A stretch of 54,122 bases of DNA. Source: a virus. Shown one piece after another: positions 1-54,122 of this stretch. The notes below the pieces were generated by a model that searched no databases, had not been told where the DNA came from, and worked only from the letters and a program-made list of their open reading frames with translations. Numbering within the stretch: the stretch's first letter is position 1; every line of letters begins with the position of its first letter. The DNA lies in the IMG/VR virus record IMGVR_UViG_3300036830_000174, positions 1 to 54,122 of that record, one strand, 5' to 3'. Made by a program: the position numbers and the translations under genes.

Positions 1-93
1 GCGGACTGGTGGTGCCTCGCGTTCGATCACGGAGCACTCGTTCACTTCCCCGCCAAGCGATCATTCGTGCGAGTGAGAGAGGGACAGAGGTGA
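1..93 (+). CDS. 3' end of a small unknown gene, cut by the window edge
   Basis: Frame 1 is open from the first base and ends with TGA at 91-93. That stop overlaps the GTG of the next gene as GTGA, the junction used throughout this gene chain. The visible product starts ADWWCLAFDHGALVHF and ends in a basic tail. No family is recognised. The start lies before the window. If the window were circular, a TTG at 54120-54122 would be in phase with it, but this cannot be tested here. Confidence 0.45.
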   Translation, partial: ADWWCLAFDHGALVHFPAKRSFVRVREGQR

Positions 94-305
94 TCCAAGT
101 CACGCTGAGCTGCGACGCCGCCGGCTGCGAAGAGACCGTCGTGCTCGCGAGCGACAAGCGCAACGACAGCGACACCGTCACGGAGATTGACTTCGGCGCC
201 TACGACGGCGAGAGGCCGGGCGGCTGGGTCGACGGCACGTGGTACGCGCCCGAAGGCTGGACGCAGACGCCCGACAACCAGGTCGCGTGTCCGTCTCACC
301 GATGA
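90..305 (+). CDS. small Cys-containing protein of unknown function
   Basis: This 71-residue product starts at GTG 90, chosen because it overlaps the upstream stop (GTGA) and follows the purine-rich GAGAGAGGGACAGAG. An upstream ATG at 9 would add a low-complexity basic stretch. The N-terminus has a C-x4-C pair (SCDAAGCEE) and the C-terminus has another Cys in ACPSHR, so metal binding is possible. Short proteins with this Cys pattern and a Trp-rich C-terminal half are common in actinophage accessory regions. No biochemical role is assigned. It overlaps the next gene by 4 bp, so the two are probably translationally coupled. Confidence 0.7.
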   Translation: MIQVTLSCDAAGCEETVVLASDKRNDSDTVTEIDFGAYDGERPGGWVDGTWYAPEGWTQTPDNQVACPSHR

Positions 306-976
306 GCGGGATTCGCTTCCCGGCGCGTATCCGTCCGTGTCCGACGTGCTCGCCCGACGGCGTACTCCGCTCGGCGCTGAGCGGCGGCCGTCCGTGTCCG
401 ACGTGCAACGGGAGCGGGTGCGAGGTCACGCCAGAGGACGAAGTGCTCGTCGCGGACTGGTGGCGACGTCGTGTCGCAGGCGCTTCGCGTGGCGAATCGC
501 TGCTGCTCGGCGGACTGGTGGCTGTGCGGCTGTGCGTCCCGTGGCGCGACCCGCGACGCAAGACGAAGGAGGCGAGTCTCACCCTGCGCGCACAGGCTCG
601 CGGCCGCTGGCGTTGGATCAAGCTGACCGTCTTCTCGCCGAGCGGGACGCACCGCGAGCAGATGAACGGCACCGTCTCGCTGACGGCCGAAGCGAAGACC
701 TGGCTGACGGACAACTCGCTACGTGGCAACCTGCGCCGCAAGGCATTCGCTCGCGTCGGCGTGAAGCTCGGTGCCGGCGGGGCGCCCGATGTGGGGGGCG
801 GCTGCGAGGTCCTGAGCGAGAGCGGCAAGCGCTGCACGTGGGAGCGCGGGCACGAGGCGATGCGTGTGCACTACGACGGCTCGCCGGCGCCCGGCGTCTT
901 CCCGCACTCATGGGCCACGCCGCGACTCGGCAGGAACGCCACCGTCGTCGTCGAGCCGAGGCGTCCACGTGGCTGA
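302..976 (+). CDS. zinc-finger-like protein with CPTC pairs, unknown function
   Basis: The 224-residue product starts at ATG 302, overlapping the preceding TGA as ATGA. Two CPTC knuckles near the N-terminus (about residues 12-15 and 31-34), the second followed by NGSGC, resemble the DnaJ-type zinc ribbon and predict zinc binding. The C-terminal part has a second Cys/His-rich segment (CEVLSESGKRCTWERGHE, then H and W) like a small protein common in actinobacteria and their phages. It may therefore be two small modules joined. The middle is Arg- and Trp-rich. It overlaps the next gene by 8 bp. Function is not known. Confidence 0.6.
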   Translation: MSGIRFPARIRPCPTCSPDGVLRSALSGGRPCPTCNGSGCEVTPEDEVLVADWWRRRVAGASRGESLLLGGLVAVRLCVPWRDPRRKTKEASLTLRAQARGRWRWIKLTVFSPSGTHREQMNGTVSLTAEAKTWLTDNSLRGNLRRKAFARVGVKLGAGGAPDVGGGCEVLSESGKRCTWERGHEAMRVHYDGSPAPGVFPHSWATPRLGRNATVVVEPRRPRG

Positions 977-1223
977 GAACATCGCTCACGGCGAGGAAGT
1001 GCGAGCGCGCGCTGAGGTGCAGCGCGTCGAGGGCTACCTCGACCTGACGCTGACCGCGCGGGCATGGCCGTCACGCGACGGCGGCTCGATGACGGGGCGC
1101 TTCTCAGTGCGAGAGGCGCGGAAGCTGCACCGTGAACTCGGCGCGAAGATCGAGAGCGCGGTACGGTGGGAAAAGCGCCTGCACGATGCGCAGAAACGCA
1201 ACGCAAAGCGGAGGCGACGATGA
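969..1223 (+). CDS. small basic protein, unknown
   Basis: The 84-residue product starts at GTG 969, overlapping the previous gene by 8 bp. It has a short beta-like segment (GYLDLTLTARAWPS) followed by a long charged helix ending in KRRRR. This resembles the compact single-strand or nucleic-acid-associated accessory proteins of actinophages, but no family is recognised. It sits in a run of tightly overlapping genes and is probably co-transcribed with them. Confidence 0.6.
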   Translation: MAENIAHGEEVRARAEVQRVEGYLDLTLTARAWPSRDGGSMTGRFSVREARKLHRELGAKIESAVRWEKRLHDAQKRNAKRRRR

Positions 1224-1429
1224 CCGACGTGGCGATCGAGGCGAGCATCGAGCCGCAGGAGACGTTCGCCGGCGGCGGCCCGCAGAAGACCGGCGCGTAC
1301 GACTGGTCGATCGACATGGTCGTCACGCCGGCGGTCGGCAAGCCGAAGACCGTCCGGCGTTCGGGGCGATCGCTTGACCGCGGCCGCGCCGTCGCCGAGG
1401 TCGTGCGTGAGATAGAGGGGGCGCTGTGA
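1220..1429 (+). CDS. small unknown protein
   Basis: The 69-residue product starts at ATG 1220 (ATGA overlap with the previous stop). It is acidic at the N-terminus and ends in a predicted helix (RAVAEVVREIEGAL). The central YDWSIDMVVTPAVGKP looks like paired beta strands. No family is recognised. Length, start overlap and high third-position GC support it as a real gene. Confidence 0.6.
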   Translation: MTDVAIEASIEPQETFAGGGPQKTGAYDWSIDMVVTPAVGKPKTVRRSGRSLDRGRAVAEVVREIEGAL

Positions 1430-1749
1430 GCAGCGAGAGCCGACGCATGGCACGCCGAGCAGCGCGGGCAGACCACGCACAGAGCGGGGGAGCGACGCTG
1501 ACGCTGCGTGTCCCGTGGAAGTTCTCCAACGGCGCGCTGCCGGTGATGGGCGAAGTCGCGCGCCTGATCGGGCCCGACGGCACCACCTGCGTCGGCCTGC
1601 TCGAGGACGGCACGCCGATCGAGCTACCGCACGGCGCGTACGGCGTATTGCTCGAGGGCCGCGTGCTGCCGTCGGACACCGGCCATGCCACGTGGGAGCT
1701 TCGTTATGAGATGAGCGACGTGGTCAGAGACGCCGACCCAATCATCTGA
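1426..1749 (+). CDS. small unknown protein
   Basis: The 107-residue product starts at GTG 1426 (GTGA overlap). After a basic N-terminal 20 residues it appears mostly beta (LTLRVPWKF, GEVARLIGPDGTTC, GAYGVLLEGRVLP). No catalytic motif is seen. It is the last member of the first overlapping block; 21 bp separate it from the next gene. Confidence 0.6.
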   Translation: MSSESRRMARRAARADHAQSGGATLTLRVPWKFSNGALPVMGEVARLIGPDGTTCVGLLEDGTPIELPHGAYGVLLEGRVLPSDTGHATWELRYEMSDVVRDADPII

Positions 1750-1770
1750 GCGGCGGCGTAGCGTTCGGTC

Positions 1771-2103
1771 ATGGCCGCCGTGCGCTTCTCTCTGCCGTGC
1801 TACACGATCACCGAACACGCGCTGCTGCGGTGGGTTGAGCGCTGCCGCCCGGACCTGGCGTTCGAGGACGGCGACGGGCGCTCGCGCGCGCTGCTGGCGA
1901 TGCTTGCCTTCGTCGCCGACGCCCGGCCCGTGCGCGACTGGCCGGTCTGGCTCTCGCACCTGGCGCCGCACCACCGTGAGGAGGACGTGCACCTCATGGT
2001 CGGAGACGACGTCGTGCTGCCGATCGGCAACCGAGACGGCTACACAGCGATCAAGACGGTGCTGACGCGGGAGTGGGACGGGCGGCGGGCGGCGGCGGTA
2101 TAG
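1771..2103 (+). CDS. unknown protein with an ITEHALLRWVER motif
   Basis: The 110-residue product starts at ATG 1771, the first gene here not overlapping its neighbour. A -10-like TAGCGT lies at 1759-1764, six bases before the ATG, so a leaderless transcript is possible, though no -35-like box is seen. The N-terminal TITEHALLRWVERCRPDL recalls the T-x-H-x3-R-x3-R pattern of DUF4258/RelE-fold toxins. The C-terminal GDDVVLPIGNRDGYTAIKTVLTREW looks like the terminal strands of a small alpha/beta fold. A ribonuclease-like fold is a guess; no antitoxin gene is obvious. Confidence 0.6.
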   Translation: MAAVRFSLPCYTITEHALLRWVERCRPDLAFEDGDGRSRALLAMLAFVADARPVRDWPVWLSHLAPHHREEDVHLMVGDDVVLPIGNRDGYTAIKTVLTREWDGRRAAAV

Positions 2104-2115
2104 CGTATATCGTGT

Positions 2116-2140
2116 TATACTGCTCCGCGTTACCCGATCC
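2116..2140 (+). promoter_or_regulatory. early-type promoter with 5' GTTACCCGATC element (copy 1)
   Basis: TATACT (2116-2121), 7 bp, then GTTACCCGATCC (2129-2140), followed by GAAGGAG and the GTG at 2154. The same TAnnnT, 6-7 bp, GTTACCCGATC order is found before three other starts (8044, 42850 minus strand, 47242). The spacing places transcription initiation at about the first base of the element, so it would be the 5' end of the mRNA. The DNA just upstream is unusually A/T-rich for this genome. Confidence 0.7.
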
Positions 2141-2153
2141 GAAGGAGTCCGAA

Positions 2154-2525
2154 GTGTCCGCAGCCACGCAGGAGCGCCACACCCTCCGAGTCCGCGTCTC
2201 GCAGACGGCCACGGGCGAGCCGCCTACCGAGCACCAGGTTCGCAACAGGGGCCTGACCCCGACCGACGACCCGTTCTGGTTCGAGGCGTTCGCGACGCCG
2301 GTCGCCGCCGCGAACATTCGCGAGAACGGCCAGCACGCGCGCGGCACGCTGCTGACGAGCTTCTCTCCGCCGCAGTCGGCCGACGGAGTGGTCGAGGACG
2401 TACAGCCGCCGACCGACGCGGAACGCACCGATCACCGCCCGATGGTCTACGACCGCGAGGCCAGTCGGTGGATCCCGAGCCTCAGCGACCGCGCGCAGAC
2501 GCTGCGGGTCGTCGTCGATGAGTAG
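2154..2525 (+). CDS. unknown protein, first gene of a promoter-led operon
   Basis: The 123-residue product starts at GTG 2154, chosen for the AAGGAG site eight bases upstream and for the conserved promoter element before it. The sequence alternates short beta segments (HTLRVRVSQT, ARGTLLTSFS) with Pro/Asp-rich loops. It contains DPFWFEAFATPVAAANIRENG and has no Cys. No family is recognised. It heads a run of overlapping genes to about 5.6 kb that would be expressed from the 2116 promoter. Confidence 0.65.
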   Translation: MSAATQERHTLRVRVSQTATGEPPTEHQVRNRGLTPTDDPFWFEAFATPVAAANIRENGQHARGTLLTSFSPPQSADGVVEDVQPPTDAERTDHRPMVYDREASRWIPSLSDRAQTLRVVVDE

Positions 2526-2856
2526 CGACGAGGTCTTCTCCGCGGACGTCCGTCTCGTCCACCGCTTCGGCCGATGGAACCTGCGGGTCAACTCCGAGGA
2601 GCGCCCCATCTCGGCGCAGAACGCGCTGATGCTCGTCGTCGAGCTCTCGGATATGCACCCGACCGACCTGACCGACGAGGTGCGCGACGTCATCCGCCGC
2701 GACGCCGACGAGGCGGAGGAGGCGGCGCGCAAGGCTGACGAGCACGTCCGTACCGAGTCCGCGAGACTGGCAAGCTCGGCCGTCTCGGCGCGCGAACGAG
2801 CGCTCGAGCGCCGGCGCGAGGCCAACCATCTGTGCAAGGCGCGTCTCGATGCCTGA
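2518..2856 (+). CDS. unknown protein with C-terminal coiled coil
   Basis: The 112-residue product starts at ATG 2518, overlapping the previous gene by 8 bp. Residues 1-50 look beta-rich (VRLVHRFGRWNLRVNSEE). Residues 60-112 form one long Ala/Glu/Arg helix with heptad character (DEAEEAARKADEHVRTESARL written in part), a probable coiled coil. It may be an oligomerising or partner-binding protein; function unknown. Confidence 0.6.
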   Translation: MSSDEVFSADVRLVHRFGRWNLRVNSEERPISAQNALMLVVELSDMHPTDLTDEVRDVIRRDADEAEEAARKADEHVRTESARLASSAVSARERALERRREANHLCKARLDA

Positions 2857-3106
2857 GTTCATCGTCTGCCCGCCGCACATCGTGGGGAACGTGCACAAGT
2901 ACGAAGTGGTCTGCTCGAGCGACGGCGTCCGGCTCTCATCGGTGGACTTGGCGCGGGCGCACGGCATCGAGACGCTCGACCACGACGACTTCTGGATCGC
3001 CGAGGTCAACGGCCGCGAACTCCTCGCGATCCGTCACTCCAACGGCGAGGTCCGCTCCGAAGCGACGATCACGGAGATGCACGCCGTGCGGGAAGCGATC
3101 GTCTGA
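2849..3106 (+). CDS. small unknown protein
   Basis: The 85-residue product starts at ATG 2849, overlapping the previous stop by 8 bp. It begins MPEFIVCPPHIVGNVHKY. A Cys-x-x-H pair near the N-terminus and a single later Cys are not enough to call a metal site. The fold looks like a small mixed alpha/beta protein. It ends one base into the next ATG. No family is recognised. Confidence 0.6.
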   Translation: MPEFIVCPPHIVGNVHKYEVVCSSDGVRLSSVDLARAHGIETLDHDDFWIAEVNGRELLAIRHSNGEVRSEATITEMHAVREAIV

Positions 3107-3465
3107 TGGCACCTGACATCACCGACCCCCGCGACCTCGGCGGCAGCTTCTCCGGTGGGGACGACCCGTTCGGCGCCAGCAACGTCCTGATCGACGCGAG
3201 GCACGCGATCCTGGCCTCACACTTGGACATCTGCAAGATCGACCCGGAAGGCGGCGCGCGCGGCCGGGACGATGTCTACGCCGTCATCGTTGGCGGTCGG
3301 ATCAACCAGACGCAGGACACCGCCCGCGTCCTGTTCTTCGGCGACCTCGATTGGCTCGCTTCGCTCATCACAGAGGCGCACGGCGTTGCTGAGCGCGACG
3401 GCAAGCTCGCTGAGTTGCAGCGGCTATGTCAAGAGCGATGGGAGAAGATGCCGCATGGCGCGTAA
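3106..3465 (+). CDS. small unknown protein
   Basis: The 119-residue product starts at ATG 3106, sharing one base with the previous stop. It contains DVYAVIVGGRINQTQDTARVLFF followed by two predicted helices (DLDWLASLITEAHGVAERDGKL is 22 residues, given here by its ends only). The pattern resembles a small alpha/beta accessory protein; no motif is diagnostic. Confidence 0.58.
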   Translation: MAPDITDPRDLGGSFSGGDDPFGASNVLIDARHAILASHLDICKIDPEGGARGRDDVYAVIVGGRINQTQDTARVLFFGDLDWLASLITEAHGVAERDGKLAELQRLCQERWEKMPHGA

Positions 3466-3733
3466 GCAACTCGGCATGGTGGACGACGCGCTGCTGGACG
3501 ACGTCGATCGCCGCGCGCTGGGACTCGGGCAGACGCGTCGCACTTTCGTTGAACGGGCCCTCGAGCGCCATATAGAATATGTCGATGAGGTGAGTCAGAC
3601 GCATCGTGGCGTAGATGCCACCGTCGCGGTGGCCGAGCACCGCGCGGCGCTGCGGCCGGCCTCGGCGATCACGCCCTCGAACGCCGCGAAGGCTGGCGTG
3701 CGACCACGACCTCGAGGAGGCAGGAAGCGATGA
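3455..3733 (+). CDS. ribbon-helix-helix-like DNA-binding protein
   Basis: The 92-residue product starts at ATG 3455, overlapping the preceding gene by 11 bp. Residues 1-40 fit a CopG/Arc-type fold. A short strand (KQLGMVDDALLDDVD) is followed by helix, turn (LGLGQTRRT) and helix (FVERALERHIEYVDE), the layout of small phage regulators and antitoxins. The rest is disordered and basic, ending RPRGGRKR, which could help bind DNA. It may regulate this early operon. No toxin partner is identified next to it. Confidence 0.55.
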   Translation: MARKQLGMVDDALLDDVDRRALGLGQTRRTFVERALERHIEYVDEVSQTHRGVDATVAVAEHRAALRPASAITPSNAAKAGVRPRPRGGRKR

Positions 3734-4725
3734 AGCCCCCAGACGAGCGCCGCGAGGCCGCGGTCGCCGCCTACGACGCAGCCCGTAGTGGGGAGGCGGA
3801 GGTCGAGCCTGCCCTGGATCGGATCAAGGCAGCGGCTCGCGCGGCGTTCGACTTCGCCAACGAATCAGACGAGTTCAGTGATCGCTTCGAGCAGTGGTGG
3901 GCCTACTGGTCGGGGGAGGAGCGCGCCGCGCTCGCCGAGCACCCCGAGCCACGACAGGCGGAGGGCGACTTGCAAGAGGCTGCCCGCGAAGCGCTTGTTG
4001 TGCTCGCGGCGTTGAAGCTGGGAGATGTTCGAGAGCGGCATGTGCCTGAGCTTTGGGACTTGCTCTTGCGAGCGCATGACCTCCTATTGGCTGCCCTCTC
4101 CCATCACCCAGAGCCCGGCCCCATGGTCGGTGCAGGCCTCTCCGGGCCGCCGCTTGGACCTCAGCCCGAGCCACGACAGGATCAACCTGTCGATCGGGCG
4201 GGAAATGGGGGCTGCACCTGCCGCAAACCGCCCAAGGGCATGATCGGCTGGGATCGGGGCATGGTCGATCGCGACTGTCCGCATCATGGTCACGAAGCGC
4301 TGCCTGAGCCGACCAACGATCCTCAACTAGATGCTGTTGTCGGTGCCCTACAGGATGGTAGGGAGCGGGCGACGCTGGACGACGGCGCCGTTGCTCTTTG
4401 GCGTCCTAATCCTCAGCACCCGTGGCGTGAGTGGGAGTCGGACAAGAGCGACGAGGTCCAAGGCGAAATGCTTGACTTCGTCCCGCTCGCCGTTGCTCAG
4501 CGCGTTCTCGCCGAGCACCCACACCAAGACGTAGAGCCCGAGCGCGACGAGAAGTTCGTACGTGGCTGGAGCGAGGGCTGGCAGTGCGCGTGCATAAAGG
4601 CCGACGGGTCCTTGCCGCCCGAGTCCCAGGTCCGGGAAGCACTGGTGTTCGCGGGCTTCTCGGATGACGTGATCAACGCTGCCCTCGCCTCCTCACCCGA
4701 CCAACCGAGCGAGGCACCCAAGTGA
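3730..4725 (+). CDS. unknown protein with repeated HPEP motifs
   Basis: The 331-residue product starts at ATG 3730 (ATGA overlap). The N-terminal 110 residues look helical (AARAAFDFANESDEFSDRF, EQWWAYWSGEERAAL). The motif (A)EHPEPRQ or HHPEPGP recurs at about residues 73, 131 and 144 with a relative (EHPHQD) near 262, each in a Pro-rich linker. This suggests a string of short modules. A CTCRKP...DCPHHGHE segment near residues 165-195 could bind a metal. Around 4150-4330 the codon use is less GC-biased than the neighbours. Function unknown; possibly a mosaic of small domains seen separately in other actinophages. Confidence 0.55.
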   Translation: MKPPDERREAAVAAYDAARSGEAEVEPALDRIKAAARAAFDFANESDEFSDRFEQWWAYWSGEERAALAEHPEPRQAEGDLQEAAREALVVLAALKLGDVRERHVPELWDLLLRAHDLLLAALSHHPEPGPMVGAGLSGPPLGPQPEPRQDQPVDRAGNGGCTCRKPPKGMIGWDRGMVDRDCPHHGHEALPEPTNDPQLDAVVGALQDGRERATLDDGAVALWRPNPQHPWREWESDKSDEVQGEMLDFVPLAVAQRVLAEHPHQDVEPERDEKFVRGWSEGWQCACIKADGSLPPESQVREALVFAGFSDDVINAALASSPDQPSEAPK

Positions 4726-4979
4726 CCGTCAAGCGCTCTCTCCTCTGGCTGGGCGCGGCTCTAGCTGCCGCAGCGTTCTGCTGGATCGGCGTCTTCATCG
4801 CAGTCGAGGCGATCGAAAGCCACGAACAAGCGCTACGCCACGAACACGCCGAAGAACGCTGCACCAACACGATCGAGTTGCCAGAACGCATCGTTGTCGA
4901 AGGGCACAACTACACCTGTGATGCTGATGGGTATGCGGTGGAAGAACTGCCGTTTAGGAGGGGAAACGAGCATCGCTAA
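4722..4979 (+). CDS. small membrane-anchored or secreted protein
   Basis: The 85-residue product starts at GTG 4722 (GTGA overlap). Residues 3-30 form one hydrophobic segment (LLWLGAALAAAAFCWIGVFI) after a Lys/Arg N-terminus, which fits an uncleaved anchor or signal peptide. The remaining 55 residues are charged and would be extracytoplasmic, with two Cys (ERCTNT and NYTCDAD) that may form a disulphide. It could act at the envelope, for example in exclusion of other phages, but nothing proves it. Confidence 0.6.
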   Translation: MTVKRSLLWLGAALAAAAFCWIGVFIAVEAIESHEQALRHEHAEERCTNTIELPERIVVEGHNYTCDADGYAVEELPFRRGNEHR

Positions 4980-5178
4980 CTATCGACGCCCCAACTGCGT
5001 GCGCCCGCAGCCGCGCCGCCAGCAGCGCGAGCAGACGACGCGCGGCGTACACGACCCGCTCGGCCTGCGCCGCGCGTCGCTGACTACCGAGCATCCGTTG
5101 TTGCCGGATCCGCGCGACCCGGAGCAACTGCGGCCGGACTCGCCGGAGTGGTGGCAGCGGGAGAACGACAACCGATGA
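4972..5178 (+). CDS. small basic protein, probable ATC start
   Basis: The convincing part of this frame begins IANYRRPNCVRPQPRRQQRE and ends PDSPEWWQRENDNR (68 residues from 4972). No ATG, GTG or TTG lies near it. A strong AGGAGGGG at 4956-4963 is placed eight bases before ATC 4972, which overlaps the upstream TAA by 8 bp, as is usual here. A more distant ATG at 4933 is in frame but would sit upstream of that Shine-Dalgarno. I therefore favour ATC initiation, with 4933 as the alternative. The product is Arg/Pro-rich; function unknown. Confidence 0.5.
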   Translation: MANYRRPNCVRPQPRRQQREQTTRGVHDPLGLRRASLTTEHPLLPDPRDPEQLRPDSPEWWQRENDNR

Positions 5179-5384
5179 GCGACGCTGCGCGCCTGGCGCT
5201 GCTGCTGCGGTTCATGCTCGCCGCGCGCGTGCTCAAGGACTCCGACGCTCGCGTGACACGCGCTGCCGTGGCAATACGGAAGCGTCTGGACGGAACCGTG
5301 CAGGGCGACATCGACCACGACGAGCCGACGCTGATACTGCGCGACGACGCCGTCGTTGCCCTGCTGGCGGCAGACTCGTGTTGA
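5175..5384 (+). CDS. small helical protein, unknown
   Basis: The 69-residue product starts at ATG 5175 (ATGA overlap). It is mostly helical (SDAARLALLLRFMLAARVLK, then VTRAAVAIRKRL) with an acidic C-terminal half. It resembles small accessory proteins of unknown role. It is followed with a one-base overlap by the next ATG. Confidence 0.55.
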   Translation: MSDAARLALLLRFMLAARVLKDSDARVTRAAVAIRKRLDGTVQGDIDHDEPTLILRDDAVVALLAADSC

Positions 5385-5560
5385 TGGACTCGCAGCACGG
5401 CAACCGCCCGAAACCCGACCGCGACCCGAAGTCGCTGCTGTTCGTGCCCGAGGCCGTGCGCCGGATGCGCGCCGCCAACCTACGCGACCAGGAGGAAGCC
5501 GCTCGAGCCGAGCAGCGCGAGCGCGAGCAGCGCGGGCTCAGGGAGCAGCGTCCGACGTGA
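5384..5560 (+). CDS. small charged helical protein, unknown
   Basis: The 58-residue product starts at ATG 5384, sharing its A with the previous stop; GTG 5378 and TTG 5381 are in-frame alternatives. The C-terminal 30 residues form a highly charged Glu/Arg/Gln helix (NLRDQEEAARAEQRERE), probably a coiled coil. Function unknown. Confidence 0.5.
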   Translation: MDSQHGNRPKPDRDPKSLLFVPEAVRRMRAANLRDQEEAARAEQREREQRGLREQRPT

Positions 5561-6102
5561 CGGTCGCACCGCGCCTGTTCGATGTCGCGGAGGACGCGCC
5601 CGACGTGGAGAGCGCCCTGGCGCTCCTAGACGCGCTGCCGACGCCGCCCGGCGACGGGCTGCGGCTGGCACCGCTCACGCTGCGAGCCGCGAACGCGATC
5701 ATCGCCGCGCTGCACCGACACTCGGAGGAAGTGCGCGGCATGAAGTTCGCTACGCGGGCGCTGATCGGCGAGCAGCACGTCGGCATCGCGATCGCGGGTC
5801 GGCCCGTCAGTCGCATCCTCGACGATGGCCTGACGGTCGAGATCCTGCGCGTGTGCACCTGGACGGAGAACAAGAACGTGTGCTCGAAGCTGTACGGCGC
5901 GTGCTGCCGCGCGGCGGCGGCGCTCGGCCATGTGCGCGCCGTGACCTACACGCGCGCCGACGAGAGTGGAACGAGCCTGCGCGCCGCCGGCTTCGTTGAG
6001 GTGGACCGCCGGCGCGCCGAATCCTGGGACTGCTCGTCGCGCCCGCGCGATGAGGACCACCACGAGTTGTCCGAGCGTGCGCGCTGGGAACGGCCACTGT
6101 GA
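5557..6102 (+). CDS. XF1762-family GNAT-like protein
   Basis: The 181-residue product starts at GTG 5557 (GTGA overlap). After a 40-residue leader the sequence matches the XF1762 family as I know it. It has LTLRAANAIIAALHRHSEEV, then KFATRAL, VGIAIAGRPVSRILDDG, TVEILRVCTWTENKNVCSKL, and ALGHVRAVTYTRADESGTSL. The family has an acetyltransferase (GNAT)-like fold and is frequent in phages and mobile elements. Its substrate is unknown. It might modify a host protein or small molecule. The C-terminal segment after ESWD is more variable. Confidence 0.75.
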   Translation: MTVAPRLFDVAEDAPDVESALALLDALPTPPGDGLRLAPLTLRAANAIIAALHRHSEEVRGMKFATRALIGEQHVGIAIAGRPVSRILDDGLTVEILRVCTWTENKNVCSKLYGACCRAAAALGHVRAVTYTRADESGTSLRAAGFVEVDRRRAESWDCSSRPRDEDHHELSERARWERPL

Positions 6103-6227
6103 CCGACGACGACCGCGAGCAGCGCATCGCGTTCGTGGCACGCGCCATCACCGCGCAGAACGCGCAGCCACGCACCGTCACCCGTCTAGCGTCGCTGACG
6201 AAGCCGAGGCCGTGCTGCACATGCTGA
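6099..6227 (+). CDS. short unknown gene, possibly frameshifted
   Basis: GTG 6099 overlaps the previous stop (GTGA) and opens a 42-codon frame starting VTDDDREQRIAFVARAIT and ending in an unnatural-looking RPCCTC. The -1 frame over the last part reads VADEAEAVLHMLTI and stops at 6233-6235, a much more typical ending. One missing or extra base near 6180-6186 would join the two into a natural small protein. It may be a recent frameshift, a sequencing error or a programmed shift; no slippery site is visible. Confidence 0.4.
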   Translation: MTDDDREQRIAFVARAITAQNAQPRTVTRLASLTKPRPCCTC

Positions 6228-6239
6228 CCATCTGAAAAA

Positions 6240-6275
6240 CCACTGGAAAGAAAGTTGCCAGTTGCTTTCCAGTGG
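6240..6275. promoter_or_regulatory. perfect 11-bp inverted repeat
   Basis: CCACTGGAAAG (6240-6250) and CTTTCCAGTGG (6265-6275) are perfect complements around a 14-base loop. It starts right after the 6099/-1 frame stops and ends one base before the late-type promoter at 6276. No U-run follows, so it could be a factor-assisted terminator, an mRNA 3' end, or an operator controlling the promoter. In this GC-rich genome its A/T content is notable. Confidence 0.6.
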
Positions 6276-6310
6276 GGCTTGCGCGTCGGCGCGCTGGTAC
6301 GCTCCGCGCC
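6276..6310 (+). promoter_or_regulatory. late-type leaderless promoter
   Basis: GGCTTGCGC (6276-6284), 13 bp, TACGCT (6298-6303), 7 bp, ATG 6311. The same box-13-TAnnnT order precedes 15759, 18454, 27669, 41145 and 42968. Initiation about seven bases after the -10 would fall on the ATG, giving an mRNA with no leader. Confidence 0.65.
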
Positions 6311-6463
6311 ATGCCGTTCGAGTACGAGCCCACCGAATACGTGCCGCAACCCGAGAAGGTCTACCGCGGCTGGTACGGCGACTCGGCGCAGACGAAGATC
6401 TGCTGGTCGCAGAGACGCAAAGGCTTCCGCGCCGTCTTCCCCGACTGCAAGACGCTCGGCTAG
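6311..6463 (+). CDS. short unknown protein
   Basis: The 50-residue product starts at ATG 6311, set by the leaderless promoter. It is rich in aromatic residues (MPFEYEPTEYVPQPEKVYRG, WYGDSAQTKICWSQRRKGF). The size and promoter suggest a small, well-expressed protein. No family is recognised, and no membrane segment is seen. Confidence 0.65.
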   Translation: MPFEYEPTEYVPQPEKVYRGWYGDSAQTKICWSQRRKGFRAVFPDCKTLG

Positions 6464-6465
6464 TG

Positions 6466-6774
6466 ATGCAGACCGGCCGCGTCACCGTCCAGAGCGTCGG
6501 CGCGCCGACGCCGATCTACCCGCCGCCGGACACCGGCGACCAGGTCGCGCCGCAGCTCGAGGAGACGGGCCTCTACTTCCTGCGCGTGCAGAACCTCGGC
6601 GCGGTCGTCGTCGAACTGCTCGACGTCGCCGGCACGAAAGCGGGCGAAGGCTTCCCGCTGGCGGCCAAAGGCGAAACGTGGATGCTGGTCGGCGGCGAGG
6701 AGCACATCGAGGCGATCGCCGCCTCGAGCACAGCGGAAGTCGCGTTCACGCTGAGCCGCGCCAGCGCGATGTAG
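6466..6774 (+). CDS. unknown beta-rich protein
   Basis: The 102-residue product starts at ATG 6466, two bases after the previous stop (TAGTGATG). Nearly the whole sequence looks like beta strands (GLYFLRVQNLGAVVVELLDV, ETWMLVGGEEHIEAIAAS, AEVAFTLS), as in a small sandwich or jelly roll. Co-transcription from the 6276 late-type promoter and the fold impression suggest a structural or surface protein such as a capsid or tail decoration. This is inference only. Confidence 0.6.
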   Translation: MQTGRVTVQSVGAPTPIYPPPDTGDQVAPQLEETGLYFLRVQNLGAVVVELLDVAGTKAGEGFPLAAKGETWMLVGGEEHIEAIAASSTAEVAFTLSRASAM

Positions 6775-6830
6775 ACTCCGGCGTCCACCGGCCAAGGGAC
6801 ACCAGAAGACGTGGCGTGTGAGAGAGTGAG

Positions 6831-6917
6831 CCACCGGGGCTACGTCCGCTAGACGGGCAGACAGGAAGTGTCCTCCAGTCGCCCCGGTGGGGACATCTCA
6901 CGAGGTGTGAGGGTCCC
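6831..6917 (+). ncRNA. candidate structured RNA (three-way junction plus hairpin)
   Basis: The 190-bp gap 6775-6964 has no convincing coding frame but strong pairing. A perfect 10-bp stem CCACCGGGGC (6831-6840) / GCCCCGGTGG (6881-6890) encloses two small hairpins, GTCCG/CGGGC (6844-6858) and AGGA/TCCT (6863-6874). It is followed directly by a second stem, GGGAC/GTCCC (6890-6917), with an inner CTCAC/GTGAG. A TAnnnT (TAGACT, 6772-6777) lies about 55 bp upstream. It might be a small RNA, a terminator complex or a cis-regulator. It is not a tRNA. Strand is inferred from flanking genes. Confidence 0.4.
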
Positions 6918-6952
6918 AAATCCGCCGCCCGCAGAATGTCGGGGGAGCAAGT

Positions 6953-6964
6953 TACTATGCGCCG
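6953..6964 (+). promoter_or_regulatory. possible leaderless -10 element for the ParB-like gene
   Basis: TACTAT (6953-6958) is followed by 6 bp and ATG 6965. No GGTTTG-like box is present at the expected place. This -10 is the main reason for choosing 6965 over ATG 7144 as the start of the next gene. Confidence 0.4.
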
Positions 6965-7978
6965 ATGCCTGGCGTGGCGACAGCGGCGATGGAAGCGGCA
7001 GGGCTTGACGTTGCGGAGCACGAGCGCGTCGACGAGCCTTCGAGCTCGGCATCCTCCCAAGGTCGCGCTCGTGCTCCGCTGCCTCAACCTTCGACGCCGG
7101 CGACGTCTTCGCCTGCCGGCGGGCGCGATGTTGCACGCGACTCGATGCTCGTCACCGCGAAGCCGACGGCGAAGATCGTCCAGATGACGCCGGCGCGCGC
7201 TCGCACGATCCTCGAGGCGTGCAACTCGCATAACCGCAGTTGGGAAGACCGGCGCGTCGCGCAGTACGCGCAGGACATGCGCCGCGACGACTGGCTGTTC
7301 ACCGGCGAGGCGATCAAGGTCAGCCGGGAGGGCGTGCTGCTCGACGGCCAGCACCGGCTCTACGCCGTGCTCGACGCCGACATGACGGTGCCGCTGCTGC
7401 TCATCACCGGACTTGACCCGCGTGCGCAGGAGGTCATGGACCAGGGCAAGCCGCGGTCGCTCAGCGACGCGCTGCACTTGCGCGGCGAGCCGGACCCGAA
7501 CAACGTCGCTGCGGCGCTGCGCATGATTGCGCACTTCTACCGCGACGGCGCGCCCTTCCAGATGGGTCGCGCCGCCGGCATGAGCCACGGCTACGCGCTC
7601 CGCCTGTTTGACCGCGGCTCCAACCGAGAGGACCTGCACGCCGCGCTCAAGTTCGTGCGCAACCGGCGCAAGGGCCAGTGGATTTCTCTCTCGCAGATGG
7701 CGGCGCTGCACTTCCTGTTCAGCGCCGCCGACGAGCCGCGCGCGCTCGCGTTCACGGCCGGGCTGATGGAAGGCTCGAGCACCGTCACGGCGGTCCGCGA
7801 GCTGCGCTCGCACTTGATCGAGGAATACGACCGCTCGCAGACCGGCCAGCCGCGCCAGCACATCAAGACACGAACGGTCTACATCGTGCAGGCGTGGAAC
7901 GCGGCGCCGGGCAGCGTCCCGTCGTTCACCTGGCGGCAGGCCGACGGCTTCCCCGACATTCTCGGCATCTCCACATAG
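6965..7978 (+). CDS. ParB/Srx-fold-like protein
   Basis: The 337-residue product begins with about 60 low-complexity residues. The conserved part starts near residue 61 (MLVTAKPTAKIVQMTP, an alternative start at ATG 7144). It has NRSWEDRRVAQYAQDM, then VSREGVLLDGQHRLYAVLDA, then LDPRAQEVMDQGKPRSLSDAL. The LLDGQHRLYA core is the ParB/sulfiredoxin-type nucleotide-binding motif in phage ParB-like proteins. The C-terminal half is helical and ends in a Trp-containing tail. Family members may bind DNA or CTP, or cleave nucleic acid. No ParA gene is nearby, so plasmid-style partition is unproven. It lies upstream of the IclR regulator. Confidence 0.7.
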   Translation: MPGVATAAMEAAGLDVAEHERVDEPSSSASSQGRARAPLPQPSTPATSSPAGGRDVARDSMLVTAKPTAKIVQMTPARARTILEACNSHNRSWEDRRVAQYAQDMRRDDWLFTGEAIKVSREGVLLDGQHRLYAVLDADMTVPLLLITGLDPRAQEVMDQGKPRSLSDALHLRGEPDPNNVAAALRMIAHFYRDGAPFQMGRAAGMSHGYALRLFDRGSNREDLHAALKFVRNRRKGQWISLSQMAALHFLFSAADEPRALAFTAGLMEGSSTVTAVRELRSHLIEEYDRSQTGQPRQHIKTRTVYIVQAWNAAPGSVPSFTWRQADGFPDILGIST

Positions 7979-7998
7979 CCGAACGTCTCGGAGAGTGG

Positions 7999-8033
7999 TA
8001 CGCTCCTCCGCGTTACCCGATCCAACCTAGGAG
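7999..8033 (+). promoter_or_regulatory. early-type promoter with 5' GTTACCCGATC element (copy 2)
   Basis: TACGCT (7999-8004), 7 bp, GTTACCCGATCC (8012-8023), then AGGAG (8029-8033) ten bases before ATG 8044. The element, including the preceding CTCCGC, is nearly identical to copy 1 (2122-2140). It lies in the 65-bp gap after the ParB-like gene and would drive the IclR gene. Confidence 0.72.
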
Positions 8034-8043
8034 ACGATTGAAT

Positions 8044-8898
8044 ATGCCGGTAAAGACGCCCCCCCCCGTAAGGTCAGATGACGGCTGGTCAGTCCCGAGC
8101 CTGCGCGAGCCGCGTTACTCGCAGTCGCTCGAGCGTGGCCTCGCCATTCTCAGTTGCTTTACGCCCAAGCGGCCAGTGCTGGGCATCGCCGACATCGCCG
8201 ACGAGCTCGGCATGAGCCGCTCGACGACGCATCGCTACGTGATCACGCTGCTCGCGCTCGGCTACCTCGAGCAGGGCGCCTCGCGCAAGTACCGGCTTGG
8301 CCTCAAGGTGACGGACCTCGGCATGTCGGCACTGAACGCGACCGGCCTGCGCGAGCACGCCGACCCGCATCTCGAGGAGCTTCGCCGGCGCACGTCCTAC
8401 ACGGTCGGCATCGGTGTGCTGGAGGGACACGACCTGCTCGTCGTCCACCAGGCCGCGAGCTTCCGCCGCGGGATCAACTCGTCGCTGCGCACGGGCTCGC
8501 GCGCGCCGGCCTACGCCACCGCCGGCGGCAAGATGCTGATGGCGCATCTGCCCGACCATGAGCGCGCCGAGATGCTGCGCGCGATGAAGCCGAAGCGCCA
8601 CGGCCCGAACACGATCCTCGGCAAGAAATCACTCGCCGACGAGCTCGACGGGCTGCGCGACGAGAGCGTCGCCGTGGACGACGAAGAGCACGCCGAGGGC
8701 GTCCTGATGCTCGCCGCGCCGGTGCGCAACGAGGCGCGCGTCGTGGTCGCGGCGATCGACGTCGTCGTGCCGTCCTCGGCGATGAGCGTCGGCAGCCTCG
8801 TGGACGCGCTGGGCCCGCACGTGATCGCGACCGCCGACAACGTCTCGGCTCGGCTCGGCTTCCGCCGTGACGACGAGACAGCCGAGACGTCCGCATGA
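8044..8898 (+). CDS. IclR-family transcriptional regulator
   Basis: The 284-residue product has the full family length. A short tail is followed by SLERGLAILSCFTPKRPVLG and the winged helix-turn-helix IADIADELGMSRSTTHRYV, then the wing ending RKYRLGLKVTDLG (about residues 20-90). The C-terminal ligand-binding GAF-like domain follows (GIGVLEGHDLLVVHQAAS, then TAGGKMLMAHLP; about 105-270). IclR proteins are usually chromosomal regulators of metabolism and are uncommon in phages. Here the gene has the early-type promoter and sits among phage genes with a 4-bp overlap downstream, so it looks integrated into phage control, perhaps as a repressor or a sensor of host metabolism. Effector and operator are unknown. 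Confidence 0.88.
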   Translation: MPVKTPPPVRSDDGWSVPSLREPRYSQSLERGLAILSCFTPKRPVLGIADIADELGMSRSTTHRYVITLLALGYLEQGASRKYRLGLKVTDLGMSALNATGLREHADPHLEELRRRTSYTVGIGVLEGHDLLVVHQAASFRRGINSSLRTGSRAPAYATAGGKMLMAHLPDHERAEMLRAMKPKRHGPNTILGKKSLADELDGLRDESVAVDDEEHAEGVLMLAAPVRNEARVVVAAIDVVVPSSAMSVGSLVDALGPHVIATADNVSARLGFRRDDETAETSA

Positions 8899-9266
8899 GC
8901 GTCTCGGCGATCGTCCCCGCCGTCTGCGTCGTGCTCGCCTTCGCCTACGTGCTGAGGACCTACGTGCTGACGCGTCGCAGCGACCAGAAGGAGACGCCGG
9001 CGCGCGTCGTCCGCCACGTGCCGATGACCGAACGCGAGCTCGCGCGCCTGCGCTGGCCGTGGGAGGTTGACGAGCGCGAACTCGGCTGGGCGCCCGTGCG
9101 CGTCTCGTCGCTCGCCGAGTTCGAGGCGCTGTTCGCTGCGCCGCGCGAGACGACGAAGGAACGCGAGTTCCGCGGGCGCGTCGAACGCAAGCAGTCGATG
9201 TTCGCCGAGGCGTGGGGCGACGTGCTCCGCGTCGCCGACTCGATGGTGCCGGGAGGTGTTCGCTGA
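8895..9266 (+). CDS. membrane-anchored unknown protein
   Basis: The 123-residue product starts at ATG 8895 (ATGA overlap with the IclR gene). Residues 4-24 are a hydrophobic anchor (AIVPAVCVVLAFAYVLRTYV) with a following Arg-rich cytoplasmic-type segment. The rest is soluble and charged, with a WPWEVDERELGW motif. Function unknown; coupling to IclR suggests shared expression. Confidence 0.6.
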   Translation: MSVSAIVPAVCVVLAFAYVLRTYVLTRRSDQKETPARVVRHVPMTERELARLRWPWEVDERELGWAPVRVSSLAEFEALFAAPRETTKEREFRGRVERKQSMFAEAWGDVLRVADSMVPGGVR

Positions 9267-9499
9267 TGGCCGGCCTGGACATGGCAGCCGCTGGGCGCGC
9301 GGCCGCCGAGAGCATGGAGGCGATCGAAGACCCGGCTGTGCAGGAGGCGCTCAGTCTGCTCGCCGAGGCGCAGGTCATGGCGATGCTCGCGCTGCTGCGC
9401 AAGGGCCTCAAGCCCGAGGCCGTCGCGTCGTATCTCGGCGGGCAGATGGCGGCGACGCAGTTCACGGTGCTGGCTCCCCACGCGACGCGCGACTCGTGA
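9266..9499 (+). CDS. small helical protein, unknown
   Basis: The 77-residue product starts at ATG 9266, overlapping the previous stop by one base (TGATG). It is helical throughout (AAAGRAAAESMEAIEDPAVQ, ALSLLAEAQVMAMLALLRKG), ending in SYLGGQMAATQF. It may be a small oligomer. No family is recognised. Confidence 0.58.
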   Translation: MAGLDMAAAGRAAAESMEAIEDPAVQEALSLLAEAQVMAMLALLRKGLKPEAVASYLGGQMAATQFTVLAPHATRDS

Positions 9500-9858
9500 T
9501 GCAGGACGAGCTCAGACGGTTCGCGCGCCGCGTCGCCGAGCAGTTGCGCAGCCCGCCGACGATCGACACGCGCTCGCCGGAGAAACGGCTCATCGACGCG
9601 GCGCTCGAGCACATACGCGACCACTACGGCGAGGCGCTCGCTGCGCGTGCACGCCGGGCCCGCGACGAATACCGCCGCGCGCACCCGCGCGAACGCCCGA
9701 CGGCGGCTGACCTGCACCGTGCCAGCCAAGCCGCCGAGCGCCGCACGCAGGACATCGAGGTCGGCGACGTCGGCTTCTTCGGCGACACGAGCGAGTGGCG
9801 CGTCAAGGAGTCGCGCGCCGCCGGCGAGGGGCGCTATGTGCTTGTGGTCGAGCGATGA
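9499..9858 (+). CDS. unknown basic helical protein
   Basis: The 119-residue product starts at ATG 9499, overlapping the previous stop by one base. Two thirds is Arg/Ala-rich helix (DELRRFARRVAEQLR, YGEALAARARRARDEYRR), then a short beta-like end (DVGFFGDTSEWRVKES). It may bind nucleic acid, but no specific motif is seen. Confidence 0.55.
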   Translation: MQDELRRFARRVAEQLRSPPTIDTRSPEKRLIDAALEHIRDHYGEALAARARRARDEYRRAHPRERPTAADLHRASQAAERRTQDIEVGDVGFFGDTSEWRVKESRAAGEGRYVLVVER

Positions 9859-10043
9859 AGGTCTACATCGTGGAGGTTGGCGTCCACGCCGAACGCGACA
9901 TCGCCGGGGTCTATCCGTCGAGCGACGCGGCCATGCGTGCCTATCCCCGCGAAGCCTGGCGGAATGTGGGCGAGGACGAATGGAATAACGTCCGCAACAC
10001 GGGTGACGCGCTATCGATCACCGGCTACACGGTCGAGCGATGA
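9855..10043 (+). CDS. small unknown protein, DUF7336-like
   Basis: The 62-residue product starts at ATG 9855 (ATGA overlap). The pattern MKVYIVEVGVHAERDIAGVY, then SSDAAMRAYP and a final ITGYTVER strand, resembles the DUF7336 type of small phage protein (a strand, an 'igvy-s-A' turn and helix, and a closing strand). The name is a weak assignment and the function is unknown. Confidence 0.5.
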   Translation: MKVYIVEVGVHAERDIAGVYPSSDAAMRAYPREAWRNVGEDEWNNVRNTGDALSITGYTVER

Positions 10044-10312
10044 GCGTGCGCCTCGCCGTCGCCGATGTCGCGCGGGAGTTGACCACGGGTGGCCGTGTTC
10101 GGACGTCGGACGGCCGCGTGATCGGCACGCGCTGGCTCGGCCGCCGGATGGTCGAGCACTGGCACGCCGGGGCCGACGTGATCGAGCCGCCGGACGTCCT
10201 CGACTTCGCCGAGGTGCGCATCGCCTCGTCGCCGTTCCTCGACGAGCTCCACAAAGCATGGCCGCGCGCGAGCATCGAGAACGACGCCGGTCGCCTGCGC
10301 GGCACCATATGA
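10040..10312 (+). CDS. small unknown protein
   Basis: The 90-residue product starts at ATG 10040 (ATGA overlap). A small beta unit is suggested by GGRVRTSDGRVIGTRWLGRR. A helical end follows (FLDELHKAWPRASIEN). No family is recognised. Confidence 0.55.
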   Translation: MSVRLAVADVARELTTGGRVRTSDGRVIGTRWLGRRMVEHWHAGADVIEPPDVLDFAEVRIASSPFLDELHKAWPRASIENDAGRLRGTI

Positions 10313-10458
10313 GTCTGCGCGTCATCGAAGCGACCTACAGCTCACGCTGCGGACTCTGTGATGACGTGATCAAGGACGGCGACGACATCGTCCAACTGTC
10401 CGGCGAGTGGGTGCACGCGGATTGCGCCGAGGACGAGGGCGCCGAGGTCGATCGGTGA
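10309..10458 (+). CDS. mini zinc-finger protein
   Basis: The 49-residue product starts at ATG 10309 (ATGA overlap). It contains SSRCGLCDDVIKDGDDIVQL and GEWVHADC, a C-x2-C ... H-x2-C arrangement like the small PARP-type zinc fingers widespread in actinophages. It probably binds one zinc ion and may bind nucleic acid or a protein partner. Confidence 0.6.
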   Translation: MSLRVIEATYSSRCGLCDDVIKDGDDIVQLSGEWVHADCAEDEGAEVDR

Positions 10459-10715
10459 GCCGCGGATCGGGCCCGTGGTACGAGGTCACGATCAACGCGC
10501 ACGACGTGCCGCCGCGCTACCGGATCGAGGCGCAGACGCATCAACTGCCCGCGCACAGCGAGAAGGCCGCGCGCGCAGCGGCGTGCCGGCGCGCGCATAT
10601 CGCGACGCGGATGCCGCCGTGGAAGCCCTACCTGCGCGTCACCTACCGGCACTCGAGCGCGCGCATCCTGCAGGTCAAGACCGACTGGAAGGGCGACGTG
10701 ACGCTGCCGAGCTAG
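10455..10715 (+). CDS. small basic protein, unknown
   Basis: The 86-residue product starts at GTG 10455 (GTGA overlap). It has a strand (WYEVTINAHDVPPRYRIEAQ), a His/Ala helix (AHSEKAARAAACRRAH) and a terminal strand, like a small RNA- or DNA-binding domain. Its TAG stop (10713-10715) lies in the palindrome CTAG shared with the stop of the converging minus-strand gene. Confidence 0.58.
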   Translation: MSRGSGPWYEVTINAHDVPPRYRIEAQTHQLPAHSEKAARAAACRRAHIATRMPPWKPYLRVTYRHSSARILQVKTDWKGDVTLPS

Positions 10716-10969
10716 TCGCCGAACGCGGGATGCTCGTAGTGCCGCTTGTGCCTGCGACAGACCGGATGGCCGTGCGCAGGGTCGGCGTGGCCCTTGCGCC
10801 AGCAGCCCTTCTCGATGCAGTTGATGTGGTGCCACCACGCGATGATGCCGACGACGAGCGTCACCTCACCGAAGTCCGAGCCGATCCCCGACCAGAACTG
10901 GTAGCCGTCGTTGTGCAGCGGGTCGAGCGGTGTCTTGAGCGCGACCAGGACGGAGAGCAGGAGGTGCAT
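10712..10969 (-). CDS. minus-strand small membrane protein with Cys/His tail
   Basis: The 85-residue product has a hydrophobic segment around residues 33-46 (EVTLVVGIIAWWHHINC) followed by CIEKGCWRKGHADPAHGHPVC (given in two parts: C-x4-C and H...C) and RRHKRHYEH. This C-W-R-x-G-H ... C-x2-H pattern is common in small actinophage proteins and suggests metal binding at a membrane. It is one of only two minus-strand genes here, converges on the upstream gene, and diverges from 11049. It may be expressed at a different time, such as in lysogeny. Its promoter is not clear. Confidence 0.72.
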   Translation of the reverse strand: MHLLLSVLVALKTPLDPLHNDGYQFWSGIGSDFGEVTLVVGIIAWWHHINCIEKGCWRKGHADPAHGHPVCRRHKRHYEHPAFGD

Positions 10970-11018
10970 CGCTGCGCGCGATGTTGGCGCGCGCGCCGGA
11001 CGCGACTGCGCGCTGACC

Positions 11019-11048
11019 TATCCTGCGAGACGTGACTCGGAGCGGGAG
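11019..11048 (+). promoter_or_regulatory. possible promoter before 11049
   Basis: TATCCT (11019-11024) lies 24 bp before ATG 11049, after a GC-rich region containing the 12-bp palindrome GGCGCGCGCGCC (10985-10996). GGAGCGGGAG just before the ATG can serve as ribosome-binding site. No GGTTTG-like box or GTTACCCGATC element is present. Confidence 0.35.
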
Positions 11049-11528
11049 ATGAGCAGCGTCGCCGCGGATCCGCGCGCCGAACTCGAGCGGCTCGTGGCGC
11101 AGGGCTGCCAATGCCCGCACGGTCGACTCGTCCACGGCGCGACGCTGCTCGACGGCAAGGTCATCTGCGGCGTGATGGAGGCCGACCACGCGCGCGCCGA
11201 TCGCATCCTCGAGGGCGCGCCGATCGGCGTCGTGCTCTCGATGCATGAGGACCCCTCGATGGTGTTCGGCTTCTGCCTCGGCGACGACGCGCCGGCCACG
11301 AACGCGGACGAACAACGTGGCGGCCGGATCCCGCGTCACTACACCGCCTGCCCGATCTACGCCGCGGACAAGGACATCGAGGAAGCGAGCAAGCGCCTGT
11401 TCGGCGAGCTGGCGACAGGAGACGACCGCCTGCCGCAGAATGAGCACGGTGAACCGATCCTGCAGGAGGAACCCGTGACCGATGACGAGTTCGCATGGCT
11501 AAAAAATCCTGATGCGGTGCTGCAATGA
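11049..11528 (+). CDS. unknown protein
   Basis: The 159-residue product starts at ATG 11049. The N-terminal part has QGCQCPHGRLVHGATLLDGK and CGVMEADHARADRIL, with Cys/His spacing that could bind metal. The C-terminal half is acidic and helical (DKDIEEASKRLFGELATGDD) and ends with a DDEFAWLKNPDAVLQ segment. It opens the cluster leading into the portal gene; function unknown. Confidence 0.58.
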   Translation: MSSVAADPRAELERLVAQGCQCPHGRLVHGATLLDGKVICGVMEADHARADRILEGAPIGVVLSMHEDPSMVFGFCLGDDAPATNADEQRGGRIPRHYTACPIYAADKDIEEASKRLFGELATGDDRLPQNEHGEPILQEEPVTDDEFAWLKNPDAVLQ

Positions 11529-11662
11529 TCCGCATTGGTGACGTGATGGTTCTGCGTGCATCAAGCCGCGAGTACGGACCCCGCGACTCGTTGTACATGA
11601 TCGTGCGCGACTTCCGGCGAGTCCTGCTGCGCTTCAAGCTACCGGGCTTTCTACACCGATGA
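11525..11662 (+). CDS. short basic protein, unknown
   Basis: A 45-codon gene starts at ATG 11525 (ATGA overlap) and ends at TGA 11660-11662, which overlaps the next ATG in the same way. The product (MIRIGDVMVLRASSREYGPR, then DSLYMIVRDFRRVLLRF) looks like a small beta barrel. Start and stop overlaps on both sides support it as a real gene despite its size. Confidence 0.55.
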   Translation: MIRIGDVMVLRASSREYGPRDSLYMIVRDFRRVLLRFKLPGFLHR

Positions 11663-11976
11663 TCCTCGCGTCGGTCACGGAACAGGTACTCGTCGTCACG
11701 GTGCCATCTGTTATCGGCTCGCTCATCGCTGGGGCCTGCGCGGTGTGGGCAGCAAAAATCGGACTCGCTAACCGTGCGAGCCTGCACGAGGTCAAGCGCA
11801 AAGTGACGACGCCCGGTAAGGGCACGCTCGGCCAGAAGCTGCAGGCGGTCGCCGAGGTGCCGCGCTACGGCAAGCCCTCGCCAGCGATCGCCGTCGAAGC
11901 CGACGTGCGTGCGCGTCGCGACGGGCTAGACGCGCCGCCGCAGCCGCTCGCCGACCGGGACCTGCCGCATGGCTAG
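11659..11976 (+). CDS. small membrane protein before the portal gene
   Basis: The 105-residue product starts at ATG 11659 (ATGA overlap). Residues 5-33 are a hydrophobic segment (VLVVTVPSVIGSLIAGACAV), then a basic stretch (HEVKRKVTTPGKGTLGQKL). Small actinophage proteins with one segment followed by a HEV/NSxxH-type tail are sometimes annotated as holins or membrane proteins. A better holin candidate lies at 46554. It overlaps the portal gene by 8 bp. Confidence 0.55.
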   Translation: MILASVTEQVLVVTVPSVIGSLIAGACAVWAAKIGLANRASLHEVKRKVTTPGKGTLGQKLQAVAEVPRYGKPSPAIAVEADVRARRDGLDAPPQPLADRDLPHG

Positions 11977-14176
11977 GTCCTCGGTCAAAGACCGCGTCGT
12001 CTCCCGCGTTCGCGAGACCGTCGAGGACTACACCGGCGTCACCGTCGCCGACGTCAAAGAGGTCGGCGCGCTGCGCGAGAGTGCCGTGCAGTTGGAGATG
12101 TGGCGGGAGGAGGCGATGGAGCTCGCGTACTGGGCGATGGACTACTTCTCCGGGCGCCCGCAGGAGATGCGCCCCGAGCGACGCAACCGCTTGGCGCAGC
12201 GCTCGCGCATCGCGCAGATGCAGGACCCGCTCGCCGGCGCTGAGGCGCAGCTGCTCGCGAACTTCTCCTTCGGCCGCGGCATCGGACGCCCGCAGGCGAT
12301 TCATCCCGCCGTGCAGGCCGTGATCGACGAGGCGTGGGAGAACCCCGTCAACCTCGAGAAGCTCACGAGCTACGAGGCGCAGCGCCATCGCTCGAACGAG
12401 ATGATCGCGCAGGCGAACCTCTACCCGACCGCGTTCGTGCGCAACGGCAAGGTCCGCGTCGGCTTCCTCGACGCCGACCAGGTCCCGCACATCGTCTGCG
12501 ACCCCGAGGACGACGAGCGCCCGCTGTGGTTCGTGACGCGCAAGTACGAAGTCGGCTGGGACTTCGAGAGCGATCGCCCACTCGCGGCCTCGGCGATGGG
12601 CGGCAAGGGCGGCAGCTTCATGACGCCGCAGATCGTCTACTACCCGCACTGGCAGAACGTCACCGACGCGATGCGCGAGCGCGTCAAGAACGGTGAGGAA
12701 GAGCTAGAGCTCCCGCCGGCGAAGAAGATCGGCGGCGGCTACGTCGCGCACTTCCGCATCAACCGGATCGGCCGCACGCAGTACGGGACGCCGCCGTGGG
12801 CCCGGACGCTGCGCTTCTACTCGGCGATGAACTCGCTGACCGAGGCGCACGTCGCGATGGCGCAGGCGCGCAGCTCGTTCATCGCCAAGCGCGTGAGCAA
12901 AGGCACGCCCGAGCAGATTCAGCGGATGGCGAACTCGATGCTGAGCATGGGCGGCGAGATAGGCGCCGCCCGCTTCGGCGAGAACCCCGGCATGATGGAC
13001 GGCCCGACCGGCTTCGGCGGCGGCTTCGGACCGGAGGCAGGCTTCGACCCGCGCTTCTCACCGCCGATGGCTGGCTCGGTCTGGCACGAGAACGAGTCCT
13101 CGACGCTCACGAGCCTGCAACTGAGCAGCGGTGCCAGCGAAGCCGAGCAGAGCGCGCAGGTCGTGCGCGCGCCGATCGCCGGCGCGGCGCAGTTCGGCCA
13201 GCACTACTTCGGCGACGCGAGCAACGGCAACCTCGCGTCGAACACCTCCCTCGAGCTGCCCGCGCTGATGAACGTGCAGGCGTGGCAGCAGACCTTCGAG
13301 GACCTGCTGCGGTGGTTCACCGACATGGCGATCGAGGCGGCCGTGCGCAACGGCGACCTCGGCGGCCAGGCGACGCCCGACGAAGACGAAGAAGACGACA
13401 TTCGCTTCGAGGTGCCCGACATCTCAGACCCGTCGCTCGCCGAGGGCGAGGACGCCAAGGACCCCGAACAGGTCCTGCGCGAGTGGGAGGACGAGACCTA
13501 CCGGCGCACGCGAGCTCGGCTGCGCGCCGGCGAGCGCCGCAAGATGCCGCTGCACACGCTGCGACTGCGCGAGGACCAGCAGGAGATTGAACGGCGCACG
13601 GGCATCGACCTCTCCTACACGTTCACGATGCCCTATCCCGGCCGGCGCAACCTGCCCGACGTGCTCGCCGCAGTGAACACGGTCGCGCTGAGCTATGACC
13701 CGATGGGCCAGAACATTCCGCTGCGCCGCTCCCTGCTGTTGTTCCTCGCCTCGCAGGGCCTCGAAGTGGACGACCCCGCACGTTGGGTTGACGAGGTGCT
13801 GCCGAAGAACACGAAACCACCGCCGATGATGCCCGGCGCACCTCCCGGCGTCGCTGCGCAGGCACTCGCCCCACAGCTGCGGCCCGAGCGACAGATCGGC
13901 GACCCTAAAAAGGATGCGTCGCAGTCCTTCAACGCGCTCGGCCGGATGAGTCCGAACGACGAGATGGGCGAGGCGATGGTCTACGCGCTCGGAGGGCCCG
14001 CCGGCGTCGAACGCCTGCGCGAGTCCTACGCCATGCAGCAGGTCGGTGCCGCGCTCGCGCGTCTCAGCGAGAACCGCTGGGACCAGCCGGCCGTCGATCG
14101 CGCGGTCGAGGATCTTCTCGCGCCGGCGGCTACGCCCGCGAACGGGAACGGGGCTAGTGGCGGCTCCGGCGAGTAG
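11969..14176 (+). CDS. portal protein
   Basis: This 735-residue protein should form the dodecameric portal ring at the capsid vertex through which DNA is packaged and exits. Size and order (immediately before MuF, protease, decoration and capsid genes) fit. Typical phage-portal features include the N-terminal ANFSFGRGIGRPQAIHPAVQ, a central GYVAHFRINRIGRTQYGTP, and HYFGDASNGNLASNTSLELP with the following helices, seen in portals of large actinophages. A Gly/Phe/Met-rich insertion (about residues 320-375) is probably a loop or tunnel-region elaboration. The C-terminus is Pro-rich, then helical. It overlaps the next gene by 20 bp. No large terminase is found upstream. Confidence 0.88.
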   Translation: MARSSVKDRVVSRVRETVEDYTGVTVADVKEVGALRESAVQLEMWREEAMELAYWAMDYFSGRPQEMRPERRNRLAQRSRIAQMQDPLAGAEAQLLANFSFGRGIGRPQAIHPAVQAVIDEAWENPVNLEKLTSYEAQRHRSNEMIAQANLYPTAFVRNGKVRVGFLDADQVPHIVCDPEDDERPLWFVTRKYEVGWDFESDRPLAASAMGGKGGSFMTPQIVYYPHWQNVTDAMRERVKNGEEELELPPAKKIGGGYVAHFRINRIGRTQYGTPPWARTLRFYSAMNSLTEAHVAMAQARSSFIAKRVSKGTPEQIQRMANSMLSMGGEIGAARFGENPGMMDGPTGFGGGFGPEAGFDPRFSPPMAGSVWHENESSTLTSLQLSSGASEAEQSAQVVRAPIAGAAQFGQHYFGDASNGNLASNTSLELPALMNVQAWQQTFEDLLRWFTDMAIEAAVRNGDLGGQATPDEDEEDDIRFEVPDISDPSLAEGEDAKDPEQVLREWEDETYRRTRARLRAGERRKMPLHTLRLREDQQEIERRTGIDLSYTFTMPYPGRRNLPDVLAAVNTVALSYDPMGQNIPLRRSLLLFLASQGLEVDDPARWVDEVLPKNTKPPPMMPGAPPGVAAQALAPQLRPERQIGDPKKDASQSFNALGRMSPNDEMGEAMVYALGGPAGVERLRESYAMQQVGAALARLSENRWDQPAVDRAVEDLLAPAATPANGNGASGGSGE

Positions 14177-14873
14177 CGCTCCCCCCCGCGAAGAACAGCA
14201 GCAGCGACGAGAACGTCGCGCGCCCGCCGTCCCTCCCACGCCTGCGCCACCGCTGCCGCCGACCGCCGGCGGGATCGCCGCGACGGCCGCGACGCTCGCT
14301 CTGATCGACGGCTTCAACCGTCGCAGCGGCACCGACAACGCCGGATGGCTGCGCGCCTACTCGCGCGCGCATCTGCCGCAGGAAGCCGCGCTCGAGCTGC
14401 AAGCCGACGAGGCCGCGCGCGAGCTCGCGTTCTCGCGCAACTCGCGCCAGCGCGTGCAGGAAGGGCTCGCGAAGGTGCTGCCCGTCGAGGATCCCGAGCT
14501 ACGTCGCGCCGCGCTGCAGGCGCTGCTCGGCCGCGAGCGCCAGTATGCCGTGCTGCGCTCGCAGGCGGTCGCCGTGCGCGCGGCCGCGCTGCGCAACTTC
14601 GTCGACGTGCAGGAGGTCTCGCCACAGGGCGCGCTGTGGATGCTGAACCCGCTCGTCACACAGCACACGCCCGACTGCATCGCGCTCTCTGGCCGCTTCT
14701 GGCCGTGGGCTGTGCTGGCGAAGATTCGTCCGCCGCGACACGGCGGCTGCCGCTGCTACCTGCTCGCCGCCGCTGGCGCGATCCGTCGCGGGCTGTGGAA
14801 CGGAGTCGTGCCGAGCGAGGATGAGGCGTGGGCGTTGCTCGCGCAGTTGCTACCCGAAGACGACGAGCACTAG
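14157..14873 (+). CDS. MuF-like minor head protein
   Basis: The 238-residue product starts at GTG 14157, inside the end of the portal gene. A Pro-rich N-terminal tail and helical middle lead to a C-terminal domain with GALWMLNPLVTQHTPDC, GRFWPWAVLAKIRPPRHGGC and RCYL. This matches the MuF/SPP1 gp7 minor head family signature (H-x-x-D-C ... G-x-W-P-W ... PP-x-H-x2-C-R-C). MuF proteins bind the portal and assist head assembly; the Cys/His set probably binds zinc. Its place directly after the portal gene is standard. Confidence 0.85.
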   Translation: MAAPASSAPPREEQQQRRERRAPAVPPTPAPPLPPTAGGIAATAATLALIDGFNRRSGTDNAGWLRAYSRAHLPQEAALELQADEAARELAFSRNSRQRVQEGLAKVLPVEDPELRRAALQALLGRERQYAVLRSQAVAVRAAALRNFVDVQEVSPQGALWMLNPLVTQHTPDCIALSGRFWPWAVLAKIRPPRHGGCRCYLLAAAGAIRRGLWNGVVPSEDEAWALLAQLLPEDDEH

Positions 14874-14882
14874 GAGGCCGAC

Positions 14883-15209
14883 GTGGAGGCACAGAAACCG
14901 AGCATCGGACGCATCGTGACGTACCGCTCGAAGACCGGCGACTACGACCTGCCGGCGATCATCACCGGCACGCGGGAGACGATGTCCTCCGTTGGCCTGG
15001 CGCGCGCTGACAGCGAGGAGGGCCAGCGCCTGATCCTGAGCACCGAGACGCACGTTCACCTGCATGTGTTCACGCCGGGCGCGCAGGGCTCCTACCAGGA
15101 GCACGACGTGCCGATGCACCCGGCGACGCTCGCTGAGCACATCGGCGTGCGCCGCGAGACGCGGGCGCAGCCGGAGCCGCGCACCTGGCGCTGGCCGGAG
15201 CGTGTGTGA
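14883..15209 (+). CDS. unknown structural-module protein
   Basis: The 108-residue product starts at GTG 14883, six bases after AGGAGG (14872-14877). It has an N-terminal strand unit (PSIGRIVTYRSKTGDYDLPA), an acidic loop and a strand HVHLHVFTPGAQGSYQEHDV, suggesting a small beta barrel. Similar short proteins in actinophages lie within capsid operons. Function unknown. Confidence 0.6.
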   Translation: MEAQKPSIGRIVTYRSKTGDYDLPAIITGTRETMSSVGLARADSEEGQRLILSTETHVHLHVFTPGAQGSYQEHDVPMHPATLAEHIGVRRETRAQPEPRTWRWPERV

Positions 15210-15412
15210 TGGCGGATGACATCACGATCGACTTGCGAGGCTGCACTCGCTGCCACGGAGAAGGGCATCCGAGGATCACGTTTCGGCCACTGACATTCCC
15301 AGTTCGTCGCGACGAGACAACCGTCTACACGCATTGGGCTGCGTGCCCAACGAACGGTGAGCCGATCATGATGCTTAGGTCGCCGTCACACGACCGCGCA
15401 CTCGTACGCTGA
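15209..15412 (+). CDS. small Cys-rich protein
   Basis: The 67-residue product starts at ATG 15209, one base overlapping the previous stop (GTG 15206 is an alternative). It contains GCTRCHGEGHPR, a C-x2-C-H knuckle, and a later WAACPTNGEP, consistent with a small zinc-ribbon protein. The last third is Met/Arg-rich. Function unknown. Confidence 0.55.
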   Translation: MADDITIDLRGCTRCHGEGHPRITFRPLTFPVRRDETTVYTHWAACPTNGEPIMMLRSPSHDRALVR

Positions 15413-15762
15413 TGGCCGCGCATCGACGCTACCCGACGCCGGCCGAGCAGTTCGTGCAGCTCGCCCGCGCCGCGCGCGAACAGGGGATGAGATTCGAGCA
15501 GTTCTGGACGGAGGTTGTCTTCCCGACGTGGCCGAACGGTCAGCGGCGCCTGATCGTCTGGCGCACAGCCGACGCGCCAGAGACGATGGTGCGATGGCCG
15601 AACGACGGAGAGGAGCGCGGCTACTGGGAGTTCGGGATCAAGGAGACGAAGGACGTCTGGCAGGAGGCGTATGAGCAGACGCAGACGCGGCTCGGCGACG
15701 CGATGCGCTCGCTCGCGCCGAACGGTTTGGGTGCGCGCGAGGCGCTACCGTCTGCTGCGTGA
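15412..15762 (+). CDS. unknown protein
   Basis: The 116-residue product starts at ATG 15412 (one-base overlap). It is a small alpha/beta protein with PTPAEQFVQLARAAREQGMR and WRTADAPETMVRWPNDGEER. No family is recognised. Its 3' end carries the complete late-type promoter for the next gene (15724-15758), so its last codons are constrained twice. Confidence 0.58.
   Translation: MAAHRRYPTPAEQFVQLARAAREQGMRFEQFWTEVVFPTWPNGQRRLIVWRTADAPETMVRWPNDGEERGYWEFGIKETKDVWQEAYEQTQTRLGDAMRSLAPNGLGAREALPSAA
15724..15758 (+). promoter_or_regulatory. late-type leaderless promoter
   Basis: GGTTTGGGT (15724-15732), 13 bp, TACCGT (15746-15751), 7 bp, GTG 15759. It lies wholly inside the end of the preceding gene. 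The -10 is the least typical of the set, but box, spacing and distance to the start match. Confidence 0.6.
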
Positions 15763-17948
15763 CCGGCTCGCTGATCTTCGCCTCGCAGGAGCTCGCCGAG
15801 AGCGCGAAGACGGCGGCGCTCTCCGTCACACATGCGCCGATCGGCAAAGGCGGCAAGAATTGGATCACCCGCACGGCCCCCGGCAACACGGGTCAGCTTC
15901 CGGCCTACATTCAGAACGTCCGCAACGGGATCATGCGCGGACCGCCGCCAGTGCCGGAGGGTGAGGCGACCGAGATAGCGATAGGCCGCGTGCGCGACTG
16001 GGCTGCGGGCGGCGGCAACGTCAAACCAGAGGTCCGCGCCGCAGCGCGCAAAGCGATCGCCGAGTATGCGGCGCTGAAAGGGAAGAACGACGCGAGCAAA
16101 GCGGCCGGGGCAGTACGGGAGCACTCAACGGGAGGGTGTACGGTTCCCGACGTGGACCCGGTCACTGAGATGCTGTTCGAGGACGCCGATACGTCCGCTC
16201 TCTCGACGCCGAGCCAGCGCCACCGGGACGGGAAGTTCTCCAACCTGCGCGGCCGCGTCACCGGCAACGGCAAGACCTTCGCGACGATGATGGACGAACT
16301 CAAGGCGCGCGGCCACGTCAAGAACACGCCCGGCAAGGGCGCGCCGGAGGTCACGATCGGCTCGAGTCCGGACAGCGGCGGCGCCAGCGGATGGATGTAC
16401 GGCACCGTGCCCGACACCTTCGCGACGAACGTCGCCTACGGCGGACTGGGCGAGGCTGATCGTCGGTCGGACTCCGAGGCGTTCTCAGGGCGTGAGGTCG
16501 CTGCGATGTACGACAGCGCTCGCGGCAAGGGTATGAACCACACCAACGCGATTACTCACGTCGCAGGACGCAAGCGGGTTGATCCGGCGCGCGTTCGCAG
16601 CGCGGTCTCGCGCTTCTCGAAGAGCAAAGCACGGCTACGCGAGTCGATCGACTGGGACACCGTCATCTCCGAGGGGCATGAGGCGATCGCCTCATGCGAG
16701 CAGGCCGCGCTCGCCGAGGTCGCGCTCGCCGCGGCCGAGCTGGCCGAGGCGCTGCTGCAGGAGCGCGCCGTCCCGCAGTCCAAGCGCGAGGCGCTGCTCG
16801 CCAAGGGGCAGGCGGTCAAGAACGGGGACGGGTCTATCGCCTACCCGATCGAGAACCCGAAGGACCTCGAGAACGCGGCGACTCTCGCGCGCTCCGGCCA
16901 CGGCAACGTGCCGGCTGCAAAGCGGCTCATCGCGAAGATGGCGAAGAAACTCGGCGTCAAGAATCCGTTGCAGGAGGCTGACGCCCCGCGTCTCGTCGCC
17001 GAGCCCGCGATCAAGAAGGGTGACCGCGTGCGCGTGCGCTCGGACGTCCACCTCGCGAGCCTTCACCAGTTGCGCGGCCGCGACGGCAAGGTCGAGGAGG
17101 TGCGCGACATTCCGATGGGCGGCAACGGCGCGGCGATGCGCAAGCTCAGCGTCATGTTCGACAACGAAGACCGCGTCGAGCTCAACGCCGCGCACGTGCA
17201 GCGGATCCCGCGCGCCGATCGCGTGCAGAAAGTCTCCGAGGCCGACGCTCTGCTACAGGAGGCTTCGCTCACCGCCAAATTGAAGCGGCTGCGGCCGGGC
17301 CACGACACGAAGCTCGGCACCTATCGAATCAAGGGCAAGGTCGGCGGCGGCTACAAGCTCAGCCACGAACGCACCGGCGAGAAAGTCGAGGACCTCGGCG
17401 AGCACGGCACCGTCTCATCGGTGACGAAGCGGATCGCCTCGCACCGCAAACTGCACGAGGCGCTCGTCGAACTCGAAACGCTGCTCGAGGGCGACGGCCC
17501 GCGCGACTACGGCGAGGACGCATGGTCTGGCGCGCTCCCCCGCGCGAAGTCGCTCAACCAGGGCGAGACGATGCGCTTCCCGGACGGCACGGCGCTCAAG
17601 CGCCACGCCTCCGCCGACGGCCGCGACCAGTGGAGCGCCGGCACGCCGAGCACGTGGCGCGAGGACGGCGTCTCGTGGAACTCGCCGCACCGTACGCCCG
17701 AGCGCGCCGTGCAGTCGGCGATGGAGGGGAGTGCCGCGTCGTCAGACCCCGAGTCGCTCGGCGGTAGTAGTTCCTACTACCGCGGCATGAGCGTCGATGC
17801 CAAGGGCAACGGCCTGCGCTTCGCTGGCGTCAGCCCGACCACGGGCAACGCGCTTGTCTCCGATCCCAGCACGCCGAGCTATCGCCCCCAGGAGGTCGAG
17901 TGGGCGACGCTCAAGCCGAACTCGGCGACGACGTACCTGCGCCAGTGA
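15759..17948 (+). CDS. large head-module protein with DUF6582-like segment
   Basis: The 729-residue product starts at GTG 15759, at the end of a leaderless promoter and with a GTGA overlap. Residues about 335-410 (KREALLAKGQAVKNGDGSIA, PIENPKDLENAATLARSGHG, then AKRLIAKMAKKLGVKNP) match the DUF6582 pattern, which I know from phage proteins near portal and protease genes. N-terminal to this are DWAAGGGNVKPEVRAAARKA and a DSARGKGMNHTNAITHVAGR segment; a YDSA-K-G helix recurs in actinophage capsid operons. C-terminal repeats of basic SH3-like units (GDRVRVRSDVH, LGTYRIKGKVGGG) suggest DNA or capsid binding. It may be internal or scaffolding-associated. No enzyme motif is certain. Confidence 0.65.
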   Translation: MTGSLIFASQELAESAKTAALSVTHAPIGKGGKNWITRTAPGNTGQLPAYIQNVRNGIMRGPPPVPEGEATEIAIGRVRDWAAGGGNVKPEVRAAARKAIAEYAALKGKNDASKAAGAVREHSTGGCTVPDVDPVTEMLFEDADTSALSTPSQRHRDGKFSNLRGRVTGNGKTFATMMDELKARGHVKNTPGKGAPEVTIGSSPDSGGASGWMYGTVPDTFATNVAYGGLGEADRRSDSEAFSGREVAAMYDSARGKGMNHTNAITHVAGRKRVDPARVRSAVSRFSKSKARLRESIDWDTVISEGHEAIASCEQAALAEVALAAAELAEALLQERAVPQSKREALLAKGQAVKNGDGSIAYPIENPKDLENAATLARSGHGNVPAAKRLIAKMAKKLGVKNPLQEADAPRLVAEPAIKKGDRVRVRSDVHLASLHQLRGRDGKVEEVRDIPMGGNGAAMRKLSVMFDNEDRVELNAAHVQRIPRADRVQKVSEADALLQEASLTAKLKRLRPGHDTKLGTYRIKGKVGGGYKLSHERTGEKVEDLGEHGTVSSVTKRIASHRKLHEALVELETLLEGDGPRDYGEDAWSGALPRAKSLNQGETMRFPDGTALKRHASADGRDQWSAGTPSTWREDGVSWNSPHRTPERAVQSAMEGSAASSDPESLGGSSSYYRGMSVDAKGNGLRFAGVSPTTGNALVSDPSTPSYRPQEVEWATLKPNSATTYLRQ

Positions 17949-17968
17949 CCGGTTAGTTCCCGGTTGTG

Positions 17969-17983
17969 TAGGCTCCGATGGCT
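17969..17983 (+). promoter_or_regulatory. possible -10 element before 17978/17984
   Basis: TAGGCT (17969-17974) lies 3 bp before ATG 17978 and 9 bp before the in-frame ATG 17984. A GGTTAG at 17951 is at the wrong spacing for the late box. If it is used, ATG 17984 would be the likelier start of a leaderless mRNA. Confidence 0.3.
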
Positions 17984-18352
17984 ATGGACATCTACGAGGA
18001 GCACCGCTACTCACCAGGCGAGCGCGCGATACTTCGCGAGCTCCGCCATCTCGGAAGGAGACTGAACGTCGTGACCAGTTCTGTGCAGCAGGCGATCGAA
18101 GCGAAGATCGCCGAGGACGAGCAGGCAGTCGAAGGAGTCGCCACCCGCGTCGCAGCCTCACAGGCGGCGCTCGAACAGGCGATCGAAGCGGCGAAGGACA
18201 GCGGCGTCGAAGCGGCTCCGCTCGAAGCCGCGCTCGAGTCGATCAAGGAGCACGCCGACGCGATCGACGCCGCCAAAGGCGAAGAAGCACCCGCCGAAGG
18301 CGTGAGCGGGAAAGCCGAAGAAATCAAGAACGGGGAAACCCCCGCCTCCTGA
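17978..18352 (+). CDS. small coiled-coil protein in the head module
   Basis: The 124-residue product starts at ATG 17978 or two codons later. A short folded start (DIYEEHRYSPGERAILRELR) is followed by a long Ala/Glu-rich helix (VQQAIEAKIAEDEQAVEGVA, then TRVAASQAALEQAIEAAKDS) and an acidic disordered end. This layout fits a scaffolding-associated or head-completion protein. Its codons favour GAA more than its neighbours. A hairpin follows 15 bp after the stop. Confidence 0.6.
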   Translation: MAMDIYEEHRYSPGERAILRELRHLGRRLNVVTSSVQQAIEAKIAEDEQAVEGVATRVAASQAALEQAIEAAKDSGVEAAPLEAALESIKEHADAIDAAKGEEAPAEGVSGKAEEIKNGETPAS

Positions 18353-18367
18353 TCTTCGCCGGACGGC

Positions 18368-18393
18368 CGCTGCGGGCCTGAGCGCCCGCGGCG
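18368..18393 (+). terminator. GC-rich hairpin, possible terminator
   Basis: CGCTGCGGGC (18368-18377) pairs with GCCCGCGGCG (18384-18393), ten pairs including one G-U, around CTGAGC. It sits between the coiled-coil gene and the late-type promoter at 18418. No U-run follows, so termination efficiency is uncertain. Confidence 0.45.
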
Positions 18394-18417
18394 TGCCGCG
18401 CCGTCCTCTCCCGTGTC

Positions 18418-18453
18418 GGTTTGCACACCGGCACGCGCGTATCCTCCGCTCCC
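18418..18453 (+). promoter_or_regulatory. late-type leaderless promoter
   Basis: GGTTTGCAC (18418-18426), 13 bp, TATCCT (18440-18445), 8 bp, GTG 18454. It lies in a true intergenic gap, so unlike 15724 it is not constrained by coding sequence. This makes it one of the best examples of the motif. Confidence 0.72.
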
Positions 18454-19908
18454 GTGAGCGATGAGCACCCCACTGTCGAAGGCGACCTGCTCGAGGCGGA
18501 CGAACTCAGCCAAGCCGGCCCGCTGATCGAGGCGACGGCGCGCGTGATCGTGCCGAAGAAGGGCAAGCTGTTCGAGAGCGACGGCAGCGTCGGGGTTTGC
18601 ATCATCCGGCCGTGCGTCAGCCGTGGCCGTGCGTTGCGTGGGCTGCGCCCGATCTACACGCCAAAGATGCTCGAGCAGAACGCCAGCGTGTTCGGCGGCT
18701 GGCATATGTTCATGGACCATCTCAGCGAGCAGATGGTCGAGGCGGTGCGCAAACGCGAACGCTCGATCCGCGAACTCGGCGGCCGCATCCTCGTCGAGGG
18801 CCTGCACTTCTCGAGCGACTTCCGCAGGAAGGACGACGCCGACTTCGGCTATCACCCCGGCGGCGTGATCGGACGCGCGATCCCCCAGCCGCCGGTGCGC
18901 TCCATGCTCGAGGCCGACCCAGAGATCCTGCACACGTCGATCAACGCGTGGCCGACCGGCGCGCGCGAGGGCCAGATGTGGGGACAGAAGGGGATGCTGG
19001 TCGAGGGCATCCGACGCAAGCCACAGGGCAGCGTGGACTGGGTTCTGCGCGGCGGCGCAGGCGGCCACGTTCTCTCCGAGGACGAAGCCCTTGCGGTTTC
19101 ACTTTTGGAGGCGTACTACGATGCCGCACCAGACGACATGGCTGGCCTTGACGACATCACACTGGAGCAACTCACGGAGGCGGTCAAGGACCGCAACCCA
19201 AAGCTCCACGTCCAGCTCACCGAGGCCATGGGCGGCACGGCGAAGTGCCCCGACTGCGGCAAATCGTTTCCGGCCGACGCGCTCGCCGCGCACATAAAGA
19301 GCGAGCACGGCAAACCGGCCAAGTCCGCCAAGGTCAAGGAGGACGACGTCGAGTACCTCACCGCCGACGACCTCGCCGAGGCGCTGAGCGCGCAGGCCGA
19401 CGAGCTCACCCGCGGCTTCGCCACGAAGCTGAGCGAGCACGACCAGGCCGTCCAGGAGCGCGCCGAGCAGTTGCTCGAGGAACGCGCCGGATACACGCAG
19501 CTCGAGGCCGCGGCCAAGAAGCTGATTGAGAAAGCAGGGCTGCCGCCGACGTGGCAGGAGCAGTTGCTCTCGCGCTACACCGTTCTTCCGTCCGGCCCGA
19601 CATCGGGACTCGCCAACCTCTCCGAGAGCGAGAAGGACGACGGCACGAAGGTCACTCTGCTCGAGGCGCTGCAGGCGTCGATCGAGAAGGACGTCCAGCA
19701 CGCCGCGAAGATGATCCGCGAGGCGGGCGGCACCGCAACGGTGCGCGGCCTCGGCGGTCTCGTCACCGAGTCGGCCAACGACGCCGGCGGCCGACCGGGC
19801 GCGCACACCCCGACGCCGGCCTGGCGCGAGGGGCTTGACCTCAACCTCAAGGAGGGCGAGTCCGCGGACGACGCTCTCGCCGCGATGGTCCGGGAGGGCT
19901 TGGCCTAA
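18454..19908 (+). CDS. capsid maturation protease with scaffold domain
   Basis: The 484-residue product starts at GTG 18454. Residues about 25-210 resemble phage prohead proteases: ATARVIVPKKGKLFESDGSV, CIIRPCVSRGRALRGLRPIY, then FGGWHMFMDHLSEQM and a strand GRILVEGLHFSS. The H and D-H are candidate active-site residues; the clan is not certain. After AGLDDITLEQLTEAV come a C2H2-like finger (KCPDCGKSFPADALAAHIKS, about residues 265-285) and a long charged coiled coil (residues 300-380) with a final helical tail, typical of scaffolds. Many phages fuse or nest these two functions. An internal promoter-like site and in-frame ATG at 19138 may express the scaffold alone. Confidence 0.7.
   Translation: MSDEHPTVEGDLLEADELSQAGPLIEATARVIVPKKGKLFESDGSVGVCIIRPCVSRGRALRGLRPIYTPKMLEQNASVFGGWHMFMDHLSEQMVEAVRKRERSIRELGGRILVEGLHFSSDFRRKDDADFGYHPGGVIGRAIPQPPVRSMLEADPEILHTSINAWPTGAREGQMWGQKGMLVEGIRRKPQGSVDWVLRGGAGGHVLSEDEALAVSLLEAYYDAAPDDMAGLDDITLEQLTEAVKDRNPKLHVQLTEAMGGTAKCPDCGKSFPADALAAHIKSEHGKPAKSAKVKEDDVEYLTADDLAEALSAQADELTRGFATKLSEHDQAVQERAEQLLEERAGYTQLEAAAKKLIEKAGLPPTWQEQLLSRYTVLPSGPTSGLANLSESEKDDGTKVTLLEALQASIEKDVQHAAKMIREAGGTATVRGLGGLVTESANDAGGRPGAHTPTPAWREGLDLNLKEGESADDALAAMVREGLA
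19095..19122 (+). promoter_or_regulatory. possible internal late-type promoter in the protease/scaffold gene
   Basis: GGTTTCACT (19095-19103), 13 bp, TACGAT (19117-19122). An in-frame ATG at 19138 begins MAGLDDITLEQLTEAV exactly where the protease-like region ends. A transcript starting about 19130 would have a leader of roughly 8 bases. This could be chance, since the site is coding. Confidence 0.35.
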
Positions 19909-20657
19909 TGCCTTACGAGGGTCTAGGCGCCCGCCACGAGGCGATCGCGACAAAGGTCTGCCAGCACGGGCAGATCGTCGTCGAGGACAACATCGTCGGC
20001 AGCGCATTCAAGGCGCTGCAGCTGACCCCCTTCGTGGACCCCGTCGCAACGGATGGCGAAGGCCGTCTGCTCTCGCAGCAGGTCGCGGTCGGCGAGTCGT
20101 TCGAGATTCAGATAGGCGGTGTCCACGAGATGCCGCTCGTCGGCGAACTTGAGGGCCTCGAGGTCAGCGACCGCGTCTACATTCGCGCCAGCGACAATCA
20201 CCTGTTCGGCGCGCCGACCACCGGTGGCACAAACGAGGTGCAGACGCTGACCGAGGAAGGCGTGACAGCCGGTCACTTCACGCTGGAATTCGAGGGCGAC
20301 GTGACGGCGAACATCGCCTTCAACGCCACGGCCAAAGAAGTGCTCGAAGCGCTGGAAGGGCTGGCCGACATCGAGGAAGGCGACATCACCGTCACCGGTG
20401 CCGCCGCTGGCCCGTACACCGTCACGTTTAAAGGGCGCTACCAGTCCACGAATGTGCCTGCACTCGTTGCCAACAACACGGGTCTCATCGGCACGAGCCC
20501 GAAAGTGAAAGTCGCGACGTCGAGCGAAGGCGCGGCGGGAGCGGGAAACTTCCCCGTCGGCGTCATCTCCGAAGTTGATGTCTCGCGCGAACCTGCCGTA
20601 GCGCGGATCAACGCGAACAGCTGGCAGTCCTTTCTACAGGCTGGGAGCGTGACCTGA
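19908..20657 (+). CDS. capsid decoration protein with inserted Ig-like domain
   Basis: The 249-residue product starts at ATG 19908 (one-base overlap). Residues 1-95 (EAIATKVCQHGQIVVEDNIV, LLSQQVAVGESFEIQIGG, VSDRVYIRA) and the last 45 (AGNFPVGVISEVDVSREPA) look like one DUF2190/decoration-type beta fold. Between them, about residues 115-205 form a separate unit. It has GHFTLEFEGDVTANIAFNAT, AKEVLEALEGLADIEEGDIT, then VTFKGRYQSTNVPAL, a pattern that I recognise as a surface domain repeated in actinophage structural proteins. It probably studs the capsid. The insert would face outward and may bind glycans. It directly precedes the major capsid gene. Confidence 0.75.
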   Translation: MPYEGLGARHEAIATKVCQHGQIVVEDNIVGSAFKALQLTPFVDPVATDGEGRLLSQQVAVGESFEIQIGGVHEMPLVGELEGLEVSDRVYIRASDNHLFGAPTTGGTNEVQTLTEEGVTAGHFTLEFEGDVTANIAFNATAKEVLEALEGLADIEEGDITVTGAAAGPYTVTFKGRYQSTNVPALVANNTGLIGTSPKVKVATSSEGAAGAGNFPVGVISEVDVSREPAVARINANSWQSFLQAGSVT

Positions 20658-21769
20658 TGCCCGGATACGGCCGCTGGGGCAAGCACATCGAGCTTTTCAG
20701 CCGATACGAGACCTTCCGCGATGACCCGAAGGTGCAGGAGATGCTGATGCAGGAGGCGTACCAGGGCGGACCCGTTCGCTCCGGCACCGGCGGACCGGAG
20801 GGTCGCGCCGATTTCCCGCTCTACCTGCAGACGGTCATCCGCCACACGATGCGCGAGCGCTTCCAGACGGTCGCCGCGAAGTGGGACTCCTACATGGGGA
20901 TCGAAAATGCCCTGGACTTCCGCGAGCACACGGTCTCGCAGATCAACGGCATTCTCGGCGTCGGCGACGTACAAGAGGACGGCGAGTACCCGAAGATGCG
21001 CACGTCGGAGACCCCTGGGCCCTCGTTTGCCGTCGGCAAGCACGGCGGCACCTACGACGTAACGATGGAGCTGGTCATCAACGACCAGGTCGACTACATC
21101 TTGAATCGCACGCCGCGCGAGCTCGGCCGCACGATGGCGGAGTACATCTCCCGCGTGATCGTCGCGTTCATCGAGAGCGACCCGACGTACACGCCCGACG
21201 GCGAACCATACTTCTCCAACGCCCACGAAAACAACGTGGTCGGCGAATCGGCCGAGGCCAACGAGGCCAACCTGCTCGCCGCGCTGGACATCATGCAGCT
21301 GCGCCGCGCCGCGGACAGCCACACGCCGTTCACGGTGCAGCCGAGCAAGATCCTCGTGCGCGCTCCGAGCCACAAGGCGCGGTTCGACGCGATCATCCGC
21401 TCGCAGTTGACGGGCGTCCGCCAGGACGCGCCGAGCAACCCCGGCTTCGGCGTCTTCTTTGCGGGCAACTACAACCCCGCCTTCAACGTCCTGCCTCCCG
21501 ACGCCGTCGTCCAGGAGCCGTGGCTGAACACGCCGCAGGACTGGTACATCTTCGGCGACGCGGCCGACCGCGCCCCCTTCGTGATCGCGTTCCTGCAGGG
21601 CAATCAGACGCCCTTTATCGGGCTGAAGGACCCGCAGGTCCGAGACGCGTTCTCGAACACGAGCGACCCGTACTCGTGGTGGTTCGACCAGATCGCATTC
21701 AAGCTGCGGCACTTCTTCGGCGTCGCCGCCGGCGAGCCGATGGCCGCGATGCGGATGGTCCCCGCCTGA
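20657..21769 (+). CDS. major capsid protein (HK97-fold)
   Basis: The 370-residue product starts at ATG 20657, following the decoration gene with a one-base overlap (TGATG). Order and length fit an HK97-fold shell protein. Recognisable features are RHTMRERFQTVAAKWDSYMG, the E-loop-like KMRTSETPGPSFAVGKHGGT, the strand-helix VINDQVDYILNRTPRELGRT, a DGEPYFSNAHENNV motif seen in Mu-type gpT capsids, and the P-domain strand PSKILVRAPSHKARFD. The end (FDQIAFKLRHFFGVA) is the usual final strand. No long N-terminal delta domain is present, so a separate scaffold is expected and is available upstream. Confidence 0.88.
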   Translation: MPGYGRWGKHIELFSRYETFRDDPKVQEMLMQEAYQGGPVRSGTGGPEGRADFPLYLQTVIRHTMRERFQTVAAKWDSYMGIENALDFREHTVSQINGILGVGDVQEDGEYPKMRTSETPGPSFAVGKHGGTYDVTMELVINDQVDYILNRTPRELGRTMAEYISRVIVAFIESDPTYTPDGEPYFSNAHENNVVGESAEANEANLLAALDIMQLRRAADSHTPFTVQPSKILVRAPSHKARFDAIIRSQLTGVRQDAPSNPGFGVFFAGNYNPAFNVLPPDAVVQEPWLNTPQDWYIFGDAADRAPFVIAFLQGNQTPFIGLKDPQVRDAFSNTSDPYSWWFDQIAFKLRHFFGVAAGEPMAAMRMVPA

Positions 21770-22593
21770 TGCCTAGGGGCGAGCACACCGCCACAGGCCC
21801 GACGTTCAGCGTCGGCCCGATGGACGTGGACAGTGCGGCGGGGCTGACCGGACGTCTCGGCACGCACAACAAGGCGGGCGCGCTGCTGCGCCGTCACGCC
21901 GCGTCCTTCCCGCGCGCGCTCATGCGCATCCTCGAGCTGCCGAAGGACGACGTCGGCTCGCGCGCGGTCAAGCGCTGCCTGGACTCCGTCAAGGAGGCCG
22001 CCATCTCGGCGAAGGGTCGCCACCAGTTCCTGCGCGAGGACGACGAGGTCCTTGCCGCGAGCGTGCGCGAGGATCCCGCCAGCGGCGAGCGCTTCGTTGC
22101 GCTCATCTACCGCAAGCCTTCCGGGCGTATCGCGCGAGGCGCGATCGACGCCGACAGCGTGCTCGGCCTCGACGAGGCAATCGCCGACCAGAAGGCCGAA
22201 GACGCAGTCGAGCGCGGCGGGCTGCACCTGGCCGCTGGCTTCGGCGAGGCACCCGTGCCACGATCCTTCGACGACGCCGCCGAGCTCGACGACGCACGCG
22301 AGGAGGCCGCGCGCCTGCGCCGCGACTCCGAGGAGCGCGAACGCAAGCACGCGAACACGATGCGCGAGCTCAGCGAGCGCCTCGCCGCGCTCGAGGATGC
22401 GCCGCCCTTCGAGGGCTACGGCGACACGAACGCCAAGGACCTCGCTACACAGATCAAGTCGGAGGGCCTCTCGCTGTACGGTCGCGTCGGTCTCGAACGG
22501 ATCGTCTCCTACGAGGAGGCACACCAGAACCGCTCGACGGTCGTCGACGCCGCGAAGGACGTGCTGGCGGCGGCTGAGGCCGCAGCGACCTAG
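21769..22593 (+). CDS. head-module protein with central coiled coil
   Basis: The 274-residue product starts at ATG 21769 (one-base overlap with the capsid stop). The first half has a compact domain (AGLTGRLGTHNKAGALLRRH; GERFVALIYRKPSGRIARGA). Residues about 160-215 are a charged coiled coil (DAREEAARLRRDSEERERKH). The tail is helical (DAAKDVLAAAEAAAT). It could be a head-completion, vertex or fibre-attachment protein, since a fibre gene follows. No family is recognised. Confidence 0.6.
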   Translation: MPRGEHTATGPTFSVGPMDVDSAAGLTGRLGTHNKAGALLRRHAASFPRALMRILELPKDDVGSRAVKRCLDSVKEAAISAKGRHQFLREDDEVLAASVREDPASGERFVALIYRKPSGRIARGAIDADSVLGLDEAIADQKAEDAVERGGLHLAAGFGEAPVPRSFDDAAELDDAREEAARLRRDSEERERKHANTMRELSERLAALEDAPPFEGYGDTNAKDLATQIKSEGLSLYGRVGLERIVSYEEAHQNRSTVVDAAKDVLAAAEAAAT

Positions 22594-22607
22594 GCCGAGG
22601 CGTCCCG

Positions 22608-23681
22608 ATGGACGCCGTCGCGAACTTCTCCTACACGACGGTCACGGTTGCGCCTTCGCCGGCGGCATCTGGGACATCGCTCACCGTCGGCGATCCCGAA
22701 GTTCTGCCGGTACCGCCCTTCAACGCCGTGGTCTGGCCGGCTGGCGCGCCGATTCCGCTGGCTACGCAGGCCGAGGTCGTGCGCGTGACGGCCGATGCCT
22801 CCGGCGTACTGACGATCGTGCGCGACGCCGAGACGGGCGGGATCACTCGCTCGATCCGCGTCGGCGATCAATTCATGGCTGCGATCACCGCAGGGCTACT
22901 CGAACAGATCGGCTCAGGGGGCGGCGGTGGCGCACTGCTCAAAGCGAGCAACCTGTCGGACCTGGCAAGCGCATCGACAGCGCGTACTAACCTCGGTCTC
23001 GGCACCGCTGCCACGCAACCTAGCTCGGCTTTCGATGCTGCCGGTGCTGCCGCAGCCGCAGCGGCAGCCGCCTTGGCAGCCGCAGAAACAGTAGCCAACG
23101 GCAAGCTCGCCAAAAGCGCGAATCTCAGCGATCTAGCGAGCGCAAGCACGGCTCGAACGAACCTCGGCCTTGGGACCGCAGCTACTCAGGCTGCGAGCGC
23201 CTTTGACAGTGCCGGTGCTGCTGCTGCGGCAGAATCGGCTGCTACCTCGGCGCTGGCCGCAAAGGCTCCCCTAGCCTCTCCAGCCCTCACCGGCTCCCCA
23301 ACGGCGCCGACCCAAACCGCTGGCGACAACTCGACAAAGCTCGCAACGACGGCGTTTGTGGCGAAGGCGATCGAAGCCGTAGTCGCAGCGAATACGCAGA
23401 CGGCCGCATATACGCTCGTGATCGGCGACCTCGGGAAGGTCGTAGAGCTGAACTCAGCCTCGACGGCAGCGGTTACGGTTCCTCCACACTCGAGCGTGGC
23501 GTTTCCTGTCGGGGCGATAATCCCTCTCGCTCAAATCGGAGCCGGCAAACTCGAAGTAAAAGCTGGCGCAGGAGTGACGATCCATAGTTCTAGCTCGCTT
23601 AAGACACGCGCTCAATGGTCCGAAGTAACGCTCCGTCAGCGCGCCGAAAACGAATGGGTGCTTTCCGGGGATCTTGAATGA
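22608..23681 (+). CDS. fibre protein in the head module (head-fibre candidate)
   Basis: The 357-residue product starts at ATG 22608. The N-terminal 100 residues are a beta domain (VANFSYTTVTVAPSPAASGT, EVVRVTADASGVLTIVRDAE) of the type that anchors phage fibres. Two copies of NLSDLASASTARTNLGLGTA (residues about 115-137 and 172-194) flank Ala-rich helices. Next is the fibre repeat ASPALTGSPTAPTQTAGDNS, TKLATTAFVAKAI and a C-terminal beta head (YTLVIGDLGKVVELNSASTA). Tail fibres share these repeats, but the gene lies between capsid and connector genes, so display on the capsid is inferred. Composition is less GC-rich than its neighbours. Confidence 0.75.
   Translation: MDAVANFSYTTVTVAPSPAASGTSLTVGDPEVLPVPPFNAVVWPAGAPIPLATQAEVVRVTADASGVLTIVRDAETGGITRSIRVGDQFMAAITAGLLEQIGSGGGGGALLKASNLSDLASASTARTNLGLGTAATQPSSAFDAAGAAAAAAAAALAAAETVANGKLAKSANLSDLASASTARTNLGLGTAATQAASAFDSAGAAAAAESAATSALAAKAPLASPALTGSPTAPTQTAGDNSTKLATTAFVAKAIEAVVAANTQTAAYTLVIGDLGKVVELNSASTAAVTVPPHSSVAFPVGAIIPLAQIGAGKLEVKAGAGVTIHSSSSLKTRAQWSEVTLRQRAENEWVLSGDLE
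22950..23189 (+). repeat. 23-residue protein repeat, synonymously diverged
   Basis: 22950-23018 and 23121-23189 both encode the same 23 residues (NLSDLASASTARTNLGLGTA plus ATQ), yet 18 of the 23 codons differ. The protein repeat is exact while the DNA repeat is poor. Confidence 0.85.
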
Positions 23682-25204
23682 GCGTTCTTCTCCTCGCACG
23701 TCCGCGGGGAAGGCGGCGAGGGGCCGGCCCGTCTACGCCGGTGCTCGATACGTTCACCCGTACAGAATCGCCGCTGAGCAACAGCGCGAACTGGGTTGGC
23801 TTCCGCCATGAAGGTGCCACGCCGGCGACGGGCGCAACGAATGGGTCGGTGCTTCAGCTAGCTGCAGCGAACCCGTCTATCCGAGGAGCCCTCTGGCACA
23901 CGGTTTTCGCGGCTGCGCAACAGGACGTCTTCTGCGACATCTCGGCGATTGGCTCGAACTGGCTCGAACTCTGGCTCGCGGAGGAATCCGAAACGGCTGG
24001 CTACTCGATCGAAGTCGTGCCGGAAACCGCACCCAAATGCAAATACGTGCTGCTCAAGAATCACACCACCACCCTCGCCACCGTAACGGGCGAACTCGAA
24101 GTAGGCGACTCTCTCTGGCTCAACTACGTGGAAGCGACGGGCATCCTGACGGTATGGCGCAAGCACGCAGGCGTGTGGGCGAAGGTCACTGAATTCACCG
24201 ACACAACTCCTCTGAAACACGGTGGACGCATCGGGTTCGCGGCTCGATGCAACACGGCCGAATGGCAGCTCGACAACTTCGGCGGCGGTGGCGAAGCCGT
24301 AGTGGAAAGCGTCGCAAAGGGCTTCTCAACGAACTCAGACTTTGAATCAGCAGCATCCGCTGCCGCCTACGCGCTAGCCAGCCCAACCTATTGCCGCGTT
24401 GGGTTCGCCATCGGCGCGAGTGCCGCAGAAGTCGCGGCCGCTACGACGTTCTTCAACAACAAAGGCATCAGTTGCATCCCGATGGCAGGGGCTTCGGGAC
24501 GAATTGCAACATCGGCCGAGGCCAAAGCGCTGAAAGCATGGGCCGAAGCGATCGTGACAAAAGGTGGTCAGTTCATCGAGTTCGAGAACGAGACGAACTA
24601 CCAGATCGAAAACACGAAGGCCAACGGCAAGATTTACGGCGAACGTGCCAAAGAAGTTGGCGAAGCGATCAACGGGACCGGAGTCAAGGTACTCGTACAG
24701 GGCTCCGACGCCGGTAAAGGCGGAGCGCAGGTCTGGCTTGAAGGCGTGCTCGAAGGTTGGCCGAAATGCTGGGAACACCCGGCGTTCGGCGGCTGGACGA
24801 TTCATCCCTACCCGGGCCAGAAGAAATCCGGGCTGACCGACGAATTCGGCCTGCTCATGACCAAACGGATGATGACGGCACTGGAAGAAGCGGGCGACAC
24901 GACTTCGCATATCTGCGCAACAGAGTGGGGCGAGACGTGTACGGCCAACGGCCGCAAACTGAACTCCGAACAGGAATTCAACTACGAACAGGCCGCCAAA
25001 GTGCTCGAAGAACATCATGTACTTCTGGCGAGTGCCGCGAAAGGCCGATTGTTCATGCTGCTGCTCTTCCAGCCGCACGATCAGAAAGAAGACAACGGCA
25101 CGAGCGAAGAACGCGAATGGTTCTTCGGTGCTATGACGAACACCGGCGCGACCAAGGGCTCGTTCACGACGTTCGTTCAGAAGTGGCTGAAAGGCGAAGC
25201 GTGA
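23678..25204 (+). CDS. clan GH-A-like glycoside hydrolase with N-terminal lectin-like domain
   Basis: The 508-residue product starts at ATG 23678 (ATGA overlap with the fibre gene). Residues about 20-205 look like a concanavalin/laminin-G-type sandwich (DTFTRTESPLSNSANWVGFR ... GGRIGFAARCNTAEWQLDNF). Residues 215-508 look like a TIM barrel. FIEFENETNY after a strand places the likely acid/base Glu305, GGWTIHPYP fits a barrel strand, and CATEWGET places the likely nucleophile Glu416, as in GH5/GH39-type enzymes. It probably cleaves a surface polysaccharide during adsorption or release. The substrate is unknown. Glu codons are mostly GAA, unlike the portal region, suggesting separate origin. 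Confidence 0.72.
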   Translation: MSVLLLARPRGRRRGAGPSTPVLDTFTRTESPLSNSANWVGFRHEGATPATGATNGSVLQLAAANPSIRGALWHTVFAAAQQDVFCDISAIGSNWLELWLAEESETAGYSIEVVPETAPKCKYVLLKNHTTTLATVTGELEVGDSLWLNYVEATGILTVWRKHAGVWAKVTEFTDTTPLKHGGRIGFAARCNTAEWQLDNFGGGGEAVVESVAKGFSTNSDFESAASAAAYALASPTYCRVGFAIGASAAEVAAATTFFNNKGISCIPMAGASGRIATSAEAKALKAWAEAIVTKGGQFIEFENETNYQIENTKANGKIYGERAKEVGEAINGTGVKVLVQGSDAGKGGAQVWLEGVLEGWPKCWEHPAFGGWTIHPYPGQKKSGLTDEFGLLMTKRMMTALEEAGDTTSHICATEWGETCTANGRKLNSEQEFNYEQAAKVLEEHHVLLASAAKGRLFMLLLFQPHDQKEDNGTSEEREWFFGAMTNTGATKGSFTTFVQKWLKGEA

Positions 25205-25218
25205 GTCGCCTAGGCGAC
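25205..25218. promoter_or_regulatory. 14-bp perfect palindrome
   Basis: GTCGCCTAGGCGAC is perfectly palindromic and lies in the 45-bp gap between the glycosidase stop and the connector gene, 16 bp before a TAGACT. It is a plausible operator or short hairpin. Confidence 0.45.
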
Positions 25219-25233
25219 AACCGCCTCGGAGCC

Positions 25234-25249
25234 TAGACTCGGAAAGCCC
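25234..25249 (+). promoter_or_regulatory. possible -10 element before the connector gene
   Basis: TAGACT (25234-25239) lies 10 bp before GTG 25250, without a GGTTTG-like box. The GTG has no good ribosome-binding site (only GGAAAG), which favours a short or absent leader. Confidence 0.35.
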
Positions 25250-25771
25250 GTGGAACTCCCGACCCCCGAAGCGCTCCGACAGTTCAGTTCCGTGCTCACG
25301 GCGCGGCTCCCGGAGGACGGCGGCGCGAACGACGCCTACCTGACGCGCGCCGCGAGCGTCGAGGGCCCGCTCGTCGCGCGCATGACGGGACGGAAAATCG
25401 GCTTCCCCAAGATGCCCGGGCACAAAGTCGAGGAATGGCTCGAACCAATCGCCGTCAACGTGATCGCGCTGCGCATCGAGCGCTCGGTGATTCTCGGCTT
25501 CAAGGCGAAGACGCGCCAGGCGACCGTCGAGGGCGCGCGTCTCTCGAGCTTCTCCGCCGGCCCGTACTCCGAGAGCTACCAGCCGATGGCGGCCGAGTTC
25601 TCCGGCCACGTGCTCGACCCCGACCGCGCGATCCATGACCTGCTGTGGGAGCTCTGCACCGAAGAAAAGCGCGGATGGTGGCGCGCGTACTGGGGCGGCT
25701 ACAACGTGCCCGCCGGCGCGGCGCAGTCGGTCCCGTGGGCGCTGCCCGGGCGCGTGCGGCAGGGGTACTAG
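25250..25771 (+). CDS. head-tail connector protein
   Basis: The 173-residue product starts at GTG 25250. Helical segments with AYLTRAASVEGPLVARMTGR, EPIAVNVIALRIERSVI and LSSFSAGPYSESY match the Ad1/gp6-like head-tail connectors. These stack under the portal and often contain the 'gxxlxsfxaGpySxsY' motif. The C-terminal part (HDLLWELCTEEKRGWWRAYW) is less typical. It opens the connector block. Confidence 0.72.
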   Translation: MELPTPEALRQFSSVLTARLPEDGGANDAYLTRAASVEGPLVARMTGRKIGFPKMPGHKVEEWLEPIAVNVIALRIERSVILGFKAKTRQATVEGARLSSFSAGPYSESYQPMAAEFSGHVLDPDRAIHDLLWELCTEEKRGWWRAYWGGYNVPAGAAQSVPWALPGRVRQGY

Positions 25772-25774
25772 GCC

Positions 25775-26176
25775 GTGCCGCTCTCGAGCGTCACCGAACA
25801 CACCGTCACGCCTCTCACCGAGAACGCCTCGGGCAACTACATCGAGGGCGAGGCCGATGTCACGCTCGAGCGCGGCCGTCCGTTCCCCGGCGTGCTGTTC
25901 CTGCCGGCGACGCAGCAGCTCAACCGCATGGGCCGCCAGGTCACGAAGCCGACGCTGATGTACGAAACGAGCCAGGAAGATGACGAGGGCGAATTCGTCG
26001 CGATACTGCGCTCGGGTGATCGCGTCGGGATCGTCGCCGAAGAGCAGAACATCGCGCAGGGCCTCGACCCCGCCGCCGAGCTCGTGTGGGTCGTCGACGG
26101 CACGCCGCAGCCGCTCGGCCGTCCGGGCGATGAACCGAAGGCGATCATGGTCGCCGTGCGAGCGGTGGAGGACTGA
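25775..26176 (+). CDS. putative head-closure protein
   Basis: The 133-residue product starts at GTG 25775, three bases after the previous stop. It is predicted mostly beta (GRPFPGVLFLPATQQLNRMG, EGEFVAILRSGDRVGIVAEE, AELVWVVDGTPQPLG), which fits a stopper or head-closure barrel, and it is in the expected place between connector and gp10-like genes. No specific family is recognised. Confidence 0.55.
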   Translation: MPLSSVTEHTVTPLTENASGNYIEGEADVTLERGRPFPGVLFLPATQQLNRMGRQVTKPTLMYETSQEDDEGEFVAILRSGDRVGIVAEEQNIAQGLDPAAELVWVVDGTPQPLGRPGDEPKAIMVAVRAVED

Positions 26177-26430
26177 TGGAGGGGCGCCAGCTGCCCGACG
26201 GCGAGATAGCTGGCGAGGCGTGCTTCGAGCCGGGCGTCTACGGCCGCATCAAGGAGAACGGCGACTGGTACGCGTGCACGCCGCCGGGGATGCTCGCGAA
26301 CCTTGCCGGGCACGACGTCGTCGAGCACGATGACGGCACGATCACCGCGAGCCCTTCGATTCTCGTCGGCGACGGCACCGGCCGCCAGTGGCACGGCTAC
26401 CTCGAGCGCGGCGTCTGGCGGAGCTGCTGA
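26176..26430 (+). CDS. small unknown protein, DUF6527-like
   Basis: The 84-residue product starts at ATG 26176 (one-base overlap). It contains PSILVGDGTGRQWHGYLERG, which recalls the DUF6527 ending (S-x-WHG-L-G), and two Cys (EACFEPG, YACTPPG). Such proteins are common but unexplained in phages. Probably not essential to the connector. Confidence 0.55.
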   Translation: MEGRQLPDGEIAGEACFEPGVYGRIKENGDWYACTPPGMLANLAGHDVVEHDDGTITASPSILVGDGTGRQWHGYLERGVWRSC

Positions 26431-26432
26431 GC

Positions 26433-26987
26433 GTGGGCTATACGCAGGTCGGCGACCTCGAGGCGATGTTCGCCGTCGAGCCGTGGGAGCGCTGCGCCGA
26501 ACGGATCACTAGGCGCTGCGGCGATCGCCTGCTCGAGCTGGCGCGCGCGTACACGCCGATCGCCGTCGTGGACCCCGAAGAGCAGTTCGCGCGCGGGCGC
26601 GTGCCGGGCACGCTCAAGGAGAAATGGCGCATCGGCGAGGTGCGACTGCTCGGCACCGGGCACTTGGAGGTCGTCATCGAGAACAACGACCCGATCGCGC
26701 GCTACGTCGAGTATCCGACCAAACCGCACACGATCCGTCCGAAAGCCGACCGCCAGGCCGCCAGCGTGGTCGAGACGCGCAAGCCGCGCGGCACCCTGCA
26801 GGACGGGCGCGCGCATCTGCGCTTCAAGGTCGGCGGCCGCGTGGTCTACGCCCGCGAAGTGCATCACCCCGGCACGCACGGCGCGTTCATGCTCACGCGC
26901 GCGCTGGCGACGCTCGCCACGGAGTGGCCATCGATCGCGCGCGAGGAGATTGCGCGTACGGCGTCAGAGGTAGGCTCGACGCTGTGA
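26433..26987 (+). CDS. HK97 gp10-like tail-completion protein
   Basis: The 184-residue product starts at GTG 26433, two bases after the previous stop. A long N-terminal helix (WERCAERITRRCGDRLLELA) is followed by ARYVEYPTKPHTIRPK and RFKVGGRVVYAREVHHPGTH and a C-terminal helix. This 'vEyG-xxph-I-P ... v-HPGt' order is typical of gp10-like neck proteins of long-tailed phages. The position between connectors and sheath agrees. Confidence 0.75.
   Translation: MGYTQVGDLEAMFAVEPWERCAERITRRCGDRLLELARAYTPIAVVDPEEQFARGRVPGTLKEKWRIGEVRLLGTGHLEVVIENNDPIARYVEYPTKPHTIRPKADRQAASVVETRKPRGTLQDGRAHLRFKVGGRVVYAREVHHPGTHGAFMLTRALATLATEWPSIAREEIARTASEVGSTL
26947..26983 (+). promoter_or_regulatory. weak late-type promoter candidate (15-bp spacer)
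   Basis: AGATTGCGC (26947-26955), 15 bp, TAGGCT (26971-26976), 7 bp, GTG 26984. The box is partial and the spacer 2 bp longer than in the main set. It is within coding sequence. Confidence 0.35.
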
Positions 26988-27619
26988 GCGCGGCCAACAC
27001 GCAGAACGACGCGCACATGAGCCTGCGGCGCTGGGCGGCGCTGATTCTCGGCAACACGCTCGCCGGCAACCCGTGGACCGTCGTCACGCAGGAACAGGCC
27101 GTGCCCGACGAGAGGCGCCCGGTCGCCGTCGTTGCGCCCGCGACCGAGCTCACGGTGCTGTTCGCTCGCCAGACGCCGGTCGCCGGCGACGTGCGCGTGC
27201 AACAGGGGCTCGTCGTCACGGCCTACACGGAGATGACCGACGGCGAGGGCAACGCTCTCTCCACGCGCGCCGCGCGCCGGCGAGCGACCGAAGTCGCTGA
27301 CCTGCTGATGAACGGCCTGCTGATTGGCTTGGAAGACGACGACGGCTCGGCGCTGTGCGGCCCGATGGACATTCCGATCTACGACTACGACGGCGTAGCG
27401 GTCGAGGGACCGGAACGCGGGCCGGGTCCGAACAGGCCGTACGGCATGATGGAGGCCCTGTCCTCGAGTTCCGAGCCGATCCCCGACCCAGACGATGACC
27501 GCCGCTGGACTGTCGTGCTGAACCTCCGTCTGGCGTGGTGGCGAGCAGGTCGCGCGCGCGCCGGCGGACCGCCTCCTCCGCAGACGGGCTCGATGCCTGC
27601 CACGTGGGTCGGACCCTAG
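26984..27619 (+). CDS. putative tail terminator or neck protein
   Basis: The 211-residue product starts at GTG 26984 (GTGA overlap). It has a helix SLRRWAALILGNTL, strand ATELTVLFARQTP, then RVQQGLVVTAYTEMTDGEGN with a helix AARRRATEVADLLMNGLLIG and a strand WTVVLNLRLAWWRAG. This fits the strand-helix layout of tail terminators, and the gene lies just upstream of the sheath. The Pro-rich C-terminus is disordered. No exact family is recognised. Confidence 0.58.
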   Translation: MSAANTQNDAHMSLRRWAALILGNTLAGNPWTVVTQEQAVPDERRPVAVVAPATELTVLFARQTPVAGDVRVQQGLVVTAYTEMTDGEGNALSTRAARRRATEVADLLMNGLLIGLEDDDGSALCGPMDIPIYDYDGVAVEGPERGPGPNRPYGMMEALSSSSEPIPDPDDDRRWTVVLNLRLAWWRAGRARAGGPPPPQTGSMPATWVGP

Positions 27620-27632
27620 GCGGATCGCTTAC

Positions 27633-27668
27633 GGTTTGCCCTCGCGGTCGGCGGTACGATGCCGCGCG
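27633..27668 (+). promoter_or_regulatory. late-type leaderless promoter
   Basis: GGTTTGCCC (27633-27641), 13 bp, TACGAT (27655-27660), 8 bp, ATG 27669. It lies in the intergenic gap before the sheath operon and would drive sheath, tube and chaperones. Confidence 0.72.
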
Positions 27669-28004
27669 ATGAGCGAGACGTCCACTGAGCAGGCGAAGCC
27701 GGGCAGCGGCCCGGACCGCGGGAAGGCCGCCACTCCGCCCGCAGCGCCGCCCGCCACTCCGCCCGCAGCGTCCCCGGATCCCGCGCCGGAGGGACCGCAG
27801 GAGTTCACCATCTCCAAGCTCGTCCAGCGCGCCGAGTCGCTGCTCGAAGTTTCGCCGCATGTCGTCGTGGCTGCGCTACACGATGTCGAGGCCGATGCGA
27901 CGCTCACGCTCGACGACGCCAAGCAGCGCGTCGAGGGCTACCTCGAGCACGTCGAGGTACGCGACGGCCGCGAGCCGCAGCCTGAGCAGGGGGCGAGTTC
28001 GTGA
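27669..28004 (+). CDS. Pro/Ala-rich protein before the sheath gene
   Basis: The 111-residue product starts at ATG 27669, set by the late-type promoter. Residues 1-45 are Pro/Ala-rich and disordered. Residues 50-100 (EFTISKLVQRAESLLEVSPH; TLTLDDAKQRVEGYLEHVEV) form a small helical domain. Similar proteins precede actinophage sheath genes. It may aid tail assembly; function unknown. Confidence 0.6.
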   Translation: MSETSTEQAKPGSGPDRGKAATPPAAPPATPPAASPDPAPEGPQEFTISKLVQRAESLLEVSPHVVVAALHDVEADATLTLDDAKQRVEGYLEHVEVRDGREPQPEQGASS

Positions 28005-29479
28005 GCAGCGGGACCTTCGTCAAGCCGGTGCTGCCGGGCTCGGCGATCACCTTCGTCGGGCAGGCGATACAGCGCGTCGCGCCGTCCTTCGCCGATGTCG
28101 TCGCGCTGCCCGTGACGCACACGTGGGGCCCGGTGAACGAACCGACGCTGCTCGAACGGTTCTCCGACTGGGAAGAGATCTTCGGTCCCGACGAATCGGA
28201 GGGACGGCGCGCGGTCCTTCAGGCATTCGCAGGCTCGAATCTCCCCGGCCGCGGCGGAGCCGGCGGCGTCTACGTTTCGCGCCTCGCGGGCTCGGGAGTC
28301 GCGAAGTCGGCGATCGCACTCACGAACACAAAATCCGCCGAAGTGGCGCTGAAACTGAAAGCGGTCTACAACGGCACCGCTGGCAACCAGATTTCTGTCG
28401 AGGTCGAGCACGACCCGAACACCGCTGGCAACGACCTGCTGATCGTCTTCTTCCGCGGCATCGAACGCGAGAGCTACAGCTACCTCGCGACGAACATCAA
28501 AGAACTCGGCGAACAGATCGAAAAACTGTCGGCGCTGCTCGATGTCGAAGGCTCGGTCATCACCGGCACGGGCCTCACGCAGATTTCCACGACGGCGCTC
28601 ACCGGCGGCAACGACGGACTGACACTGACGGGCACGCAGTACACGAACTTCCTGAACTCGATGAGCTTCCGCCCGTTCAGCCTGATCGCCTACGACGGCA
28701 CAGAATCGGCGATCATCCTGCAGTTCAACGCGTGGCAGAAGGAACAAGCCGCAGCCTTCCGGCCGGTCATGTTCTTCTGCGGGGGTGCCACTGGCGACAC
28801 GGTCTCCGCAGCCGCGACGCGCGCCAGCGAACTCGCTGACCCGCACGCAGTCACGCTCGGCGTCGGCGAATACTTCGATGACCTGCTGCAGCGGACGCTG
28901 AGCACGGCCGAACTCGCACCGCGCCTCGCTGGCATCTGCGCCGCGCGCGGGCAGAAGGCGAGCCTGACCTTCGCCGACCTCGGTGGCCTGCACGCCGTCG
29001 GCTCCACAGCACCCAGCGAGTCGCAGCTCGCCGTGCTGATGGAAAAGGGCGTGACAGCGATCCGCCAGACCGAGGACCCGGAAACGGACCTCATCATCTC
29101 CAAGGGCGTCACGACGTTCACGTCGAAGACGACCGAAGGCAAACCCTACGAAGTGTTCAGCGACCCGCGGCTCGTCCGCGTCATGGACCTGTTCATCCGC
29201 CGGATGAAGCTGTGGGGCGACGAGAACATCATCGGTGACACGACAGTCACCGACGACTCGCGCGCGAGCGTCCGGGCGCAGGGCAACAAGGAACTGGAAA
29301 AGCTCAAGGACGAAGGGCTGATCCTGCCGGAAGATAAGACGGCCGACCCGCCGGTGCCCGCGCCGTTCATCGCGACACCGTCCCCGGAAGTCGGCCTGCT
29401 CGACGCGATCCCCTTCAACTTCGGCTGGCAGTTCGCGCGGACCGCCAACTACATCATCGGCAACGGAGTCGTGAAATAA
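28001..29479 (+). CDS. contractile tail sheath protein
   Basis: The 492-residue product starts at GTG 28001 (GTGA overlap). The N-terminus FVKPVLPGSAITFVGQA, followed by PVTHTWGPVNEPTLLERFSD and FAGSNLPGRGGAGGVYVSRL, is typical of sheath proteins. Further on are ALTGGNDGLTLTGTQYTNFL and the conserved C-terminal domain VMEKGVTAIRQT-type region (MEKGVTAIRQTEDPETDLII; DPRLVRVMDLFIRRMKLWG), ending NFGWQFARTANYIIG. This protein forms the contractile outer tail and defines the virus as a myovirus. Glu codons shift to GAA after about 28.3 kb. Confidence 0.92.
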   Translation: MSSGTFVKPVLPGSAITFVGQAIQRVAPSFADVVALPVTHTWGPVNEPTLLERFSDWEEIFGPDESEGRRAVLQAFAGSNLPGRGGAGGVYVSRLAGSGVAKSAIALTNTKSAEVALKLKAVYNGTAGNQISVEVEHDPNTAGNDLLIVFFRGIERESYSYLATNIKELGEQIEKLSALLDVEGSVITGTGLTQISTTALTGGNDGLTLTGTQYTNFLNSMSFRPFSLIAYDGTESAIILQFNAWQKEQAAAFRPVMFFCGGATGDTVSAAATRASELADPHAVTLGVGEYFDDLLQRTLSTAELAPRLAGICAARGQKASLTFADLGGLHAVGSTAPSESQLAVLMEKGVTAIRQTEDPETDLIISKGVTTFTSKTTEGKPYEVFSDPRLVRVMDLFIRRMKLWGDENIIGDTTVTDDSRASVRAQGNKELEKLKDEGLILPEDKTADPPVPAPFIATPSPEVGLLDAIPFNFGWQFARTANYIIGNGVVK

Positions 29480-29482
29480 GCC

Positions 29483-29986
29483 ATGCCCGGTGTAGGCCCC
29501 ACTTCTAGCCTTCCGCCCGCCGCACGCCGGCGCGGCCGCTCCGGCACCGCCTGGCGCGAAGGCAACATGCTCGGCGAGGTGACGCAGGTCAACTGGGACG
29601 TCACCCTGCAGCAGATCGACGTGCCGCTCGCCGGCTCGTGGCGCAACGGCCAGACGGCTGGCCTCGAGACGCGCACGGGCACCTTGCAGCACCAGGACGT
29701 CGACGACCGTTTCAAGCTCGAGGTGTGGAACTACATACAGGCGCGTCGAAACGGCGACCGCTCGGCGCACCCCCCGATCTTCGACCTCGTCGTCGTCATC
29801 GACGACATCGGCGCGCCGCAGGCCACACGGTGGATGCTGCAGGAATGCCAGCTCTACACCTACTCTGGCGGCTACTCGAACGAAGACGACCTCATCACTC
29901 GCCAGATCCCGTTCTCGTTCGTGGACGACCGCCCGCTGGACGCCTACGAATACGGCGGCTCCGGCATCGTCGTTACCGAACGCTGA
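29483..29986 (+). CDS. tail tube protein
   Basis: The 167-residue product starts at ATG 29483, three bases after the sheath stop, the standard order. It is a beta-rich tube subunit with GEVTQVNWDVTLQQIDVPLA, a loop DRFKLEVWNYIQARRNG, strand IFDLVVVIDDIGAPQATRWM and LQECQLYTYSGGYSNEDDLI. This resembles XkdM/T4 gp19-type tubes. An N-terminal Pro/Arg-rich arm is predicted disordered. Confidence 0.85.
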   Translation: MPGVGPTSSLPPAARRRGRSGTAWREGNMLGEVTQVNWDVTLQQIDVPLAGSWRNGQTAGLETRTGTLQHQDVDDRFKLEVWNYIQARRNGDRSAHPPIFDLVVVIDDIGAPQATRWMLQECQLYTYSGGYSNEDDLITRQIPFSFVDDRPLDAYEYGGSGIVVTER

Positions 29987-30000
29987 GGCGGCGTGCCCCC

Positions 30001-30363
30001 GTGGTCTTCGACTACGAGGCGGCGTGGAGCGATCTTCTCCACCTTCTCGCCTCCGATCCCCGTCCGAACTGGTCAGCGCGCCAGTTGCGCGATCACATGG
30101 GGCTCATCCTCGACCGGCGGCGCGTCAACGAGGCGGCGCTACCCGGTCTACTGCGCCTGCACGGCGTGCAGCTCGACACTCACTTGCAGGTCCAACCGGG
30201 CGATGCGTCCCCCACTCCACCGGCGATCGGACATGCCGGCGCGACGGTCTCGGGCGATCGTTCCCAAACGATGACACCAGGAGGTAGTCACGATGGCGGA
30301 GAGCGAGAAGGACACGCAGGCCAGGATCGCGGAGGCGCACGCGCGCCCCGCGTCGTCGCCTAG
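30001..30363 (+). CDS. unknown protein between tube and chaperone
   Basis: The 120-residue frame starts at GTG 30001. The first 60 residues look real (VVFDYEAAWSDLLHLLASDP, NWSARQLRDHMGLILDRRRV, NEAALPGLLRLHGVQLDTH), a small helical domain. The last 45 residues are low complexity and overlap the chaperone gene by 71 bp. The overlap is unusually long for this genome, so the true gene may have ended earlier. It could be an extra assembly chaperone. Confidence 0.55.
   Translation: MVFDYEAAWSDLLHLLASDPRPNWSARQLRDHMGLILDRRRVNEAALPGLLRLHGVQLDTHLQVQPGDASPTPPAIGHAGATVSGDRSQTMTPGGSHDGGEREGHAGQDRGGARAPRVVA
30257..30286 (+). promoter_or_regulatory. hairpin and strong ribosome-binding site before the chaperone
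   Basis: ATCGTT/AACGAT (30257-30272) forms a 6-bp hairpin with a 4-base loop just before AGGAGGT (30279-30285), seven bases from ATG 30293. It may tune translation of the chaperone independently of the overlapping upstream gene. Confidence 0.4.
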
Positions 30364-30901
30364 CAGCGGCGAGCCGGGAGACGGCCTGTCGCCAGGCGCG
30401 CCGAGCGCCGTACGAGACGCTGCCGCCGGGGGCGAACTCAGCGCCGAGGGCAACCGCAGCGCGGTCGCGTGGCTGATGCAGCCGCAGCGCCCCGCGAAGT
30501 TCCGCGTCAAGACGCAGTTCGAGACCGAGGACGGCACGAAGGACCTGACCTTCCGCATCCGCCAGGTCGACTCCAAGGACATCGACGCGATCGAGAAGCG
30601 CAACATCAACGAGACGACCGGGCGGCTGAACCGTGTCGTGGCGAACGCGGAAATCGTCGCGCTGGCGTGCTTCGAACTCGTGGACGACACGGGCGCGACT
30701 GTCGATCCGACTGCGGACGAGTTCCGCACGACGCCCGACGGCAAGAAACTGCCGTCCAAGGCCGTCGCCTTCGAGCAGCGCTTCTTCTACCAGGAGGGCA
30801 TTCTCGGCCAGGTCGCCGACGAGGTCCGGCGCATCTGCGGCTGGTCTCCCGACCGCGTTGGCACCGCGCAGCGCGAGCTCGTGGAGGCAGCGGGAAACTA
30901 G
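30293..30901 (+). CDS. tail assembly chaperone, short form (gpG-like)
   Basis: The 202-residue product starts at ATG 30293 with a strong AGGAGGT. An N-terminal disordered stretch leads to a domain with FRVKTQFETEDGTKDLTFRI, RQVDSKDIDAIEKRNINETT, NRVVANAEIVALACFELVDD and FEQRFFYQEGILGQVADEVR. This domain is typical of tail assembly chaperones of contractile and siphoviral phages. It ends with GGGAAAC followed directly by TAG. The chaperone wraps the tape measure during tail assembly and is absent from virions. Confidence 0.82.
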   Translation: MAESEKDTQARIAEAHARPASSPSSGEPGDGLSPGAPSAVRDAAAGGELSAEGNRSAVAWLMQPQRPAKFRVKTQFETEDGTKDLTFRIRQVDSKDIDAIEKRNINETTGRLNRVVANAEIVALACFELVDDTGATVDPTADEFRTTPDGKKLPSKAVAFEQRFFYQEGILGQVADEVRRICGWSPDRVGTAQRELVEAAGN

Positions 30902-31131
30902 TCCGCTCGCGGGGTGCATTGTGGACGGCCTACTGCCAGTGGCGCTTCCGCGGTGCACCCCCGTACGAGACGCTCTGCGGCGAGCCGCCGGGCCCGTGGC
31001 CGTCGCGCCTCGACGCTGTGATGACAGCGTTCGCGCTGTACGCCGGCGAGCAGGAGGGAAGCGTGCTGACGGTGGTCGAAGCCTTCGGCGAGGGCATGTC
31101 GGGCAACTCGACGCCAGGCTGGCAGGCGTGA
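30293..31131 (+). CDS. tail assembly chaperone, -1 frameshift product (gpGT-like)
   Basis: Ribosomes slipping -1 at GGGAAAC (30892-30898) would bypass TAG 30899 and read on to TGA 31129. This gives a 279-residue fusion whose 77-residue extension begins LVRSRGALWTAYCQWRFRGA and includes a conserved-looking PYETLCGEPPGPWPSRLD. No independent start with a ribosome-binding site precedes the second frame, and it lies immediately before the tape measure, exactly as in other long-tailed phages. The extension is expected to bind tail tube subunits. Confidence 0.82.
30892..30898 (+). other. programmed -1 frameshift slippery site GGGAAAC
   Basis: The heptamer fits X-XXY-YYZ in the zero frame (G GGA AAC) and is followed without a gap by TAG, so the stop codon itself occupies the A-site next. 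After the slip the ribosome reads CTA GTC. A GC-rich region downstream could form the stimulatory structure. Confidence 0.85.
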
Positions 31132-31133
31132 GT

Positions 31134-31167
31134 ATGCACATATGGCATATAGCGATGGCGCGTTGAG
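31134..31167 (+). promoter_or_regulatory. A/T-rich patch before the tape measure gene
   Basis: The 36-bp gap contains TATGCACATATGGCATATAG, including the 11-bp palindrome ATATGGCATAT. This is a very A/T-rich island for this genome. TATAGC could act as a -10 for a separate tape measure promoter, or the palindrome could be an operator. Only a weak ribosome-binding site (GTTGAG) precedes the ATG. Confidence 0.4.
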
Positions 31168-34100
31168 ATGGACGGCACCGTCAGCGGCAAGTTCGAGCTC
31201 AACGCCGAGCAGCCGCGCGGCGAGCTCAACGCCACGCAGCGCGACGCGCGTGCGCTGAAAGGCACCCTCGAGGAGCTAGGGCGCACGATGGACTCGCTCG
31301 GCGGCCAGTCGAGCACGCGCGGGCTGCGCAGCTACCGAAGCGAGATCCGCAGCCTGCGCAACGACGTCGTCACCACGGCCGAGACGATCGAGGACCGCTG
31401 GCACTCGATGGAGCGCAGCGTCGTGGACAGCGTCGGCGTGCAGATCGCCGCGGTGCGCAACCTGCGCCGGGAGGTCAACGACCTCGGCCACGATCGCGGC
31501 CGCGCGAGCGTCAGCGTCGGCGGCGTCGATGAGGCGATCGCGAAGATCAAGGCTCTCGAGGCCGAGCTCGACGCGCTGGACCGCCGGCGAGCGCGCGCGC
31601 ACGTGGGCGTCTCCGGCGGTGGCGGCGGTGGCTCGGGCGGCGGCTCGCGCTCCTCGCTCTCGCCGGCGACCGAATCGCAGGCCCTGACGCGGGAGTTCAC
31701 GGCGATGCGCGCGTGGATGCGCGGGCACTCGACGTTCTGGAATAACACGCCGATGGGCGACTCGGGTCCAGGCGTGCCCGGCTTCGGCTCGGGTAGCGGT
31801 GGTGGCTCGAGCGGCGGCGGGATCGGCCGCGGGGCAACGACCGACGTCGAAGACGCCGGTCGCGCGGCGCGCTCGAGCACGCACGACTTCTCGATCTTCG
31901 GCCTCGGCCTGAAAGAGCTCGCGCTCGTGGCCGGCGCGGCGCTGCCGATCATTCAGTCGCTCGGCGGCGCCGCTGTGGCGCTCGGCGGGTCGTTTGCGAT
32001 GGCTGCCGAGGGCCTCGGCGCGGTTGGCGTCGCCGGCGCGTCGTCGCTGCTCGTCGGCATCGGGTCGATCGAGGCCGTGGCGAAGCCGGCCGTCTCGGCG
32101 CTGGGCGAAGTATGGAAGGCCGAAACGAGCCTCGAACAGGCGCAGGTCGTCGGCACGCAGAGCACGTTGCAGCACATGCAGGCCGTCGACCAGTTGACGA
32201 ACTCGCAGGAAGCTCTCTCGCAGTCGCAGTTCCAAGCGCGCATGGCGCAGGAAGGGCTGACCACCGCCCGCCGCGAAGCGCGCCGAGCGTTGCAGGACCT
32301 GAACATGACGACGAAGGAAGGCACGCTCAACGAAACGCAGGCGAAAATCCAGTTGCAGCAGTCGCGCCTGACGCTCTCCGAAGCGGAAATCACGACGCCG
32401 GGCGCGAGCCCAAACGAAGAAATCACGCTCTCGAGCGATCGCCTGGCCGTGCAGCAGGCAAAGCTCGGCCTCGAACGCTCGAAAGTCACGCAGGGGCGCA
32501 ACCGCGAAGACCTGGCGCGCGCGCGCCGGCAGGGCGTCGGCGGCAACCCGCAGGTCCTGCAGGCGCAGAACGCGCTGACCAACAGCGTCGCGCAGGAGGC
32601 GCAGGCGCGCCGCGCGCTGCAGGAGTCGGAGATAAGCCTCAAGGGCGGCGGCTCGGCGCTGGTCGGCGCACGCGAAGCGCTGAACAAGGCGCTGGCGAAA
32701 GCGCCGCCCGGCACGAAAGCGCTCGTCGCCGACGCGCGCGAATTCCGCACTCAGTGGCGCGCGGCAACGCGCGGTGCCTCCGCGGACTTCACGGGGCTAC
32801 TGGACGACGCCGTCAAGACTGGCAAACAGATCATGCCGACCATCTCGCGCGCGAGCAACGAATCCATGATCGCGCTGCGCCGCCAGGGCGACGACTTCCT
32901 GCACTACCTCGCCTCGGACTCGACGCGCCGTTGGGTCGAATCCTCCGAGCGCATGTTCACGTCGAACCTCGAAGGCGAGCGCAAGGCGGCGCAGAACACA
33001 GCCACGACGCTGATGCACGTCTCCGAGGCGGCCGCGCCGTTCCTGCACGAAATGGTGATCGGCCTCGACCACATGACCGAACGCTGGTCGACGTCGACGC
33101 GCAACGTCGGCGCGTTCCGCGAACGCCTGCGGCCGCTCGTCAACGACGCCCGCGACTGGTGGCACCTGATGGACGCCGGCACGCACCTGATGGGCGACCT
33201 GTTCCGCGCGGGCGCGCCGTCGGGTTCGAGCATGGTCGTGAACTTCACGCACACCCTGGAAGGCTGGGACAAGTGGATCAACGAAAACCCCGAAAAGGTG
33301 CAGTCGTTCTTCCGCGAAACCATCAGCTCGACCGAAAAGCTGTTCGGTGCCATCGGGCAGATCATCCGCGGCGCCAACGAACTCGCCACGACGCTGCGCC
33401 CGCTGCTCAATGACTTCTCCGAGCTTGTCTCGGCCGCCGGCAACCTCGGCCTGCTCGGCTCGCCGATCGGCCTCGGCGGCGCGTATGCGCTCTACGGCCG
33501 CGGGCGCGCGGCGATCGCCAACCGCGGCGCGGCGAGCACCTCGAGCGCGGCCACCACGGCGGCGGCTCTCGGCGGCTCGATGGTCGGCGGCCGCGGCGCG
33601 GCGCGCGGCTCGCCGGTCCAGCTCGAGGGCGTCAGCAACGTGCGCACCGTCTCCACGACGCAGCGGATGCCCGACGGCACGTTCGTCGCGGGCCCCGTGC
33701 CGATCGGCCGGCAAATCGAGGACACGAGCGCGGGTCTGTTCGTCGGCGTCGCGCACGGAGCCACGCGCGGCGCGCGCGTGCGCTCGGGGCTGCGCGGCGC
33801 GGCCTCGAAAATCGGCACGGGACTCGGCGCTGGCGTCGAGGCCGTCGCGCCGTACTACCTGTTCTCGACGGGTCTGGAAGCGGCGGCGGGTAAAAACCCC
33901 TTCCAGTCGCGCAGTCCGCTCGGGTCGATCGCCAAGACGACGGCCTTCGGCGCTGCGGCTGGCGCGACGCTCGGCTCGATCGTGCCAGGGCTCGGCACGG
34001 GGATCGGTGCCGCCGGCGGCGCGATCGGCGGTGCCATCGGCGGTGGGATCGGTGCGCTTGCACATCTGCTCGGCCACCGCAGCGGCGAAGAAAAGGCAGC

Positions 34101-36165
34101 CGAACAGGTACAGGCGCTCGGCAAAGAATTGAAGTCGCTCGGCGGCACGCTGGACGAACTGAACCCCTCGCAGTTGCAGAAGATCAACGAACAGGCGTCG
34201 AGCCTCGCGCGCAATCGCAACGTGCACGGGATGACGATGGAACTTGTCCAGCTCGAGAAAGCGACCGGCCGCTCGGCGCAGGCGCTGCGCGGCGCCGCCG
34301 AACACATGACCGGCAGCTTCTCGGCGATGCGCCTGGCGGCTCGTCACAGCCTGCGCGACATCGAAGGCGTCGTGCAGACGACCTCCGAAGGGATCAAGCA
34401 GGAACTGGGCTCGAAGTCAGAACAGGCAAAGGACGCTCTGTCGCTGAACTTCGAGGGGGCCGCCGAAGCGGCCAAACAGCGGATGCACGAAACGGGGAAG
34501 TGGACCTCCGAAGGGCTGGCGTTCATCAACAAGGAGCTCGGCGAAGCGCTGACCGTCTTCGGCATCAAGGCACCGAAGAACGCGACCGCCGCGCAGCTCA
34601 AGGTCGTGCTCGATGCTGCGCAGCACGGCGATAGCGGCGTCGGATTCAACAAGGCCGGCGGCGCGATCGACCTCACGCCGGCGGCGCGCAAAGCGCAGGG
34701 GCGCGCGTCGGGCGGCCGCATGTACGGCGTCGGCAACAAGGACACGCTGCGCATGGCCGACGGCGGCTGGGGCGCGCCTGGCGAGCTCGTGCTCAACCAC
34801 CACACCGAGGCCGATGTCGATCGCGACCTGGCGCTGCACGGCAAGCCGCCGCTCGGCTGGCGCGTGGCGAGCGAGCACCGCGTGCACTCACAGCCGCCGT
34901 CGCGCTCGCGCCAGTACGCCTATGCCTCCGGCGGCGGACTCGGTGCCTATCGCTTCATCCCCGACAGCGGGACGAACTTCACCTACGGCAAAGAGTCGCT
35001 GATCGCCGGCGACCTGCAGAAGCTCGCGCAGCTCATGCGCGAGAACATCTACGGCATCTCCGGCTACCGCACGCCGGCACACTCGGTGGAAGTGGGGGGC
35101 TTCGCTGACGACCCGCACACGCGCGGGGAAGCGGCGGACATCGGCGTCGGCTCGGCGTCGCTTGAAAGCGCCTCGCAGCTCAGCGCGGCGATCCTCGCGC
35201 GCGTCGGACTCTGGCGTCCGTTCTACCCCGCGAGTGCGCACGAGATTAACCACGTGCAGCTGCTAGGCACCGGCGGCGGCACGGGCGGCGGCGTCGGCGG
35301 TGGCGCGCAGCAGGCGCTTCCGCTGAACACGTCCTCCACGGCACCGGGCCAGCAGTTGGGCTACAGCGGGATCAAGGCGAAACTGCCCGGCGTCGTCGGC
35401 GGTATCTCCCTCGCCGCCGGCAACGCCTACGGGCGGGCGGTCGTTGCGCACGCCAACAAGGTCCTCGCGAACTCCAACACGACGCCCGGTGGCGGCTCGC
35501 TCGGCTCGCTCGCCGGCGTGAAGGGACAGGGTGGCTCGCCGGCGGCCAACGAAGCGCTCGGCCGGCGCATGATGATCGCCGCAGGCTGGCCGGCGAGCGA
35601 ATGGCCGGACCTGAAAGCGCTCTGGACGCAGGAGTCTGGATGGAACGCCTACGCGATGAACGTGCCCGGCGACTACAACGCGGCGTACGGGATCCCGCAG
35701 TCGCTCGGCCACGGTCGGCCCTACGCCCTCGGAGACGCCCGTGGACAGATCAAGTGGGGCCTGAACTACATCAAGGGGCGCTACGGCTCTCCTGGCGCCG
35801 CAGAGGCCCACGAGCGCGCCTACAACTGGTATGGGACGGGCGGCCGGATGCAGCCGGCGCAGCAGTTCGCCGGCTGGTTTCAGCACGGCGGCAGCTTCAC
35901 GACCGACCGCCCGACGCTGTTCGGCGCTGGCGAGCGCCAGCCGACCGGCCACCACGAGCAGGTCAGCGTGCGCCCCGGCCGCAAGTCGGTGTTCGCCAAC
36001 ACCGCCGGGCGCCCGCCGATCAAAGTCGATATGCACTTCGGCAACGTCACCGTCGGCGAGGTCTCGGACTTCAAGACGGTGGTCAAGGAGGCAGCCGACG
36101 AGGCGGCCGAGCGGCTGCTCAAGGCGCTGGAAGACGGCCGCGGCGATGACGGGGGTATGTGGTGA
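31168..36165 (+). CDS. tape measure protein with two peptidoglycan-hydrolase domains
   Basis: At 1665 residues this is the largest gene and sets tail length. Residues 1-150 and 300-500 are long charged helices. A hydrophobic stretch (ELALVVAGAALPIIQSLGGAA) lies near 245-310 and Gly/Ala segments near 920-970. Two enzyme-like domains end the protein. About 1270-1360 is an M15-type peptidase fold (ISGYRTPAHSVEVGGFADDP, then HTRGEAADIG and EINHVQLLG, with H/D/H zinc ligands). About 1460-1555 is a lytic transglycosylase (LKALWTQESGWNAYAMN with catalytic Glu1489, AAYGIPQSLGHG, IKWGLNYIKGRYG). Together they would open the actinobacterial wall as the tail tube enters. Confidence 0.9.
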   Translation: MDGTVSGKFELNAEQPRGELNATQRDARALKGTLEELGRTMDSLGGQSSTRGLRSYRSEIRSLRNDVVTTAETIEDRWHSMERSVVDSVGVQIAAVRNLRREVNDLGHDRGRASVSVGGVDEAIAKIKALEAELDALDRRRARAHVGVSGGGGGGSGGGSRSSLSPATESQALTREFTAMRAWMRGHSTFWNNTPMGDSGPGVPGFGSGSGGGSSGGGIGRGATTDVEDAGRAARSSTHDFSIFGLGLKELALVAGAALPIIQSLGGAAVALGGSFAMAAEGLGAVGVAGASSLLVGIGSIEAVAKPAVSALGEVWKAETSLEQAQVVGTQSTLQHMQAVDQLTNSQEALSQSQFQARMAQEGLTTARREARRALQDLNMTTKEGTLNETQAKIQLQQSRLTLSEAEITTPGASPNEEITLSSDRLAVQQAKLGLERSKVTQGRNREDLARARRQGVGGNPQVLQAQNALTNSVAQEAQARRALQESEISLKGGGSALVGAREALNKALAKAPPGTKALVADAREFRTQWRAATRGASADFTGLLDDAVKTGKQIMPTISRASNESMIALRRQGDDFLHYLASDSTRRWVESSERMFTSNLEGERKAAQNTATTLMHVSEAAAPFLHEMVIGLDHMTERWSTSTRNVGAFRERLRPLVNDARDWWHLMDAGTHLMGDLFRAGAPSGSSMVVNFTHTLEGWDKWINENPEKVQSFFRETISSTEKLFGAIGQIIRGANELATTLRPLLNDFSELVSAAGNLGLLGSPIGLGGAYALYGRGRAAIANRGAASTSSAATTAAALGGSMVGGRGAARGSPVQLEGVSNVRTVSTTQRMPDGTFVAGPVPIGRQIEDTSAGLFVGVAHGATRGARVRSGLRGAASKIGTGLGAGVEAVAPYYLFSTGLEAAAGKNPFQSRSPLGSIAKTTAFGAAAGATLGSIVPGLGTGIGAAGGAIGGAIGGGIGALAHLLGHRSGEEKAAEQVQALGKELKSLGGTLDELNPSQLQKINEQASSLARNRNVHGMTMELVQLEKATGRSAQALRGAAEHMTGSFSAMRLAARHSLRDIEGVVQTTSEGIKQELGSKSEQAKDALSLNFEGAAEAAKQRMHETGKWTSEGLAFINKELGEALTVFGIKAPKNATAAQLKVVLDAAQHGDSGVGFNKAGGAIDLTPAARKAQGRASGGRMYGVGNKDTLRMADGGWGAPGELVLNHHTEADVDRDLALHGKPPLGWRVASEHRVHSQPPSRSRQYAYASGGGLGAYRFIPDSGTNFTYGKESLIAGDLQKLAQLMRENIYGISGYRTPAHSVEVGGFADDPHTRGEAADIGVGSASLESASQLSAAILARVGLWRPFYPASAHEINHVQLLGTGGGTGGGVGGGAQQALPLNTSSTAPGQQLGYSGIKAKLPGVVGGISLAAGNAYGRAVVAHANKVLANSNTTPGGGSLGSLAGVKGQGGSPAANEALGRRMMIAAGWPASEWPDLKALWTQESGWNAYAMNVPGDYNAAYGIPQSLGHGRPYALGDARGQIKWGLNYIKGRYGSPGAAEAHERAYNWYGTGGRMQPAQQFAGWFQHGGSFTTDRPTLFGAGERQPTGHHEQVSVRPGRKSVFANTAGRPPIKVDMHFGNVTVGEVSDFKTVVKEAADEAAERLLKALEDGRGDDGGMW

Positions 36166-36944
36166 GCGACGCATTCATGTGCCTGCTCTCGGCGATCCGC
36201 GGCGAGACCGACCCCTCGACGCTCGCTGAACCGCTGTATCTGCCCGCGCTGCTCGGCGACCTGACCTACTCCGAGGAAGGCGGCCACCAGGAGTACGACA
36301 CCGTGCGCCGCGGCCAGTTCTCACAGCCCGAAGGTGGGCGCGGCGTGAACACGGCGAAGAAGCTGATGGCGGCGTCGCTCGACGTCTACACGACGTGGGA
36401 GGAACTCGGCTTCATGCCGACGCTGCCAACCGAACTGGACCCCGACGACGTGCGCGGGCAACTGCTCGACCTACTGCGCGCGCGGCGTGGCTTTGACCTC
36501 AAGGTGTGGCGCCCGGGCTTCGACGTCGCCGAGATAAATATGTCCGCCACGCTGCGCGACGTGAACCCGACCGTCAAGCAGGGCGAGGCGGCGGCGCGCT
36601 ACATCACGATCGAAGTCAAGGAGTGGCGCGACCCGACCGTCGATCGACGGACCTCGACGGAGTCGCGCAAGAAGGGCGCGAAACTGCCGACCACGCACGC
36701 GCTCACCGCCTCGGACACGTGGAGCTCGTTGGCGAAGGAATACTACGGCTCGGCCTCGGAATGGCGCACGATCGCGCAGGCCAACGGTGCGGCGAGCTGG
36801 GGCGCGAACACGCCGCTGGCGGCGCCGAGCGTGCCGCTGAGTTCGGGCGTCGCAGCCTCGACGCAGCTCTACGCCGTCGGCGCCGTCGTGCGCATCCCGC
36901 GCAAGCCGGCCGGCACCAGCGGAGGGACGCGCCCGCGTGCCTAA
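36162..36944 (+). CDS. LysM-containing baseplate hub protein
   Basis: The 260-residue product starts at GTG 36162 (GTGA overlap; GTG 36159 is an alternative). The N-terminal domain (DAFMCLLSAIRGETDPSTLA; LYLPALLGDLTYSEEGGHQE) is followed at about residues 178-250 by a LysM-like motif. This has HALTASDTWSSLAKEYYGSA, EWRTIAQANG and VGAVVRIP. It matches the gp53/XkdP-type hub proteins that follow the tape measure in contractile tails. LysM may bind peptidoglycan or stabilise the hub. Confidence 0.8.
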   Translation: MSDAFMCLLSAIRGETDPSTLAEPLYLPALLGDLTYSEEGGHQEYDTVRRGQFSQPEGGRGVNTAKKLMAASLDVYTTWEELGFMPTLPTELDPDDVRGQLLDLLRARRGFDLKVWRPGFDVAEINMSATLRDVNPTVKQGEAAARYITIEVKEWRDPTVDRRTSTESRKKGAKLPTTHALTASDTWSSLAKEYYGSASEWRTIAQANGAASWGANTPLAAPSVPLSSGVAASTQLYAVGAVVRIPRKPAGTSGGTRPRA

Positions 36945-38124
36945 CCTGACGAACCTCCCCTCCAACCAGGTCCTGCAACATCAGCCGGACCTCTCGAACT
37001 TCTGGGGCCACGCGCTGCCGCCGATGACGCCTGGCGACTTCGACTTCGAGTTGCTCGTGCGCGAGACCAAGCGCTCGCCGTGGGTCAACCTCGACACGAT
37101 CAACCAGTCGATGGAATGGCAGGAACAGGAAGCGACGCCCGGCGCGAGCATCACCCTTGCGCGCCCGGAAATCGACGACCCGGACTCGATGCCGCTCGAA
37201 GCCGGGATGGACGTGCGCCTGCGCACGCTGTGGGGCGGCTCGTGGTACACGCTCTGGACGATGCGCGCCGAGCAGCCGCAGGAAGATAAAGCCGGCAACG
37301 CGACGATCGCGCTGCTTGACGATATGGACCTCGTCCGGCGCACCGTGCGCGACTTCATCTTCCACGCGCCGCACGGCTCGCCGGGCTACACGTGCGACGA
37401 GATAGCCAAGATCGTCTGCGGCAAGATCAACGTGCCGCACGGCTCGCTCGTGAAGGGCAAGCGGCGCATCCGGCGCGTGGTGAAGCCGAGGACGAGCGCC
37501 CTGGCCGTCGTCTCCTGGGCCTACAACCTCGAGCATCAGCGTACGGGCATCCGCTACTTCCCGCGCATGGAAAACGGCAAGCTGTGCGTGTTCCCCTACC
37601 GGCGCAACCCGACGCTCTACGTGCTCGGCGACATGCTGACCGAAGTGGACAACCAGCCGCTGGGTTCGCCGCGGCCGGTGACGATCATCACCGGAAAGGC
37701 GCACATCGGCAGCGGCAAGAAAGCCAAGAGCGTCGAGTACACCGGCTTCAACAAGGCCGCGGTCGAACGCTTCGGCGCGGTCCACCACGACCAGCAGATG
37801 GGGCGCGTCGATGACATGGCCGAGCTCAAGGAGAAAGTCAAGCGCGCGCTGGCGACGCAGTTGCGCGTCGCGCTGGGGGGAACCTTCACCACGCCGGGGA
37901 TCCCGTTCATCCGCCGCGGCGACGGCGTCGAGCTCAACCTGCCGGAGTTCGGCTGGTCCGGGCGCCAGCGCTTCACCTTCGTATCGGGCATTCAGCACTC
38001 GGTCTCGCCCGGTGCCTACACCTCGGCGCTGACCGTCGCCTCGACCGACCTGTTCGCGAAATATCGTCGCGCGCTCGAGGCGCAGCAGCGCGCGAAGAAG
38101 GCAAAGGAAAGAGGTCGGTCTTGA
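36937..38124 (+). CDS. baseplate hub protein (gpD/XkdQ-like)
   Basis: The 395-residue product starts at GTG 36937. It has features of the gp27/gpD-type hub: an N-terminal barrel (DFDFELLVRETKRSPWVNLD; QSMEWQEQEATPGASITLAR), a middle barrel (WTMRAEQPQEDKAGNATIAL), a helical part with YTCDEIAKIVCGKINVPHG and an end with FTFVSGIQHSVSPGAYTSAL. It would form the trimeric ring joining tail tube and spike. A basic tail ends it. Confidence 0.78.
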   Translation: MPNLTNLPSNQVLQHQPDLSNFWGHALPPMTPGDFDFELLVRETKRSPWVNLDTINQSMEWQEQEATPGASITLARPEIDDPDSMPLEAGMDVRLRTLWGGSWYTLWTMRAEQPQEDKAGNATIALLDDMDLVRRTVRDFIFHAPHGSPGYTCDEIAKIVCGKINVPHGSLVKGKRRIRRVVKPRTSALAVVSWAYNLEHQRTGIRYFPRMENGKLCVFPYRRNPTLYVLGDMLTEVDNQPLGSPRPVTIITGKAHIGSGKKAKSVEYTGFNKAAVERFGAVHHDQQMGRVDDMAELKEKVKRALATQLRVALGGTFTTPGIPFIRRGDGVELNLPEFGWSGRQRFTFVSGIQHSVSPGAYTSALTVASTDLFAKYRRALEAQQRAKKAKERGRS

Positions 38125-38552
38125 TGCCAGGCGAGAGCTATCCCGGCGGCGCGTTTCCCGGCGGCGACGCGCTCGGCGGAGTCGCCGGTGAAGCGCTCAC
38201 GACGCCGGGCCCGACGGTCACGCTGCTCAGCGCGCGCCGCGCCTTCGCGGTCGCGCAGCAGTTGCTCGCCGGCGTGCCGATCCTCACTCCACCGCTGGAC
38301 GTGAGCGTCGGCTGGTATGACACCGCGCTTGACCCTGAGCGCGGGAGCTTCGCCGTGGTGGCCGAAGGCGGCGAGCACGAAGACCTGATCGGCGAGGTGA
38401 TCGCCGTGACCTACCGGGGGCGCAGCGTCAACGCCTACGTGCTGGGCGCGCGCGGGATCTCCGCCGAACTCGCGCTACAGCGCCGCGCGTTCCTGGCGAT
38501 CGCCGTGCCGAGCGCTGAAAGCGTGCAGGCGCAGGCCGAGGAGCTCGCGTGA
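38124..38552 (+). CDS. baseplate-associated protein, unknown
   Basis: The 142-residue product starts at ATG 38124, sharing one base with the previous stop (TTG 38121 is an alternative). After a Gly/Pro-rich N-terminus it has LDVSVGWYDTALDPERGSFA and EVIAVTYRGRSVNAYVLGAR. This resembles a small beta-barrel (septal or cell-envelope-like 'vtYrGRsv-ayVl-ar') often found in actinophage baseplates. Its role is unknown. Confidence 0.58.
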   Translation: MPGESYPGGAFPGGDALGGVAGEALTTPGPTVTLLSARRAFAVAQQLLAGVPILTPPLDVSVGWYDTALDPERGSFAVVAEGGEHEDLIGEVIAVTYRGRSVNAYVLGARGISAELALQRRAFLAIAVPSAESVQAQAEELA

Positions 38553-38836
38553 GCACAAACGTCTCGCGTGACCCCTTCCGCGCGCTCGCCAAGCGCGTGC
38601 GCGAGGTCTGCCGCGAGGAGTCACAGAACGCCAGCGGCCGCGACCTGCGCGGGATCATCAAGGGTGTCTCGCCGATCAAGGTCTCGCTGCCCGCGCGCGA
38701 CCTCGTGCTCACGGCCGGCGTCGATGACGTCCTCGAGGTCACAGCGCACGTTGCCGAAAAGGCCGCCATCGGCGACGCAGTGCTGGTCCGCGAGCACGGG
38801 TACGGTTGGATCGCACTGGCGCTGCTCAAGGAATAG
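38549..38836 (+). CDS. small baseplate protein (spike or hub-like)
   Basis: The 95-residue product starts at GTG 38549 (GTGA overlap). A short helical N-terminus is followed by a beta unit (RGIIKGVSPIKVSLPARDLV; VLVREHGYGWIALALLKE) with the character of the OB-like domain of short spike proteins. It lies between hub and wedge genes, where a spike is expected, but no PAAR motif or long beta-helix is present. Confidence 0.58.
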   Translation: MSTNVSRDPFRALAKRVREVCREESQNASGRDLRGIIKGVSPIKVSLPARDLVLTAGVDDVLEVTAHVAEKAAIGDAVLVREHGYGWIALALLKE

Positions 38837-38839
38837 ACG

Positions 38840-39358
38840 ATGGCCGACCTCGAATTCCCTCTGATCCCGACCGAAGAAGGACTCTCGGCCGAACAGGACC
38901 TGCAGGCGGCCGCCGAAGCCGCGCTCGCGCCGGCGCCGGCGGAAGCCGAAGCCGCGCCCGCGCCGTACGGGCGCTCGTGGGCCTTCGACTTCGTCAACCG
39001 CCAGATGGTGCGCCGAGGCGACGCGCCGGCGGAGGTCGAGGGCGTCGACGCGCTCGTCCAGTGGTGCCTGATGGCGGTCTACAGCGTCCGCTACGCCCAC
39101 GCCGTGTTCACGGACAACTTCGGGATGGAGCAGCCTTACCAGTTGCTGGGGCTCGCCGACCCGACGCCCTACGTGCTCGACATGGAACGCAAGCTCAAGT
39201 CGGCGCTCACGGTGCACGACCGGATCGTCAACGTGCAGAACTACCGCGCCAGCTACGACCCGACGCAGGGCGTGCTGTTCATCGAACACTTCGAGGTCGT
39301 CACCGACGAAGAAGACGTGATCCCGATAAGCGGCCTCGAGCTGCTCCCGCTCGACTAG
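38840..39358 (+). CDS. baseplate wedge protein, gp25/XkdS-like
   Basis: The 172-residue product starts at ATG 38840. After an Ala/Pro/Glu-rich 50-residue arm, it has WAFDFVNRQMVRRGDAPAEV, AVYSVRYAHAVFTDNFGMEQ, MERKLKSALTVHDRIVNVQN and VLFIEHFEVVTDEEDVI. This matches the lysozyme-related gp25/DUF2634 wedge fold (no catalytic Glu is expected). It joins the sheath to the wedge. Confidence 0.8.
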   Translation: MADLEFPLIPTEEGLSAEQDLQAAAEAALAPAPAEAEAAPAPYGRSWAFDFVNRQMVRRGDAPAEVEGVDALVQWCLMAVYSVRYAHAVFTDNFGMEQPYQLLGLADPTPYVLDMERKLKSALTVHDRIVNVQNYRASYDPTQGVLFIEHFEVVTDEEDVIPISGLELLPLD

Positions 39359-39373
39359 ATTGGAGACCCGCGC

Positions 39374-40564
39374 ATGACCGACTTCCTCGACTACCAGCCG
39401 CTGTTCCCGGAGGAGAGCGAGGCGGCGATCTTGCAGCGGTGGATCGAATGGGCCAACGAGGGCCTCTCCGACACCGACCCGACGCGCACGGATACGCGCG
39501 AGGGCAGCATGTGGCGCTCGCTCGAGACGCCGGCGATCCAAGAGATGGCGCGGCTGTACGACCTGGCCGGCTCGGAGGTGCCCGCGAGCGCAAACCCGCT
39601 GAGCGCATGGGGCGGCTACCTGGACGACATCGCCGAGGAGTTCGGCGTCGAACGCCTCCCCGCCACGCACGCGGTCGGTCACGAGATTTTCACCGGGCCC
39701 GAAGGCACGCAGATCGCCACGGGGCTGCGCCTGGAATCGGCGGGCAGCGCCGGCACCGAACCGCTGCTGTTCACCGTCACCGAGGGGGGGGAAATCGGCG
39801 CGAGCGGCTCCCTCGAACTGCCGATCGAAGCCGTCGAACCGGGTTCGTCCGGCAACGTCGGCGCCAACGCGATAACCGCGGCGACGACCGCGCTGCCGGA
39901 AGGCGCGACGGTCAACAACCCCGACGCGCTCACCGGCGGGCAGGACATCGAGACCGACGAACACCTCTCCAAGAAGATCCTCGAACTGTTCGAGGGGCGC
40001 TCGGCCGGGACGCAGCTCGACTACATCATTGACACGCGCGAGTGGCTGCGCCTAAACGACGCCTCGCGCGCGCCAGGCGGCGGCACGGTCTCCTGCATCC
40101 CGGTGTGGAGCGGTGCCGGCACGGTGAAGGTCGTCGCGATGGACGACGACGGCGACCCGCTGGAAGAAGCGATCGTCGGCGAGTTGCAGGAATACTGGGA
40201 TCCGGGGAAAACCGGACGCGGCGAAGGACAGGCACCGGTGAGCGCCGTCGTCACCGTGACAACCGGGACCGTCTTGCAGTTGACGATCGTCGGCGCGATC
40301 ACGTTCCGGCCGGGCTACAGCCTGACGGGCTTCGGTGGCACGATCGCCCTACAGCAGCAGATCGAACGCGCGCTGGTGATCTACGCGCTCGGCGTGGAAG
40401 CCGGCGGCGAGGTGGTCATCGCGCAGATCGAGGGCGCGATCGTCACGGTCCCCGGCGTGGAGGACCTGACGGGACTCAAAGTCAACGGGAAAACGGCGAA
40501 CTTCGCCCTCGGCTCAGAACCGCCGGAAGTGCCGCGCCTGCACAAACTCGAACTCACCGAATAG
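39374..40564 (+). CDS. baseplate J-like protein
   Basis: The 396-residue product starts at ATG 39374, after TTGGAGA. N-terminal helices (ILQRWIEWANEGLSDTDPTR; RTDTREGSMWRSLETPAIQE) lead to the characteristic GYLDDIAEEFGVERLPATHA region and a beta domain (GTQIATGLRLESAGSAGTEP ... ANAITAATTALPEGATVNNP). A wedge portion with DEHLSKKILELFEGRSAGTQ, ending TVPGVEDLTGLKVNG, follows. This is the main wedge protein that triggers sheath contraction. GAG/GAA use changes near 39.64 kb. Confidence 0.85.
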   Translation: MTDFLDYQPLFPEESEAAILQRWIEWANEGLSDTDPTRTDTREGSMWRSLETPAIQEMARLYDLAGSEVPASANPLSAWGGYLDDIAEEFGVERLPATHAVGHEIFTGPEGTQIATGLRLESAGSAGTEPLLFTVTEGGEIGASGSLELPIEAVEPGSSGNVGANAITAATTALPEGATVNNPDALTGGQDIETDEHLSKKILELFEGRSAGTQLDYIIDTREWLRLNDASRAPGGGTVSCIPVWSGAGTVKVVAMDDDGDPLEEAIVGELQEYWDPGKTGRGEGQAPVSAVVTVTTGTVLQLTIVGAITFRPGYSLTGFGGTIALQQQIERALVIYALGVEAGGEVVIAQIEGAIVTVPGVEDLTGLKVNGKTANFALGSEPPEVPRLHKLELTE

Positions 40565-41110
40565 ATGCCTGCCGAATCAGCGCTTACACCCCTCGGCCGC
40601 GAGATGCTCGCGCGGCTGCCGGCGTTCCTGCGGCGCGATCCCGACGTCATGGGCGTCATCCATCCGCAGGCGCGCGAGCTCGAACGCCTCGAGGAACGGC
40701 TGCGCCTGATCCAACGCAACCTGTTCGCGGCGCTCTCCGAAGAGATGCTCGGACTCTGGCAGGCGATCGTCGGCACGACGAGCGACCCGCCGGGCCAGTC
40801 GATCGCGCAGCAGCAGGAAACAGTCAAGGCGTTCCTGCAGACGCTGCTCACGAGCGCGACGGGGCTGCACTGGCGCAAACTGCTGACGACGGCGCTCGGC
40901 ACCGGCTACACCTACAAGGTCCACCACGACGAACCGATCATCGACCCGCTGACCGTCGTCGTCGTGATCCCGTGGGAAGAAGGCTCGTCGCTGCACGGCG
41001 CGGCGCTGCTGTTCGCCCGCCGCGTGACGCAGGCGCACGTCCAGCTGACCGTGACCGAGGGCGAAGGCTTCGTGCTCGACCAGAGCCTGCTTGACGACAC
41101 CGTGCTCTGA
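40565..41110 (+). CDS. baseplate protein, YmfQ/XkdU-like
   Basis: The 181-residue product starts at ATG 40565, directly after the baseplate J stop. It begins MLARLPAFLRRDPDVMGV, contains long helices (ELERLEERLRLIQRNLFAAL; TVKAFLQTLLTSATGLHWRK) and ends with strands (PLTVVVVIPWEEGSSLHG). This is the layout of DUF2313/XkdU-type proteins that connect the wedge to tail fibres. The order baseplate J, XkdU-like, fibre is standard. Confidence 0.75.
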   Translation: MPAESALTPLGREMLARLPAFLRRDPDVMGVIHPQARELERLEERLRLIQRNLFAALSEEMLGLWQAIVGTTSDPPGQSIAQQQETVKAFLQTLLTSATGLHWRKLLTTALGTGYTYKVHHDEPIIDPLTVVVVIPWEEGSSLHGAALLFARRVTQAHVQLTVTEGEGFVLDQSLLDDTVL

Positions 41111-41144
41111 GGTTTGGGCGGCCGCGACGCCGTAGGCTGTCGGC
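41111..41144 (+). promoter_or_regulatory. late-type leaderless promoter
   Basis: GGTTTGGGC (41111-41119), 13 bp, TAGGCT (41133-41138), 6 bp, GTG 41145. It lies in the gap after the XkdU-like gene and would drive the fibre operon. Confidence 0.72.
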
Positions 41145-42512
41145 GTGCCCTTCTACCGGGACCTGCACGCCAAAGTAAAGTTCCCCGCCGACTACTCACG
41201 GGCGCTCGAGCAGTTCATCGGCCTGTTCTCGAACCTCGTCATTCACCAGGTCAGCGCGACCGTGATCGGCGTCGCCGCCGGTGCCAACAACGCGCAGGTC
41301 TCGCTCGGCATCGAAGGGCTCTGGCGGTGGAACAACGCCGAAGTCCAGGCCACGCATCCCGGCGGTGCCGCGGGCTCCTACGACATCGTCGCCACGACGA
41401 CCGCCAACGCGTTCACGACTGGGACCGAAGAAGAGGAAGACCACACGAGCTACAACTGGGCGCTGCAAATCGTGCCGACGGGGACGATCCCCTCCGGCGG
41501 CGGCATCGCGGCCACGCGCAAGCTCGGCACCCTCACATGGTCGGGCACGGCCATCACGAAGATCGAATCGGAAGTGCCCGCGCTGCCGCTGCACGCCGGT
41601 AAGCACGCGACGGGCGGTAGCGACCCGATCACTCCGGCGTCGATCAGTGCAGCAACGGCCACTCAGGCGACCGCGCTCGAAGCGGCCTACGAAGACAACG
41701 GCGCGAACGCCACCGGCATCTACCGCAACTCCGATTTCAGCTTCTCCCCGACGATCAACTCGGCGACGGGGGAACTCATCGCGGCGTCGGTTTCGGGCAA
41801 CGCGAAGATAAGCGGGGTTCGCACGCACACGGGCGTCCCGATCACGCTCGGTCTCATCCCACCGTCGCTGCCCGCCGCCAGCCAGTTTATGAGCGTGCTG
41901 ATTCAAGCGGCGGCGGCCAACGGCTTTGGCAACGCGGCCGTTCTCAGTCTCCTTTCCGGCGTCGCGAAGGCGACCGAAGCCGAAGCTCTCGCCGCACCTG
42001 CCGCTCCGTCCGCGAAAAACATGCGGATCAAAGAGGTCATCATCAAGAACACGGCGGGCGTCTACTCGATCGTCGCGACGCGTGATCGCCGTCCGTGGGC
42101 GCGCGGCTACTACAACTCTCAGAACACCTTTAGCATCACGAGCGTCAAAACGACGGCGTTCGTGCCTCTCTACCAGCAGCGCGCGGAGACCGGGCAGCCG
42201 CTCGTCGTCCGCGCGAATATTCCGGGGGAAAGTGGCAGCGGGGGCGACGAACTCACGCTGCGCGTCAGCGTCAACGGCTCCGTCGTCTCAGGCTCAACGC
42301 GCAAGTACGTGTTTGGGGTCTCGAGCAGGGCGGTCATCGCGTACGAGGCGCTCATCGCGACCACGGGAAGCCAGCTGATCGTGCTCGAAGGCGCGCTCGC
42401 CACAGAAGGCGCGGGACACCAGGTCAGCTTCTTCGCCAACTTCTTCGGCGAAGGCTTCGCTCAGATGATCGAGTGGGCGACGAACGAAGCCAGCTCGAAC
42501 GGCACGACCTAG
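41145..42512 (+). CDS. tail fibre protein
   Basis: The 455-residue product starts at GTG 41145. The N-terminal domain (MPFYRDLHAKVKFPADYSRA; VSATVIGVAAGANNAQVSLG) is an attachment part. A linker with LHAGKHATGGSDPITPASIS is common in tail fibres, and the C-terminal half is beta-rich (FSITSVKTTAFVPLYQQRAE; ELTLRVSVNGSVVSGSTRKY). It is the first gene after the baseplate and is expected to recognise the host surface. Its TAG stop (42510-42512) shares a CTAG with the stop of the minus-strand gene. Confidence 0.75.
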   Translation: MPFYRDLHAKVKFPADYSRALEQFIGLFSNLVIHQVSATVIGVAAGANNAQVSLGIEGLWRWNNAEVQATHPGGAAGSYDIVATTTANAFTTGTEEEEDHTSYNWALQIVPTGTIPSGGGIAATRKLGTLTWSGTAITKIESEVPALPLHAGKHATGGSDPITPASISAATATQATALEAAYEDNGANATGIYRNSDFSFSPTINSATGELIAASVSGNAKISGVRTHTGVPITLGLIPPSLPAASQFMSVLIQAAAANGFGNAAVLSLLSGVAKATEAEALAAPAAPSAKNMRIKEVIIKNTAGVYSIVATRDRRPWARGYYNSQNTFSITSVKTTAFVPLYQQRAETGQPLVVRANIPGESGSGGDELTLRVSVNGSVVSGSTRKYVFGVSSRAVIAYEALIATTGSQLIVLEGALATEGAGHQVSFFANFFGEGFAQMIEWATNEASSNGTT

Positions 42513-42850
42513 CCGGGCACGACGACTTCTTCGACGACGTCGGCCGGTTCGCCTTCGGCACTGAGCGCTTCCAGTTCTGCCAGCGTGAGCACGGGCTGCG
42601 GTTCGCTGCCGTCCGTGTCGAACGGGACTTCGGCTTCCGGGGCGGCCGCCGCGGTCACGGCGCCGGTCACGGGCTGCGCGCGGCTGCTGACCGAGTTCGG
42701 CGACGTCGCGCTCGAGCGCCGGTGCGCCGAACGGCGGCAGGCGTGCCGGTGGTGGTGGCAGCGGTGGTGCGCCGGCGCGGCGAGCGCAACGGGGGCGCTG
42801 ACCATGAGCGCCAGGAGCGCGAGGACAATCGGTGCGGTGTAGCGGGGCAT
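42509..42850 (-). CDS. secreted His-rich small protein on the minus strand
   Basis: The 113-residue product starts at the ATG complementary to 42848-42850, with GGAGG in its leader and the conserved GTTACCCGATC element before it. A signal peptide is clear (MPRYTAPIVLALLALMVSAP, cleavage near VALAAP). It is followed by APAHHRCHHHRHACRRSAHR, a metal-binding-like cluster, then an acidic, disordered C-terminus. It is transcribed against the fibre and lysis genes and shares its promoter type with the IclR and RecT operons. It may therefore be an early or lysogenic envelope protein, for example for exclusion or metal capture. Function unknown. Confidence 0.72.
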   Translation of the reverse strand: MPRYTAPIVLALLALMVSAPVALAAPAHHRCHHHRHACRRSAHRRSSATSPNSVSSRAQPVTGAVTAAAAPEAEVPFDTDGSEPQPVLTLAELEALSAEGEPADVVEEVVVPG

Positions 42851-42865
42851 CTACGGCCTCCTCGA

Positions 42866-42918
42866 GGATCGGGTAACGCCGCGAAGCGTATCACGCAGAT
42901 GGTAAACCGTTTGCCACC
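42866..42918 (-). promoter_or_regulatory. early-type promoter, copy 3, with upstream 18-bp element
   Basis: Read on the minus strand: an 18-bp element GGTGGCAAACGGTTTACC (complement of 42901-42918), 10 bp, TACGCT (42885-42890), 7 bp, GTTACCCGATCC (42866-42877), then GAGGAGG and the ATG. A near copy of the 18-mer (15 of 18 bases) occurs at 54081-54098 on the plus strand. The element sits where a -35 region or activator site would be. Confidence 0.7.
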
Positions 42919-42932
42919 TACGCCCGCGACGC

Positions 42933-42967
42933 GGTTTCGTCCGGCGCGGGAAAGTAGACTGCCCTGC
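42933..42967 (+). promoter_or_regulatory. late-type leaderless promoter for the lysin
   Basis: GGTTTCGTC (42933-42941), 13 bp, TAGACT (42955-42960), 7 bp, GTG 42968. It is divergent from the minus-strand early-type promoter; the two boxes are only 14 bp apart, so one bound protein could affect both. Confidence 0.68.
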
Positions 42968-43957
42968 GTGAAGCGCATCGCTCTCCCCGTCCTGCTCGTG
43001 CTCGCCGCGCTCCTGGCGCTCGCCGGATGCGGCTCGACGCAGACGCAGACGCGCACGGTCTACCGCGCGCTTTCGATCCACGCATCGGGCCCGTCAGCAG
43101 AACAGGCCGACGCCGCGCTGCCCTGCGACCCGACGCTCGGCCGCGGCACGATGGGCGTCTGCACGCCGCCCGGTCCTGCGCCGAAGTTCTCGCCGACTGC
43201 GGCGCACGCACGGCTGATCCCCGACGTCTCCGAATTCCAGAGCTGCGCGATCCACAGCGAAGTGATCTTCCGTGTCTACGAAGGGGGCACCGAGCGCGAA
43301 GACGCCAACGCCCGCTGCCACGCGCGCGAAGCCAAACGGCTGCACGTCTGGTACGCCGTCTACTCCTTCCTGCGTCCCGCGCACGGCGGCTGCGCCTTCC
43401 AAGCCGAGCGCACCATCGCGATCGTGCGCTCTCTCGGCGGCGTCATCGGTCCGATCATTGCCGACGCCGAGGTGCCGCTCCCCGGCGGCTTCGTGACGTG
43501 CTTCGTGCGCACCGCACAGCGCCTCGGCTACGTAGTCGTCACCTACACCGCGCCGGGCACGAAGCTGTGGAGTGATCCGTTTGCGACCGAAGTGTGGGTC
43601 GCCGCCTATCCGAACCGGCCGGGCTGCTTCTCCAACGCCTGCCCGCACGGCAACCTCGCGTCGCACTTCTTTATCGCTCACCAGTTCAGCGACAACTTCC
43701 TCTGCCGGGGCATCCGAGGCGACTGCTCGATCGATGAAGGCATCCTCTCCGTGCGCCAGACGCCGGCGTGCAACTCGGCCTGCCGCTCGCACAAGCGCAG
43801 CGACCTCGAAGCGCGCATCCGTACGCTGCGCCGCTACCAGAAGCGCTACGGATGCAGCCGCCGGCGACACGCGCATCAGCGCCTCGGTCCGAAGTGCCGG
43901 CGATGGTTCCGCGAAGGCGACGAACGCCATCGCGACCTCAAGAAGCTGCTCTCCTAG
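42968..43957 (+). CDS. GH25-like lysozyme with lipoprotein signal
   Basis: The 329-residue product starts at GTG 42968. A lipobox signal (KRIALPVLLVLAALLALAGC, Cys21) predicts lipid attachment. Residues about 80-270 fit a GH25 barrel: LIPDVSEFQ (Asp86), VIFRVYEGG, LHVWYAVYSFLRP, then GPIIADAEV with an Asp166-x-Glu168 acid pair, VVVTYTAPG, EVWVAAYPNRPG and HQFSDNF. GH25 enzymes cleave peptidoglycan glycan strands. Unusually many Cys (ACPHG, CRGIRGDC) suggest disulphides outside the cell. The basic C-terminus may bind wall polymers. It is a candidate secreted endolysin or wall-remodelling lipoprotein. Confidence 0.75.
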   Translation: MKRIALPVLLVLAALLALAGCGSTQTQTRTVYRALSIHASGPSAEQADAALPCDPTLGRGTMGVCTPPGPAPKFSPTAAHARLIPDVSEFQSCAIHSEVIFRVYEGGTEREDANARCHAREAKRLHVWYAVYSFLRPAHGGCAFQAERTIAIVRSLGGVIGPIIADAEVPLPGGFVTCFVRTAQRLGYVVVTYTAPGTKLWSDPFATEVWVAAYPNRPGCFSNACPHGNLASHFFIAHQFSDNFLCRGIRGDCSIDEGILSVRQTPACNSACRSHKRSDLEARIRTLRRYQKRYGCSRRRHAHQRLGPKCRRWFREGDERHRDLKKLLS

Positions 43958-43971
43958 GCGGTTTCCCGCCG

Positions 43972-44331
43972 ATGCCAGTCGAGGAGACGAAACCGGCGGA
44001 AGCCCGGCTCGTCACGCGTAAAGACGGCACCTTCGCGCGCACGATCCGTCTGTGGGCGAAAAAGGCGCAGGGAGTCCCGTTCCTGGCCGACTCTTTCGAG
44101 TGGGAGTTCGTCGACGTCAAGACGCTCACCGAAGGCCACGGGCTGACCGTCACGCCCGGCCGTGAAGCCGAAGGCGACGAACCGGCGATCCCGACCGTCA
44201 TCACCGCCTACATGAGCCCGACCGAAACGGCGGCGATCGAAGCCACACAGGCGCGCCACCGTCTCTCTTGGAGACGCGGCGAAGACAAAGACTTCCTGCT
44301 CGTGGGCTCGATTCTGTTCGAGGAACCGTGA
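43972..44331 (+). CDS. unknown protein in the fibre module
   Basis: The 119-residue product starts at ATG 43972, just after a short GGCGG/CCGCC hairpin (43959-43971). It is beta-rich (EARLVTRKDGTFARTIRLWA; FEWEFVDVKTLTEGHGLTVT; HRLSWRRGEDKDFLLVG). It may be a small fibre-associated or chaperone protein. No family is recognised. Confidence 0.58.
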   Translation: MPVEETKPAEARLVTRKDGTFARTIRLWAKKAQGVPFLADSFEWEFVDVKTLTEGHGLTVTPGREAEGDEPAIPTVITAYMSPTETAAIEATQARHRLSWRRGEDKDFLLVGSILFEEP

Positions 44332-44633
44332 GCGAAGGCACCGACGACATCACACTCGAGTTGATCGCACCGGCTACGATCGAACTCGACCTCGATCAGA
44401 GCGCGGTTGGACCCCCTGGGCCACCAGGCCCCTCGAGCACCTTCTCCTACGTCCACGAGCAGGGGTTTGCCTCATCGGTATGGACTATCGTCCACGATCT
44501 TGACTGCTACCCGATTCCGCTCGTGCAGGACACCGCGAACGACGAGATAGAGGGCGCCGTGAACTACGTGAGCCTGAACGAATTGACGATCACCTTTAGC
44601 GCTGCGGTCGCAGGAACCGCATTTCTGAACTAG
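44328..44633 (+). CDS. short fibre protein with collagen-like motif
   Basis: The 101-residue product starts at GTG 44328 (GTGA overlap). After an acidic N-terminus comes VGPPGPPGPSSTFSYVHEQG, a short collagen-like Gly-Pro-Pro run. A beta domain of the kind found at phage fibre ends follows (SSVWTIVHDLDCYPIPLVQD; YVSLNELTITFSAAVAGTAF). It is probably a trimeric accessory fibre. Confidence 0.65.
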   Translation: MSEGTDDITLELIAPATIELDLDQSAVGPPGPPGPSSTFSYVHEQGFASSVWTIVHDLDCYPIPLVQDTANDEIEGAVNYVSLNELTITFSAAVAGTAFLN

Positions 44634-44637
44634 AGAG

Positions 44638-45759
44638 ATGGCCCGCAAGTACCTAGTCCCGATCGACCTCGCAGGCAACGAACTGCGAAACATGGTCATG
44701 CAGGTCCTCGCCGCGCCGCCGAGCACGCCCAAAGAAGCGCAATGGTACTTCGACTCGGTCAAACATGAACCGGGCTACTACAACGGCACCGAATGGAAGT
44801 ATGGCGCGGCCGCCATCGCCGAAGCGACGGCCTCGGTGCTCGGCACGGTCAAGCTCGCCGGCGATCTGGCGGCCGGCTCCGGCGCTGCACCCCAGGTCAC
44901 GGGCCTGCACCTCGCCGGCGACACGGCGATCAACCACAAGCTGACGTCGGTCTCCGAACCGACGAACGCCGGCGACGCTGCAACGAAGGCCTACGTCGAT
45001 GGCAAGGTCTCCGGCCTCGCGTGGAAGTCCCCGGCGCAGCTCGCCACCGCGGCCGCGCTGGCCGCCTACACGCAGTCGGGCTCCGGTCCGACCGGCACGC
45101 TGGAAGCCAACGCCAACGGCGCGCTGACGATCGATGGCGTCGCGGTCACGGTGAAAATGCGCGTGTGGGTCAAGAACGCGGTCGAAGAAAAGCACAACGG
45201 CATGTACGAAGTGGTGCAGGCCGGCGGCGTGGCGGAAAAGTACAAGCTCGTCCGCACGGCTGATGCGAACACCGGTGCCGCGCTCGAAGACGCTGCCGCG
45301 TTCGTGCGTGAAGGCACCGCGAACGCCGCCAAGGAGTTCGTCGTCTCAGACACCGGTGCCATCACGATCGACACGACCGCAATCAAAGTCATCGAATTCC
45401 AGAGCGGCGCGGCGCTCGCCGGCGACGGCGTCTACACCGAACGCTCGGCCAACACGATCATCCTCAAGAGCGGCTCAACGCCCTCGACGCCGGGCAACGG
45501 TGAAGTCTCAGCGGTCACGGCCGGCGCAGCGCACAAGAAGACCGCAGCGCTCACCGGCAACGGATCGCTCACCGAATTCACGATCACGCACAACCTCGGC
45601 ACGCGCCTACTGCTCGTGCAAGGGCAGGAAGCCTCCGGCGGCGAACCGGGCAACCCCGTCGAAGTGGACTGGGAACCGACATCGGCGAACGCGATCAAGG
45701 TCAAGTTCGCGGCCGCGCTCGGCTCCGGGCTGACCAGCTTCGTGACGATCTTCGGCTAG
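44638..45759 (+). CDS. tail fibre protein
   Basis: The 373-residue product starts at ATG 44638. It begins ARKYLVPIDLAGNELRNMVM and has ASVLGTVKLAGDLAAGSGAA and EPTNAGDAATKAYVDGK, typical fibre repeats. These are followed by beta segments with VRTADANTGAALEDAAAFV and a C-terminal ALTGNGSLTEFTITHNLGTR head. This N-terminus and the 'TNAGDAATKAYVD' motif are common in myophage fibres. Probably the main receptor-binding fibre. Confidence 0.75.
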   Translation: MARKYLVPIDLAGNELRNMVMQVLAAPPSTPKEAQWYFDSVKHEPGYYNGTEWKYGAAAIAEATASVLGTVKLAGDLAAGSGAAPQVTGLHLAGDTAINHKLTSVSEPTNAGDAATKAYVDGKVSGLAWKSPAQLATAAALAAYTQSGSGPTGTLEANANGALTIDGVAVTVKMRVWVKNAVEEKHNGMYEVVQAGGVAEKYKLVRTADANTGAALEDAAAFVREGTANAAKEFVVSDTGAITIDTTAIKVIEFQSGAALAGDGVYTERSANTIILKSGSTPSTPGNGEVSAVTAGAAHKKTAALTGNGSLTEFTITHNLGTRLLLVQGQEASGGEPGNPVEVDWEPTSANAIKVKFAAALGSGLTSFVTIFG

Positions 45760-45765
45760 ACCGGC

Positions 45766-46227
45766 GTGGCGAACGTCCGCGTCATCAACTGGCTCGCCAG
45801 TTTCTCGGCTGGCCTGCGTCTACCAACTGGTGCGGGTGCCGGCAAGATCGCGGTCTCGGATGCGTCCGGGAACATCTCATGGGGCGAAGGTCCGACGTGG
45901 GAAAACATCACCGAACTAAACGCTGGTCTCTCGGCACTGAGCGTACTTACGTGGAGCACGTTGCAGGCTGGCGCTCTTGCTGGTATCGGCTATCTCTCTG
46001 GTGCGCTGGAAGTCAAATCCGAAGTCGCAGTGAAAGCCAAACTGTTCCTACTGCCGGCCATCGCCCGGCCGGAAAAACAGCAGGGCATTCTTCTGAGCAA
46101 CTTCGGCAACGCCGCCAACTACAGCGCACTCATAAAGACAAACGGCGAAGTCATACTCGAACAGACGCCTATAAAACTCGCTGGGACTCCCGTTGTGCTG
46201 AACAATCATTACCGACTAAAGGGGTAG
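45766..46227 (+). CDS. small fibre-like protein
   Basis: The 153-residue product starts at GTG 45766. It has short strands and Gly/Ala-rich segments (GLRLPTGAGAGKIAVSDASG; ITELNAGLSALSVLTWSTLQ) and a beta C-terminus (QQGILLSNFGNAANYSALIK). Composition is lower in GC than the flanking fibres. It may be a distal fibre tip or a fibre chaperone. Confidence 0.58.
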   Translation: MANVRVINWLASFSAGLRLPTGAGAGKIAVSDASGNISWGEGPTWENITELNAGLSALSVLTWSTLQAGALAGIGYLSGALEVKSEVAVKAKLFLLPAIARPEKQQGILLSNFGNAANYSALIKTNGEVILEQTPIKLAGTPVVLNNHYRLKG

Positions 46228-46230
46228 GCA

Positions 46231-46497
46231 ATGAAGTCTTATCGCATAGAACGAGTAACCGAAGAAGTCACGATCGAAGGGGAGGACGGCTGGTTGCCGA
46301 AGTCGTGGGCAGAACCAGGCGGACGCTTCGAGGATTCGACGATCACCGCCGAACGATTCGGGTGCCCGTCGCCGGAAACGGCCGTCATCGTGCAGGCAGA
46401 AAGCCCAGAGGACGCGATCACGCTGATGGAAGGACAGCCCGGCAGCCCTGCAAATGAAGGAGGACCGTTCGCCGCCTCGGAGGTCACGGTCAAATAG
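46231..46497 (+). CDS. small unknown protein, fibre module
   Basis: The 88-residue product starts at ATG 46231, three bases after the previous stop. It is acidic, with VTEEVTIEGEDGWLPKSWAE and a helix near ESPEDAITLMEGQPG. It could be a fibre assembly chaperone or a DUF-type accessory protein. No family is recognised. Confidence 0.55.
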   Translation: MKSYRIERVTEEVTIEGEDGWLPKSWAEPGGRFEDSTITAERFGCPSPETAVIVQAESPEDAITLMEGQPGSPANEGGPFAASEVTVK

Positions 46498-46553
46498 CGT
46501 CCTAGCGTCTGCGTAGCGTGCCGAGCATCAATCCCCGTATAAGGAGGCACCCC
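46495..46553 (+). promoter_or_regulatory. triple TAGCGT repeat and strong ribosome-binding site before the holin candidate
   Basis: TAGCGT occurs at 46495, 46503 and 46514, a TAnnnT-type array; the last is spaced for a start near 46527. AAGGAGG (46541-46547) is six bases before GTG 46554. No GGTTTG-like box is seen. Confidence 0.35.
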
Positions 46554-47060
46554 GTGACCTACTCGTTGTCGTTCGCACCGCTCGTCCGCCTTGCGGCCTT
46601 CGCGGTTGCGCTCTGGCGTCTGCTCGTCCCCGTCCTTGAGCGCCGTGTCGTGAGGCTCATCGCCTACGGTGCCGCGTTCGCGCTCGTCCTGCTGCTGCTC
46701 GTGCCGGCGCTCGGCCTCGCCGACCTGCCGGCGAAAGCCACGCCGGGCTTCGTGCTGCCCTACGCGCAGCTATGGGCGCTCGTGGTCGGATTGCTCACGC
46801 CACTGGTCGCCTACGTCGTCAACTCGAAGCTGTGGAAAAACGCGCCGGAACCGTACAAGGCGTTCGTGCAGCTCGCTATCTCAGCCGTCGCCACCGCCAT
46901 CTACACGGCGTGCGCGACGAACGTCATCGGATGGAACGACGCGACGCTGCAGCTGATCCTGACCGGCGTGCTCGGTTCGCTCTCCGCCCACGGCCTGCTC
47001 TGGAAGCCGAGCGGCGTCGCGGCACGACTGCGCGGGGAGACGCCGAAGGCACTCGCCTAA
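46554..47060 (+). CDS. holin candidate, multi-pass membrane protein
   Basis: The 168-residue product starts at GTG 46554, chosen for AAGGAGG six bases upstream; GTG 46518 is in frame but lacks one. About four hydrophobic segments are visible: LVRLAAFAVALWRLLVPVL, LIAYGAAFALVLLLLVPALG, LWALVVGLLTPLVAYVV and a less hydrophobic AISAVATAIYTACATNVIG. The third, with the following NSKLWKNAPEPYKAFVQ, resembles actinophage holins. It closes the fibre/lysis region, 3 kb after the lysin. Holin function is likely but not certain. Confidence 0.65.
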   Translation: MTYSLSFAPLVRLAAFAVALWRLLVPVLERRVVRLIAYGAAFALVLLLLVPALGLADLPAKATPGFVLPYAQLWALVVGLLTPLVAYVVNSKLWKNAPEPYKAFVQLAISAVATAIYTACATNVIGWNDATLQLILTGVLGSLSAHGLLWKPSGVAARLRGETPKALA

Positions 47061-47061
47061 C

Positions 47062-47094
47062 GGCTTACCGCCGAGGCTCAGGTAGAATCGCCGC
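47062..47094 (+). promoter_or_regulatory. candidate promoter of a small RNA
   Basis: GGCTTACCG (47062-47070), 12 bp, TAGAAT (47083-47088) resembles the late promoters (compare GGCTTGCGC before 6311). It lies immediately after the holin-candidate stop. Initiation near 47095 is predicted. Confidence 0.45.
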
Positions 47095-47190
47095 GACTGC
47101 GTGTTCAATTCGTTCTCCAAGCGAGAGTGGATCGAGTAACAGCTCGCGGTGCAAGACAGCGCCCGCCATGTGCGGGCGCTGTTTCGTTCT
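47095..47190 (+). ncRNA. candidate ~95-nt small RNA or attenuator leader
   Basis: Between the promoter candidate and a strong terminator lies a short non-coding transcript candidate. A mini-frame GTG 47101 to TAA 47139 would encode MFNSFSKREWIE, but no ribosome-binding site is seen. The transcript ends before the RecT operon's own promoter, so it looks separate. It may be a phage small RNA, or a leader peptide with attenuator. Confidence 0.38.
47156..47190 (+). terminator. strong rho-independent-like terminator
   Basis: ACAGCGCCCGC (47156-47166) pairs perfectly with GCGGGCGCTGT (47172-47182) around CATGT, followed by TTCGTTCT. It is the clearest terminator in the window and separates the late region from the RecT operon. 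Confidence 0.8.
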
Positions 47191-47203
47191 CCGCCGGTGT
47201 GTG

Positions 47204-47236
47204 TACGATGACTCCGTTACCCGATCTACTTGGAGG
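47204..47236 (+). promoter_or_regulatory. early-type promoter with 5' GTTACCCGATC element (copy 4)
   Basis: TACGAT (47204-47209), 6 bp, GTTACCCGATC (47216-47226), then GGAGG (47232-47236) and ATG 47242. A GTTTCG lies 15 bp before the -10. The spacing is one base shorter than in copies 1-3. Confidence 0.72.
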
Positions 47237-47241
47237 CCATG

Positions 47242-48375
47242 ATGAGCACGCCGAGCACCGCCGTAGACCGTCCCGCTGAGCGTCCGCCGGCGCTCCCCGC
47301 CGCGATGCCGCCCGGCGCGATGGGCGAAGACGTCATCAACGAACTGTGGCGCCAGGCGAAGGCACTCGCCGTCGGCGGCATGTTCAAGGGCGTCACGCAG
47401 GCCGAGCAGGCGTTCGCGAAGATGGTCGTCGGACATCATCTCGGCCTGAACCCGTCGCAGTCGATGATGGGCATTGACATCGTCGAGGGCAACGCGCAAC
47501 TGCGCGGCGTGCTGATGGGGACGCTCGTGCGCGAACGCGACGGCTACGACTGGAAAGTCCTCGAGTTCACGAACGAGAAATGCCAGATCGAGTTCTTCCG
47601 CAACGGCGAGTCGCAGGGCGTCTCCGAATGGAACGAGGCGGACAGCCAGCGCGCCGAACTCAACAAGGACCGCTCGAACCACAAGAAATATCCCCGCGCG
47701 ATGTACTGGAATCGCGCGATGAGCCAGGGCGTGAAGCTGCTCGTGCCCGAGACGATGCGCGGCATACCCGTCTACGTGGCCGAGGACTTCGAGGCCGGCG
47801 GCGCGCGCGACGGCGAGGTCGGCGGCTCTGGCGCTCTGCCGGCGGCGACCGACGCCGAACTCGAGAAGGCCGTCCGCGACTATCTACCCGAGGCGCACGT
47901 CGATGAGGCGCTCGCGCTGATGCTCGAGATGAACGCCGTCGCGGCGAACTCCTGGACGACGGCGAAGGTGCAGATGGTCTTCTCCGGCAAGGAGAGCGAG
48001 CGCGCGATCAAGCGCGAGTTCGAGATGATCCGTCGCGCGATCGATGAGATTGCCGAGCGCCGGCGCGTCACCGGCGACCCGGTGCCTGCGGCAGATGCTG
48101 AGGCCGAGTCGGAGGACGTCGTCGATGCGGTGGTCGTGCCCGAGGCTGGCGGCGAGGACGCCGAGCCCGTCGCCGCGGCCGCGGCAGACGCTCCGTCCGA
48201 GGATGAACTCAAGGAAGCCGAGCGCGTGCGCGTGCGTCGCGTCGAGCACCTGCAGCAGTCGCTCGAGAACCCCGAGGTGAATGAGCAGCAGCGCAGCGAC
48301 ATCGAGGCCGAGCTCGACCTGCTGACGAGCGATCCGCCCGAGTCTGCCGCCGGCGAGGACGACATCAAGTTCTAG
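47242..48375 (+). CDS. RecT-like single-strand annealing protein
   Basis: The 377-residue product starts at ATG 47242, preferred over ATG 47239 because GGAGG ends five bases upstream. The core has GGMFKGVTQAEQAFAKMVVG, HHLGLNPSQSMMGIDIVEGN, AQLRGVLMGTLVRERDGYDW, then KKYPRAMYWNRAMSQGVKLL and VPETMRGIPVYVAEDFE. This is typical of phage recombinases annotated as RecT-like in actinophages. A long acidic, Ala-rich C-terminus follows. It pairs with the downstream nuclease as an annealase-exonuclease couple for DNA recombination. Confidence 0.72.
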   Translation: MSTPSTAVDRPAERPPALPAAMPPGAMGEDVINELWRQAKALAVGGMFKGVTQAEQAFAKMVVGHHLGLNPSQSMMGIDIVEGNAQLRGVLMGTLVRERDGYDWKVLEFTNEKCQIEFFRNGESQGVSEWNEADSQRAELNKDRSNHKKYPRAMYWNRAMSQGVKLLVPETMRGIPVYVAEDFEAGGARDGEVGGSGALPAATDAELEKAVRDYLPEAHVDEALALMLEMNAVAANSWTTAKVQMVFSGKESERAIKREFEMIRRAIDEIAERRRVTGDPVPAADAEAESEDVVDAVVVPEAGGEDAEPVAAAAADAPSEDELKEAERVRVRRVEHLQQSLENPEVNEQQRSDIEAELDLLTSDPPESAAGEDDIKF

Positions 48376-48385
48376 GCTCGCGACC

Positions 48386-49612
48386 GTGAGCGCAACGGGA
48401 CTCGTCCGTGCCGTACCCGAGCGGCCTATGTCGCTCGATGAGGTGCGCGAGCGCTGGCCGACGCTGAGGCAGTCGAACCTCTCGCTGTTCGACGACTGTG
48501 AACTGGCGTCGTACTTCGGCATCAAATTCGAGAACGGCTGGTCAACGCACCCGCAGGCGGCCGGGACGATCGTGCACCGGGCGATCGCCGAGTGCCTGCG
48601 CGAGATGCAGAGCAACGACTCCGAGACGATCCCGGTCAGCGTCGCGTTGGCGATCCTCGAAGAGACGCTGCGCCAGCGCGACGTCGCGCCCGAGGATCGC
48701 GTCCGCGTGCCGCGCCGGGAGTTGCCGAACATCGAAATGGCGGTGCGGAAGTTCGCGAAGGACAACGAATTCGCGATCCGCAACCTGATCGACGTCGAGC
48801 GCCGCCTCGAGGCCACGGTGAGCTACCGCGACGGCGAGACCGGCGAACTCGTTGAGCGCGTGGTCAGCGGCCAGCTCGACACGCTGATCGCGCGGCCGCC
48901 CGACGAGGCCGTTGTGCTCGACTGGAAGGCGACGTGGGCGCTGCCGCCAGAGCACGACGAGGACGACGAGAAGCCCGGCCTGTCCTATCACGGCTTCTTC
49001 CAGCAGCGCCTCTACGCCGTGCTCGTCATGCAGAACTTCCCGGCGGTCAACGCCGTGGTGCTGCGCGAGTTCTACGTGCGGCGCACGAAAGCGCGGCCAG
49101 CACGTATCACGCGACAGGACCTACCGAAAACCGAACGCTGGCTCGCCGAAGTCGTCGAGGACTTCGACTCGGCGATGCGCAGCGGGCCCCCGCCGCGCCT
49201 GCGCACGGAGGACCTTGAGCGCCACGGCTACTGGAAGCCCTCGCCCGGCAAGCACTGTTTCAACTGCCACAAGGCGCACCTATGCCCGATAGACGACGAC
49301 TACAAGGACGGCGGCATCCGCACGCCCGAGCGGGCGCAGGCCGCCGCCGGCGCGCGGCAGAAGGCGCGCGCGATCATCAAACGCCTGGACGAATGGCTCA
49401 AGCCGTGGGCCGAGCTCCACGGGCCGATCCCGCTCAGAGACTCCAAGGGACGGCGCGTGCTGGGCCATCGCAAGATCAAGGGCGGCCAGCGCTTCGAGGA
49501 ATACACGCCCGAGACGGCTGATCGTCCGGGCGACCAGGAGGCGTACGCTCCGAACCTCGTGGACGCGATGAAAGAGTCAGTCGATCAAGCTCGCCGAGAG
49601 CGTGCGGTGTAA
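48386..49612 (+). CDS. PD-(D/E)XK nuclease (RecB/Cas4-like), recombination partner
   Basis: The 408-residue product starts at GTG 48386. The N-terminal LRQSNLSLFDDCELASYFGI and AAGTIVHRAIAECLREMQSN helix supports a RecB-type nuclease. Catalytic residues are visible as SGQLDTL (Asp165) and VVLDWKAT (Asp179, Lys181), followed by HGFFQQRLYAVLVMQNFPAV with the conserved Gln. A Cys cluster (HCFNCHKAHLCPI, near 291-299) may hold zinc or an iron-sulphur cluster as in Cas4-like enzymes. It lies 10 bp after the RecT-like gene and probably resects DNA for it. Confidence 0.8.
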   Translation: MSATGLVRAVPERPMSLDEVRERWPTLRQSNLSLFDDCELASYFGIKFENGWSTHPQAAGTIVHRAIAECLREMQSNDSETIPVSVALAILEETLRQRDVAPEDRVRVPRRELPNIEMAVRKFAKDNEFAIRNLIDVERRLEATVSYRDGETGELVERVVSGQLDTLIARPPDEAVVLDWKATWALPPEHDEDDEKPGLSYHGFFQQRLYAVLVMQNFPAVNAVVLREFYVRRTKARPARITRQDLPKTERWLAEVVEDFDSAMRSGPPPRLRTEDLERHGYWKPSPGKHCFNCHKAHLCPIDDDYKDGGIRTPERAQAAAGARQKARAIIKRLDEWLKPWAELHGPIPLRDSKGRRVLGHRKIKGGQRFEEYTPETADRPGDQEAYAPNLVDAMKESVDQARRERAV

Positions 49613-49944
49613 TGCCGACGACCATTCTCAATGGTCCCGCTGCCGGTGCTGGCTTCACCATGTCTCGCGCGCCGATGTACGTCCGTCTCGTGCAGGACGC
49701 GGGCGGCAAGTGGGACGTGCTGAACCTGCTCGAGGACGAGCCGCGCGAGGGCGAGACGGTGCACGTCTACGAGGGCGTCCCTGGCACGCACGGCAACGCG
49801 TTCGTCTGCGGCCGAGGCCGCGGCCAGCACTCCGGCGCTACGGAGTGGTGGGTCTACCGGCATCGGCCTGACATCGACGGCGAGGCGCTACGCGACACCG
49901 AGGCGTGGCGTGCGTGGGCGCTCGCGCAGCCGGAGATTGTGTGA
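49612..49944 (+). CDS. unknown protein
   Basis: The 110-residue product starts at ATG 49612 (one-base overlap). It is beta-rich (MYVRLVQDAGGKWDVLNLLE; GETVHVYEGVPGTHGNAFVC; TEWWVYRHRPDID) with a helical end. Comparable small proteins in early actinophage operons have no known role. Confidence 0.55.
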   Translation: MPTTILNGPAAGAGFTMSRAPMYVRLVQDAGGKWDVLNLLEDEPREGETVHVYEGVPGTHGNAFVCGRGRGQHSGATEWWVYRHRPDIDGEALRDTEAWRAWALAQPEIV

Positions 49945-50276
49945 ACCTCGAAGACGCCATCGTCGCGGTTCGCGACACGCCGTGGCGCTCCGAGCGCCGC
50001 GCCGGCGTCGATCACTTCGTCACCGGCCAGCATCGCTTCTTCGCGGTGGATGATCCCGAGACCGTCAGCGATAGCGGCGTGCTGCTCGCCGGCGTTCTCG
50101 CCTATGTCCCTCACCACGGCCATTCCGTCGCGATGCTGCCGCTGCATCGTGAGGACGGCGAGTGGGGCACGACCGGCGCCGTGATCTACCTGTTCGGGAT
50201 CCGCAACGGCACGATGGGCTTCCTGCCCGAGGACTTCGAGTTCAGCGAGGCCATGCGCGCCGTGCTGCCCTCGTGA
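49941..50276 (+). CDS. unknown protein
   Basis: The 111-residue product starts at GTG 49941 (GTGA overlap). It has a small alpha/beta pattern with GVDHFVTGQHRFFAVDDPET, VLLAGVLAYVPHHGHSVAML and AVIYLFGIRNGTMGFLPEDF. No family is recognised. Confidence 0.55.
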   Translation: MNLEDAIVAVRDTPWRSERRAGVDHFVTGQHRFFAVDDPETVSDSGVLLAGVLAYVPHHGHSVAMLPLHREDGEWGTTGAVIYLFGIRNGTMGFLPEDFEFSEAMRAVLPS

Positions 50277-50470
50277 GCGCATGGGTAGACCTGCGCTGCC
50301 CGCGTTGTGCGGCCGTCAGCTACGGCCCGCGCGATTCGACCTGCCAGCTCGGACACCGTCAGACGAAGATGGTCGTCGTCAAGCGCGAGCCCGAGCGCAA
50401 GCTCGCGGGTCCGAACGTACCGCCGCACGTGCGCGCTGCCGTGTCGCGTAAGCGAGGCGGTGCCGCGTGA
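50273..50470 (+). CDS. small zinc-ribbon-like protein
   Basis: The 65-residue product starts at GTG 50273 (GTGA overlap). DLRCPRCAAVSYGPRDSTC and QLGH give C-x2-C ... C-x3-H, a small zinc-binding knuckle. A Lys/Arg-rich tail (KMVVVKREPERKLAG; SRKRGGAA) suggests nucleic-acid binding. It lies just before the HNH gene. Confidence 0.58.
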   Translation: MSAWVDLRCPRCAAVSYGPRDSTCQLGHRQTKMVVVKREPERKLAGPNVPPHVRAAVSRKRGGAA

Positions 50471-51075
50471 AGCGCTCGGAGCCGCTGCGCGCCGACCCCG
50501 CGAAGACGCGCGCCTGGCAAGAGCGGTCGCGTTCGCCGCTGCAGCGCTCCGAGCTCGGTCGGGAGGGGATGCGCTCGACCGAGCTACGCCGCAAGGTGGC
50601 CGAGGTGTTGCCGGCACCCGCGCAGCCAAAGCGCCGTAGTCGCGGTCGATCGCGACCTTCGCAGCCGCGGTGGTGGCGCGGCGAGTTCGATGGCTCGCTC
50701 TGCGCGGTCTGCGAACGGGCGCGGGCAGTCCAGGGCCACCACATCATCCGCGCCGAGGTCCTGCGCCGGGAGGCCCGTCGGCTGGGCTATGAGCTACGCG
50801 ACGTCATGTGGGACCGCCGCAATCGGCTCCCCGTCTGTCAAATCTGCCACGAGCGCCATCACAACCGCTCGCGCCCGATCGCGCGCGCGGTACTGCGGCG
50901 CGTGGCGCGGGGGGGGGTATTCGACTTTGCTCGCGAACTCGGCCTCGAGCCTGCGCTCGAGCGCGAATACCCCGAGGCCGCAAATACCAGTGTCGTCGGT
51001 CGCGCGCCTGGCGCGTCGGCCGTAGCATCGACAGCCGCCGGCGGGCAGCAGCCGGGCATCCCCAACAGGAGGTAG
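50467..51075 (+). CDS. HNH endonuclease-type protein
   Basis: The 202-residue product starts at GTG 50467 (GTGA overlap). A basic N-terminus is followed by the HNH core, with LCAVCERARAVQGHHIIRAE (Cys79, Cys82, His91, His92), NRLPVC (Asn119), CQICHERHHN (Cys124, Cys127, His131, His132). The four Cys would hold zinc and the His/Asn set the catalytic metal. The C-terminus is low complexity. In an early recombination operon it could be a NinG-like or structure-specific nuclease. Confidence 0.72.
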   Translation: MKRSEPLRADPAKTRAWQERSRSPLQRSELGREGMRSTELRRKVAEVLPAPAQPKRRSRGRSRPSQPRWWRGEFDGSLCAVCERARAVQGHHIIRAEVLRREARRLGYELRDVMWDRRNRLPVCQICHERHHNRSRPIARAVLRRVARGGVFDFARELGLEPALEREYPEAANTSVVGRAPGASAVASTAAGGQQPGIPNRR

Positions 51076-51080
51076 GACAG

Positions 51081-51647
51081 ATGGCGAAAGGGAAGGCCAC
51101 GCCACCAGGCGAGGCAGAGAAACCAGACACGCCGAGCGCAGCGAAGGACGGCGACGTGCACGACCTCGAGAGCCGCCGGCGCTCGCGCAACGGCACGAGC
51201 CTCGCCGAGCGCGTGGAGAACGGCAGCGAGGACGGCGACGGCGACGAACCGGAGCTGTTCCCGGCGGGCACGCTCGAGGGCGACCCGAAGGTGACGCACA
51301 AGACGTACATACCGGCCGGCTCGAAAACCTCGACTGAGGTCAGCATGAGTCGGGCCGCCGTGCCGAACCCCGGCGGCGGTTTGTTCCGCGCCGGCGAAGA
51401 GGTGCAGGTCCTCGCACGCGTGCTGCCGCAGTCGGTGAAGGAGACGCCGATCAACGTCAAGCAGCCGGACGGGACCTACAAGGTCAAGGAGTGGAAGATC
51501 AGCCAAGAGCTCGCGGTGATCTTCGTGCAGCACGCCGACCAGATGTTCACCCGCGAGCAGGTTGTCGAGCTGCTCGATAACGCGGGGGCGGCGCCAGCAG
51601 TCATCTCGCGGCTGCTCGGCGAAGATGCGGCGGCAGCGCAGGGATAG
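51081..51647 (+). CDS. unknown early protein
   Basis: The 188-residue product starts at ATG 51081, after AGGAGG (51068-51073). The first 60 residues are charged and disordered. The rest looks folded (HKTYIPAGSKTSTEVSMSRA; EEVQVLARVLPQSVKETPIN; EWKISQELAVIFVQHADQMF), ending in a helix. It has an even mix of strands and helices; no motif is diagnostic. Possibly a DNA-binding accessory of replication. Confidence 0.58.
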   Translation: MAKGKATPPGEAEKPDTPSAAKDGDVHDLESRRRSRNGTSLAERVENGSEDGDGDEPELFPAGTLEGDPKVTHKTYIPAGSKTSTEVSMSRAAVPNPGGGLFRAGEEVQVLARVLPQSVKETPINVKQPDGTYKVKEWKISQELAVIFVQHADQMFTREQVVELLDNAGAAPAVISRLLGEDAAAAQG

Positions 51648-51669
51648 CGCGCAGGTCGCAGAAATAAGT

Positions 51670-51702
51670 GAGGCCGCCGCGTAGGGAGAACGCGACGGCC
51701 TC
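51670..51702 (+). terminator. hairpin after 51647, possible terminator
   Basis: GAGGCCG-C-CGCGT (51670-51682) pairs with ACGCG-A-CGGCCTC (51690-51702), twelve pairs with one C/A mismatch, around AGGGAGA and followed by TAATTCCC. It lies 22 bp after the stop at 51647. The weak T-tract makes it a moderate candidate. Confidence 0.55.
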
Positions 51703-51717
51703 TAATTCCCGTGAACA

Positions 51718-51767
51718 GGGAGGAGACGCTTGGCAGCGTATGCGCTGCGCCGGACGAATCTCCTCCC
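51718..51767 (+). promoter_or_regulatory. structured leader with SD-like and anti-SD arms
   Basis: GGGAGGAGA (51718-51726) and TCTCCTCCC (51759-51767) are perfect complements, enclosing a second stem GCAGCG/CGCTGC (51733-51748). The 5' arm is a decoy Shine-Dalgarno-like sequence and the 3' arm an anti-Shine-Dalgarno. The true AAGGAGG of the replication gene is at 51778-51784. The 3' arm could pair with either one. Confidence 0.55.
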
Positions 51768-51793
51768 ATGATGTCGAAGGAGGACCCGCCCCC

Positions 51794-52588
51794 GTGAGCG
51801 CTCCGCTGCTGTTCGTCCGCGAAGGTCGCACGCTGCCGTTCGTGCCCGTCACCATGCAGGCCCTGAGCGCGATCGCCGGCGCCGCGAGCGCTCGGCGGCT
51901 GGCCTATGCCCGCTCGATGTACCTCGCGCTGCTCGAGCACGCCAACGAGCACCGCGACGATCGTGCAGCGCTCTCGCGCAAGGAACTCGGCGAGCGCACT
52001 GGCTGCTCGCCTGACCTCATCAGCGACCTGGCGCCGGTGCTCGTCGAGGCCCGCGTGATCAAAGTCCACGAGCGCCATCACGCCGGTCAGCGCCTCGAGA
52101 ACGAATGGGTCATCGTCGAGCCGCCGGAAAACCGGACCCCCTTGGCTGCCAGCCACGACCCCCTAGGCGCGCAGCCACAGCGAAGTGACGTAGAAGTTAA
52201 GAATGGTGTGGATACCCCCATATCCCCCACGGACGAGATTGGGGAGGTCTGGCAGCACTACGACGTGACGGTCGCGAAACCGAACCGCCTGCGCCGGCAG
52301 CTTGGCGACACGGAGAAGCGGATCATCCGCACGGCGCTCTCGGTGCGCCCGAAGGCCGAGGTCCTGCGCGCGATCGACGGGCTCGGCCGCTCGCCGCATC
52401 ACAACGGCGAGAACGACCGGAGCAAGAAGTACCTCGAGCTGCGCTACGCCCTGCGTGGCAACAGCCAGAAAGGCGAGACCCCCGAACAGCGCATCGACAT
52501 GATGTGCGAAGTCGCGGCCGCGCCGACGCCGGCGGCCGCGCTCGAGCCGCTCATCAAGCAAGGCGATGCCTGGAAGGACCGGATATGA
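51794..52588 (+). CDS. replication initiator/organiser with winged-helix domain
   Basis: The 264-residue product starts at GTG 51794, nine bases after AAGGAGG. Residues 20-110 form a winged helix-turn-helix (RAALSRKELGERTGCSPDLI; DLAPVLVEARVIKVHERHHA; QRLENEWVIVE) typical of phage replication initiators that bind the origin. The C-terminal half (EVWQHYDVTVAKPNRLRRQL; EKRIIRTALSVRPKAEVLRA) is helical and may contact the helicase loader encoded next (ATGA overlap). The pair resembles lambda O/P or DnaD/DnaC-type modules. An origin may lie in or just upstream of the gene. Confidence 0.7.
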   Translation: MSAPLLFVREGRTLPFVPVTMQALSAIAGAASARRLAYARSMYLALLEHANEHRDDRAALSRKELGERTGCSPDLISDLAPVLVEARVIKVHERHHAGQRLENEWVIVEPPENRTPLAASHDPLGAQPQRSDVEVKNGVDTPISPTDEIGEVWQHYDVTVAKPNRLRRQLGDTEKRIIRTALSVRPKAEVLRAIDGLGRSPHHNGENDRSKKYLELRYALRGNSQKGETPEQRIDMMCEVAAAPTPAAALEPLIKQGDAWKDRI

Positions 52589-53475
52589 CGCCGACGTCTG
52601 TCCGGCCACGCCCGGACACTCTCGCTATGCCCGCTGCCTCCGCAAAGCCCAAGCGCCGCAAACGCGCGCCAGTCAAACCGCCCGACATCTTCGGGACCGG
52701 CAGCGGCCGCATGGTCGCGCTGAAAGGCGACCGCGCGTGCACTGGCTGCGGGCGCAAGGTCTCGTTGCGCTTCCGCGGCGCATCGGATTCGCTCGGTGCT
52801 CGGCTGACGCGTGCGAACCTGCGCGAGGGCGCGCCGGTGCTATGCGAAAAGTGCATAGACGCTGCGGACGCTGCCGAGCGCGAGCGCGAAGACCGCGAGC
52901 GCGACGCCGAGGCCCGCGCGCTGCGCCTGCGCTCGTCGCGGATCCCGGAGCGCTGGCGCACGGTCAAGCTCGAGGACCTCGACCGCGACGAGCGCGCGGC
53001 CGCGATCGACGTCGCGCGCGAGTGGGCAAGCGAGCCCGACGCGCGCGGACTGCTGCTGCACGGCCGCGTCGGTCGTGGCAAGACGGTGATCGCCGGTGCC
53101 GCCGCAGTGCTGCGCCTGAACGTCGGCCACGTGCGCTGGCTCGGCGTCGCTGACCTGATGACGAAACTGCGGATGCCCTTCGAGTCGCCGGAGTACAAGT
53201 CGGCGCTGCGCGCGATCGAGGCCGACCAGGCGCGCGGTGCACTCGTGCTCGACGACCTCGACAAGGTGCCGGTGAAGGACCACCAGCTACAGCCGCTATA
53301 CGTCGCGATCAACAACTGGATCGAGGGTCCGCTGCCGCTGCTCGTGACGATGAACCGCTCGCCCGAGCAGTTGCGCGCGTGGGCCGGCGAGAACTTCGGC
53401 GAGGCGCTCGCGTCTCGGCTCGTCGGCTACTGCCGCACGGTCGAGGTCCTCGGCCGCGACCGCCGCCTGGACTGA
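52585..53475 (+). CDS. DnaC-like AAA+ helicase loader
   Basis: The 296-residue product starts at ATG 52585 (ATGA overlap). A basic N-terminus leads to a zinc ribbon (ACTGCGRK, Cys52/Cys55; VLCEKCID, Cys87/Cys90). The AAA+ domain follows, with Walker A HGRVGRGKTVIAG (from residue 160), Walker B GALVLDDLDKV (about 219-227), a sensor segment LPLLVTMNRS and an arginine-rich end (ASRLVGYCRTVEVLGRD). Such loaders place the host DnaB helicase on phage DNA with the initiator encoded upstream. No phage helicase is in the window. Confidence 0.83.
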   Translation: MTPTSVRPRPDTLAMPAASAKPKRRKRAPVKPPDIFGTGSGRMVALKGDRACTGCGRKVSLRFRGASDSLGARLTRANLREGAPVLCEKCIDAADAAEREREDRERDAEARALRLRSSRIPERWRTVKLEDLDRDERAAAIDVAREWASEPDARGLLLHGRVGRGKTVIAGAAAVLRLNVGHVRWLGVADLMTKLRMPFESPEYKSALRAIEADQARGALVLDDLDKVPVKDHQLQPLYVAINNWIEGPLPLLVTMNRSPEQLRAWAGENFGEALASRLVGYCRTVEVLGRDRRLD

Positions 53476-54056
53476 TGGCCGAGCAGGTCCTGCTCGAGCT
53501 GTGGGTGCCGGGCGAGCCCGTGCCGCAGGGCTCGATGCAGGCGTTCGTGCCGCTGCACCCGAAGACAAAGCAGCCCTACCGCCGCGACGGCGGCGGGATC
53601 GTCGTCAACGTCAAGGCGTCGAACGAGAAGGCGCTCAAGCCGTGGCGCGCGAAGATCGCCGAGTTCGCCGCCGGCGCGTGGAGCGAGGAGCCGCTGACTG
53701 ACGTCTCGCTGATGGTCGAGGCCGACTTCTTCCTCAAGCGCCGCGAGAACGACTGGGGCACCGGGCGCAACGCCGCGGTGCTCAAGCCCCACGCCGAAGC
53801 CGCCCCGGCGCAGGACCCCGACGTGGACAAGCTCTTGCGCGCGGTGCTCGATGGACTGACCGGCGTGCTCTGGCATGACGACAACCTCGTGACGCTCGCC
53901 GTCGCCGAGAAGCACTACGCCGTGCCGAGCGAACGCGGCGACGGCCAGGGCGTCGCGCTCAAGGTGCTGCGCCGCGAGGTGCAGGTCGCCGAGTTCCTGC
54001 CGATCGAGCAGCAGCGCCGCGTCGCGCCGGGCGAATCGCAGCTCGCGCTCACGTAG
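53475..54056 (+). CDS. rusA: RusA-like Holliday junction resolvase
   Basis: The 193-residue product starts at ATG 53475 (one-base overlap). The start LELWVPGEPVPQGSMQAFVP and the core QDPDVDKLLRAVLDGLTGVL-WHDDNLVT match RusA-type resolvases. The family's metal-binding carboxylates correspond to Asp114, Asp116, Asp118 and Asp135/Asp136. RusA cuts four-way junctions formed in recombination or replication, which fits the RecT/nuclease operon upstream. A longer C-terminal tail than in classic RusA (about 120 residues) is seen. Confidence 0.85.
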   Translation: MAEQVLLELWVPGEPVPQGSMQAFVPLHPKTKQPYRRDGGGIVVNVKASNEKALKPWRAKIAEFAAGAWSEEPLTDVSLMVEADFFLKRRENDWGTGRNAAVLKPHAEAAPAQDPDVDKLLRAVLDGLTGVLWHDDNLVTLAVAEKHYAVPSERGDGQGVALKVLRREVQVAEFLPIEQQRRVAPGESQLALT

Positions 54057-54080
54057 TCATTCACGACTATTCACGAACAA

Positions 54081-54111
54081 GGTGGTAAACGGCTGACCAC
54101 CGTGCTATCGT
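54081..54111 (+). promoter_or_regulatory. second copy of the 18-bp element, followed by a -10-like TATCGT
   Basis: GGTGGTAAACGGCTGACC (54081-54098) matches the minus-strand element at 42901-42918 in 15 of 18 bases. It also starts the inverted repeat GGTGGT...ACCACC (54081-54101). TATCGT (54106-54111) follows, and TTG 54120 at the window edge would be eight bases further on. It probably drives a gene beyond the window. Confidence 0.5.
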
Positions 54112-54122
54112 CCGCGATCTTG

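Follow-up and report, generated by a model that had tools for sequence, protein, structure and literature searches.

Why does a contractile-tailed phage carry a fibre gene and a glycosidase-like gene between its capsid and neck genes, and where would their products act? The question is raised by an uncultured virus record, analysed here over its whole stretch of 54122 bases (the window), in which the two genes occupy a slot of their own at some distance from the baseplate. We propose, with moderate confidence, that this slot is a variable, swappable host-recognition cassette, in which an anchored fibre is paired with an overlapping glycosidase that would cut host surface polysaccharide.

Gene arrangement around the slot

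Judged from its annotated gene set, the window phage is contractile-tailed, with genes for a sheath (28001-29479), a tube (29483-29986), a tape measure (31168-36165) and baseplate proteins (39374-41110). The same virus appears to be represented by two further contigs, both from one metagenome, whose DNA is near-identical to that of the window. A portal candidate (11969-14176) is encoded upstream of the major capsid protein (20657-21769, + strand; PF25209, E 1e-28; phrog_133), which a sister phage described below keeps at 97% amino-acid identity. Between the capsid gene and the slot lies the gene for a 274-aa protein (21769-22593, + strand), the DNA of which is also kept in the sister; searches of Pfam and NCBIfam with this protein gave no match, and a search of the PDB gave no useful relative. 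The slot itself contains a fibre protein of 357 aa (22608-23681, + strand), with PHROG tail-fibre and minor-tail matches, and a hydrolase of 508 aa (23678-25204, + strand) whose start overlaps the fibre stop. Its right border is the gene for a 173-aa protein (25250-25771, + strand; kept in the sister at 90% amino-acid identity), and further downstream is a neck/tail-completion protein (26388-26987; phrog_5, HK97 gp10-like).

This map bears out the original prediction on two points. The fibre and hydrolase genes do lie between capsid and connector genes, given the PF25209 capsid protein upstream and the phrog_5 neck protein downstream, and the two ORFs run exactly as had been claimed, with an overlap of 4 bp. 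The fibre stop and the hydrolase start share the bases ATGA, which suggests coupled translation of the two genes.

Directly after the baseplate gene gpI, a 455-aa ORF (41145-42512) with fibre-like sequence (HAGKHATGGSDPI) and no family match probably encodes, by its position, the ordinary tail fibre of the phage, in which case the fibre in the slot would be an additional adhesion unit. Elsewhere in the window, after the endolysin gene and distant from the head genes, a gene at 44638-45759 encodes a head-decoration-like protein (phrog_2647, E 2e-25; weak DUF5907 repeat). Immediately ahead of the capsid gene, an ORF (19908-20657) part-matches major tail protein/tail sheath families (phrog_10909, E 3e-13); its GC3 is low, at 0.796.

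Exchange of the slot in a sister phage

The contents of the slot were compared with those of one sister phage, L004 (IMGVR_UViG_3300036784_000125), which has ~86% DNA identity to the window. The blastn identity between the two ends at 22932, just past codon 107 of the fibre gene, and restarts at 25250, the start of the next gene; between these borders (22933-25249, + strand) the sister's DNA is unrelated, with the flanking genes and the first 107 fibre residues retained. In this interval the sister encodes a 204-aa fibre, which has the anchor alone in common with that of the window, and a 427-aa repeat fibre, the two genes overlapping by 16 bp, and the hydrolase was not found in the sister's slot. 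Because the swap borders fall right after codon 107, the anchor is the fixed part of the arrangement and exchange as a block is supported, in line with the earlier proposal that adhesion and glycosidase genes had been acquired together. By comparison with this one sister, the slot is an exchangeable receptor-binding cassette, in which a conserved anchor is kept and the distal genes are replaced between close relatives.

The sister differs from the window at other places as well: an HNH endonuclease gene, which the window does not have, lies between its neck genes (12454-13047 of L004, + strand), and a second inserted ORF lies beyond the HNH gene (13673-14218 of L004, - strand). Both resemble mobile insertions.

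The A/T-richer codons that had been attributed to the fibre and hydrolase genes are evident in their third positions. GC3 is 0.598 in the fibre gene after the anchor and 0.697 in the hydrolase gene, compared with 0.872 +/- 0.033 in 27 other ORFs, deficits of 8 and 5 s.d., respectively; the minimum among 78 stretches of 753 bases within those 27 ORFs is 0.785. The anchor-coding part is intermediate, also at 0.785. Values are likewise low for the sister's different slot occupants (0.776 and 0.708), and low G+C therefore accompanies whatever enters the slot.

In the mechanism that we favour, the conserved N-terminal anchor of 107 residues would fasten the fibre to the virion, probably on the tail or close to the neck, and the fibre tip, beyond the repeat shaft, would bind the surface of the host. 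The hydrolase gene, with its start overlapping the fibre gene, would yield a virion protein located near the fibre; the possibly lectin-like domain and the barrel of this protein would bind and cut host surface polysaccharide by a retaining mechanism, and this cutting would let the phage reach its receptor.

The strongest rival, which we nevertheless regard as unlikely, is that the fibre is on the virion and the glycosidase is not, the enzyme being made late, released at lysis and left to thin the polysaccharide around neighbouring cells. Consistent with such a free enzyme, no anchor or other known virion-binding domain is present in the hydrolase, and the second position in the sister's slot is filled by a fibre-like protein, so the slot does not demand an enzyme. 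However, the overlap with the fibre gene within a structural operon suits a virion protein, as does the possible binding domain at the N-terminus of the hydrolase.

The fibre anchor and its likely attachment site

The window fibre consists of a 107-aa anchor domain (22608-22928, + strand), kept in the sister and in 79 viral loci, and a repeat shaft with a C-terminal domain at residues about 255-357 (together 22929-23681, + strand; phrog_8780 and phrog_21510). The C-terminal domain also occurs in L025 and L031, and the fibre matches the repeats of short tail fibre gp92 (PDB 9zd7, E 1e-8). A profile built from five anchors and run against viral contigs gave 179 confirmed relatives, 79 loci of which were kept. 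The anchor-bearing proteins span 116 to 1728 aa, some of them shortened by contig ends, and their C-terminal parts differ strongly in length. When 20 proteins of the window were compared with the anchor loci, the fibre alone had relatives in the viral ones, which indicates that the anchor moves between otherwise unrelated phages.

The original prediction was that the unit is displayed on the capsid, a reading drawn from the position of its genes inside the head module. Such a unit, a head fibre with a glycosidase held on the head, ranks next after the free enzyme, and we consider it improbable. In its favour, the two genes adjoin the capsid gene neighbourhood, and head fibres that aid adsorption are described for phi29 and P68 (PMC9863714); yet gene position says little in this case. 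The 25 most frequent families of upstream neighbours at the anchor loci include head protein, portal, major head and head-closure families, with no tail family among them, and fibres with this anchor are thus commonly encoded downstream of head genes; most of the relatives that bear a name are nevertheless called tail fibres in their annotation.

The structural evidence also speaks against the capsid. A profile of 30 anchors matched a single sequence in the PDB, chain 1 of 8JOV (E 1e-16), which is entered as 'Putative tail fiber protein' and present in 18 copies. In 8JOV, the portal-tail complex of podophage GP4, six trimeric fibres are attached to the nozzle. The entry also contains a 12-copy portal with clear homology to the portal of Burkholderia phage DC1 (E 1e-267), a phage in which the anchor is present in four fibres. 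The main doubt about capsid display comes from these two results taken together, since this kind of anchor is known on a tail complex and a position downstream of head genes is normal for such fibres. We accordingly suggest that the fibre is more likely to be attached to the neck or tail than to the capsid shell, although the window phage has another type of tail and homology to the 8JOV anchor is no proof that the fibre sits on it. In the open literature searched, we found no earlier case of a head fibre combined with a glycoside hydrolase or of a capsid-associated depolymerase.

The genes downstream of anchor fibres are diverse, and in most of the other anchor loci the next gene is of another kind; the idea that the hydrolase is the standard partner of these fibres was rejected on this basis. 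Some other anchor fibres do have carbohydrate-related companions, in keeping with the proposed cassette: in a TM7 phage the fibre is fused to a pectate-lyase, and elsewhere the downstream genes include those for a GDSL-like hydrolase and for a protein resembling CBM5/12. A search of the PDB with the product of the 131-aa gene adjoining the fibre in L042 gave no useful relative. One further phage contig, IMGVR_UViG_3300005435_000031 (L138 and L059), encodes both a glycosidase relative and a fibre with the anchor, unlinked and ~17 kb apart.

The hydrolase and its predicted active site

Returning to the favoured reading, in which fibre and enzyme act together on the host surface, we ask what the hydrolase resembles. 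No family match was found for it in PHROG, Pfam (above cut-off) or NCBIfam, none among phage records and plasmids, and none in a scan of genome contigs that reaches close relatives only. No signal peptide is evident in its N-terminus (MSVLLLARPRGRRRGAG). Relatives were found further afield. Two matches at E up to 0.01 were obtained in the 396 genomes of the phylum that were searched, one of them a real relative (L101); the other, over 47 residues, resembles a sugar-binding regulator and was set aside. With a two-sequence profile and a cut-off of E 0.001, relatives were then detected in 23 of the 399 genomes searched from one actinobacterial class, several of these genomes having multiple copies (at most five); genes for relatives also lie on four further viral contigs (L136 to L139). 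The best neighbour in the tree, L130, was considered as a prophage gene and rejected as such, its surroundings resembling ordinary bacterial genes.

The N-terminal domain (residues 19-205; 23732-24292, + strand) has no match in Pfam. Six matches at E up to 0.01 were found in the 399 genomes, two of them in large bacterial proteins that contain a homologous domain: L140 aligns over residues 2-186, nearly the whole domain, at 31% identity, and L142 contains repeated copies of it. The other four matches are short, interrupted or chance-like. The motifs LDxFxR at the start and DNFGGG at the end are reminiscent of ConA-like domains, and a lectin-like nature is plausible for what is, by homology, an unnamed bacterial domain.

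The rest of the protein (24287-25204, + strand) is predicted to form a clan GH-A-like (beta/alpha)8 barrel. A single-sequence model of the whole hydrolase reached a pLDDT of 35; for the catalytic domain, an AlphaFold2 model based on an alignment of the phage relatives L136-L139, with the bacterial homologues left out, gave a (beta/alpha)8 barrel with a pLDDT of 81 and a pTM of 0.84. Matches to this model in Foldseek and VIA were to clan GH-A enzymes (GH2, GH5, GH79, GH1, GH51 and GH39), with VIA Z-scores of 20-21 and a tie between GH1, GH51 and GH39. The nearest solved sequence by profile is PslG, at an E of 0.0022 that is too weak for the domain to be filed in GH39; identity to solved relatives is 12-17%, and homology to named CAZy families is remote.

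In the model, Asn304 and Glu305 (24590-24592, + strand), the latter the predicted acid/base, lie at the end of beta4, and Glu416 (24923-24925, + strand), the predicted nucleophile, at the end of beta7. Across an alignment of 19 full-length members, one of them the window protein, both glutamates are invariant, and so are N304, R240, W373, H376 and Y378. Loss of both catalytic glutamates in homologues was looked for and is not the general pattern, the pair being retained in four of the five copies in other phage genes (the exception is one copy in L137) as well as in the 19 members. The barrel model and these homologues thus uphold the prediction of a clan GH-A-like hydrolase: a glycosidase domain of this clan with an intact predicted Glu/Glu pair is supported, and retaining glycosidase activity would be expected. 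It is very improbable that the barrel is inactive and works as a carbohydrate-binding adhesin, a use that may exist given that one L137 copy has lost the catalytic motifs and its neighbour keeps them, and with which the Glu at position 303 of the window protein, Gly in the other aligned members, would fit, but against which stands the presence of E305, E416, N304, R240, H376 and Y378 in the window protein.

In the L137 phage contig, a 1694-aa protein (5807-10891 of L137) has two GH-A copies flanking a GH5 cellulase domain, the first without both catalytic glutamates and the second intact. The GH-A relatives of this contig lie among fibre-like genes, as read by eye, a setting in line with the favoured pairing of fibre and enzyme.

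Relation to known systems

The closest known counterparts of the fibre are the tail fibres of Bcep22-like podophages (8JOV; Burkholderia phage DC1 and relatives), which share its homologous N-terminal anchor, a gene position downstream of head genes and variable distal parts. These phages are podophages without an overlapping GH-A glycosidase gene, whereas the window phage is contractile-tailed and has one. The hydrolase, for its part, has in its model the (beta/alpha)8 barrel, the Asn-Glu on beta4 and the Glu on beta7 of PslG and other GH39 and clan GH-A glycosidases, which, in contrast, are cellular enzymes.

Tailspike and tail-fibre depolymerases resemble the window unit in being encoded in a virion module, in having a predicted glycan-cutting domain and in the exchange of distal parts on a conserved anchor. 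They differ in usually being one polypeptide on the baseplate; the window instead encodes its fibre and its enzyme in two overlapping genes, placed after the capsid gene and before the neck genes. A 2017 review places depolymerases on tail fibres or tailspikes and describes a single pre-neck exception, Dpo7 (PMC5380687). The head fibres of phi29 and P68 (PMC9863714) and the lactococcal neck passage structures with carbohydrate-binding modules (PMC6669499) are likewise adhesion parts located away from the baseplate. We found no sequence relation between these and the window unit, and the text consulted describes no glycosidase in them, unlike the window unit with its predicted one.

The window unit would therefore be composed of known parts in an unusual pairing and position, together with an unnamed GH-A family. 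A more far-reaching version of our proposal, which we offer tentatively as a possibility, is that this unnamed clan GH-A family, present in phages and one Actinomycetota class, is displayed at the neck or head via a fibre with a podophage-type anchor, forming a second apparatus for adhesion and depolymerisation that is exchangeable and distinct from the fibres of the baseplate. Depolymerases are mostly sought at the baseplate, and a fibre and glycosidase slot among head and neck genes would escape annotation based on position. The domain family, recurrent in bacterial genomes of one actinobacterial class, has no Pfam or NCBIfam name, and the hydrolase is a candidate for attacking the surface glycans of bacteria that have received little study.

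The anchor domain, in turn, can serve as a probe by which exchangeable tips are located across many phages. Many of the genes just downstream of anchor fibres start with a short motif like MFGANYFGQPYFGQAYAG (for example in L021, L035, L038 and L039; also L050, L069, L083 and L088), which is absent from the window hydrolase and could be the docking peptide of a second adhesion protein.
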